The notes under the pieces: generated by a model | Database searches by the model: none | What the model saw: the letters and a program-made list of their open reading frames with translations, nothing else | What the model was told of the DNA's origin: nothing | Program-made: the position numbers and the translations under genes | Part shown: positions 1 through 41,324 of the stretch, piece after piece | Numbering within the stretch: position 1 is the first letter of the stretch | Layout of the letters: each line of letters starts with the position of its first letter | Source: Alphaproteobacteria bacterium | Lineage (GTDB): Bacteria > Pseudomonadota > Alphaproteobacteria > SHVP01 | Length of the DNA stretch: 41,324 nt | Assembly: GCA_029936875.1 (NCBI GenBank) | Contig: JAPYRS010000009.1 | Coordinates: 1 to 41,324, forward strand | Reading direction: 5' to 3'

Positions 1-1
1 C

Positions 2-178
2 ATGATGGCGCTTCGGAATTCGATGGTTGGTAATTTCTTTAATTTACCTGGCTTCACCATTCCATCAGGGACGGACAAAAACAACATGCCGACCGGCATT
101 CTGATCAACGCGGCGCCCGGTCAGGACGAGCATCTGATCTGCTATTCTCTCGGAATTGAAAAGGTGCTAAGCGTCTGA
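2..178 (+). CDS. Amidase signature family protein, C-terminal fragment (5' end outside window)
   Basis: An open frame runs from the window edge to a TGA at 176-178 and encodes 58 residues. They read like the end of an amidase-signature enzyme (GatA/AtzF/urethanase type): an arginine-asparagine pair, then N-F-F-N-L-P-G-F-T-I-P-S-G, then M-P-T-G-I-L-I-N, the usual 'LPGxxxPxG...G.PxGxQ' end of the fold. The Ser-Ser-Lys catalytic centre would lie upstream, outside the window, so activity and substrate cannot be judged. The ATG at 2-4 is probably internal rather than the true start. Amidases of this class hydrolyse carboxamides in the cytoplasm, and an amide hydrolase would fit the hydrolases and racemases found later in the window, though they are about 10 kb away. 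Confidence 0.72.
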   Translation: MMALRNSMVGNFFNLPGFTIPSGTDKNNMPTGILINAAPGQDEHLICYSLGIEKVLSV

Positions 179-217
179 CATTCCGGTCACGGTACCTGTT
201 CCCTTTTTAGGGAGGCT

Positions 218-541
218 GTGTTCGATCCGTTTGAATCGCCCTACCGCTCGGCGGCACCGGTTCCGGTCATTACACCCCGGCGTTTTGATGATCGCGTAGA
301 CGGGCAGGGCGCGGGGCCAGCTTCATCAACCACCGCAGGAGAACCGAGCGCGACACTTCCCGATGCAACCCAGCCGTTCGTGCTTCGTGATCAATTGGCC
401 AAAATTGAACGAAATCTGATTGAAACCGCGCTTGAGGTGAACCGCCATCACCAGCGCCGCACCGCCAAACACCTCGGGCTCAGTTATCACCAGTTCCGCA
501 ATCTTTTGAAAAAGTACGAACTGCTACCGACGCCGGAATAA
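218..541 (+). CDS. Fis-type helix-turn-helix protein, probable C-terminal remnant of a PspF-like activator
   Basis: This 107-residue ORF has a GTG start; an AGGGAGG stretch lies at 209-215, only 2 nt before it, which is unusually close. Residues about 55-104 form a Fis/NtrC-type HTH (HTH_8), with the A-K-H-L-G-L-S-Y-H-Q-F-R-N-L-L-K-K-Y signature typical of PspF. The N-terminus starts at V-F-D-P-F, the same 'DPF' linker that I recall in E. coli PspF about 100 residues before its end, followed by a Pro/Ala-rich linker. The AAA+ sigma-54 activator domain is absent, since an amidase gene sits directly upstream. The ORF is in the same frame as that amidase, separated by its TGA and 13 codons. It is either a decayed pspF fragment or a stand-alone DNA-binding protein. 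Confidence 0.6.
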   Translation: MFDPFESPYRSAAPVPVITPRRFDDRVDGQGAGPASSTTAGEPSATLPDATQPFVLRDQLAKIERNLIETALEVNRHHQRRTAKHLGLSYHQFRNLLKKYELLPTPE

Positions 542-619
542 AGCGCCCACAAAACGACACGTTCATATATGTGGCTTCGGTTCGCAAGGATCGGATTTGT
601 GGGACCATTTTGTTTCGCC

Positions 620-1096
620 CTAAGTCGCCCTCATCGGCAGCGCGGTTCGGTATGTCACCTGCTTCAGCGAAAATCCCGATTTTATACTGGCAATCCCGGA
701 TATCCGCGTCAGCCGATCGAACAGAAATCTTTCGTAGGCCGGAAGGTCGGCGACAACCACGCGCAAAAGGTAATCCGCATCGCCGGTCATCAGGTGACAC
801 TCCATCACCTCGGGCCATTCCCGAATCGCCGATTCAAATTCCTCCAGCGCGGTTTCCACCTGGCGTTCAAGCGCGACATTGACGAACACACTGACGCCGA
901 GGCCAAGTGCCGCCGCATCAACGAGGGCCACATAACCTTTCAGTGTCCCCGAAATTTCCAGCTCGCGAACACGCCGAAGCGTCGCCGATTGCGACAACCC
1001 GATGGCAGCAGAAAGCTCGGTATTGCTTTGCCGGGCATTCGCTTGCAGCCGGGCGAGAATTTTGAGATCTATCGTATCGATATCGGTTTTAGGCAT
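620..1096 (-). CDS. Lrp/AsnC family transcriptional regulator
   Basis: A 158-residue Lrp/AsnC protein. An N-terminal AsnC-type winged HTH (D-x-x-D-L-K-I-L-A-R-L-Q, then L-S-A-A-I-G-L-S-Q-S-A-T-L-R-R-V) is followed by the RAM/AsnC ligand-binding ferredoxin-like domain, including the V-M-E-C-H-L-M-T-G-D-A-D-Y-L-L-R-V motif. The frame extends to an ATG at 1153, but ATG 1096 gives the normal family length and starts right before the HTH. It is divergent from the E1-type dehydrogenase at 1220, and a perfect 12-bp inverted repeat (1129-1140/1159-1170) lies in the shared 123-bp gap. By family precedent it would sense an amino acid or 2-oxo acid and control itself and the divergent gene, as MdeR does for mdeAB in Pseudomonas putida. 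Confidence 0.92.
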   Translation of the reverse strand: MPKTDIDTIDLKILARLQANARQSNTELSAAIGLSQSATLRRVRELEISGTLKGYVALVDAAALGLGVSVFVNVALERQVETALEEFESAIREWPEVMECHLMTGDADYLLRVVVADLPAYERFLFDRLTRISGIASIKSGFSLKQVTYRTALPMRAT

Positions 1097-1128
1097 AAAC
1101 TTGCTAATTCCATGAACTGAACCAAATA

Positions 1129-1170
1129 ATATTGCGAATTTCCCCGAATTCATAGCGGAATTCGCAATAT
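1129..1170. promoter_or_regulatory. Inverted repeat, probable Lrp-type operator
   Basis: ATATTGCGAATT at 1129-1140 is matched exactly by its reverse complement AATTCGCAATAT at 1159-1170, with an 18-bp spacer. The arm starts are 30 bp apart, close to three helical turns, which suits an oligomeric Lrp-family protein binding one face of DNA. It lies in the gap between the divergent regulator and dehydrogenase genes, and within the alternative longer N-terminus of the regulator ORF, which supports the shorter start at 1096. Confidence 0.7.
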
Positions 1171-1219
1171 CCCGATATCCACCTGCTGCTAGAGTTCAGG
1201 CCGGAGAGAAAACCGGGAA

Positions 1220-3631
1220 ATGCGGAGAATGGAAGCCATGCCACGCACCGAACCAACCGTGCCTTCAAATGTCGCTGGCGTCAGCGCCGACACGTTTGAG
1301 TCCTTAAGCGAACTCAGCAAAAAGGTGATGTGGCTTTCGACCTGGATGATCCATCACGCCAATCACATCCGGCCAAGCCGCGACGGCCTCAAGGTCGGCG
1401 GCCATCAGGCGTCCTCCGCGTCGTTGGTGACGCTGATGACGGCGCTTTATTTTCACGAATTAAATTCCAATGATCGCGTCGCGGTCAAACCGCATGCGAG
1501 CCCGGTCTTTCACGCGATCCAATATTTGATGGGCCGCCAATCCGTCGATCAGCTGATCGACTTCCGGAAATTCGGCGGCGCCCAAAGTTATCCGTCACGC
1601 ACCAAAGATAACGACGAAGTCGATTTCTCCACCGGCTCGGTTGGCCTCGGTGTCGCCGAAACTTTGTTTGCCTCGCTCATTCAGGATTACCTCGGCGCGC
1701 GCGAGCTTCTCACCGGCGACCCTCTTACCGGCGAAAAGGCGCCGGGCCGAATGGTGGCGTTACTCGGGGATGCTGAACTCGATGAAGGCAATGTGTTCGA
1801 GGCGATGCTCGAAGGCTGGAAGCACGACGTCCGCAATCTCTGGTGGATCGTCGATTACAATCGGCAAAGCCTTGATTCAACCGTGTCGGATCGTTTGTTC
1901 GGTCGCTTCGACGACATCTTCCAGACCACCGGCTGGAATGTCGTCATTTTGAAATTTGGCAAACTTCTTCACCAGGCATTTGATCGCCAGGGCGGCGACG
2001 CGCTTCTGCGCTGGATTGATGATTGCCCGAATTCGCTTTATTCGGCGCTCACCTACAAGGGCGGCCCGGGCTGGCGGGAACACCTCAACAACGATCTTGG
2101 CTCTACTGCAGGCATCAAAGAGCTTCTCGACGATCACGATGACCCGGCTTTGCATACCTTGATGACGGATCTGGCGGGGCACGATCTCGCCTCCGTGCTT
2201 GAAGGGTTTGCCGCCGCCGATTCAGAACAGCCGACCTGTTTCATTGCCTACACGGTGAAGGGGCGGGGGCTGCCGTTCGCTGGTCACAAGGACAACCATG
2301 CCGGCCTGATGACCGAAGACCAGATGACCGAGTTCCGGCAGACCTACAATATTCCCGAAGGCGAAGAATGGGGTAAATTCTCCGGCCTCAAAACGTCCTC
2401 GGAAAAATTGCAGACATTTATTGATCTCGCGCCGTTTAATCAGAATGGGGCGCGAAACCGAGTCGCCAAAAAAATCGATGTGCCGGATACGTTCGCGCTG
2501 CCGACTCCGAAAAAGAAGATGGCGACGCAGGAAGCCTTCGGCCGCATCATGAATGAAATCGGGCGCAGCAAAACTGATCTTGCCGCCCGCATTATTACCG
2601 CGTCGCCTGACGTCACGGTTTCCACCAACTTGGGCGCCTGGGTTAATCATCGCGGCATCTTCGATCGCGTTACCCGCAACGATGTTTTTCAGGACGAAAA
2701 TGTGCTTTCGCCGCTGAAGTGGTCGATGTCCGACAAGGGCCAGCACTTTGAACTGGGCATCGCTGAAAACAATCTGTTTTTGTTTTTGGGTGCGGCCGGT
2801 CTGGCCGGGCCGATCTTCGGTGAACGTTTGCTTCCGGTCGGCACGCTCTACGATCCGTTCATCATGCGCGGTCTCGATGCGCTCAATTATGCCTGCTATC
2901 AGGACGCGCGTTTCATGGTCGTGGCGACGCCGTCCGGCATCACGTTGTCGCCGGAAGGCGGCGCGCACCAGTCGATTCAAACCCCGTTGATCGGCATGGG
3001 CCAGGACAAACTCGCGAGCTTTGAGCCGGCTTACGTTGATGAATTGGCAGCGATCATGCGCTGGGGGTTCGAGCATATGCAGGCGGATGACGGCGGATCG
3101 GTTTATCTCCGCCTTTCCACCCGTGCGCTCGAGCAGGCGACGCGGGATTTCGATGCCATCGCTGACGACGTTATTGAGGGCGCCTACTGGATGGTCCCGC
3201 CCGCCGCCGGATCGCCCTTGGCAATCGTCTATAGCGGCACGGTTGCGCCTGAAGCTATTGCTGCCCATCAGGAGATTCTGGAAGACATACCGGGTGCCGG
3301 ATTGCTTGCGGTAACGTCCGCTGATCGCCTCCATCATTCGTGGCGGAAGGCAACAACGGAAGGTGGGCAAGGCGATTCACCTGCGCAGAAGCTCTTGTCG
3401 AACCTCGCGCCCGGTGCCGCATTGGTGACGGTGATTGACGCGTCTCCGTCGACGCTATCGTGGCTCGGCAGTGTTGCCGGCCACAAGACCTATGCGCTTG
3501 GCATCGACCGTTTTGGGCAGAGCGGTGACATCAACGACCTTTACCGTGAATACAATCTTGATACCGAGGCGATCGTTGACGCGTGTGCACGCGCCTGTTT
3601 CGAATCGCGCGGGCTTAGGATTGTTGCTTGA
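1220..3631 (+). CDS. Homodimeric E1 2-oxoacid dehydrogenase / transketolase-like protein (AceE/MdeB-like)
   Basis: An 803-residue thiamine diphosphate enzyme of the single-chain E1 type. Residues about 60-330 form the transketolase N-domain, with H-A-S-P early on and the ThDP/Mg motif beginning G183-D184-A-E-L-D-E-G-N and ending near N213. Residues about 430-640 form the pyrimidine-binding domain with the S-P-E-G-G-A-H-Q-S segment, and a C-terminal transketolase domain follows. It is shorter than E. coli AceE (887 residues) and no E2 or E3 gene is nearby, so it may borrow subunits or act on a different 2-oxo acid. The closest arrangement I know is mdeB of P. putida (2-oxobutyrate) beside the Lrp-type mdeR, but mdeA is not in the window. 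ATG codons at 1220, 1229 and 1238 are all possible; GGAG at 1224-1227 favours 1238. Confidence 0.88.
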   Translation: MRRMEAMPRTEPTVPSNVAGVSADTFESLSELSKKVMWLSTWMIHHANHIRPSRDGLKVGGHQASSASLVTLMTALYFHELNSNDRVAVKPHASPVFHAIQYLMGRQSVDQLIDFRKFGGAQSYPSRTKDNDEVDFSTGSVGLGVAETLFASLIQDYLGARELLTGDPLTGEKAPGRMVALLGDAELDEGNVFEAMLEGWKHDVRNLWWIVDYNRQSLDSTVSDRLFGRFDDIFQTTGWNVVILKFGKLLHQAFDRQGGDALLRWIDDCPNSLYSALTYKGGPGWREHLNNDLGSTAGIKELLDDHDDPALHTLMTDLAGHDLASVLEGFAAADSEQPTCFIAYTVKGRGLPFAGHKDNHAGLMTEDQMTEFRQTYNIPEGEEWGKFSGLKTSSEKLQTFIDLAPFNQNGARNRVAKKIDVPDTFALPTPKKKMATQEAFGRIMNEIGRSKTDLAARIITASPDVTVSTNLGAWVNHRGIFDRVTRNDVFQDENVLSPLKWSMSDKGQHFELGIAENNLFLFLGAAGLAGPIFGERLLPVGTLYDPFIMRGLDALNYACYQDARFMVVATPSGITLSPEGGAHQSIQTPLIGMGQDKLASFEPAYVDELAAIMRWGFEHMQADDGGSVYLRLSTRALEQATRDFDAIADDVIEGAYWMVPPAAGSPLAIVYSGTVAPEAIAAHQEILEDIPGAGLLAVTSADRLHHSWRKATTEGGQGDSPAQKLLSNLAPGAALVTVIDASPSTLSWLGSVAGHKTYALGIDRFGQSGDINDLYREYNLDTEAIVDACARACFESRGLRIVA

Positions 3632-3634
3632 GAC

Positions 3635-4507
3635 CTAAGCCGGGCCGATCAATTCAAACCGCTCGTCATTCTCGCCGATAAATGTTTGCGTATTGCTGCC
3701 GTCGTAAAGAAGACCTTCGGCAACGAAAGGCGCTGCAACCGGCCGCGAGCCAACGGAGGCCAGGTCGCCGCGACCGAAGCTGATCATCGCGACGCCGGGC
3801 GGCAGGCGGCCTTCGTTTGACGGGCGTTTCTCGGCACCGTCCGGGTATTGGTCGAGTTCCAAAAGGCCTTTGCCGGTGAGGGCCACCGTCGTTATGCGAT
3901 GTTTTTTCAGGCGATCAAAACCGAACGAATCATTCAGCGTCCAGATCGCCGTCTCAATCATGTCGCCGGCCGGGCGGCCGTAAATATTTTTGAAATCCCG
4001 GCAGGTCTCATCGAGATCGCGACAGGCGAGAATGGCAATAAACATCCGGTCGACCGCACATTGGGCGCGCGGCAAATCCCAACCGGGAATGTTCGCTTTG
4101 ATTTCCGTCAGAAGTAGAATTTCGCCGGCCGGACCCTGAACCTGCATCGCCCGGATGTCATTATTGAAATCAAGATCATGCGGCACGCCAAGAATCTTGA
4201 ACGGCGAGTCTTTCAGCGAATCGGCCAGACCATCAACATCGGCGACGGAGATTTCAATCGACGCCCAACCAAATGTTCTGAGAGCGCGGTAGCTCCCGAC
4301 CTTTGGGCTTTCAACGAACCGAATATAAACCGGGTCGCCGCTTTCCGGCTCAAGCAGCGCGTAAGGACTGCCCGCTTCCGCCGGCGCTCCCCACGAGTTC
4401 GCCAGCGTTTCTTTTACATTCCCGGTTTCGGCGACTTTGTGCCGGAAAAATTCTTGATAGGCCGCAACAGTCGTGTCCAAAATCAGGCGTGGTGATGGTC
4501 GCCGCAA
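3635..4507 (-). CDS. VOC (glyoxalase/dioxygenase fold) family protein, frameshifted at the N-terminus
   Basis: The uninterrupted frame gives 290 residues from a TTG at 4507. It holds two vicinal-oxygen-chelate modules, about 10-135 (ending in A-M-Q-V-Q-G-P-A-G-E-I-L-L-L-T-E) and about 150-285. It is a tandem paralogue of the gene at 4544-5458, and both follow F-G-W-x-S-x-E-I, but the His of the neighbour (H95) is Ala here, so one candidate metal ligand is missing. The expected N-terminus (ATG 4541, two bases after the neighbour's stop) lies in another frame and joins only if one A is removed from the run at 4479-4482. It is therefore a recent frameshift, a sequencing error, or a gene using the TTG start. 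Substrate unknown. Confidence 0.75.
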   Translation of the reverse strand: MRRPSPRLILDTTVAAYQEFFRHKVAETGNVKETLANSWGAPAEAGSPYALLEPESGDPVYIRFVESPKVGSYRALRTFGWASIEISVADVDGLADSLKDSPFKILGVPHDLDFNNDIRAMQVQGPAGEILLLTEIKANIPGWDLPRAQCAVDRMFIAILACRDLDETCRDFKNIYGRPAGDMIETAIWTLNDSFGFDRLKKHRITTVALTGKGLLELDQYPDGAEKRPSNEGRLPPGVAMISFGRGDLASVGSRPVAAPFVAEGLLYDGSNTQTFIGENDERFELIGPA

Positions 4508-4541
4508 ACTGGCGGCCGAGCATGGGTTTCGCGTCAGTCAT
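4479..4541 (-). other. Out-of-frame N-terminal codons of the VOC gene, with frameshift point
   Basis: From ATG 4541 the minus strand reads M-T-D-A-K-P-M-L-G-R-Q-F-A-A-T-I-T-T-P-D, matching the layout of the paralogue's N-terminus (G-P-I-V-G-A-T-V-M-A-A-D). Directly afterwards the frame breaks at a T4 run (A4 at 4479-4482 on the plus strand). With T3 it would continue as P-D-L-D-T-T-V-A-A-Y-Q-E into the main frame. This is direct evidence for a one-base insertion relative to the ancestral gene. Confidence 0.7.
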
Positions 4542-4543
4542 GG

Positions 4544-5458
4544 TTAGGTCGAGACCTCAACCATTTCGATCCGTTCGCCGGCAACGCCGAGCGTGACAGC
4601 GACCCGGGCACCATTGTACGGCGCTTCGGCAATCGCTTTTGCAGCGCTGATAAACGGAAGCTTAACGTCGTCCAACGAATCAACACCAAACGAAACACTG
4701 GCAATGCCCGGTGGCAAGCTGTCCGGCAGTGTGTCGCGCTTGGTTGCGACGCTGGGGTAGTCGTCAATCTCGATCAGGCATTTGCCGCGCATCTTCACAA
4801 CACACAGCGAATGAATGGTCTCCGCATCGAGGCCCATTGCCCGGGTGAGTACACCGATCTGGCCTTCCATGGTGTCGCCCGGTTCGGTGTCGAAATGTTC
4901 GGCGTACCAGGCCCGTGCTTCATCAAGGCTGGGGCTGCCGAGGACGACAATGAAGATGCGATCAACAAAAGATTCGGCATTTGGCAGATATGGTTTGTCC
5001 GGTCCCGCGTTTGTTTGGGTGAGGTATAGCACTTCCGGGGCGAGACCTTCGACCTGCATCGCCTTGATGTTGCTGCTCATGCCGAGGTAATGCGGCTCGC
5101 CGATGGTTTTCCACGGCGATCCTTCGAGCCGCGCGGGAATAGCGTCAACATCGTCAACGACGATTTCAAGTGAATGCCAACCAAACGTGGTCATCGGTTT
5201 GTAGCCGGGGACGGGTTCGGCCTCGATGAACCGGATCCACTGGGCGTTGCCACTTTCCGGGATGATCGTGATGAAACGGGTGCCGATATGGGCCGGTGTG
5301 TTCCACACCGCAGCGAGGTCTTCGCTGATGGTGCCTTCTCCCGATATCGTGTGGCCCAGATACTTCGTATAGGACGCGACAACGCTGTCGATATCCGCGG
5401 CCATGACGGTCGCCCCAACGATGGGACCAAATGCAGCGCGAGATCCGGAATCAGACAT
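4544..5458 (-). CDS. VOC (glyoxalase/dioxygenase fold) family protein, two modules
   Basis: A 304-residue protein starting at ATG 5458 with GGGGAGG about 10 nt upstream; a longer in-frame start at 5482 lacks such a site. Two VOC modules are visible: residues about 12-145, with T-F-G-W-H95-S-L-E-I and I-K-A-M-Q-V-E-G-L-A-P-E-V-L-Y-L-T, and about 155-300, starting F-V-D-R-I-F-I-V-V-L-G. The fold suits ring-cleaving extradiol dioxygenases, glyoxalases or isomerases, but I cannot assign a complete metal triad by eye. It is the first gene of a minus-strand pair with the frameshifted paralogue at 3635-4507, and is divergent from the class II aldolase at 5642. Small polar substrates are likely; the function is not known. 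Confidence 0.85.
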   Translation of the reverse strand: MSDSGSRAAFGPIVGATVMAADIDSVVASYTKYLGHTISGEGTISEDLAAVWNTPAHIGTRFITIIPESGNAQWIRFIEAEPVPGYKPMTTFGWHSLEIVVDDVDAIPARLEGSPWKTIGEPHYLGMSSNIKAMQVEGLAPEVLYLTQTNAGPDKPYLPNAESFVDRIFIVVLGSPSLDEARAWYAEHFDTEPGDTMEGQIGVLTRAMGLDAETIHSLCVVKMRGKCLIEIDDYPSVATKRDTLPDSLPPGIASVSFGVDSLDDVKLPFISAAKAIAEAPYNGARVAVTLGVAGERIEMVEVST

Positions 5459-5641
5459 GTTAACAGGCCTCCCCAGTGGCAATTATTTTGAGCCCGCGCA
5501 CCTTAGAAGCCGGGCCACCGCCGATCAATGGCCTCATCAGCGGCTTTGGCCGCAGAATTTGCCGTCAACGGTTGTCTCACAGGCGCTGCGGAACTACCTT
5601 ATTGGCTGATTCGAATTCGAGATTTTGAGGGAGCCGAGATC

Positions 5642-6424
5642 ATGCTGCAGAGCGCCACAGCCGTGAACGTGAGCGAACTTCCATCGATGCGCCAGCACGT
5701 GAGCGCAGAAGAATGGGAGATGCGGGTCAATCTCGCCGCACTCTATCGAATAAGCCACCACCTCGGCATCAGCGACCGCATCAACACCCATTATTCAGCG
5801 CGGGTGCCCGGTGAAGAGACCTCGATGTTGCTCAATCCTTACGGCCCCTTGTTCGATGAGATTACGGCTTCAAGTCTCGTCAAACTGGACGGCGACGGGA
5901 ACAAAGTTGACGATGGCTCTTATGACGTAAACCCTGCCGGTTACATCATTCATAGTGCCGTGCTTGATGCCCGGCCGGATGTTAATTGCGTGATCCACAC
6001 CCATACAATGGCGGCGATTGCGGTTTCGGCCCTGAAAGAAGGTTTGCTGCCGCTCAGCCAGCATTCGATGCAGTTCTATAATCGTATCGGTTATCACGAT
6101 TATGAAGGTTTTGCCCTCGACTCGGACGAGCGTGCACGTATGGCGGAAAACCTCGGCCCGCACAAAGTCATGATGCTTCGCAATCACGGGACGCTGATCG
6201 CCGGCACATCAATCGCCGATGCCTTTGTCACGATGGATGATCTCGAAAAATGCTGTCAGTCGCAGCTCTTGGCGCAGGCCGCAAATTCAGAAATTCAATT
6301 GCCGCCACCTGAAGTGTGCGAACACACCGCGCAGCAATTCCAGAAATTCAATACGCGCGGTGAAACCGATTGGGAGGCGTACAAGCGTCTTCTTGATCGG
6401 CAAGGAATCGTTTACGCAATTTGA
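5642..6424 (+). CDS. Class II aldolase/adducin family protein
   Basis: A 260-residue protein of the adducin-like branch of class II aldolases. The zinc site is visible as V-I-H119-T-H121-T and the later R-N-H-G-T-L-I-A-G. The segment N-P-A-G-Y-I-I-H-S-A-V-L-D-A-R-P-D-V is typical of the branch, which lacks the catalytic Glu of L-fuculose-phosphate aldolase at this place, so retro-aldol activity is not assured and decarboxylase or epimerase roles are open. An ORF start at 5528 is possible, but ATG 5642 has GAGGGAG at 5627-5633, 8 nt away, and begins just before the domain. It is divergent from the VOC genes and upstream of the orphan binding protein, with a 206-bp gap. Confidence 0.88.
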   Translation: MLQSATAVNVSELPSMRQHVSAEEWEMRVNLAALYRISHHLGISDRINTHYSARVPGEETSMLLNPYGPLFDEITASSLVKLDGDGNKVDDGSYDVNPAGYIIHSAVLDARPDVNCVIHTHTMAAIAVSALKEGLLPLSQHSMQFYNRIGYHDYEGFALDSDERARMAENLGPHKVMMLRNHGTLIAGTSIADAFVTMDDLEKCCQSQLLAQAANSEIQLPPPEVCEHTAQQFQKFNTRGETDWEAYKRLLDRQGIVYAI

Positions 6425-6448
6425 CGAATCTATCCCCAACGGCGTGTA

Positions 6449-6463
6449 GGGGGATTAGCCCCC
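6449..6463 (+). terminator. Possible hairpin after the aldolase gene
   Basis: GGGGG at 6449-6453 and CCCCC at 6459-6463 enclose the loop ATTAG, 25 nt after the aldolase stop. No T-tract follows, so it may be a weak terminator or an mRNA 3'-end stabiliser rather than a classical intrinsic terminator. Confidence 0.35.
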
Positions 6464-6535
6464 GTTAGCGCTGAATAATATGTGCAACGGTTTGCGGTTT
6501 CGCGATTAGTACTTTTGAACACAAGTTGTACATCT

Positions 6536-6549
6536 CGTTCGTCCGAACG
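6536..6549. promoter_or_regulatory. Short inverted repeat upstream of the binding-protein gene
   Basis: CGTTCG at 6536-6541 and CGAACG at 6544-6549 form a perfect 6-bp inverted repeat with a 2-bp spacer, about 80 bp before the start of the solute-binding protein gene. A TTGACT at 6552-6557 just downstream could be a -35 element. The operator reading is inference; no regulator gene is adjacent. Confidence 0.35.
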
Positions 6550-6630
6550 CCTTGACTCGGATGCAAGCACGAAGCGACATTGTTTATTCAACAAATAAGA
6601 AGATCGATAAAAAAGGGAGGAGTCACACTC

Positions 6631-8310
6631 ATGCGTAGTATTTCTAAACTTATTGCGACGACAGCATTTTCTGTTGGATTTGCGGGCATGGCCTCAGCAG
6701 CCGATTTGCTGGTGCTTGCCGAAGATGTTCCGGCGGGTCTGAATTACGACGGGGCGGCCATCGCCATTCCGACGACCCAGACAGGCGTCGACAATCTGAT
6801 GGAGCCGTTAATTTATTACAAAAGCGCCGGCACCAATGATGAAGGCGTCGGCATTTTCAACTTCAACGAATTTGAAGGCCGCCTGGCGGAATCCTGGTCG
6901 TTCGACGAAAGCACGCTGACCTGGACATTCAATCTGCGTCGTGGCGTCAAAGGTTGTGACGGTGCGACATTCAATGCTGACGACGTCATTTACACATGGG
7001 CGCGTGCCAAATCAGTAAGTGGCGCCGCACCAATCGGTTGGTTCCTTTCCAACGTTGCGTCGTTCGCCAACTTTACACCGGCTGTTTTTGGCGATTCGCC
7101 TGAAGCGATGGAAGCCAAGAAACTCGGGGATGAAGTCAAAAAGATTGATGACTACACCGTCACCATTCGCCAGGAAGTGAACAACAAGTTGTTCCTTCCG
7201 GTCTTGACCATATTTGGTCTCCATATTTTCGACAAAGAAATCATGGAAGCGAATGCGACCGATGACGATCCCTGGAGCCACAGGTATACGAACAACGTAA
7301 ATGTCCCGAGTTTCAGCCCGTATTGCTTGCAGAGCTGGGAAAAGGACAAAAGCTTCATCGTTGTTGCCAATCCCGATTACTACCGCGGTGCAGCAGCCAT
7401 CGACCGGATCATTTACCGGAAAGTGCCGCAGAGCTCGCAGCGTCTCAGCACACTCCGTGTTGGTCAGGCAGGCTTGGTCGAACATTTGACGCCGAAAGAA
7501 TTTAATTCTTTGCGGGGTCGTGACGGCATCACCGTTGCCGGCGTTATCGGCAACGACAATCTTTTCGTCCACATGAACTTTTCGACACCACCTTTTGATA
7601 ACATCAAGGTTCGTCAGGCCGTCGCGTTCGCGATCCCTTACGACGAGATTATCAAGAACGGATATTTCGGCGCTGCCACCAAATGGATGGGTCAGATTCC
7701 TTCGGGCTACCCTGGTTATTCAGAGTCGAAAATTCAGTACACCCATGACGTCGAGAAGGCCAGGGCATTGCTCGCCGAAGCTGGATATCCAAATGGCGAG
7801 GGGCTCGATAAGTTCGCGTCATCCTTTGAACTCGCTTACGTGGCGGAAAAAGAATCAACGCTTGGTCCGATTGCGATCATGATTCGCTCCGCACTCGCCG
7901 AAGTGGGGATTTCGGTAACACTGAATCCGTTGCCGCAAACCCAGTACGGTGATCGTCAGTTGGTTAAGAAGGATCTGCCTTTCGCGTTGAATGATCAGGA
8001 AAAGCCAATCGGTGTTGATGCCGGTTACGCGACACAGCTTTTCTTCGTGTCATCCGACAAGGGTGGCCTCAACAACATGGTCAACTTCTCAAGCGATACG
8101 ATGGATGACCTGTTTGCCTGGGCAAAAGCCGAAGGCGATAACGAAGTCCGCGATAAATTGCTGGGCCTGATTCAGGACATTCTGCAGCGGAACGTCACTT
8201 GGTTGCCGCTTGTCGAATGGAAGACCCAGTGGGCCTTCACCGACAAATTGAAGGGCGTCACATGGCACCCGGATAACTCGTTGCGTTGGTACGACCTTAG
8301 TCTCGACTAG
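6631..8310 (+). CDS. Family 5 extracellular solute-binding protein (peptide/nickel-type ABC transporter)
   Basis: A 559-residue precursor starting at ATG 6631 behind GGGAGGAG at 6615-6622; the longer start at 6580 is rejected because it would bury the signal peptide. Residues 1-23 are a Sec signal peptide ending A-S-A, so the mature protein begins A-D-L-L and is periplasmic. The body follows the SBP_bac_5 layout: L-M-E-P-L-I-Y early, L-A-E-S-W-S-F-D, W-T-F-N-L-R-R-G-V, then the later R-Q-A-V-A-F-A-I-P-Y-D block. Such proteins deliver peptides, opines, amino-acid derivatives or other organic solutes to an ABC permease. No permease or ATPase gene flanks it, so it is an orphan here. A strong terminator follows, so it is probably transcribed alone. 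Confidence 0.92.
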   Translation: MRSISKLIATTAFSVGFAGMASAADLLVLAEDVPAGLNYDGAAIAIPTTQTGVDNLMEPLIYYKSAGTNDEGVGIFNFNEFEGRLAESWSFDESTLTWTFNLRRGVKGCDGATFNADDVIYTWARAKSVSGAAPIGWFLSNVASFANFTPAVFGDSPEAMEAKKLGDEVKKIDDYTVTIRQEVNNKLFLPVLTIFGLHIFDKEIMEANATDDDPWSHRYTNNVNVPSFSPYCLQSWEKDKSFIVVANPDYYRGAAAIDRIIYRKVPQSSQRLSTLRVGQAGLVEHLTPKEFNSLRGRDGITVAGVIGNDNLFVHMNFSTPPFDNIKVRQAVAFAIPYDEIIKNGYFGAATKWMGQIPSGYPGYSESKIQYTHDVEKARALLAEAGYPNGEGLDKFASSFELAYVAEKESTLGPIAIMIRSALAEVGISVTLNPLPQTQYGDRQLVKKDLPFALNDQEKPIGVDAGYATQLFFVSSDKGGLNNMVNFSSDTMDDLFAWAKAEGDNEVRDKLLGLIQDILQRNVTWLPLVEWKTQWAFTDKLKGVTWHPDNSLRWYDLSLD

Positions 8311-8360
8311 ATAACACAGGGGCCGGGTGGCAAAGATCGTCCGGTCCTTCGCGACTTATT

Positions 8361-8389
8361 AGAGGCCTCAACATGGGGCCTCTTTTTTT
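8361..8389 (+). terminator. Rho-independent terminator after the solute-binding protein gene
   Basis: AGAGGCC at 8361-8367 pairs with GGCCTCT at 8377-8383 around a 9-nt loop, followed by a run of seven T (8383-8389). It lies 50 nt after the stop codon and separates the binding protein from the SDR genes. Confidence 0.9.
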
Positions 8390-8456
8390 GCCTCACGTTT
8401 TTGCCCTTTGTTCTTCGCTGCGGGATCGCCTATTTTGGGGCACGAGGGAGGACAGA

Positions 8457-9212
8457 ATGAAAAAACTAAAAAATAGATGCGCTCTTGTTACGGGGGCCGC
8501 CACCGGAATCGGTGCTGGCGTCGCAATTGCGTTGGCCAAAGAAGGCGCAGACGTTGCGATCAATTATCTCAATAAGAAACAGGAGAAGGAGGCCCGTGCT
8601 GTCGCCGCCGCTGTTCGGAAAGCGGGCCAGAAGGCGTTCCTGATCAAAGCCGATGTTTCGAAGGAAGCACCGGTAAAACGCATGGTGAGTGCCGTTCTCA
8701 AGAAGTTCGGGCGGATCGACGTGCTGGTGAATAACGCAGGGATCGCGACATCAGCGCCGGTCGAAGACATGTCGGTCGCGATGTGGGATCAGATGATCGG
8801 CATCAACCTCCGCAGCGTGTTTCTGACCACGCACTATGTGCTGCCGCACATGTATGCCGCCAAGTACGGCCGCATTGTTAACAATGCGTCGCAGCTCGCG
8901 AGCTTGGGATCGCCTGGCCTCGCGCACTATTGTTCCGCAAAAGCCGGGATCATCGGATTTACGCGCGCCCTGTCGCTTGAGATCGGCGACCGCAATGTAA
9001 ACGCAAACTGCGTCGCACCCGGCGCCACGCAAACGCCGATTCTTGACGCCGTTCCGGATGAGCACATTGAAGCCATTCGACAGAATATTCCGAAGGGACG
9101 ACTTGGCGAGGTGAAAGATATCGTGCCGGCGTTTGTGTTCCTCGCGTCCGAAGAGGCGCGGCATATGGTCGGACAGACGGTCAGTCCCAACGGCGGCGAC
9201 GCTTTTTTCTAG
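8457..9212 (+). CDS. SDR family oxidoreductase (first of tandem pair)
   Basis: A 251-residue classical short-chain dehydrogenase/reductase. The NAD(P)-binding T-G-A-A-T-G-I-G lies at residues about 12-19, N-N-A-G at 92-95, and the catalytic set is S145, Y158 and K162 in S-x12-Y-x3-K. The start is ATG 8457 behind GAGGGAGG at 8444-8451; the ORF opens earlier at 8373, but that would run through the terminator hairpin. The C-terminus ends P-N-G-G-D-A-F-F, where most relatives have 'DGG'. It is a close paralogue of the next gene, both starting M-K-K-L-K-N-R, and probably co-transcribed with it (15-nt gap). It would interconvert an alcohol and a carbonyl; the substrate is unknown. Confidence 0.93.
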   Translation: MKKLKNRCALVTGAATGIGAGVAIALAKEGADVAINYLNKKQEKEARAVAAAVRKAGQKAFLIKADVSKEAPVKRMVSAVLKKFGRIDVLVNNAGIATSAPVEDMSVAMWDQMIGINLRSVFLTTHYVLPHMYAAKYGRIVNNASQLASLGSPGLAHYCSAKAGIIGFTRALSLEIGDRNVNANCVAPGATQTPILDAVPDEHIEAIRQNIPKGRLGEVKDIVPAFVFLASEEARHMVGQTVSPNGGDAFF

Positions 9213-9227
9213 TCGCAGACTTCACCC

Positions 9228-9989
9228 GTGAAAAAACTAAAAAACAGAGTGGCTCTGGTTACGGGCGCTTCCAGCGGAATTGGCGAAGGCATTGCGATTG
9301 CCTTTGCCAAGGAAGGTGCCGACGTAATCGTGAACTACCCCGATAAGGCGGGCGAACGAAATATCTGGGACGTTGAAAAGGCAATCAAGAAGGCCGGGCG
9401 CCGGGCGCTGGTCGTTAAGGCTGACGTCTCGGACGAGCGCCAGGTCAAGCGTATGGTCAATAAGGCACTTAAAGAATTCGGCCGCATCGATATTCTGGTC
9501 AACAACGCAGGCATCGCTGATGCGGGCGCGCTCACCCATGAAATGTCAGCAGAAATGTGGGACCGGAATGTGGCGGTCAATCTTCGTAGTGTCTTCCTCT
9601 GTTCGCGCTACGTCCTGCCGCACATGTACAAGCAGAATTTCGGCAAGATCATCAATAACTCGACACAGTTCGCCTATACCGGATCGCCGTTGTTCGGGCA
9701 TTACACCGCGGCCAAAGCGGGCGTTATCGCCTTGACGCGGACGATGGCGATGGAAGTGGATGACGCCAATATCAACGTGAATTGCGTGGCACCAGGTGCA
9801 GTGATGACGCCGATGGTCGAAGACGTGCCATCCGGCAAGCCAAGTGGCGTCCTCGCCCGACAAACCAAACACCGGTTCGGCGATGTTGATAAGGATATTG
9901 TTCCAACTTTCGTATTCTTGGCGTCTGAAGAATCTCGATTTTATTCTGGTCAAACTTTGAGCCCCAATGGGGGCGATGTATTTCTTTAG
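9228..9989 (+). CDS. SDR family oxidoreductase (second of tandem pair; Ser-to-Thr in catalytic set)
   Basis: A 253-residue SDR with a GTG start; an upstream ribosome binding site is not obvious, which hints at translation coupled to the gene before it. T-G-A-S-S-G-I-G is at 12-19, N-N-A-G at 92-95 and Y159-T-A-A-K163 is intact. The residue 13 before the tyrosine, where catalytic serine belongs, is T146 (in N-N-S-T-Q-F), while the paralogue has S145. A neighbouring S145 is present, so the site could be shifted by one. The C-terminus S-P-N-G-G-D-V-F-L matches the paralogue. The two may form a hetero-oligomer or act on related substrates; no substrate can be read from sequence. Confidence 0.92.
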   Translation: MKKLKNRVALVTGASSGIGEGIAIAFAKEGADVIVNYPDKAGERNIWDVEKAIKKAGRRALVVKADVSDERQVKRMVNKALKEFGRIDILVNNAGIADAGALTHEMSAEMWDRNVAVNLRSVFLCSRYVLPHMYKQNFGKIINNSTQFAYTGSPLFGHYTAAKAGVIALTRTMAMEVDDANINVNCVAPGAVMTPMVEDVPSGKPSGVLARQTKHRFGDVDKDIVPTFVFLASEESRFYSGQTLSPNGGDVFL

Positions 9990-10001
9990 GGGGTCATTGA
10001 A

Positions 10002-10757
10002 ATGACAAAGCAAGTTGCGTTGGTCACGGGCGGCAGCATTGGAATCGGTCGGGCTTCCTGCATTGCGCTTGCCAATGCCGGATACAAAGTCGTGGTCACC
10101 GACGTTCTCGGCAAAGAGGGCGCCGAAGTCGTCGAGACAATTGTCGCGGCAGGCGGCGAAGCCCAATTTCAGGCGATGGACGTAACCGACACGGCCCACG
10201 TCGACGGGGTCATTCAGACCGTCGAAGAAAATTTCGGTCGTCTCGATGTGGTGGTTGCCAATGCCGGGATCGCAAAGAAAGTGCCGCTCTCTGAAATGAC
10301 CGACGAAGCGTGGGACATCACCCATGAGGTCGACCTGAAAGGCGTTATGCGGGTTGCGCGGGCCGCCGCACCGGGCATGCGTAAACGTAAGTCCGGCGCG
10401 TTCATTGCGCTCGCGTCTGTTGTTGGCACCGCCTATGGCTGGGACGAGCACGTCCAATATGCCGCAGCCAAGGGCGGCGTTGCCGGCCTCGTTCGCGGTT
10501 TGGCAATTGAGCTCGCCAAGGACCAGATTCGCGTGAACGCGATCGCACCGGGGTTCATTCGCTCGGCCCAAACGCTTGACCCGTACCATTCCGTCGGCGA
10601 AGAGGGGCTCGCGGCGGCGGCGCCGTCAGTACCGCTTGGGCGCATTGGCGACCCTGAGGATATTGCCGATGTTGTCGTGTTTCTCGCCTCGAACGCGGCC
10701 CGGTATATCACCGGGCAGGTCATTACTGTTGACGGCGGCTTGTTAGTCGCGCTTTAG
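10002..10757 (+). CDS. SDR family oxidoreductase (third gene of the SDR operon)
   Basis: A 251-residue SDR less related to the preceding two. T-G-G-S-I-G-I-G is at residues 9-16, A-N-A-G replaces the usual N-N-A-G near 86-89, and the active site is S139, Y153 and K157, with one extra residue between Ser and Tyr. The C-terminus I-T-V-D-G-G-L is the standard FabG-like ending. The start is ATG 10002, with GGGGG at 9989-9993 overlapping the preceding gene's stop, so it is the third member of a plus-strand operon. It converges on the DOPA dioxygenase-like gene. It is probably an NAD(P)-dependent alcohol or hydroxyacid dehydrogenase. Confidence 0.93.
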   Translation: MTKQVALVTGGSIGIGRASCIALANAGYKVVVTDVLGKEGAEVVETIVAAGGEAQFQAMDVTDTAHVDGVIQTVEENFGRLDVVVANAGIAKKVPLSEMTDEAWDITHEVDLKGVMRVARAAAPGMRKRKSGAFIALASVVGTAYGWDEHVQYAAAKGGVAGLVRGLAIELAKDQIRVNAIAPGFIRSAQTLDPYHSVGEEGLAAAAPSVPLGRIGDPEDIADVVVFLASNAARYITGQVITVDGGLLVAL

Positions 10758-10765
10758 GCATGGCC

Positions 10766-11128
10766 TTACTTTTGGGCGAACTGACGCAGGAACTCGATGT
10801 TGAGATCGAGTTTTGGGCCGAGCCAAATCGGAAAGTCCTCATGATCCGCGACGGCGTCATTCGATTCGGGGTGAATGAGGACACTTAGCCCGCGGTGATT
10901 GAGCATCAGCCACGGGACGATCTGATCAAAAATATCGGTTTCAAAAGCGACCTGATACATCGAGATCGGGTGCGGCCCGACTGGTTTTTCCCGCCACCGC
11001 CCCGTCACCACTGAATAACGTCGCCGTATTTCGTCGCGCACCCAAGAGGCATCGCTGCGCGTCGCTTCATCATAATAAATGTGAGCGTGGTAGCCGGTGA
11101 TTGAGCGCGGATCCAGATCGTTCATCAT
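10766..11128 (-). CDS. DOPA 4,5-dioxygenase family protein
   Basis: A 120-residue protein, full length for the DOPA_dioxygen family (PF08883; Amanita DODA and bacterial relatives). Its signature is present: Y13-H14-A-H16-I-Y-Y at the N-terminus, G-P-H53-P, then L-x-H86-P-E and D-H96 ahead of W-L-G. These histidines supply the non-haem iron site of an extradiol ring-cleaving enzyme. A TTG at 11137 extends the frame, but the ATG pair at 11128/11125 begins just at the upstream SDR's TGA and is preferred. It is the last gene of a minus-strand operon with an SDR and a CADD/PqqC-like protein. It would open a catechol-type ring in the cytoplasm; the actual substrate is not known. Confidence 0.85.
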   Translation of the reverse strand: MMNDLDPRSITGYHAHIYYDEATRSDASWVRDEIRRRYSVVTGRWREKPVGPHPISMYQVAFETDIFDQIVPWLMLNHRGLSVLIHPESNDAVADHEDFPIWLGPKLDLNIEFLRQFAQK

Positions 11129-11129
11129 T

Positions 11130-11873
11130 TCAGTCAATTACAAGGCCACCGGAGATATTGGTGATCGTGCCGGTAGTGGTGGCGGCATTATCTGAACATA
11201 GAAACAGGACCTGCGCCGCCACCTGTTCAGCGGTAGCGTACTCGCCGAGCGGAATGCGCTCTTTCAAAGCCGCGTGATCGTCCGGGGTTAACCGGTCGAG
11301 CATCGGCGTTTCAACGGGGCCCGGGGCGACACAATTGACCCGAATGCCGTCCGGCGCCCATTCATTCGAAAGATAGCGGGTGAGATTTATCAGGCCTGCC
11401 TTGGCCATTGCGTAGGGGGCGCCCGAAACCTGGCTGCCGCCCATCAATCCATTTGTCGATGACAGCAGGACGACCGACCCACGGCTCGCCTGCAGGTGCA
11501 TATGCGCTTCTCGGCAAAGCAAAAAGGCCGAGGTCAAATTAACCCGCATGATCCGGTCCCAGTCTTCGAGGCTGGTTTCTGCGAGGGTGCCTGCACCGAC
11601 AAGACCGATTGAATTGACGAGATAATCAATCCGGCCGAATCGTTCAATTGTTTTCGCGATTGCGCGCTTCGCACCGTCTTCGGTCGCACAATCTACGGCG
11701 ACGGGAAGGACGTCCGAATCACCTGCCGCGATTTCATCAAGTTTGTCGCGATTACGGCTTGCTGCCACAACGATTGCGCCGGCATCGCGAAATCCGCGGA
11801 CCACGGCTTCACCGATGCCGCCCGCTGCGCCCGCCACAGAGGCGACTTTGTCCGTGCCGTCCAGAAGCTGCAC
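11130..11873 (-). CDS. SDR family oxidoreductase in the CADD-like/DOPA dioxygenase operon
   Basis: A 247-residue SDR from GTG 11873, two bases after the stop of the upstream CADD-like gene; the ORF runs back into that gene, but those residues are shadow. The cofactor loop reads V-A-G-A-A-G-G-I-G (13-21), with Ala where nearly all SDRs have the Thr of T-G-x3-G-I-G, and N-S-I-G (87-90) replaces N-N-A-G. The active site keeps S138/S139, Y154 and K158. The C-terminus ends I-S-G-G-L-V-I-D. Tight spacing on both sides implies one mRNA with its neighbours and a step in the same pathway, for instance oxidising or reducing the substrate or product of the two oxygenases. Confidence 0.9.
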   Translation of the reverse strand: MQLLDGTDKVASVAGAAGGIGEAVVRGFRDAGAIVVAASRNRDKLDEIAAGDSDVLPVAVDCATEDGAKRAIAKTIERFGRIDYLVNSIGLVGAGTLAETSLEDWDRIMRVNLTSAFLLCREAHMHLQASRGSVVLLSSTNGLMGGSQVSGAPYAMAKAGLINLTRYLSNEWAPDGIRVNCVAPGPVETPMLDRLTPDDHAALKERIPLGEYATAEQVAAQVLFLCSDNAATTTGTITNISGGLVID

Positions 11874-11875
11874 CG

Positions 11876-12589
11876 CTATTCGGCAGCCTGATCCATTGCA
11901 AAGGAATTCCACAAATCGGAAAGCATTTGGTAGCGCATGCGTGCCGAACATTTGACCGTCGCGATGGCGCGCGTCTGAAGTTCAGGCGTCGTCGCATAGC
12001 GGTAGCAAATTTTCAGGCCGTGCGCTTCATGTTCGATATCGGCTTCGGTGTGAATATGGAAAAATTCGAGATCATCGTCACTGAAACCCATCGCCCGGCC
12101 GGCCTCGATATAGGCGGGATAGACCTGCGGCGTTTGCCCCTCCAGCGCGATCATGATGCCGGCAGCAGCTTCCGAAAGTTCGCGGACCGTCGCCAGTTCC
12201 CAGGTCCAGGCCCGCATCGCCATCGTACCCGGATAAACTTCGCCGCGAAGCCACGCCGTCTTGACCATTTCCGGGTCACGGCCGCACGCCTTGGCAAATT
12301 TCAGCAAGATATCCGGGTGCCGGCCGTTCTCGTCTTCCTCACCGGTCAGATTCTCAAGCACCAATTGGCGCGCGTCGAGGTCGGGCATGCGAATAAATAA
12401 CGCGGCAAACATCTGCGACACATTTTCAATGTAGTAATATTGTTGCGTCGCCCAATCGCCGAGTTGAGATCTTGTCAGGCGACCCTCTTTCCATGCCTTA
12501 CTAAAGGGATGGCCGCCGGAATGCGCTGGCGTCCGCGCCTCTCTTAGCGCTGCAACAAAGGCGTCTTCCGTCATCATTTCCTGGGCCAT
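11876..12589 (-). CDS. Haem-oxygenase-fold diiron-type oxidase (CADD/PqqC/TenA-like)
   Basis: A 237-residue all-helical protein starting at ATG 12589 behind GGAGAG (5-nt spacing). The pattern E84-x6-H91, E150, H180-x3-D184-x2-H187 fits the metal ligands I recall for Chlamydia CADD (E81, H88, E142, H174, D178, H181) with near-identical spacing, so it is likely a haem-oxygenase-like dimetal oxidase rather than a TenA hydrolase or cofactorless PqqC. N-L-T-G-E-E-D-E-N-G-R-H-P and H-I-H-T-E-A-D-I-E-H are the key segments. Known members activate O2 for oxidative fragmentation or N-oxygenation. It is the first gene of the operon with an SDR and a DOPA dioxygenase-like protein. No pqqABDE genes are present, so a PQQ role is unlikely. 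Confidence 0.85.
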   Translation of the reverse strand: MAQEMMTEDAFVAALREARTPAHSGGHPFSKAWKEGRLTRSQLGDWATQQYYYIENVSQMFAALFIRMPDLDARQLVLENLTGEEDENGRHPDILLKFAKACGRDPEMVKTAWLRGEVYPGTMAMRAWTWELATVRELSEAAAGIMIALEGQTPQVYPAYIEAGRAMGFSDDDLEFFHIHTEADIEHEAHGLKICYRYATTPELQTRAIATVKCSARMRYQMLSDLWNSFAMDQAAE

Positions 12590-12614
12590 CTTGTCTCTCC
12601 TCACAAATTCGTTG

Positions 12615-12626
12615 CCGAAATTTCGG
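12615..12626. promoter_or_regulatory. 12-bp palindrome upstream of the CADD-like gene
   Basis: CCGAAATTTCGG is a perfect 12-bp palindrome ending 26 bp before the ATG at 12589, in the expected promoter or 5'-leader position of the three-gene operon. It could be an operator. The regulator is not identifiable from the window. Confidence 0.45.
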
Positions 12627-12642
12627 TTGGAAATATGGCACG

Positions 12643-12659
12643 GGAGGGGTGTCCCCTCC
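12643..12659. terminator. Strong GC hairpin between racemase and CADD-like genes
   Basis: GGAGGGG at 12643-12649 and CCCCTCC at 12653-12659 form a perfect 7-bp stem with a 3-nt loop in the 184-bp gap separating two minus-strand genes. No T-tract follows on either strand, so it may attenuate, partly terminate or protect mRNA rather than be a full terminator. It probably marks the boundary between the ubiD-racemase unit and the CADD-like operon. Confidence 0.5.
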
Positions 12660-12773
12660 AATGTCATTTACACCGATCTGGGCAAATTTCAGGCAAATCG
12701 CTTGATTTCCGCAAGTTAGAAGCCCTCGCGGGCAGCTTTGGTGGGATCTCGACCGTCCAAGAGACCGCCGGGG

Positions 12774-13535
12774 CTATTTCTCGGTTGCTGCCGCTGCTTT
12801 CATCATCGCATGCACCATTTCCGGTTTTGGTGCGAGCGGCGTCGGATAGGCTCGGCGGCTGTGTGTCAGGCCAAGTCCCAATACAGTTTCAACCAGCTTG
12901 TAGGTAAGCGGGCCCGGATTGATCACCGGCACCGGTAGTTTATCGGCCAAGAATTCGGCCGCCTGATGCATCGTTGTTGATCCGAGGCAAATGACGTCGG
13001 CGCCTTTTTCAATAGCGCGCTCTGCGGCCGCCAGCATCTTCGGGAAGACAGAATCCTCTTTGCCGTCGAGAAGGTTGGCAAAGTCGGGCGGTGAACCAAA
13101 TGATTCGACTGCGGCGCACTGTGCACTGAGCCCATATTCGGCGACCGCTTTTTGATAACGAACAATCGCCGGGTCCCATTGCGCGAGCACGCCGAACTTG
13201 CCGCCCAACATGAGTGCAAACAACATCGACGCCCGGCCCGGTGAAATGACCGGGATGTCCAGCATCGCGCGCAAGGGGGCGAGGCCAGAATCACTCATCG
13301 TGTCGATACAGACGGCGTCGTAACCATCGGCCTCGGCGCTCATGCCGGCTTCAAAGATCGCCATTTCCATCAGCGCCCAATCGTGTGCGCTCATGAAACT
13401 TGTTGGCCCGGCGGTGACAGGCCGAAAGTCAAATTCAATATCCGGCCCGAGCTTGACGGCCTTGGTCTGCGATTGACGATTTGCGATCCCTTTTTCATCA
13501 AGGGCGAACGGAACAATGACAAGTGCTTTGGCCAT
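12774..13535 (-). CDS. Aspartate/glutamate/hydantoin racemase family protein (second of tandem pair)
   Basis: A 253-residue member of the Asp/Glu racemase superfamily (PF01177), closest in layout to hydantoin racemase. Two catalytic-type cysteines are present: C76 in V-C-I-D-T-M-S-D-S-G and C183 in I-C-L-G-S-T-T-M-H, near the positions of the C76/C181 pair I recall for HyuE-type enzymes. The family also includes maleate isomerase and arylmalonate decarboxylase, so racemisation, cis-trans isomerisation or decarboxylation are all possible. The start is ATG 13535 behind AAGGAAA. It lies 35 bp after the paralogue at 13571-14344 in the minus-strand unit headed by the UbiD-type gene. Its natural substrate is unknown. 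Confidence 0.9.
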   Translation of the reverse strand: MAKALVIVPFALDEKGIANRQSQTKAVKLGPDIEFDFRPVTAGPTSFMSAHDWALMEMAIFEAGMSAEADGYDAVCIDTMSDSGLAPLRAMLDIPVISPGRASMLFALMLGGKFGVLAQWDPAIVRYQKAVAEYGLSAQCAAVESFGSPPDFANLLDGKEDSVFPKMLAAAERAIEKGADVICLGSTTMHQAAEFLADKLPVPVINPGPLTYKLVETVLGLGLTHSRRAYPTPLAPKPEMVHAMMKAAAATEK

Positions 13536-13570
13536 CTTGGTTTCCTTAAATTGGAATGACTTGGTCAGAA

Positions 13571-14344
13571 CTAGTTTTTTGAATTTTCAGAACTGGCAGC
13601 AGCGTCAAGCATGACGTGATACATGTCGCTCTTGTCGACAATCGGTTTTGGATAGGCTGTGCGGCTATGCGTCAGGCCGAGGCCCAACACCGTTTCGGCA
13701 ATCTTGTAGGAAAGTGGGCCGGGGTTGATGATCGGCACCGGCAGCCTTTCTTGCAAATAGGCATGACTCTCGTGCATCGTCGTTGAGCCGAGGCAGATGA
13801 CGTCGGCGCCGTCTTCTTCGATTGCCTTCATGGCAGCCGCTTCAAGCAGCGGAAGCACAGAGTCTTCCTTGCCCGCGAGCAGATTTTTATTGTCAGGTTT
13901 CACACCGATGCTGCGGATCGATGCACATTTATCGCCGAGGTTCAGTTCATAGAGGGTTTTTTGGTATAGCCCCTTCCAGCCGTCCCACATCGTGAGGATT
14001 GAAAACCTGTTGCCGAGCATCAGCGCCGTCAACATCGAGAGGCGGCCCGGACCGAACACCGGAATGTCGAGCACCGATCGCAGACCGCTGACACCAGAAT
14101 CGCTCATCGTGTCGATGCAAACGGCGCTGTATCCGTCGCGTTCGGCGTTGAGGCCAGCCTCCATCATGCCGAGGTCGGCCAGAATGTAATCGTGGTGGCT
14201 GACGTAATTACTGGGTGCGGCCTTGACCGGGTGATAGTGAAATTCAATATCCGGCCCGAATTGAGCGGCCTTCTGTTGCGCTTCCCGCTGGGCGAGATTT
14301 TTTTCGTTTAGCGGAAACGGAACGAGGACGAGAACTTTATGCAC
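13571..14344 (-). CDS. Aspartate/glutamate/hydantoin racemase family protein (first of tandem pair)
   Basis: A 257-residue paralogue of the next gene. Both cysteine motifs, V-C-I-D-T-M-S-D-S-G and I-C-L-G-S-T-T-M-H, and the end block L-G-L-G-L-T-H-S-R are kept. GTG 14344 is preferred because M-H-K-V-L-V-L-V-P-F then aligns residue for residue with the paralogue's M-A-K-A-L-V-I-V-P-F; a TTG at 14353 is the alternative. Both copies keep a full catalytic pair, so neither looks decayed. Retention of two intact neighbours suggests either a heteromer or two successive substrates. It lies 55 bp after the zinc-ribbon gene. Confidence 0.9.
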   Translation of the reverse strand: MHKVLVLVPFPLNEKNLAQREAQQKAAQFGPDIEFHYHPVKAAPSNYVSHHDYILADLGMMEAGLNAERDGYSAVCIDTMSDSGVSGLRSVLDIPVFGPGRLSMLTALMLGNRFSILTMWDGWKGLYQKTLYELNLGDKCASIRSIGVKPDNKNLLAGKEDSVLPLLEAAAMKAIEEDGADVICLGSTTMHESHAYLQERLPVPIINPGPLSYKIAETVLGLGLTHSRTAYPKPIVDKSDMYHVMLDAAASSENSKN

Positions 14345-14399
14345 GGCATCCAATCCAGTTTTTGAGAGTTAAAGCGACGTCGCTCACAGGGTCCCGGCT

Positions 14400-14603
14400 T
14401 TACGGGAGAATAATTTTTCGCGCCGCCTCAGGTCGAAATTCAGCATGGCATTTTGGGCAATGAAGATCGATGTCATTCATTGCGATCAGGTCCGGCGTCG
14501 AATGAAACCAGTTGCCACAATCGCCACACTCGATCCACGCGGTGTTGCCACGCTTTTCGCCAAGCGGCGAATGGCTAGGCAGGCGGATGATATTGTCGGA
14601 CAC
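14400..14603 (-). CDS. Small four-cysteine zinc-ribbon protein coupled to the UbiD-type gene
   Basis: A 67-residue protein with a GTG start 12 nt after the UbiD stop. C26-G-D-C29 and C49-P-K-C52 form a C-x2-C...C-x2-C zinc ribbon, with a basic C-terminus. It has no signal or membrane segment. Some prFMN-dependent hydroxyarylic acid decarboxylases carry a small cysteine-rich third subunit (BsdD/VdcD, about 75 residues) beside the UbiD-type subunit. This protein occupies the equivalent place, but I cannot show homology by eye. It could be an accessory subunit of the decarboxylase. Short GTG ORFs can be spurious, but the spacing and the two CxxC pairs argue that it is real. Confidence 0.75.
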   Translation of the reverse strand: MSDNIIRLPSHSPLGEKRGNTAWIECGDCGNWFHSTPDLIAMNDIDLHCPKCHAEFRPEAARKIILP

Positions 14604-14615
14604 TTTTCTGAAAAC

Positions 14616-16031
14616 CTATTGTGTCGGCCAAGCGGACTTGTCGATTTTTTTGAGAACAGCATTGGCCGCATCAAGGATCGGCTGATCGACGCCGCTTCGC
14701 GGTGGCACCGGCCTCGGCGCACCCGCAACCTCGGAAGGCGCAAGCGTTGCGTCAATTCCAATCTTTGAAACAGTCTTGGCACCGCGCGCGAGCCCGGGAT
14801 CCATTAGTGAGCCGGAAAGCCCGCTGACAATAATCGAGTCGCGCTCCCACATCACGCGGGTCGCAAGCGCCCACATCATTTCGCTGTCATCAAAAATATC
14901 GATGTCATCGTCGACCGCGATGGTCGCTTTTACCCGGCGATACCCGTTTGCAACCATCAGCGCGTCTCTCGCTTCACCGGGGTTTGGATTTTCCAACTGC
15001 AAATAGGCGTGAAACCGTCGTCCCGACACCGGCACATGAACCCGGCGGAGCGCAGGTACCACCGATTTCACCATGCCGTAGATTTTCCCCTCCATCGCCA
15101 TGTTGTCCGGCACCAGCATGTCGGGAAGGCCGGAACCGTAATCGTGATAAATGGCGTTCGCGCGTCTGGTAATGCAGGTGATTTCACAAACCGGGGCGGC
15201 AACCTGCGCACCCATGTACCCGGTGTATTCGCCGAATGGGCCGTCCGCCTCCAACACATTTGGCGGGACGAACCCCTCAACGACGATCTCCGCGTCGGCC
15301 GGAACCATTACGCTCTCGCCGTGGGTGATTGACGGCACCATGCGCAAGGGCTCTCCCATTAACCCGCCGCAGGCGCGCCAGTGGCTTTCGGGGTAACCGA
15401 TTTTCGCTTGTGTGCCCATCAAGACGAGCGGGTGATGGCCGATCCAGAATGCGACAGGGCAGGCTTCACCGCGCGCCCAATATTTGGCGACGTTCCGGGC
15501 ATTATGAGAAACCGCATAGGGGAAATAGGACATGCGACGCGGTTCTTTGACCCAGCACCGCTGGATCGCGGTGTTGTCGATCCCGGTTTCGGGATCAGAT
15601 GTGGTCGCGTGAGCCGCAGTCAAATAGGGTCCCGGGTCGAGCGTGTGTTGGGTTAGTAGCGGCAGTGAAAAAAGATTTGCCGCATCACCTTCCTCGACGA
15701 CTTCCTGAACCGGGGCGTCTTCTCTGGTGACAATTTCCGGGTCGATCGGCGACGAAGTGCGCGCAGCGTAGGCGGCCGCGAAATCACGATGATCTTCCAC
15801 ACCAAGTGCGCGTGCCGTGATTTCCCGGCTCGCCGTCAAGTTTGTTACAACCGGCATTGCGCTAATCGAGCCGTCGCTTAATTTCGGCTGGTCGATTTGC
15901 AGGATCGGATAACGCCGCTCGGCGGATAATCCGTACTGGAGCGCCGTAATTTCCTGATGAACCGCAACCGGGCCTTCGGGCCGCCAGACATTGGCCGCTT
16001 CTTTGGCGAGAAATTTTCGAAGGTCAATCAT
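14616..16031 (-). CDS. UbiD family prFMN-dependent decarboxylase
   Basis: A 471-residue UbiD-fold protein of normal length. It carries the family block A-E-I-V-V-E-G-F-V-P-P, then E-x-x-G-P-F-G-E-Y-T-G-Y, the D-P-E-T-G region near residue 145, and the acidic D-D-D-I-D-I-F-D segment near 370 typical of catalytic and prFMN/metal-binding sites. UbiD enzymes use prenylated FMN for reversible (de)carboxylation of aromatic, heteroaromatic or alpha,beta-unsaturated acids. No UbiX prenyltransferase is in the window, so the cofactor must come from elsewhere. It heads the minus-strand unit with the zinc ribbon and two racemases, and is divergent from the amidohydrolase operon. Together with those genes, a catabolic role is likelier than ubiquinone synthesis. 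Confidence 0.93.
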   Translation of the reverse strand: MIDLRKFLAKEAANVWRPEGPVAVHQEITALQYGLSAERRYPILQIDQPKLSDGSISAMPVVTNLTASREITARALGVEDHRDFAAAYAARTSSPIDPEIVTREDAPVQEVVEEGDAANLFSLPLLTQHTLDPGPYLTAAHATTSDPETGIDNTAIQRCWVKEPRRMSYFPYAVSHNARNVAKYWARGEACPVAFWIGHHPLVLMGTQAKIGYPESHWRACGGLMGEPLRMVPSITHGESVMVPADAEIVVEGFVPPNVLEADGPFGEYTGYMGAQVAAPVCEITCITRRANAIYHDYGSGLPDMLVPDNMAMEGKIYGMVKSVVPALRRVHVPVSGRRFHAYLQLENPNPGEARDALMVANGYRRVKATIAVDDDIDIFDDSEMMWALATRVMWERDSIIVSGLSGSLMDPGLARGAKTVSKIGIDATLAPSEVAGAPRPVPPRSGVDQPILDAANAVLKKIDKSAWPTQ

Positions 16032-16160
16032 GGGTCAAAGCGGCGTTTTCTATTGCTGTTTTTCGATCGCTCTATTGTTGTCGCTGCTTTGTTCGCTGGC
16101 AAGCAACCTATTAAGACGAAGCCACAGGGCCACATTGATTGCTGGCTATTGTCTCCTCCC

Positions 16161-16179
16161 ATACGAGCCGATATCGTAT
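16161..16179. promoter_or_regulatory. Inverted repeat in the divergent ubiD/amidohydrolase promoter region
   Basis: ATACGA at 16161-16166 and TCGTAT at 16174-16179 form a perfect 6-bp inverted repeat with a 7-bp spacer inside the 201-bp gap between divergent operons, 54 bp before the amidohydrolase ATG. The size suits a dimeric one-component regulator such as a GntR or TetR protein. No regulator gene is adjacent. The same gap holds an AT-rich stretch just downstream (TTCAAATTAAATTT). Confidence 0.5.
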
Positions 16180-16232
16180 TTCAAATTAAATTTCCCGGGA
16201 GCAACCGGGCCGATTATTGGGGAGTAACGCGT

Positions 16233-17117
16233 ATGGCCGGTGCCATCGACATCGTCTGCAATCTGTATACACCACGGGAAGTCCGGCTCGGCCAGGACGG
16301 GATCGACAATACCTTCAAAAAACAAATCCGCATGAGCCCACAAATGCGGAAGGGCGTTACGATTTCGCAGTATCTAAAGAAAATGGACAGGGCAGGGATC
16401 GAACGGTCACTGCTGATCGCGGTTCGGGCCGGTGACCTGAACGTCAAGGGCTCGTTCGCGATCCCCTACAAACGTGTTTATGACATTTGCCAAAAGTACC
16501 CGGATCGGTTTTCCGGCCTTGCCGGCGTTGATCCGACGCTGGGTGTCCAGCAACTCTATGACCTCGACGAAGCGGTCTACGACTATGGTTTTGTCGGCGC
16601 GCATTTCTATCCGCATTGGTTTGCCATGTCGCCGGATGCGCCGCAGATCTATCCGACTTACGCGCGCTGCGTCGAACTCGACATCCCGATCATGATGCAG
16701 GTCGGTCATAACCTCGTTTATCAAAAGGACCGGCGGCTGCCGTCTGTTGCCCGGCCGATCACACTCGATCAGGTCGCGATCGATTTTCCTGACCTCAAGT
16801 TGCTCGGCATTCATCTCGGTGTGCCGTGGACCGACGAGATGATTTCCATGGCCTGGAAGCACAAGAACATTTACATCGGCGGTGACGCCTACGCACCGAA
16901 ACATTGGCCGAAACAAATGGTGCACTACGCCAACACCTACGGTCAGGACAAATTTCTGTTTGGCACGGATTGGCCGGTGATCGATCCGGAGCGGGCCGTG
17001 CGCGAAGTCGAGGAGTTGGGGTTCAGGCCGGGGCCAAAAGAAAAAATCATGCGCGAAAACGCGCTCCGAATATTCACTAAGATTCCGCGCAAAGCTCGCC
17101 GGAAAAAGAAGAAATAG
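16233..17117 (+). CDS. Amidohydrolase family 2 (ACMSD-like fold) protein lacking the N-terminal HxH
   Basis: A 294-residue TIM-barrel protein from ATG 16233, behind GGGGAG at 16219-16224; the longer frame from 15957 is antisense to ubiD. Ligand-like residues are visible at H159 (Q-V-G-H), H194 (G-I-H-L-G-V-P-W) and D246 (F-G-T-D-W-P). The N-terminal metal motif normally found as I-D-x-H-x-H reads I5-D6-I-V8-C-N10, so both histidines are missing. That suggests a changed metal site or a metal-free hydrolase. Relatives decarboxylate or hydrolyse aromatic and cyclic acids. The C-terminus ends in a run of Lys/Arg (R-K-A-R-R-K-K-K-K). It is the first gene of a four-gene plus-strand operon divergent from ubiD. 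Confidence 0.87.
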   Translation: MAGAIDIVCNLYTPREVRLGQDGIDNTFKKQIRMSPQMRKGVTISQYLKKMDRAGIERSLLIAVRAGDLNVKGSFAIPYKRVYDICQKYPDRFSGLAGVDPTLGVQQLYDLDEAVYDYGFVGAHFYPHWFAMSPDAPQIYPTYARCVELDIPIMMQVGHNLVYQKDRRLPSVARPITLDQVAIDFPDLKLLGIHLGVPWTDEMISMAWKHKNIYIGGDAYAPKHWPKQMVHYANTYGQDKFLFGTDWPVIDPERAVREVEELGFRPGPKEKIMRENALRIFTKIPRKARRKKKK

Positions 17118-17127
17118 GGAGTCCAAC

Positions 17128-17751
17128 ATGGATCTTGGCAAAGAAGGTACGGCATTGCTGGTCGTCGATATGCAAAACGGATTTTGCGATAGCGACGGTT
17201 CAATGGCCAAACTCGGTTTCGATGTTGATCGGTTGAAGGAGGCAATCCCGGGATGTGAGCGTCTTGTCGCTGCTGCACGCGATGCCGGCGTTCCGGTATT
17301 TTTTACGCAGTATGTCTATCAGGCGGATTTTGCCGACGCCGGTTTCGTCGTAAACGAAATCTTTCCGGCGATAAAAGATGTTGATATGTGCGTCGACGGG
17401 ACTTGGGATGCAGAAATTCTCGATTCTCTGAAGCCACGCGAAAAAGACATCATCATCAAGAAAAATCGACCGAGCGCTTTTTATTCGACGATGCTGGATT
17501 CGAAACTTCGTTCGATGAAAATCGATAATCTGGTGATTTGCGGCGTAACCACAAACATTTGCGTCGAGACAACTGCGCGAGATGCCTCGCAACGTGACTA
17601 CCGGACATTTGTGGTGTCCGATGCAACCGCTGAGGTTGAGCAGGACCGTTACGAGGTCGCGCTCAAGTCTTTGGGGTATTTGTTCGCGCGTGTGATGACG
17701 GTTAGCGAAGTGTTCGATTCCTGGAATGTTGAACTGAATAATGTCGCCTGA
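17128..17751 (+). CDS. Isochorismatase-like cysteine hydrolase
   Basis: A 207-residue protein with the complete Asp-Lys-Cys triad of the cysteine hydrolase branch: D14 in L-V-V-D-M-Q, K112 in K-N-R-P-S-A-F, and C145 in G-V-T-T-N-I-C-V-E-T-T-A-R-D. The latter block is most like N-carbamoyl/ureidoacrylate hydrolases (RutB type) and maleamate or nicotinamide amidases, all of which hydrolyse C-N bonds, rather than true isochorismatase. ATG 17128 has GGGAG 6-10 nt upstream and a 10-nt gap from the amidohydrolase gene. Its end overlaps the CoA ligase start by 11 bp, implying co-translation. It would probably release ammonia or carbamate from a pathway intermediate. Confidence 0.92.
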   Translation: MDLGKEGTALLVVDMQNGFCDSDGSMAKLGFDVDRLKEAIPGCERLVAAARDAGVPVFFTQYVYQADFADAGFVVNEIFPAIKDVDMCVDGTWDAEILDSLKPREKDIIIKKNRPSAFYSTMLDSKLRSMKIDNLVICGVTTNICVETTARDASQRDYRTFVVSDATAEVEQDRYEVALKSLGYLFARVMTVSEVFDSWNVELNNVA

Positions 17752-19321
17752 AAGCCATAGTCCTGAAAGCCACGGTAACGGCATGACGCCTCGCCCCGAT
17801 ACTTACGTCCCGCTAACAATCGCGAGCGGCGTCATCACGTCGCGGCGCCGTACGCCAAACAAAATCGCGCTCGGCCTCGGCGAGCGGCAGCTCACCTACG
17901 CCCAACTTGTCGATCGGTTTAATCAGGTTTCAACCGCGGCGATGAACGGTGCGGGCCTGGTCAAAGGCGATCACGTCGCGCTGTTTGCCCCCAATTGCCT
18001 GGAATTTATCGAAATCGTTTGCGGAATTGCGTCGGTGGGGATGGCGTCTGCGATGATTCCGCCGAGCGCCACGCCGCGGGAACTTGCCTACATCTGTAAT
18101 AACAGTCAGTCGCGGGTTCTCTTCGTTCACGATTCGCTGGAAGAAGTTGCCCGCGCGGCGGACCTCCAGACGATCGAAAAGATTATCGTGATCGGCAAGG
18201 ATTACGATGACTGGCGGGATAAGGCGAAACCCCTAGCGCCGAATGTGGCGATGGAGGAATGGGACGTGTTTTGCATTCCCTATACGTCCGGGACGACAGG
18301 CAGCCCCAAAGGATGTCTCTTGTCGCACCGTTCGCGGGTCAGTGCATTTCAGGTCATGGCCTCGGAATTTGGCTGTTATTCCCCGGATGACCGGGCGCTC
18401 GGGATTGCGCCGCTGTTTCATGGTGCCGGCTTCGCCTTTGCACTGGCGCCGTTATATTTTGGCGGCTACTGCGAAATACTGCCGCGCTACGATGCCGAAG
18501 AAGTGCTTCGGTTGGTCACGGAATTGAATCTCACCAACATGTTTTTGGTGCCGACTCATTTTCACGCCATGTTCGCGTTGGGTGAAAAAACGTTGGCCAA
18601 ATACAAAACCGTTTCTCTAACCGTGATCCAGTCCAATGCGGCGCCGCTTCCGCAGGCGACCAAAGAAAAAATTGTTGGCTATTTTGGCGAGGGGCTGCTT
18701 AACGAAACCTACGGATCAACTGAGGGCGGCATGATCACCAACCTTCGTCCGGCCGATCAATTGCGAAAAGAACGCTGCGTCGGGCTTCCTTATGCAAACA
18801 CCCAGGTGCGCCTATTGGGCGAAGACGGAAATGACGTGGCGAATGGCGAGGTCGGAGAAATCTATACGCTGACGCCGACTCATTTTAATGGCTATTGGCA
18901 GATGCCGGAGGCGACCGCCAAGAGTTTCAAGGGTCAGTGGCTGACTGTCGGTGACATGGGTCGGTTCGACGAGGAGGGGTTCCTCTATCTGGTCGACCGC
19001 AAAAAAGACATGATCATCAGCGGCGGCGTGAATGTATTTCCGCGTGAGATCGAAGAAATCCTCCACCATCACCCGACGGTACTGGAAGTTGGTGTCATCG
19101 GCGTGGACGACGATTATTGGGGTGAGGCGGTAAAGGCGGTCGTCGTATTTCGGCAGGGGCAGAGCGCCTCTGAGGAAGAGTTGCTGGATTTCTGCAGGAA
19201 AGACCTCGCCAAATACAAACTGCCCAAGACATTTGCGTTTATCGACAAGCTGCCGCGAAATGCTGGCGGAAAAATATTGAAAACCGAACTGCGCGCGATG
19301 GCCTTGGCCGGGAAAATCTAA
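17741..19321 (+). CDS. AMP-forming acyl-CoA synthetase/ligase
   Basis: A 526-residue ANL-superfamily ligase. The P-loop Y-T-S-G-T-T-G-S-P-K-G begins near residue 181; Y-G-S-T-E-G, the D-R-K-K-D-M-I-I-S-G-G hinge and the terminal G-G-K-I-L-K with the catalytic Lys are all present. It activates a carboxylic acid to its CoA thioester using ATP. Chain-length or aromatic preference cannot be read reliably. ATG 17741 overlaps the upstream gene; ATG 17783 (M-T-P-R-P-D) is a plausible alternative because the codons between are a short tandem repeat (S-P-E-S-H twice). Its place in the operon suggests it activates the final acid of the pathway for CoA-dependent breakdown. Confidence 0.93.
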   Translation: MSPESHSPESHGNGMTPRPDTYVPLTIASGVITSRRRTPNKIALGLGERQLTYAQLVDRFNQVSTAAMNGAGLVKGDHVALFAPNCLEFIEIVCGIASVGMASAMIPPSATPRELAYICNNSQSRVLFVHDSLEEVARAADLQTIEKIIVIGKDYDDWRDKAKPLAPNVAMEEWDVFCIPYTSGTTGSPKGCLLSHRSRVSAFQVMASEFGCYSPDDRALGIAPLFHGAGFAFALAPLYFGGYCEILPRYDAEEVLRLVTELNLTNMFLVPTHFHAMFALGEKTLAKYKTVSLTVIQSNAAPLPQATKEKIVGYFGEGLLNETYGSTEGGMITNLRPADQLRKERCVGLPYANTQVRLLGEDGNDVANGEVGEIYTLTPTHFNGYWQMPEATAKSFKGQWLTVGDMGRFDEEGFLYLVDRKKDMIISGGVNVFPREIEEILHHHPTVLEVGVIGVDDDYWGEAVKAVVVFRQGQSASEEELLDFCRKDLAKYKLPKTFAFIDKLPRNAGGKILKTELRAMALAGKI

Positions 19322-19335
19322 ACCGAAAGGTTGCG

Positions 19336-20490
19336 ATGATGAGCGGTCCCTATCCCCACGCGATGATGCCGCAGACGCAGCACGACGAGCGTGCGCGAAT
19401 TGATTTCGTGGAAGAATTCAAGAAACACCTGGCGCTTGAAATCATGCCCGGCAATCGCACCGTTTATGAGCGGACAGTGGTGCCGAGCGCGACTTCCACG
19501 TTGGGCCGACCGCTTAAGTCCCGTCATGAAGTGCGCGAACACATGAATCATAATCCGTATTTTCGGATGTTCGGGTCGCTGCAGCGCACCAGCCAGGAAA
19601 TGCTTTGGGACGGCGTCGCTGAATCCGTCGTCCGCCAGTCCGGGAAACTTGATGCGGTGGCCAACCGCGCTGCCCAAGTTCAAAAGTCAGGTTCGCTCAA
19701 ACTTGATCCGAAATTGAAGCCGCCTGCTTACGTCACGGCTGTGGATATTCACTGCATGCCGGGCGGGTACGCGGGTGAGGCGATGGGCCAGACGGCGGCT
19801 GGGGCGATATACGATCTCGGCGTTTATCACTATGCGATGTCGAGCCTTGGGCCTCGCAATAGCGGCATGGGCGAGCGCATGATTGGGACGCTGAAGGAAA
19901 AATTCTCCGGCCTCAATCCGCGGCGAATTCTCGATCTTGGGTGTACAGTGGGTAATGCGACGCTGCCCTACGTCGAGGCCTTTCCGGACGCGGAAATTCA
20001 CGCGGTTGATGTCTCTGCACCAGTGCTTCGTTACGCAAACGCGCGGGCGCAGTCGTTTGGGGCACCGATTCATTTTTCACAGCAGAACGCGGAACAGACA
20101 AACTTCCCGGACGGGCATTTTGATCTGGTGCTGTCGCACATTCTTTTGCACGAAACCTCGTCATCCGCGATTGGGCGGATATTGCGTGAATGCCATCGTC
20201 TGTTGGCACCGGGCGGCGTAACCGCACATGCGGAACTCGGGTTTTTTGAAGGTCTCAATCCGTACGACGCCTTTATTCTCGACTACGACACCTACAACAA
20301 TAACGAGCCGTTCTGGACGACGATGCGGGAAATGAACCCGGTCGACCTGATGCGCGATGCGGGCTTCGACAAAAACGAGATATTTCTTGCGACTGTACCG
20401 CGCGATCCTGGCGGCAAGACCGTCTATTCAGACAATGTCGCGGACGCCAACGGCCGCGGAACCTGGCTGGTGATCGGCGCCCAAAAGTAA
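19336..20490 (+). CDS. Class I SAM-dependent methyltransferase with an N-terminal extension
   Basis: A 384-residue protein. The C-terminal half (about 170-384) is a Rossmann methyltransferase: I-L-D-L-G-C-T-V-G-N near residue 195 is motif I (usual G-x-G altered to C-T-V-G), followed by A-E-I-H-A-V-D-V-S, F-D-L-V-L-S-H-I-L-L-H-E and a UbiE-like L-L-A-P-G-G. The first 170 residues match no domain I know; they include a Tyr/Met-rich start and H-E-V-R-E-H-M-N-H-N. AAAGG-like bases at 19324-19329 precede ATG 19336. It is the last gene of the amidohydrolase operon and converges on iorB. The acceptor could be an O, N or carboxylate in a pathway intermediate. Sure of the domain, not of the role. Confidence 0.88.
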   Translation: MMSGPYPHAMMPQTQHDERARIDFVEEFKKHLALEIMPGNRTVYERTVVPSATSTLGRPLKSRHEVREHMNHNPYFRMFGSLQRTSQEMLWDGVAESVVRQSGKLDAVANRAAQVQKSGSLKLDPKLKPPAYVTAVDIHCMPGGYAGEAMGQTAAGAIYDLGVYHYAMSSLGPRNSGMGERMIGTLKEKFSGLNPRRILDLGCTVGNATLPYVEAFPDAEIHAVDVSAPVLRYANARAQSFGAPIHFSQQNAEQTNFPDGHFDLVLSHILLHETSSSAIGRILRECHRLLAPGGVTAHAELGFFEGLNPYDAFILDYDTYNNNEPFWTTMREMNPVDLMRDAGFDKNEIFLATVPRDPGGKTVYSDNVADANGRGTWLVIGAQK

Positions 20491-20498
20491 CGGACGGT

Positions 20499-20514
20499 GC
20501 CGCTTCGTTGCGGC
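20499..20514. terminator. Possible hairpin between convergent genes
   Basis: GCCGC at 20499-20503 and GCGGC at 20510-20514 enclose TTCGTT in the 49-bp gap between the convergent methyltransferase and iorB genes. It is a short stem without a T-tract, so termination in either direction is only a guess. Confidence 0.3.
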
Positions 20515-20539
20515 TGGCCTGATCGGGGCTGTGCCGAAT

Positions 20540-22063
20540 TTACGTTGAAATAGTTTCGAGATACCGGGCGAGCGTATTGCCGTTTTCGTCGGCGAGCGCT
20601 GCCTCGCCGGCACCGGCGATTTGCGCGGCGGCGGTCCCAGCGTCAACGTCTGATTTCAAACCCTTGGCGATGACGGAATCAAATATCAGCGTGAGGTTTC
20701 CTTTGCCGCGCGCATGGATGTCGCCGTAACCCTTTACCAAATTTGCGACTCGGCTGATTTCGAGGCCGAGTTCAGGCGCACGGCTGGTTCCCGCAATGAT
20801 CGCGGTGAGCCAGCGTTCAATCCAGGCCTGCTCGTGCTGAAATCGAAAGGTGCGCGGGCGCCACGGCCGCAAAATCGAAAGCACCCGCATCAACAGAAAT
20901 CCGCTCACTGATGTCGTCTTGATGTGGAGGCCAATGTTGCGTTTTTTATGGGTCGGCGTGCGTTCCGCCCGGCGCATCAATCGGGCACCGATTGATCGCG
21001 GCATGATCGAGGCGATCTCTTCGAGCCCCGGTTTCAAATAATCGATGACATGCACCGTCTCGCCCGGCTCCGCTTTGACGTCAGACCGGATCTCTTCAAA
21101 CCGTTCCCGTGACGTCTTGATTTGGGCGACGCGGATGACGTCTTCATAGATCATCCAAACCGCGAGGCGCTTGGCCGCATCAGCCGTCACCGGGTAATCC
21201 GAATTCGAATTGCCCTCTGCCGCCAAGACTTTGCTTAGGCGCTCGAGATAGCGGCTTGCGTAACCGCGATTCTGGTAGTGGCGGGTTTGTCTTACGCCCT
21301 CCTGCAGCACCTCATGGAGTGCTTCCGGGAATTTGTCCGTGATGTTTGCGTCGAGGGAGTCCCGATCCGCCGCCTTCGCATCTTTTGATGAAGGCGATGA
21401 GGGGGAGGCGAGACCGCCGGCGTCCTCAATCAACGCGATGCCCCTGTTAAATCCTTCAGTACTGGATTTAACGCCGACGCCGGCCTCTTCAATCGCTCCC
21501 ACGCAACTCACGCGGTCGACCGGATAAACGCCGGATCCGGCAATCATGCCAAAAATAATCGCATTCATCGGCGCGCCGGTTTTTAAGGATTCCTGTTCGA
21601 GGTCGAGCAAAAATGTCTGTCGCGAAAGTTCATGGGCCGCCGATTCCGTGCGGCTCGTATCAAACCGGCCGTCACCCATGGCTTGGCGCTCGTCGATCGT
21701 CAAAACGCGGTGCGTCGAACCGATCAGCACGGTCCGGTCTTTCGAGACGTAGCCCGATTGAATCATTCGCCCGACTTCAATCATTTCGGACGCAACCACA
21801 AGATCCAATTCGCCGGCGACCGGGTAGAGAGAAAACACCGGGTGCTTACCTTCAGGCGCGGGCGCGCTCAGCATTTCGACAAAATAGGTGGTGGCGCCGG
21901 TGCGCTGCGATGTGCCCGGAAGCGAGGTGCCCTGCACCGGCAGGCCTGCTCGATTGGCCGCGCTCACAAGCCAGGTCGCCAGTAATCCGCCGCCTTCGCC
22001 GCCTAGCGCACCGATCAAAAGCCGGACCACGCGTCCGGTGGTCGTATCGTTGCGTTCGCTCAT
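20540..22063 (-). CDS. iorB: Indolepyruvate ferredoxin oxidoreductase subunit beta (extended, IorB-type)
   Basis: A 507-residue protein. Residues about 10-200 form the pyruvate:ferredoxin oxidoreductase gamma-like domain, beginning L-L-I-G-A-L-G-G-E-G-G-G and including P-G-T-S-Q-R-T-G-A-T-T-Y. The remaining 300 residues are the DUF6537-type extension typical of proteobacterial IorB; archaeal IorB is only about 200. ATG 22063 overlaps the iorA stop as ATGA, and an earlier in-frame ATG at 22132 would lie inside iorA. With IorA it converts aryl-pyruvates (indole-, phenyl-, 4-hydroxyphenylpyruvate) plus CoA to aryl-acetyl-CoA, passing electrons to ferredoxin. It is convergent with the methyltransferase gene. 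Confidence 0.9.
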   Translation of the reverse strand: MSERNDTTTGRVVRLLIGALGGEGGGLLATWLVSAANRAGLPVQGTSLPGTSQRTGATTYFVEMLSAPAPEGKHPVFSLYPVAGELDLVVASEMIEVGRMIQSGYVSKDRTVLIGSTHRVLTIDERQAMGDGRFDTSRTESAAHELSRQTFLLDLEQESLKTGAPMNAIIFGMIAGSGVYPVDRVSCVGAIEEAGVGVKSSTEGFNRGIALIEDAGGLASPSSPSSKDAKAADRDSLDANITDKFPEALHEVLQEGVRQTRHYQNRGYASRYLERLSKVLAAEGNSNSDYPVTADAAKRLAVWMIYEDVIRVAQIKTSRERFEEIRSDVKAEPGETVHVIDYLKPGLEEIASIMPRSIGARLMRRAERTPTHKKRNIGLHIKTTSVSGFLLMRVLSILRPWRPRTFRFQHEQAWIERWLTAIIAGTSRAPELGLEISRVANLVKGYGDIHARGKGNLTLIFDSVIAKGLKSDVDAGTAAAQIAGAGEAALADENGNTLARYLETIST

Positions 22064-24213
22064 TGTGCGGCGGGGTTTAGGGGTGATGTTTCGGAGGACT
22101 GCAGCATGCCGATTACGGTTCGGCGCACCCATGCCAGAATTCGCTCAGGAAGGATCGGGTTTTTGACTATTTCCGCGCGGTAAAACGAGGGACAAAGTAT
22201 CGCTGCGTGTGATACCTCGCCGCACAATCCACACCCGACGCAGCCATTGTTAACGTAGGCAACCGGGTCTTCTTTCAATGGATTGGGGTTGTCCTTGACG
22301 GTTAAGCTCGGACAGCCGGACAAACGGATGCACGAATGATCGCCGGTGCAGGTCGCCGAATCGACACCGAAACGTGTTCGAACATAGCGTCCACCGCGTT
22401 CCAATATGATCCGCGCCGCGCGCCGGACTCGGCGTTGTTTGGCGAGCTGGCACTCGCCTTCGGCGACAATCACCTTCAGGCCTTTTTCTTTGGTCGTCAT
22501 GGCCTCGCGCAAGGTCTTGACCATTGTTGCAACGCTATAGGTTCGAATTGTTCGCAGCCATTTCACGCCGAGCCCCTTGACCGCTTTTTCGATACTCATG
22601 TCGACAAATTCGCCGAATGGGTTGAGCGCAGAACTGGGCAGTGTCTGTTGGCCGGTCGCCGATGAATATCCGTTCTTCATGATCAACAGAACGGAATCGG
22701 ATTCATTGAACACGGCGCCAGCCACGCCCGACGTCAGACCGCTATGCCAAAATCCGCCGTCGCCCATGACACTGATAACGCGTTTCCCTTGTGTCGGCAC
22801 AACGGCGGCAGAACTGCCAAGGCCCATGCCGTAACCAAGAACGGAATTACCAAATCCAAACGGCGCACCGGCACCCATGGTGTGGCAGCCAATGTCGGCG
22901 CTGACGTGGATCTCGCCAATTTCCCGTTGCATCAGTTTCATCGCGCTGAAAACCGGACGCTCCGGACAGCCGACACAAAATGTCGCCGGCCGCGGCGGAA
23001 TGGGGCTGCCGAGTGCCGCGGTCGAAGCGGATTTGTGGTCGATTATAGCGGCCGCCGTCTGGCTTGCCTTGGCGAGGTCGGCGCCCTTTGGTACTGCGCC
23101 TTCGAGAAATTTGACCACGCCGGAAATCATCACTTCAAGGCTGTATTCGCCGGTCATCGGCAGAACGTCTTTGCCGATGATTTCCGCATCGACTTTTGCT
23201 TTCCGCAAAATCGCGTTGAACGCCTGCTCCAGATAGGCCGGGTGGCTTTCCTCGACCATCAGAACGTGACGCTTGTCGCGACAGAAATCTGCGACCTCGT
23301 CATCGATCAGCGGGTAGGTGGCGTTTAGCACGTAGATGGGAATCTGGCTTTCACCGCAAATATCGCAAAGTCCGACGCGTTCAAGCGCGTTGACCAACGT
23401 GTTGTAGAGGCCGCCCTGAACGACGATGCCGACGTCCTTCATCGGCCCATCGAAAATTTCGTTGACCTTATTGTCGCGAATGAAATTTATGGCCGCGCCA
23501 AACCGCTCATCAAACTTCTTCTTTTCCTGGCCGTGCACGAACGGCGGAATACTCAAGCGCTCTCTGTCAAATTTCGCGGGCTCAATCGGATTTTTCGATG
23601 AATATTCAGGTGCTTTGTTGTCTCGGGTCTTGAACGAACCCGTGACGTGGCATGTGCGGATGCGCAACTCCATCATCACCGGCGTGTTACTCGCCTCAGA
23701 CAGCTCGAAGGCCAATTCCGTCAGGTCGGCGATGCGCGTCAAATTGGGCCGGGGATCCAACAACCACATCGATGATTTCATGGCGAACGCGTGGCTGCGC
23801 TCCTGTGGGCTGGACGCCCCTTCGCCGTAATCTTCACCGACAATAATAAGTGCACCCCCCATCACGCCTGATGAAGAGAGGTATGAGAGTGGGTCGGACG
23901 CGACATTGGTGCCGACAATCGCTTTCCATGTGACGGCACCGCGAAGCGGATAATTTATCGACGCGGCCAACATTGCGGCGGCGGAGGATTCGGTGGTGCA
24001 GGCTTCGAAATGGACGCCCAATTCGTCGAGCACGGGCCGCGCATCGACCATGACGTCGAGCAGCGCGGCTATCGGTGATCCCTGGTATCCGCCGACATAA
24101 CTTACGCCGGCCTGCAAAAGTCCCTTGGCCACCGCGAGGATGCCCTCGCCGTGAAAGACTTCACCTTCCCCAAGGCGCAATAATTCCACTTCTTTTGAAA
24201 ACGACCGTTCCAA
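22060..24213 (-). CDS. iorA: Indolepyruvate ferredoxin oxidoreductase subunit alpha
   Basis: A protein of about 717 residues with thiamine diphosphate domains: G-Y-Q-G-S-P near the start, C-V-G-C-P-E-R-P, and the ThDP/Mg motif G-D-G-G-F-W-H-S-G near residue 483. A C-terminal ferredoxin part follows with C-T-G-D-H-S-C near 621 and G-C-V-G-C-G-L-C near 659, ending C-P. There is no ATG at the beginning; TTG 24213 is preferred because GGAGGG lies 4 nt upstream (24218-24223 on the plus strand), while TTG 24231 lacks such a site. It is the upstream partner of iorB (4-bp overlap) and divergent from an FAD-linked oxidase that could supply its 2-oxo acid substrate. This is inferred from order only. 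Confidence 0.92.
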   Translation of the reverse strand: MERSFSKEVELLRLGEGEVFHGEGILAVAKGLLQAGVSYVGGYQGSPIAALLDVMVDARPVLDELGVHFEACTTESSAAAMLAASINYPLRGAVTWKAIVGTNVASDPLSYLSSSGVMGGALIIVGEDYGEGASSPQERSHAFAMKSSMWLLDPRPNLTRIADLTELAFELSEASNTPVMMELRIRTCHVTGSFKTRDNKAPEYSSKNPIEPAKFDRERLSIPPFVHGQEKKKFDERFGAAINFIRDNKVNEIFDGPMKDVGIVVQGGLYNTLVNALERVGLCDICGESQIPIYVLNATYPLIDDEVADFCRDKRHVLMVEESHPAYLEQAFNAILRKAKVDAEIIGKDVLPMTGEYSLEVMISGVVKFLEGAVPKGADLAKASQTAAAIIDHKSASTAALGSPIPPRPATFCVGCPERPVFSAMKLMQREIGEIHVSADIGCHTMGAGAPFGFGNSVLGYGMGLGSSAAVVPTQGKRVISVMGDGGFWHSGLTSGVAGAVFNESDSVLLIMKNGYSSATGQQTLPSSALNPFGEFVDMSIEKAVKGLGVKWLRTIRTYSVATMVKTLREAMTTKEKGLKVIVAEGECQLAKQRRVRRAARIILERGGRYVRTRFGVDSATCTGDHSCIRLSGCPSLTVKDNPNPLKEDPVAYVNNGCVGCGLCGEVSHAAILCPSFYRAEIVKNPILPERILAWVRRTVIGMLQSSETSPLNPAAQ

Positions 24214-24389
24214 CTCACCCTCCAAGTTCAACGAACTTGCATACTAGCGCAATGCTCACGCGATTTGGATGGTTTCCGGTATGCTTGTTGGCAAAATGCC
24301 CCCATGCGATCATGGCCTATCGCGGATTGGATCGGCGTGGAGCTGAATAATCGGGCTGGACAACAAGGCCCAAGGTGCGGAGCGAAGTA

Positions 24390-25976
24390 ATGGTTGAGAA
24401 TACTGCGACGGCGGGTGCCGTCGATACGTTGCGGCAAATTATTGGCAACGACAACGTGTTGACCGACGCGGAGAACCTGAGATTCTTCTCGAGCGATGTG
24501 AATAGAGAGGCCGAACCGGCCCGCGTTGTGGTCCAACCGGCCAACAGCCAAGAACTTTCTGAGGCCGTGCGCACCGCAGTTAAAGCGGATCTGGCGGTAA
24601 TCCCACGCGGCGGCGGCATGTCCTACACCGATGGATATATTCCCAAGTACCCCGATTCGATGATCGTCGATTTGCGGCGGATAAACCGAATTGTCGAAAT
24701 CAACACCGAAGACATGTTCGTTACCGTCGAGCCCGGTTGCACCTGGAAGGAATTGTTCGAGGCCCTGACCCAGAAAGGGGTTCGGACCCCATACTTTGGC
24801 CCGCTTTCCGGCATGTATGCGACCGTCGGCGGTGCGCTTTCCCAGAACAGTCTATTTTTTGGCTCAGGTCTCTACGGTTCTGTCGCCGATTCGGTTTTGG
24901 GCCTTCGAATTGTGCTGGTTGACGGTAGCGAGATTACGACCGGCTCTGCGGCGACGCCCTACAATCCGTCGCCTTTCTTTCGGGGCTACGGGCCTGATCT
25001 AACCGGATTGTTTCTCGGCGATACCGGCGCCCTCGGATTTAAGGTCGAGGCAACGCTCAAACTCATTCCGCTTCCCAGCGATACGCAGTTTGCGTCATTT
25101 GCTTACGATTCGTTTGAAGGCGTTTGCACCGCGATGTCGGAAGTCTCGCGGCGCGGCCTTGCGGCCGAATGTTTTGGTTTTGATCCTTATCTACAGGGGC
25201 AACGTCTTCAACGCGCTGGTCTGGTCAGTGATCTGAAATCGCTTGCCGGCGTTGCGCGGTCCGGAAAAAATCTTGTGAATGGTCTAACCGAAGCCGCAAA
25301 GGTTGCCGTCGCCGGCCGCCGCTATATGGACGATGTTAAATATTCGATGCATGTCGTCGTTGAGGGCCGGAACGAACAAGAGACATCAAGCCGGTTGACC
25401 GAAATCAGATCATTTGCGACCGAGGGCGGCGAGGAAATTAAGAACAGCCTGCCCAAGGTGATGCGGGGCACGCCCTTTGTCGCCCCCAACAGTATGCTCG
25501 GGCCGGACGGTGAGCGTTGGGTGCCAATTCATGGGCTGGTTCCCCACACCCGCATTATTCCTATGATTCAGGCGATTCACGACTTCTTTGAGGCGAACGA
25601 AGACAAGATTGAAAAATTTGGAATCGAGTGGGGTTACCTGCTGTCGACCTGTGGCCACCAGGCCTTCTTGGTTGAGCCGATGTTCTTTTGGAAGGATGCC
25701 CGCCACCCGTACCACGACCGGGTACTGGAAGAAAATTACCTGTCGAAACTGAAGACATTTCCCGAAAATAAAGCGGCCCGTGCTGCAGTGGCGGAGATGC
25801 GATCGGGTCTTGCCACTCTTTTTATGGAGAATGGCGCTGTTCATTTTCAAATTGGCCGCACTTATCGATACAAAGACGGTCGCGATCCGGAAACCTTTAA
25901 GCTTTTGGAAACTATAAAAAACGAGTTAGACCCGAGTGGTCGAATGAATCCGGGTTCGCTTGGTCTGGGACGTTAA
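24390..25976 (+). CDS. FAD-linked oxidase (GlcD/VAO family)
   Basis: A 528-residue flavoprotein. The N-terminal PCMH-type FAD-binding domain shows V-I-P-R-G-G-G-M-S-Y-T, V-T-V-E-P-G-C-T-W and Y-A-T-V-G-G-A-L-S-Q-N-S. The C-terminal FAD-oxidase_C domain ends L-D-P-S-G-R-M-N-P-G-S-L-G. ATG 24390 has GGAG at 24379-24382; a GTG at 24375 is the alternative. Family members oxidise D-2-hydroxy acids, phenols or alkyl ethers and pass electrons to cytochromes, ETF or O2. No cysteine-rich partner (GlcF-like) is adjacent. Facing iorAB, a role in making aryl-pyruvates from aryl-lactates is a reasonable guess but unproven. Confidence 0.9.
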   Translation: MVENTATAGAVDTLRQIIGNDNVLTDAENLRFFSSDVNREAEPARVVVQPANSQELSEAVRTAVKADLAVIPRGGGMSYTDGYIPKYPDSMIVDLRRINRIVEINTEDMFVTVEPGCTWKELFEALTQKGVRTPYFGPLSGMYATVGGALSQNSLFFGSGLYGSVADSVLGLRIVLVDGSEITTGSAATPYNPSPFFRGYGPDLTGLFLGDTGALGFKVEATLKLIPLPSDTQFASFAYDSFEGVCTAMSEVSRRGLAAECFGFDPYLQGQRLQRAGLVSDLKSLAGVARSGKNLVNGLTEAAKVAVAGRRYMDDVKYSMHVVVEGRNEQETSSRLTEIRSFATEGGEEIKNSLPKVMRGTPFVAPNSMLGPDGERWVPIHGLVPHTRIIPMIQAIHDFFEANEDKIEKFGIEWGYLLSTCGHQAFLVEPMFFWKDARHPYHDRVLEENYLSKLKTFPENKAARAAVAEMRSGLATLFMENGAVHFQIGRTYRYKDGRDPETFKLLETIKNELDPSGRMNPGSLGLGR

Positions 25977-26111
25977 GCAGTTCTTCACCACGTTTAAAAT
26001 TTCGCAAAAAAACCTGTTCGTTTTTACTCCGTATTAAGGGTGTCCGAGTCATGTTGGGGCCCTCGGAAATTGACATCCGCGCGGAGTGCGGGATGAACGA
26101 AAGGTTTGAAA

Positions 26112-26363
26112 ATGGAAGCCGGTATAATTGCAAACGCCCAGGCTGCGGTTGCGTTGGTCGGGAACACCTCGTCTGGCGTGCAGAAGCCACAAGAGAGTTC
26201 TTCGATTAATATTGCTCAGGCACTTGCCGATGAGGCGTCGGATCCTAACCGGGAGACCAGCGTTAAAGTGAACGCAGCCCCGCCGCCCGATGATTCAGAT
26301 GATGGTGGATCAAACTCGGACACTGAAGAAGGCGTCGGTGACCAAGTCGACCTATCGGTCTAG
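26112..26363 (+). CDS. Small acidic hypothetical protein
   Basis: An 83-residue ORF from ATG 26112, preceded by an AAAGG-like site (a TTG at 26106 is also in frame). Residues 1-40 are Ala/Asn/Gln-rich and could form one amphipathic helix (M-E-A-G-I-I-A-N-A-Q-A-A-V-A-L-V). Residues 55-83 are a disordered acidic tail (P-P-P-D-D-S-D-D-G-G...). It has no signal peptide, Cys or recognisable domain. I do not recognise it. The composition and site make it more likely a real small protein than chance, but it stands alone between a flavoprotein and a DsbD-like gene. The 182 bp after it hold no clear terminator. Confidence 0.5.
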   Translation: MEAGIIANAQAAVALVGNTSSGVQKPQESSSINIAQALADEASDPNRETSVKVNAAPPPDDSDDGGSNSDTEEGVGDQVDLSV

Positions 26364-26545
26364 AAAAACCCAGCGCCACCCGGCAGGGCGGCACTGAATG
26401 TTCGGTCGCTAGTTCCAGGACCTGACGTCGCTACACAATTGTTTTATTAGTTGTGTTTCAGCGGCACTTATAAATTCCGTCGATATAGGCCAATTATTGG
26501 TAAGCGGGGCAACCGCTTGGCGTGAATTTGCGACAGAGGGTCTAA

Positions 26546-28681
26546 ATGAAAACTGTCTTGAAGCGGAGTGCGCGTAAGCTCGGCTTCCTGCTTATAGGGC
26601 TCGGAATCCTCGTTTCCGCCCTAACACCCGCATCTGCAGCAAGCATTTGGTCTGATTACGGTCAGGGGCGAATTCGTCTGATCACGGCGACCGATGGCAC
26701 GTCTGGTGAGGGTTTGCGCCTCGGCCTTCAATACGACATTGAACCCGGATGGGAGATCTATTGGAGATCGCCTGGGGAAGCCGGCTTTCCAACGACGATT
26801 GACTGGACCGGTTCCGAGAATTTTACCGATCCGATTATGTCCTGGCCGGTACCCGGCCGGTTCCAAATATTTGGCCTCGATACCTTCGGCTATCAGGATG
26901 AGGTCGTGCTGCTGATTGATGGCAGCGTCACGGATCCCGACCAGCCGACGCACATTGAGGCGCATGTCAATTTTCTGACCTGCCAGGAAGTCTGCATCCC
27001 GCATGACATCACATTGTCTCTGGATCTGGATCCGGATGGCAGTGTTTCGGACGATGCGCAAATCATCAACCGGTACTGGTCTCAGGTTCCGAAGTCTGGC
27101 GAGCGCGCCGGTCTCAATATTGTTCGCTCCGAGTTTGTGCAAATTGGCAACGCATCGCTGATTCAAGTTGTGGCAACTTCTGCCGTCGCGTTCGAGGCGC
27201 CGGATATCATTATTGAGGGGCCAGGTGCCTACGTTTTCGCGCCACCAGAAGTGCGGCTAACGAATGATGGGCAACGCGCCGTATTTCAGGTTCCGATTCA
27301 ACTTGCAGCACTTCAGCCCGAAGGCGGACCACCACCGCTATTGGGAACGACCCTGACGCTAACCCTGGTCGACGGCGGCCGGGCGTTGGAGCACGTTGCG
27401 ACGATCGTTCTTGGACAGTCCGAGGCGACCTCGTTTCTGCCCTTTATCGTCATCCTGTTGCTCGCACTTGCCGGCGGCATAATTCTGAATGTCATGCCGT
27501 GTGTTCTGCCGGTGGTGTCGATCAAATTGATGGGCGTCATTAACCACGGCGGCGGCAACCGGTCAGAGGTGCGGGGCAGCTTCCTCGGAACATCGGCCGG
27601 GATAATATTTGCGTTTCTCGTGCTGGCGACCGTGCTGGTCGCGCTGAAGCAGGTTGGGGCGACAATCGGCTGGGGAATTCAGTTTCAGCAACCGCTGTTC
27701 ATCATCGTCATGGCCGTTCTGATCACCCTGTTTGCGGCAAACATGTGGGGGTTTTTCGAATTCGCACTGCCGCAATGGGTTTCCGGGATCGCTGCAAAGG
27801 ATCGCGGCGCCTCTAATCCCAATGGATTTGCGCCTTCATTCGGCACCGGTATTTTCGCGACCGTTCTGGCAACGCCCTGCTCGGCACCGTTTCTCGGCAC
27901 CGCGCTCGGATTTGCGCTGGCGAGAGGTCCGGTTGAAATCTATTCGATCTTCGCCGCACTTGGGGTTGGCATGGCCATTCCCTACCTTGCGGCGTCCGTG
28001 TTTCCCGGGTTCGTTACGCGGCTTCCCCGACCCGGCCGCTGGATGCTGGTCGTGAAAAAGATAATGGGATTTGCCTTGGCGGCGACGGCGCTTTGGCTGC
28101 TTTCCATACTTGCCTTTCAGGTTGGATCGCTGGGCGCGGGCCTTGTCGCCGCACTCCTGGTTGGCTCGCTGATCCTGCTTTGGGCGCGGCGGTGGAACTG
28201 GGTCAGAAGTAAACGCTTTGTGCCAGCCGTCGTTACTCTTTTCGCCGTCTTGACCTTTGGCGTTCCCAGCTTGGTCGAACGGACACCAACGTTCGGGTCG
28301 GAGGCCGCCGCCCATTGGAAACCGTTCGATCAAGCGGCGATCGATGGTTTGGTTCGGGACGGTTACACCGTGTTTGTCGATGTCACGGCTGAATGGTGCG
28401 TGACTTGTCTGGTCAACAAAAAGCTTGTTCTCGATCGAAGCCGCATTCGGGAGATCCTGACCCGTGATAACGTTGTCGCGATGCGGGCCGACTGGACAAG
28501 ACCAGACGACGCCATTGCAAGGTTCCTTGCCGCCCACAATCGGTTTGGCATTCCCTTCAATATTATTTATGGACCGCTAACCCCGAATGGGTTTGTCCTG
28601 CCAGAATTACTGACAGAAAGCGCTGTACTGGAAGGCTTTGGCGCGGCCGCAAATATTACGCTCGCCGGCGGTAATACCTAA
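26546..28681 (+). CDS. DsbD/ScsB-like thiol:disulfide interchange protein
   Basis: A 711-residue membrane protein. A Sec signal peptide ends A-S-A near residue 31. A periplasmic beta domain has C146-Q-E-V-C150 (C-x3-C). A CcdA-like membrane domain of about eight helices (roughly 290-580) has C319 in V-M-P-C-V-L-P and C445 in T-P-C-S-A-P. A C-terminal thioredoxin domain has W-C618-V-T-C621. This is the full three-part electron relay that moves reducing power from cytoplasmic thioredoxin to the periplasm. The large N-terminal domain resembles ScsB (copper stress) more than classic DsbD. It is followed 23 bp later by a TlpA-like protein, a likely partner. The role could be cytochrome c maturation, metal stress or repair of oxidised periplasmic proteins. 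Confidence 0.92.
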   Translation: MKTVLKRSARKLGFLLIGLGILVSALTPASAASIWSDYGQGRIRLITATDGTSGEGLRLGLQYDIEPGWEIYWRSPGEAGFPTTIDWTGSENFTDPIMSWPVPGRFQIFGLDTFGYQDEVVLLIDGSVTDPDQPTHIEAHVNFLTCQEVCIPHDITLSLDLDPDGSVSDDAQIINRYWSQVPKSGERAGLNIVRSEFVQIGNASLIQVVATSAVAFEAPDIIIEGPGAYVFAPPEVRLTNDGQRAVFQVPIQLAALQPEGGPPPLLGTTLTLTLVDGGRALEHVATIVLGQSEATSFLPFIVILLLALAGGIILNVMPCVLPVVSIKLMGVINHGGGNRSEVRGSFLGTSAGIIFAFLVLATVLVALKQVGATIGWGIQFQQPLFIIVMAVLITLFAANMWGFFEFALPQWVSGIAAKDRGASNPNGFAPSFGTGIFATVLATPCSAPFLGTALGFALARGPVEIYSIFAALGVGMAIPYLAASVFPGFVTRLPRPGRWMLVVKKIMGFALAATALWLLSILAFQVGSLGAGLVAALLVGSLILLWARRWNWVRSKRFVPAVVTLFAVLTFGVPSLVERTPTFGSEAAAHWKPFDQAAIDGLVRDGYTVFVDVTAEWCVTCLVNKKLVLDRSRIREILTRDNVVAMRADWTRPDDAIARFLAAHNRFGIPFNIIYGPLTPNGFVLPELLTESAVLEGFGAAANITLAGGNT

Positions 28682-28704
28682 TTCGAAACGAGAGGCACGA
28701 TGTC

Positions 28705-29286
28705 ATGAAGAAGAATTCGGCTCTAATCGGAATTGTCCTCGGTGTCGCGGTAATCGCCGCGATGGGCATTGGGTTCTGGAAATTCTCAGGGGGATCCGGT
28801 GGGCCCCAATTCGTCGGTCAGGTTCAGAACTTCGTCGTCGCTTACGCGGGACGGGACGGGACCGACGTTGCCTGGACTGATGCCGAACAGAAACCGGTGA
28901 CGCTCGCTGATTTTCGGGGCAAGGTCGTGCTGGTCAATTTCTGGGCCTCCTGGTGTTCCCCATGTCTGCGCGAATTGCCCTCGATCGACAGGCTTCAAAA
29001 TGCGCTGGCGAGCGACGATTTCACGGTGATTGCAATAAACATTGATCGCGAAGGCAAGCTGGTCGCGGAAGCATTTGCCAATCGCCTGGAGCTCAAACAC
29101 CTTGATCTCTACATGGACCCAGGCGGCATCGTCGGCCGGGACGTTGGTGTGAACGTCATGCCGACCACAGTTCTATTTGGCCGGGACGGCAAGGAAATAG
29201 GCCGCATGGAAGGTCCAGCCGAATGGGACGCGAGCGAAGCCCAGGCCTTGATTCTCTATTATGTCGGGCAGGAACGAGAGAGCTAG
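28705..29286 (+). CDS. TlpA-like membrane-anchored thioredoxin-fold protein
   Basis: A 193-residue protein. An uncleaved N-terminal helix (about 6-26) anchors a periplasmic TlpA/ResA-type domain with F-W-A-S-W-C84-S-P-C87-L-R-E-L-P and the cis-proline loop G-V-N-V-M-P-T-T. It reduces or isomerises protein disulfides and is probably kept reduced by the DsbD-like protein just upstream. GAGAGG precedes ATG 28705, and the pair forms an operon. It converges with the TIGR02186 gene; the 37-bp gap contains one copy of a 20-bp tandem repeat and part of another. Cytochrome c haem-site reduction is one possible job; no ccm genes are in the window. Confidence 0.92.
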   Translation: MKKNSALIGIVLGVAVIAAMGIGFWKFSGGSGGPQFVGQVQNFVVAYAGRDGTDVAWTDAEQKPVTLADFRGKVVLVNFWASWCSPCLRELPSIDRLQNALASDDFTVIAINIDREGKLVAEAFANRLELKHLDLYMDPGGIVGRDVGVNVMPTTVLFGRDGKEIGRMEGPAEWDASEAQALILYYVGQERES

Positions 29287-29300
29287 CGGCGCGCGCCTTC

Positions 29301-29340
29301 GATCTAGGTTCGGCGGAACAGATCTAAGTTCGGCGGAACA
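29301..29340. repeat. Two-copy 20-bp tandem repeat at a convergent gene boundary
   Basis: GATCTAGGTTCGGCGGAACA at 29301-29320 is repeated at 29321-29340 with one G-to-A change. The second copy contains the TAG stop and last codons of the TIGR02186 gene (F-R-R-T-stop). Each copy holds GTTC-N4-GAAC, a short stem, so the pair could serve as a weak bidirectional end signal. Confidence 0.85.
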
Positions 29341-30070
29341 CGGCGGCCGCGATCCAGCCACCGGCCACCGCCAAAAGGATCGCAACGATGCCGTAAATCG
29401 CGGGCTGTTGGTGCGCCAATTCAAAAACGATCCGTTCAATGCCGGACTTGTTGATGAACAGCGGGCTCGATTGGGTTTCGAGCAGCTCGCCATTCCTGAA
29501 GAAGTGAATGTTGGCGGTGTAGGTGCCCGTTGGTGCGTTTGCCGGAAACCGAAACGTAGTTCGAAAAAGTCCCTTTCGCACATATGAAATTGTGCCTTCA
29601 GTCACGCGGTAGAGAAGCGCAACTTCCTTGTTTCGAATGAGGCCTGCAAAAAAGTCATGCTGTTCTGCTTGAGAAAACTCGCCTTCGACGGAATAGGGCA
29701 AATTGGCCGGAAGTATGCCGAGCTCTTTTAGGGTCTCCCGTGACGCCATTTCGACGAGGGGTACCGATGTATTCACGGCATAGAAAGAGGGCACGCCGCG
29801 AAAGACGATTGATTCCCGGTTAATCCAAATTCCACCGATGCGCCGTTTTTTGCGGACGACGATTTCTTCTTTGGGCCCAGAGATGGCAACCAGCACATGG
29901 CCGTCTTCTTCGGCAGATCCAAAAAGCAGAATTTCCGTGCCCGAAAAACCAGAGGTAATATCGATGACGTGGGTTGCCAAATCCGCGGCCAGCGACTGCG
30001 CGTGTGACGGCGTAATGGCCGGCATGCAGCCAAGCGCTGCGACGAGAAATATTTGGACCGCCCTCATCAT
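29324..30070 (-). CDS. TIGR02186 family alphaproteobacterial membrane protein
   Basis: A 248-residue protein with a signal peptide (cleavage after S-H-A near residue 24), an extracytoplasmic beta-rich body beginning L-A-T-H-V-I-D-I-T-S-G-F-S-G-T-E-I-L-L-F-G, and one C-terminal membrane helix ahead of a short F-R-R-T tail. This matches the Alph_Pro_TM family (TIGR02186), whose function is unknown and which often sits beside TSUP exporters. ATG 30070 overlaps the exporter's stop (ATGATGA), so the two are co-translated; the frame continues upstream only as shadow of the exporter. It is probably an accessory of the sulfite/sulfonate exporter. Confidence 0.85.
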   Translation of the reverse strand: MMRAVQIFLVAALGCMPAITPSHAQSLAADLATHVIDITSGFSGTEILLFGSAEEDGHVLVAISGPKEEIVVRKKRRIGGIWINRESIVFRGVPSFYAVNTSVPLVEMASRETLKELGILPANLPYSVEGEFSQAEQHDFFAGLIRNKEVALLYRVTEGTISYVRKGLFRTTFRFPANAPTGTYTANIHFFRNGELLETQSSPLFINKSGIERIVFELAHQQPAIYGIVAILLAVAGGWIAAAVFRRT

Positions 30071-30987
30071 CTGCCGATCACCGGGCCAATCGAAAATGTG
30101 TCGGTCGGAACCGCGACAAGATCGAAAAATAATTTTGCGCAAACGAGCAAGACGGTCAACGCAAGCAGGGCGCGGAGCTGTTCCCCCTTTAGCTTGACGC
30201 CGACGCGCGCGCCAAATTGGGCGCCGATAACGGCGCCCGACAGCAACAGCAGAGCCAGCACAATATCGACCGTCTGATTGGTGACGGAGTGCAGGAAGGT
30301 GACGTTGGCGGTTACAAAAATGATCTGAAACAAGGACGTGCCGACGACAACGGCTGTCGGCATGCCCAACAGGTAGATCATCGCCGGGACCATGATGAAG
30401 CCGCCGCCAACACCCATGATTGCCGCAAGCACGCCAACCAAGAACCCGACAGCGAGAGGCGGTAGGACACTGATGTAAAGTTTGGATTTGTGAAAGCGCA
30501 TCCGAAAGGGGAGGCCGTGCACCCAATAATGGATATGCAGTTTGCGCCTCGGCGCGCCTTTTCTGCGCGATCGTATGATCATGCGGACGCTTTCAACCAG
30601 CATCAATGACCCGATAATTCCCAGAAAGACAACAAATGTGATTGAAATGACGAGATCGATTTGTCCCATTTCGCGCAAGACGCGGAATATGAGAGTCCCG
30701 ACCGTCGATCCAACGGCGCCGCCAATCAACAGGACGAAGCCCATTTTGAAATCGACATTGCCGCGACGCCAATGGGCGATTACACCCGATACCGATGCCG
30801 CAACGATCTGATTGGCTTCGGTTGCGACCGCAACGGCTGGCGGGATTCCGACAAAAATTAGCAGCGGGGTCATCAGAAACCCACCGCCCACGCCAAACAT
30901 GCCAGAAAGAAATCCAACCGCCCCACCCATGCCGAGGATTAGAAAAATGTTGAGCGATAACTCGGCAATGGGGAGATAGATCTGCAT
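30067..30987 (-). CDS. TSUP family (TauE/SafE) sulfite/sulfonate exporter
   Basis: A 306-residue integral membrane protein with the two family repeats: G-M-F-G-V-G-G-G-F-L-M-T-P near residue 30 and A-I-M-G-V-G-G-G-F-I-M-V-P near 190, each opening a four-helix half, separated by a basic cytoplasmic loop (R-S-R-R-K-G-A-P-R-R-K). ATG 30987 is used; a TTG at 30999 is also in frame, and neither has a good ribosome site. TSUP proteins export sulfite, sulfoacetate or related C2 sulfonates, or import thiosulfate. It is divergent from soeABC, which supports sulfite as the substrate and suggests joint control from the palindrome-rich gap. Confidence 0.9.
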   Translation of the reverse strand: MQIYLPIAELSLNIFLILGMGGAVGFLSGMFGVGGGFLMTPLLIFVGIPPAVAVATEANQIVAASVSGVIAHWRRGNVDFKMGFVLLIGGAVGSTVGTLIFRVLREMGQIDLVISITFVVFLGIIGSLMLVESVRMIIRSRRKGAPRRKLHIHYWVHGLPFRMRFHKSKLYISVLPPLAVGFLVGVLAAIMGVGGGFIMVPAMIYLLGMPTAVVVGTSLFQIIFVTANVTFLHSVTNQTVDIVLALLLLSGAVIGAQFGARVGVKLKGEQLRALLALTVLLVCAKLFFDLVAVPTDTFSIGPVIGR

Positions 30988-31023
30988 TTCCAGCAGCAAT
31001 ACTCAGATTATGTGATGATCAGG

Positions 31024-31108
31024 GGGTTCATTGGGGACCGGATTATGCGCCCTCGCATAACCCTTTTGAACCCTGTCTTTAAAATATTTGGGTTTGATAA
31101 AGTATCAA
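31024..31108. promoter_or_regulatory. Cluster of inverted repeats in the TSUP/soeA divergent promoter
   Basis: Three separate symmetries lie in this 177-bp gap. TTATGCG (31043-31049) faces CGCATAA (31054-31060) around 4 bp. GGGTTCA (31024-31030) faces TGAACCC (31067-31073) outside it. TTGATA (31094-31099) faces TATCAA (31103-31108) around 3 bp. The last resembles an FNR box but has 5 rather than 4 bases between the TTGAT and ATCAA halves. Likely operators for one or two regulators of the divergent sulfite genes; no regulator gene is in the neighbourhood. Confidence 0.6.
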
Positions 31109-31164
31109 TGGAATCGGCCATTCGCGGGTGATAAAAAGCGCTCGTCCCAACTAAAGTAAATCCC

Positions 31165-34014
31165 GTGAATGAGCCTCTAATCAATCCTTCGCCGACCATC
31201 TCAGATGAGGTGAAGGAAACGACCTGTTACATGTGCGCTTGCCGCTGCGGCATCCGGGTGCACCTTCGGGACGAGAAAATTCGATTTATCGAAGGCAATC
31301 CAGACCATCCCGTAAATGGGGGGGTCCTCTGCGCCAAGGGCTCCGCCGCCATCATGAAACAGTATTCGCCGGCACGTCTGACCGGGCCGCTGCGGCGGGT
31401 GGGCCCGAGGGGCTCCGGCGAATTTGAGGCAATCAGCTGGGACGAGGCGCTGCAAACGGCGGTCGGCTGGCTGGCGCCGCTTAGGCGGGACGACCCCCGG
31501 AAACTTGCGTTTTTCACCGGGCGGGATCAGAGCCAGGCACTTACCGGTTGGTGGGCGAGCCAGTTTGGGACGCCAAATTATGCGGCCCACGGCGGCTTTT
31601 GCTCCGTCAATATGGCAGCCGCCGGGCTCTATACGACCGGATTTTCCTTCTGGGAGTTTGGCGAACCGGACTGGGACCGGACCAAATACCTCGTCATGTT
31701 CGGCGTTGCCGAGGATCACGGTTCCAACCCGCTAAAAATTGGCCTTTCAAAGTTGAAGGCGCGCGGTGCCAAATTCGTTTCGGTTAACCCGGTCAGGACC
31801 GGGTATTCGGCGGTCGCCGATCAGTGGATCGGAATTCGCCCGGGCACCGACGGGCTGCTGATATTTTCCTTAATTCGCGAGCTGCTGCTGGCCGACAAGG
31901 TCGATTTCGAATTTCTCAGCCGCTACACCAACTCCGGCTGGCTTGTGGTGAAGAACCCGGGCCAAGCCGATGACGGGCTGTTTGCCCGCGATCAAGACGG
32001 CGATCCGCTGGTTTGGGACAAGAAGAGCGGCGCGCCTGTTTCGGCGATGGCCGGGACTGGTGAGCCTGCGCTAATTGGAGACTACGTTCTTACCGACGGG
32101 CGCAGTGTTACGCCGGTATTTCAACTTCTCGCAAAGCGTCTACTGGATCCCCAGTATGCGCCGGACGCGGTCGCTGAGACGACCGGCATTTCGGCTGACG
32201 TTATTCGTAAACTCGCCGCAGATTTGGCCCATGTCGCGTTCGAGCAGGAAATTACTGTTGCGACGCCGTGGACCGATTGGACCGGAAAGCGCCACGAAAG
32301 TTTCACCGGGCGACCGGTAAGTTTTCACGCGATGCGGGGAATTTCCGCCCATGCCAACGGATTTCACACCTGCCGCGCACTCCACATTCTTCAGTTGCTT
32401 TTGGGCAGCGTTGATTGTCCGGGCGGCTTTCGCTCAAAACCGCCTTACCCGAAACCGATCCCGCCGCCGAACCGCCCAACGGGACAGAAAGGCACCGAGC
32501 AACCTCTCGATGGATCTCCACTCGGATTTCCGCTGTGCCCGGAAGATTTGCTCATCGATCAGGACGGGACGCCGGAACGCATCGATAAGGCCTATTCGTG
32601 GGAGGCCCCGTTGGCGGCGCACGGGGCGATGCATAACGTCATTCGCAATGCCTGGCGCGGCGATCCCTACCCAATTGATACGCTGTTCCTGTTCATGGCC
32701 AATATGAGCTGGAATTCCTCGATGGCGACGGCCGAGACGATTGCCATGCTGGAAGACAGGGATGAAAGCACCGGCGAGTACAAGATTCCCCACATCATTT
32801 ATTCCGATGCCTTTAATTCTGAGATGGTGCCGTACGCCGACTTGATCCTGCCGGATACCACCTTCCTCGAGCGTTACGATTGCATCTCATTGCTGGACCG
32901 GCCGATCAGTGATCGCAACGGTCCCGCGGACGCTGTTCGCCAGCCCGTCTTAAAACCTGACCGCGACGTTCGTCCGTTTCAGGATGTGTTGCTTGATCTT
33001 GGCGCGCGACTGGGTCTTCCCGGCATGGTCACGGATGAAGGCGAACCAGAGTATCCCGGCGGATTCCCCGACTACATTGTAAATCATGAACGCCAGCCCG
33101 GAATTGGATTGCTTGCCGGGTGGCGGGGGGAGTCAGGTCTTGAACATGGCCGCGGCGCGCCAAATGAAAATCAGCTGGACGCCTATATCGCCAACGGGTG
33201 TTACTGGTCGAGCAAAATTCCCGACGATTGCCAATTTTATCGGGGCGTCAATCAGGGTTATCTCGATTACGCCGTGCGGATGGGATTTTTAGGGTCGGCG
33301 GAACCGATTATTCACCAAATATACAGTGAACCTTTGCAGCGATTCAGGCTCGCTGCCCAGGGTCACGGCGACGTCCAGCCACCGGATGCAATGCGGTCCC
33401 GCGTCGAAACCGCCTTTGATCCGCTGCCTTTCTGGAATGATTCAACGGTCACAGCAGGCGGCGACCTTCCGCTTCATGCAATCACGCAACGCCCGATGGC
33501 CATGTACCATTCCTGGGATGGGCAAAACGCCTGGCAGCGCCAAATTCACGGTGATAATTTTCTCTACGTGCACCACGAGACGGCTGCCGGTTACGGCATT
33601 TCAGACGGTGACTGGGTCAAGGTTTCAAGTGGCCACGGTCAAATTACGGTGCAGGTTCGTTTAATGGACGGCGTCAACCGGGCAACCGTTTGGACCTGGA
33701 ATGCGATTGGAAAACGCGCCGGGGCCGGGAATCTTTCTGAAGACGCACCGGAGTCAAACTCAGGCTTTTTGCTCAATCACCTGATTCCGGATCAACGATC
33801 TGACCCGGAAAGCGATGCCAGTTATTCAAACTCTGATCCGGTCACCGGTCAGGCGGCCTGGTATGACCTCCGGGTGCAAATCGAGAAAGTTGATGCGCCT
33901 GCCGATTCAAAGACCCAGCCGCAATTTGCTCCGCTGCCAACCCTTCCGGGACAGATGACGAGGCCAGACGTGCTGGCGTACGGGGCCGAGTTTCGAAAGC
34001 CTGGTGACGCATGA
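31165..34014 (+). CDS. soeA: SoeA-type sulfite dehydrogenase molybdopterin subunit
   Basis: A 949-residue Mo-bisMGD oxidoreductase. C21-x2-C24-x3-C28-x27-C56 binds the N-terminal 4Fe-4S cluster. C146 in G-G-F-C-S-V-N sits where the Mo-ligand cysteine is found in Nap-type enzymes. The C-terminal molydop-binding domain starts near residue 770 (A-I-T-Q-R-P-M-A-M-Y-H-S-W). There is no twin-arginine signal, so it is cytoplasmic, as in SoeABC. The GTG start at 31165 has only a weak upstream site. Length, the order A-B-C with a DmsC-like anchor, and the divergent sulfite exporter point to quinone-reducing sulfite oxidation, though tetrathionate or polysulfide enzymes share the architecture. It overlaps soeB by 4 bp. 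Confidence 0.88.
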   Translation: MNEPLINPSPTISDEVKETTCYMCACRCGIRVHLRDEKIRFIEGNPDHPVNGGVLCAKGSAAIMKQYSPARLTGPLRRVGPRGSGEFEAISWDEALQTAVGWLAPLRRDDPRKLAFFTGRDQSQALTGWWASQFGTPNYAAHGGFCSVNMAAAGLYTTGFSFWEFGEPDWDRTKYLVMFGVAEDHGSNPLKIGLSKLKARGAKFVSVNPVRTGYSAVADQWIGIRPGTDGLLIFSLIRELLLADKVDFEFLSRYTNSGWLVVKNPGQADDGLFARDQDGDPLVWDKKSGAPVSAMAGTGEPALIGDYVLTDGRSVTPVFQLLAKRLLDPQYAPDAVAETTGISADVIRKLAADLAHVAFEQEITVATPWTDWTGKRHESFTGRPVSFHAMRGISAHANGFHTCRALHILQLLLGSVDCPGGFRSKPPYPKPIPPPNRPTGQKGTEQPLDGSPLGFPLCPEDLLIDQDGTPERIDKAYSWEAPLAAHGAMHNVIRNAWRGDPYPIDTLFLFMANMSWNSSMATAETIAMLEDRDESTGEYKIPHIIYSDAFNSEMVPYADLILPDTTFLERYDCISLLDRPISDRNGPADAVRQPVLKPDRDVRPFQDVLLDLGARLGLPGMVTDEGEPEYPGGFPDYIVNHERQPGIGLLAGWRGESGLEHGRGAPNENQLDAYIANGCYWSSKIPDDCQFYRGVNQGYLDYAVRMGFLGSAEPIIHQIYSEPLQRFRLAAQGHGDVQPPDAMRSRVETAFDPLPFWNDSTVTAGGDLPLHAITQRPMAMYHSWDGQNAWQRQIHGDNFLYVHHETAAGYGISDGDWVKVSSGHGQITVQVRLMDGVNRATVWTWNAIGKRAGAGNLSEDAPESNSGFLLNHLIPDQRSDPESDASYSNSDPVTGQAAWYDLRVQIEKVDAPADSKTQPQFAPLPTLPGQMTRPDVLAYGAEFRKPGDA

Positions 34015-34754
34015 CCTCTCTGCCAACGCAATCAACCGGCAAAAAACTCGGTCTGGTGATCGATCTCGACACTTGCGTTGGATGTCACGCGTGTTCGGTC
34101 AATTGCAAGGAATGGAATTCCGGTGGCCATGCCGCACCGCTCACGGATCTCGAGCCCTACGGCGCAAATCCGGACGGCGTTTGGTTCAACCGCGTCCACA
34201 GTTTTGAAGTCGGCGAAGGCGATACCGGGCGGACCGTCTATTTCCCAAAATCCTGCCTCCATTGCGACGAACCGGCGTGTGTTACCGTTTGCCCGACGGG
34301 GGCGTCTTACAAGAGAGTCGAAGACGGCATCGTTCTGGTCGATGAAGACAAATGCATCGGCTGCAAACTCTGTTCCTGGGCGTGTCCCTACGGCGCACGC
34401 GAATACGACCCGACCGAAGGCGTGATGAAAAAATGCACGCTCTGTATTGATCGGATTTACAACGAAAATCTTCCGGAAGCTGAACGTGTGCCGGTCTGTG
34501 TTTCCACCTGCCCGGCAAGCGCTCGCCATTTTGGGGATCTCGGCGATCCTAATTCCGAAGTCTCGCAATTGGTTGCAAGTCGCGGCGGTGTCGATCTGAT
34601 GCCGGAAATGGGCTACCAACCGGTTAACAAGTACCTGCCGCCCCGCCCGAAGGTAACTAATGATTCCGTTCACCTTGCTGCCGGGTTGACGCCGACCGCC
34701 CCGGATTCGGCTGGAAAATTTCTGCAATGGGTCGACCGGCTGTTGTCACCATAA
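34011..34754 (+). CDS. soeB: SoeB-type iron-sulfur electron-transfer subunit
   Basis: A 247-residue DmsB/NrfC-type ferredoxin with four cysteine blocks: C22-V-G-C25-H-A-C28-S-V-N-C32; C-L-H-C-D-E-P-A-C-V-T-V-C-P; C-I-G-C-K-L-C-S-W-A-C-P; and C-T-L-C-I-D-R with C-V-S-T-C-P further on. These suit four 4Fe-4S clusters. There is no Tat signal, matching a cytoplasmic SoeA partner. ATG 34011 overlaps the soeA stop (ATGA) and the anchor gene follows 13 bp later. It would carry electrons from the molybdenum subunit to the membrane subunit. Confidence 0.9.
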   Translation: MTSLPTQSTGKKLGLVIDLDTCVGCHACSVNCKEWNSGGHAAPLTDLEPYGANPDGVWFNRVHSFEVGEGDTGRTVYFPKSCLHCDEPACVTVCPTGASYKRVEDGIVLVDEDKCIGCKLCSWACPYGAREYDPTEGVMKKCTLCIDRIYNENLPEAERVPVCVSTCPASARHFGDLGDPNSEVSQLVASRGGVDLMPEMGYQPVNKYLPPRPKVTNDSVHLAAGLTPTAPDSAGKFLQWVDRLLSP

Positions 34755-34767
34755 GTAATTCGATTTC

Positions 34768-35733
34768 ATGCACCCCGCATTTTCAGTAATTTTCTTTACC
34801 GTTTCTTCCGGCGCCGGTTATGGGCTTCTCGCGATCCTTGCCCTTCAGCTTTATGTCGAACGGTTGCCGCAGAACATATGGTTTTCCTGGGCCGGATTCG
34901 TAATCGCGTTTGGCCTGATTTCGTTTGGATTGCTTTCTTCGTTTGCGCATCTCGGCCACCCGGAGCGCGCGTTAAAGGCGTTCTCGCAGTGGCGTTCCTC
35001 GTGGTTGTCGCGGGAAGGGGTGGTTGCGGTTTTGACCTATGCCCCGGGCGGGTTGATCGCCATCGCCTGGTTGCTGATACCGGATATTAGAAATTCGTCG
35101 GCGCTTCCGGTTTGGGTCGAAATTGCGGCTCTGTTTACGATTCTGTGTGCCGTGTTGACGGTGTATTGCACGTCAATGATTTACGCGAGCCTTCGAACCA
35201 TTCCCCATTGGCACAACGGCCATACCGTCATCGGATATCTCGTCCACGCGGCGATGAGCGGTGCGGTCGTTTACGTTTTTCTATCAAGTCTGTTTGGTGT
35301 TCTTGCGATGTCGGCGATGTGGCCGGCGCTTGCTCTGTTGGGTGTTGGTTTTTTTGCGAAAACAGCGTTCTGGCGGTACGTCGATTCTGCGCCGCCCAGT
35401 ATGACGGCTGAATCTGCGACCGGGTTGACCGGGTTTGGTGCGGTGCGACCGCTCGACCCGCCGCATACATCGGCCAATTATCTTCAAAAAGAAATGGGCT
35501 TTCAAATCGCCCGCAAGCATGCGGCGCGGCTTCGTCGTATTGCGATGATCCTCAGTTACGGTGCCCCCTTCATCGCCCTCATACTTAGCGCGCAGACCGA
35601 CGATTGGCTCAACCCGCTGCTGGCTGGTGTCGCGGTACTGGCAATGGCGGCGGGACTGCTAACGGAACGCTGGTTGTTCTTCGCGGAGGCGAAACATAGC
35701 GTGACGCTCTACTACGGTGAGAAATCCGTCTAA
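34768..35733 (+). CDS. soeC: SoeC-type DmsC-like membrane anchor subunit
   Basis: A 321-residue hydrophobic protein with about eight predicted membrane helices, beginning [18 protein letters not shown], the typical DmsC-family opening, and including L-G-H-P-E-R-A and S-W-L-S-R-E-G, conserved near the quinone side. It anchors SoeAB and passes electrons to the quinone pool. The last gene of soeABC; its end overlaps the convergent Mpo1-like gene by 4 bp. Confidence 0.9.
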
Positions 35734-36056
35734 TCCTGGTGGCGTGAGACGTCCGGTTTGAGCCGACCGGTAAGCCATAGGAAATACATCCGGAAATCGC
35801 TGAACAGCGACCACAGCGGATAGCGAAAGGTCGCCGGGCGATTTTTTTCGACCAGAATGTGCGCCGCCCAGGCAAAGGCGTAGCCGGATAACGCGGCCCA
35901 CAGCAAATCCAAGGGGTTGCCAGAAAATGCGGCGCTCAAAAGAAACAGGATCGCCAGACTGGTTCCGACATAATGTAAAACCCGGCAAAGCGGCTTGCTG
36001 TGCTCACTGAGGTAATAGGGCCAGAATTCCCGATATGTTTTAAATCGATCCGCCAT
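35730..36056 (-). CDS. Mpo1-like (DUF962) membrane protein
   Basis: A 108-residue protein with the DUF962/Mpo1 pattern: [22 protein letters not shown] at the N-terminus, then [12 protein letters not shown] and two or three membrane helices. Yeast Mpo1 is a fatty-acid alpha-dioxygenase needing Fe2+, and the H-x4-H type histidines are kept here. The bacterial role is not established. ATG 36056 has AGGA upstream. It is convergent with soeC and likely independent of it. Confidence 0.88.
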
Positions 36057-36194
36057 AAAAAGTCCTTTTCGGTCGCCGGAATTGGATACTAGGCGGGATG
36101 CAGGGTCGAAAAAAGGGCGGAAAAGTAGGGGTTACACAATAAATCATTTCGAGCAGCGTGCCGGCAGGCGGGACCAATCCCCTACGTGCATTTA

Positions 36195-36223
36195 TTGACG
36201 TTTACGTTAACGTCAAGTAAAGT
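36195..36223 (+). promoter_or_regulatory. Near-palindromic operator overlapping a promoter upstream of the MerR gene
   Basis: TTGACGTT at 36195-36202 and AACGTCAA at 36209-36216 form an 8-bp inverted repeat; the full 22-bp element matches its reverse complement at 20 positions. TTGACG itself looks like a -35 box, and TAAAGT at 36218-36223 is a possible -10 at 17-bp spacing, so the symmetric site would sit within the promoter spacer, as MerR-family operators do. LiuR-type sites have this TGACGTTAACGTCA-like look, from memory. Confidence 0.65.
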
Positions 36224-36297
36224 GAAGGGGTTAGATTTGGGCGAAATGACCTACGGGCGTTCCCGTGAGGTTTGGCGCCTAGCGTTAGGTAGAAGTC

Positions 36298-36682
36298 TTG
36301 AAAGATACTTTCTTCATTGGCGATCTGGCTGGCGAATTCGGGATTACCGCCCGCACACTTCGATTCTACGAAGACCAGGATCTGCTCCACCCGACCAGAA
36401 CCGGCAAGACGCGATTGTTCAGCATCCGCGACCGTGCCCGGTTGATACTTATTTTGCGCGGCAAGCGCCTCGGGTTCAGCCTTGCCGAAATAAAGGAAAT
36501 GCTCGACCTCTATTCGCGCGGCGATGGGCAGGCCGAACAGCTGCGCGTGACGCTAGGCAAGATTCAGGATCGTGTGCACAAACTCGAATCGCAAAAGGCT
36601 GACATCGATCTTGTTTTGAGTGAACTGTCTGATGTCGATTCGGAAATCCGCCGCACCCTCGCCGCGACTGAAGTGACCGCTC

Positions 36683-36693
<11 letters not shown>
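36298..36693 (+). CDS. MerR family transcriptional regulator (LiuR-like)
   Basis: A 131-residue MerR protein. The N-terminal winged HTH reads F-F-I-G-D-L-A-G-E-F-G-I-T-A-R-T-L-R-F-Y-E-D, followed by a dimerisation coiled coil near 85-120. There is no cysteine metal site, so it probably senses an acyl-CoA-type ligand. TTG is the only usable start because a TAG lies in frame just upstream (36286-36288); AGGTAGAAG precedes it. The downstream acyl-CoA dehydrogenase start overlaps its end, so it regulates its own operon, probably through the near-palindrome at 36195-36216. LiuR of branched-chain acid catabolism is the nearest role I know. Confidence 0.9.
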
Positions 36694-40449
<3,756 letters not shown>

Positions 40450-40528
40450 AATTGAGAGACGCCCAAGCGGGACATTGTTTGAAGATGCGCCTTCGCGCGG
40501 ATGCGAATTGAACTGAAAGGCTAAGAAA

Positions 40529-41324
40529 ATGGACGACGTTGTCATTGCGGGCTACACCCGCTCCCCATTTCATTTCGCGAGAAAAGGCGAGTTGGCGAAA
40601 GTGCGGCCAGATGAAATGGCGGCCCAGGTTATTCGTGCGCTGATCGAGCGCACCGGCGTGGAGCCTGCCGACATCGAAGACCTGATTATGGGATGTGCCT
40701 TTCCCGAGGGCGAGCAGGGATTCAATGTCGGGCGCATCGTTGGTTTTCTCACCGACCTGCCGCTCAGCGTTGCCGGCACCACTGTCAACAGGTTCTGTGG
40801 ATCTTCCATGCAGTCGATTCACATGGCCGCCGGGGCCATTCAGATGAACGCGGGCGACGCCTTTATATGTGCGGGCATGGAATCAATGACGCGTGTGCCG
40901 ATGCCGGGTTTCAATCCGTCGCCGCATCCGGGTCTCTTTGAGCGTTGGCCGGATGTCTACATCTCGATGGGACAGACGGCGGAGAACCTCGCCAAGAAAT
41001 ACGATATTTCCCGCGCCGAACAACAAGACCTAACCGTCGTGAGCCATGACCGGGCCGCCAAAGCCCGCGAAGAAGGGCGGCTCTCCGACGAAATCATTCC
41101 CATCGCCAATGGTAATTTGCGGGTCGAACAAGACGGCTGCATCCGTCCCGGCACCGATCAGGCAGCATTGGACGGTCTTGATCTCGCCTTTGATAAGAAC
41201 GGAACGGTCACCGCCGGAACATCATCGCCGCTAACCGACGGCGCCTCGGCCGTTTTGGTGTGCCGCGAGTCATACGTAGATTCACATGGCCTGAAAAAAA
41301 TGGCCCGCATCAAAGGCATCGGCG
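40529..41324 (+). CDS. Thiolase family acyltransferase, 3' end outside window
   Basis: 265 codons of a thiolase before the window ends. The nucleophile C90 is in V-N-R-F-C-G-S-S-M-Q; G-M-E-S-M-T-R-V-P and D-F-A... style middle blocks (here M-G-Q-T-A-E-N-L-A-K-K-Y) and T-A-G-T-S-S-P-L-T-D-G-A follow. The C-terminal His and second Cys lie beyond the edge. The start is ATG 40529 with an AAAGG-like site upstream. It would cleave 3-oxoacyl-CoA to acetyl-CoA at the end of the beta-oxidation steps of this operon. Confidence 0.93.
   Translation, partial: MDDVVIAGYTRSPFHFARKGELAKVRPDEMAAQVIRALIERTGVEPADIEDLIMGCAFPEGEQGFNVGRIVGFLTDLPLSVAGTTVNRFCGSSMQSIHMAAGAIQMNAGDAFICAGMESMTRVPMPGFNPSPHPGLFERWPDVYISMGQTAENLAKKYDISRAEQQDLTVVSHDRAAKAREEGRLSDEIIPIANGNLRVEQDGCIRPGTDQAALDGLDLAFDKNGTVTAGTSSPLTDGASAVLVCRESYVDSHGLKKMARIKGIG

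Follow-up and report, generated by a model that had tools for sequence, protein, structure and literature searches.

A UbiD-centred divergent gene island in a family of aquatic alphaproteobacteria may combine catabolic modules that occur apart elsewhere

Eleven genes in two divergent arms, one headed by a UbiD-family decarboxylase and the other by an amidohydrolase-fold protein, occupy positions 10766-20490 of the window (i.e., the whole contig of 41,324 nucleotides that was analysed), and the core of this arrangement is kept across the host's bacterial family. Outside that family the two arms are found apart, meaning that the island is a fusion, specific to this family, of modules that can exist separately. 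We give about even credence to the fuller reading that it is a family-specific catabolic super-cluster, formed by the joining of three modules which elsewhere occur separately.

An island of two divergent arms

The source genome is alphaproteobacterial (2.7 Mb in 223 contigs). All eleven genes described in an earlier note on this DNA were present on the strands it gave, with a clear family match for each of the longer ones. Leading outwards on the minus strand, the UbiD-side arm encodes a prFMN decarboxylase of 471 aa with Pfam UbiD domains (14616-16031); a zinc ribbon of 67 aa with invariant cysteines in two CxxC knuckles 19 residues apart (14400-14603); racemase-fold protein A of the Asp/Glu/hydantoin racemase family (PF01177; 13571-14353) and its paralogue B (PF01177; 12774-13535); a heme-oxygenase-like diiron protein or HDO (Haem_oxygenas_2/TENA, PF14518/PF03070; 11876-12667); a short-chain dehydrogenase or SDR (PF13561/PF00106; 11130-11951); and a 123-aa protein of the DOPA 4,5-dioxygenase family (DOPA_dioxygen, PF08883, E=1e-32; 10766-11137). 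The amidohydrolase-side arm, on the plus strand, encodes the amidohydrolase-2-fold protein (Amidohydro_2, PF04909; 16233-17117), an isochorismatase-superfamily cysteine hydrolase, i.e., a C-N hydrolase (PF00857; 17128-17751), an AMP-dependent acyl/aryl-CoA ligase (PF00501/PF13193; 17741-19321) and a SAM methyltransferase with a helical N-terminal domain (19336-20490), the last assigned by Pfam, a structure model and a fold search that returned generic methyltransferases only, many of them from natural-product pathways. Spacing within the arms is operon-like, with short or overlapping gaps: 12 bp separate the UbiD and zinc-ribbon genes, while the hydrolase and ligase genes overlap by 11 bp and the SDR and dioxygenase genes by 8 bp.

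While genes and strands stood as described, some of the bounds did not. Alignment with relatives placed the start of the amidohydrolase gene at 16233 and not at 15957, where its 386-aa open reading frame begins, so the divergent intergenic region spans 201 bp (16032-16232). The HDO probably starts about 78 bp inside its listed reading frame, and the start of the SDR frame at 11130-11951 is uncertain. An alignment of the divergent gap from nine host-family members contained 4 invariant columns and no clear operator, a promoter scan of the gap gave results at chance level, and no RNA families were found in the window. The conserved unit is also wider than 10766-20490. Past the CoA ligase lies a plus-strand gene for an FAD-linked oxidase of the glycolate/lactate/p-cresol-oxidase superfamily (24375-25976; PF01565/PF02913, solved relatives and synteny), which is retained in all eight host-family relatives whose contigs cover that side. 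Past the minus arm lie three further SDR genes on the plus strand (8373-9212, 9228-9989 and 10002-10757; Pfam for the first and third, and synteny), which are partly conserved beside that arm in several relatives. As the earlier note had supposed, no named pathway covers this gene set in the literature that we searched, where we also found no description of the cluster or of the combination UbiD-zinc ribbon-HDO-SDR.

Conservation inside the host family

To place the island in its family, we compared neighbourhoods of up to 20 kb around UbiD in host-family genomes, which in our sample represent six genera of aquatic bacteria. UbiD orthologues at 63-75% identity were present in 9/9 other host-family genomes sampled and, at E<=1e-60, absent from all 50 genomes sampled outside the family. 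The UbiD and amidohydrolase genes were divergent neighbours in every one of the nine testable genomes (window included; G001, whose contig stops just beyond UbiD, is left out of this count), even though the outer flanks differed. In long host-family loci UbiD is followed by the racemase-fold pair, HDO and SDR, the exception being G006, where the cluster is split over two contigs (one carries UbiD-zinc ribbon and the plus arm, the other GST-RacA-RacB-HDO-SDR-DOPAdx-SDRs-SBP5) and both far-apart pieces have been retained. Given that a UbiD at 63-75% identity keeps the same neighbours in nine other genomes of a family that here spans six genera, the grouping of the eleven genes is not due to chance, and the claim of a coherent, co-inherited set of catabolic type with a prFMN-type decarboxylase held up.

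Conservation is uneven among the remaining genes. The CoA ligase is 63-65% identical within the family, and the isochorismatase-type hydrolase is present as one copy in the window and as two or three in tandem in relatives. Apart from the window, the methyltransferase was found in G005 alone. The DOPA-dioxygenase-like gene varies in its presence (found in G002, G003, G005 and G006; not detected in G004 and G009) and is accessory. Genes for DsbD, a redoxin and Alph_Pro_TM, well outside the island, are also common to the window and the g5 genomes; part of the neighbourhood thus reflects general synteny, and adjacency there alone proves little.

Modules outside the host family

We scanned 84,980 species genomes using the UbiD alignment and recovered 68 loci, eight of them from the host family; 45 non-family loci had sufficient flank for comparison. 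Genes at these outside loci were clustered with conservation scoring, and GntR-UTRA, ALDH, UbiX and others were named by Pfam and solved-structure search. The most frequent partners were HDO (40/45), SDR (39/45, of the type found beside HDO), ALDH (38/45) and GntR (35/45), followed by a methyltransferase (18/45) and UbiX (12/45). By contrast, amidohydrolase, isochorismatase, ligase and racemase-fold genes occurred at 0/45. UbiD, zinc ribbon, HDO and SDR (henceforth module 1) thus form a recurrent set that alpha- and gammaproteobacteria, many of them of lake or marine origin, carry beside genes for ALDH and a GntR regulator, with solute-binding proteins and ABC transporters also nearby; in cultured Thermaurantiacus tibetensis (L081) and in G209 (L183), module 1 is accompanied by ALDH and Opp-type ABC genes. 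ALDH and GntR, its steady partners elsewhere, are missing at host-family loci.

The plus-arm genes likewise have a distribution of their own. Of 289 genomes compared within the class, 17 carry the amidohydrolase family and just 5 the UbiD clade. Outside amidohydrolase genes mostly lie beside a CoA ligase or C-N hydrolases, with no UbiD in the fetched stretches, and G006 carries a second amidohydrolase-ligase-hydrolase-FAD-oxidase copy adjoining an Opp transporter (L163). The one exception is L056, where a 48% identical amidohydrolase homologue lies near UbiD, a proximity that is perhaps independent of the host-family join. The independence of the arms in relatives, which the earlier note had raised as a possible objection to a joint pathway, therefore has an answer in two parts: within the host family the UbiD and amidohydrolase genes are never apart (9/9 testable genomes), while outside it, with the exception of L056, they are separate. 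Racemase-fold genes elsewhere come either paired, next to genes for TRAP, FAA hydrolase and RraA-like proteins, or as a single copy next to hydantoinase A/B. In other genomes, the C-N hydrolases in the vicinity of plus-arm genes or of racemase-fold genes include hydantoinase A/B, amidase and a polysaccharide-deacetylase-type protein. In the UbiD tree the host-family sequences form one clade (100/99) nested inside module-1 UbiDs that have no plus arm, a placement that fits a single joining event. A plasmid search returned one weak UbiD relative only.

These distributions could also arise if two or three independent catabolic modules with no common substrate were chance neighbours in a catabolic hot spot of the host family, an explanation that we regard as possible though rather less than probable. 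Each module is indeed found alone elsewhere, the host family has a second racemase-fold pair set among genes for a TRAP transporter, an FAA hydrolase and an RraA-like protein, and general synteny runs past the island in some members. However, a hot spot sits poorly with UbiD and amidohydrolase genes that remain divergent neighbours across genera while their outer flanks change, with the survival of both halves after the split in G006, and with the absence of the plus arm from all of the other UbiD loci compared.

We consider it unlikely that the island is a biosynthetic or modifying cluster (e.g., for tailoring of a small molecule by HDO, methyltransferase, CoA ligase and UbiD) and not a catabolic one. 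This idea draws on the known HDOs of natural product biosynthesis (PMC13108848), on the resemblance of the methyltransferase fold to natural-product methyltransferases and on the recurrence of a methyltransferase gene near UbiD elsewhere. Yet module 1 is found in other genomes amid ALDH, GntR, solute-binding proteins and ABC transporters, the other modules lie amid isochorismatase, amidase, hydantoinase and FAA hydrolase genes, and no assembly-line enzymes were seen.

The UbiD decarboxylase and its zinc ribbon

The N, rift and C domains of the island UbiD (PF20695, PF01977 and PF20696) all scored above cut-off. Its nearest solved relative is PDB 6h6v (E=4e-60 over about 370 residues), which we take to be HmfF, the furan-2,5-dicarboxylate decarboxylase. 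R158, D263 and E268 are the counterpart of the E-R-E network, such that the arginine and the second acid are present and the first glutamate is replaced by aspartate. This R-D-E set was found in 69/70 UbiD loci, the remaining locus being cut off. By contrast, glutamate occupies the first acid position in the UbiD paralogues of the same genome (L002 and L004) and, in HmfF, the position of Asp263 of the island clade; the island also differs from the HmfF system in having no furoyl-CoA dehydrogenase-type genes. The prFMN cofactor requires the prenyltransferase UbiX. The source genome has two PF02441 genes of this kind, one of which (146.8 bits) lies near two other UbiD genes, and neither is beside the island.

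C25, C28, C48 and C51 of the zinc ribbon were invariant in 14 homologues, and its structure model has a pLDDT of 91. A zinc-ribbon motif was found directly downstream of UbiD in 39/66 loci with enough flank, a count that misses some cases (e.g., L025) in which the ribbon lies further from UbiD. A comparable arrangement is that of VdcC, a vanillate/4-hydroxybenzoate decarboxylase which requires as its allosteric subunit the zinc-ribbon protein VdcD, of <10 kDa and with two CxxC zinc knuckles (PMC8379154). Like VdcC, the island UbiD is encoded beside a small two-CxxC protein of similar knuckle spacing. The differences are that the island pair shares an operon with HDO and SDR, that aspartate takes the first acid position of the E-R-E network, and that the island UbiD scored 192.1 bits for VdcC against a cut-off of 650, which places it outside that family. 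The zinc ribbon gave no NCBIfam match to VdcD and no significant match in the fold search, and homology to VdcD is therefore not claimed; by analogy, we propose that it may be a VdcD-like partner of UbiD.

The heme-oxygenase-like diiron protein

The 3His/3carboxylate ligand set that characterises HDOs (PMC13108848) is complete in the island protein (Glu110/111, His117, Glu176, His206, Asp210 and His213), invariant in nine homologues and in register with that of CADD; its profile matches are to CADD/4-aminobenzoate synthase. It thus shares both fold family and full ligand set with CADD, the self-sacrificing 4-aminobenzoate synthase, and with other 3H/3C HDOs. It differs from CADD in its operon partners, a decarboxylase and an SDR, and in its TIGR04305 score of 90 bits, where the cut-off is 200.

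The association with UbiD raises the alternative that the HDO is an oxidative maturase of the prFMN cofactor, working beside the zinc-ribbon subunit and not as a pathway enzyme. UbiD enzymes do require oxidative maturation, some with the aid of helper proteins (PMC10865409), and an HDO lies near this UbiD clade at most of the other loci (40/45). Nevertheless, SDR and ALDH are as constant there as HDO, which points to a substrate pathway, and the helpers already known, LpdD and VdcD, are small, unrelated proteins (PMC8379154, PMC10865409); a maturase role is thus very improbable.

Catalytic residues of the amidohydrolase-, isochorismatase- and racemase-fold proteins

Amidohydrolases of the ACMSD type bind metal through an HxH motif that follows the first strand. 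In the alignment the island protein has no such motif and reads IDIVCN in its place; the homologues outside the family read IDIVVN or IDILCN, and IDxxxN is conserved both there and within the host family. Its match to PF04909 begins only at profile position 67. The protein therefore has the PF04909 family in common with the ACMSD/4-oxalomesaconate hydratase group, but not the HxH pair, and its best solved match is the uncharacterised BB4693 (3irs). In-frame TGA or TAG codons flagged in outside homologues suggested selenocysteine, which was rejected for L142 and L138, where the stop is the end of the gene.

The cysteine hydrolase, in turn, has all three motifs of the isochorismatase Asp-Lys-Cys triad in its translation (VVDMQNGF, IIKKNRPSAF and GVTTNICVETTARDA). 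The RutB ureidoacrylate and biuret amidohydrolases are hydrolases of this same type with the D-K-C motifs. The island hydrolase resembles these enzymes. It scored 125 bits for RutB against a cut-off of 378, and the pyrimidine-utilisation genes that partner RutB are not found with it.

Both racemase-fold proteins clearly belong to their fold family (PF01177, E=4e-29 and 2e-26). Allantoin racemase uses two catalytic cysteines, Cys79 and Cys184 (PMC12661438), and alignment, residue by residue in the case of B, placed threonine and serine at these positions in both A and B. All 13 host-family copies carry Thr and Ser, one copy being Ser/Ser, and so do nearly all close homologues outside; a 28% identical paralogue at L148 has kept the first cysteine. 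The subfamily thus shares with allantoin and hydantoin racemases (HpxA, PDB 3qvj; 5lfd) a fold family, with matches of about 50 bits, but not the two catalytic cysteines, and probably performs a different chemistry. With the amidohydrolase lacking HxH and the racemase-fold proteins lacking cysteine, the chemistry of both is not predictable.

The earlier note had likened the island to picolinate and nicotinate pathways (i.e., an ACMSD-type decarboxylase, an amidase and maleate-isomerase-type steps), and although there is similarity at the level of folds (Amidohydro_2, isochorismatase and Asp/Glu racemase) and C-N hydrolases recur near plus-arm genes, such a pathway is highly unlikely, given that the ACMSD-fold and racemase-fold proteins lack the defining features of the enzymes compared (HxH in the one, both catalytic cysteines in each of the others) and that, as the note itself had remarked, no island gene matched the 2,5-dihydroxypyridine dioxygenase or heteroaromatic (Mo) hydroxylase families.

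A proposed O2-dependent catabolic route

Returning to the super-cluster reading, we infer from the co-inheritance of the modules that they act in a single pathway, and the substrate class and order of reactions given here are likewise inferred. The aromatic or N-heteroaromatic acid suggested in the earlier note survives in part: it is reasonable to suppose that the acid belongs to the aromatic or heteroaromatic class, which is favoured by the UbiD relatives (6h6v, presumably HmfF) and, by analogy, by the VdcD-like zinc ribbon. The recurrence of C-N hydrolases speaks for nitrogen in the substrate and leaves room for either an N-heterocycle or an amide.

In module 1, UbiD with prFMN would decarboxylate the acid, the zinc ribbon would keep UbiD active in the way that VdcD does for VdcC, the HDO would oxidise the decarboxylated product with O2 at its two-metal centre, and the SDR would then dehydrogenate the oxygenated intermediate. 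Module 3 (i.e., the two Thr/Ser racemase-fold proteins) would link modules 1 and 2 by an isomerase or lyase step that does not use cysteine. Module 2 (i.e., the amidohydrolase-fold protein, isochorismatase-type hydrolase and CoA ligase, with the FAD oxidase) would cleave a C-N bond and hydrolyse or hydrate a side chain or ring-opened fragment, after which the freed acid would be activated with CoA. In its boldest form, a new catabolic route that depends on O2, with the zinc ribbon activating a UbiD that is coupled to the diiron HDO and with a new Thr/Ser racemase-fold isomerase or lyase step that feeds C-N cleavage and CoA activation, the scheme is speculative, and we hold that form to be doubtful.

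The question of the substrate is directly testable, since Thermaurantiacus tibetensis is a cultured carrier of module 1. The HDO review describes enzymes of natural product biosynthesis (PMC13108848), and a catabolic HDO acting beside a prFMN decarboxylase would, if true, extend the known use of both families.

Genes and gene copies outside the island

In the window, an indolepyruvate oxidoreductase-type pair (IorB with DUF6537, and IorA; 20540-24231) sits between the methyltransferase and FAD oxidase genes, a position where it was not seen in the relatives. A DMSO-reductase-type molybdenum operon, with catalytic, 4Fe-4S and DmsC anchor subunits, lies at 31165-35733. Across the small genome G000 there are 6 matches of the racemase-fold type, 3 of the amidohydrolase-fold type and 5 that are UbiD-like, with such matches on contigs C60, C88, C133, C4, C78, C91, C96 and C222; its locus L159 contains a second racemase-fold pair, accompanied by TRAP transporter, RraA-like and FAA hydrolase genes.

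Related loci with and without UbiD

In genome G146, one cluster without UbiD (L155:4941-16238) includes genes for hydantoinase A/B, isochorismatase, an acyl-CoA dehydrogenase-like protein, methyltransferase (48%), racemase-fold A (52%) and FAD oxidase (46%). At L083, L084, L089 and L082, a UbiD of a divergent branch is followed by two DUF1838 genes in tandem, and neither the heme-oxygenase-like diiron protein nor the short-chain dehydrogenase (SDR) was detected at these loci. The UbiD of L066 and L078, from MAG records titled Klebsiella pneumoniae, clusters with gammaproteobacterial MAGs; that record name looks wrong. Up to 8 tandem SDR paralogues lie upstream of UbiD in Rhodospirillaceae MAGs (L033, L035, L038, L041), adjoining UbiX-UbiD-zinc ribbon. 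Glutathione S-transferases (GSTs) accompany repeated SDRs at L065, a combination reminiscent of stereospecific ether or alcohol catabolism.
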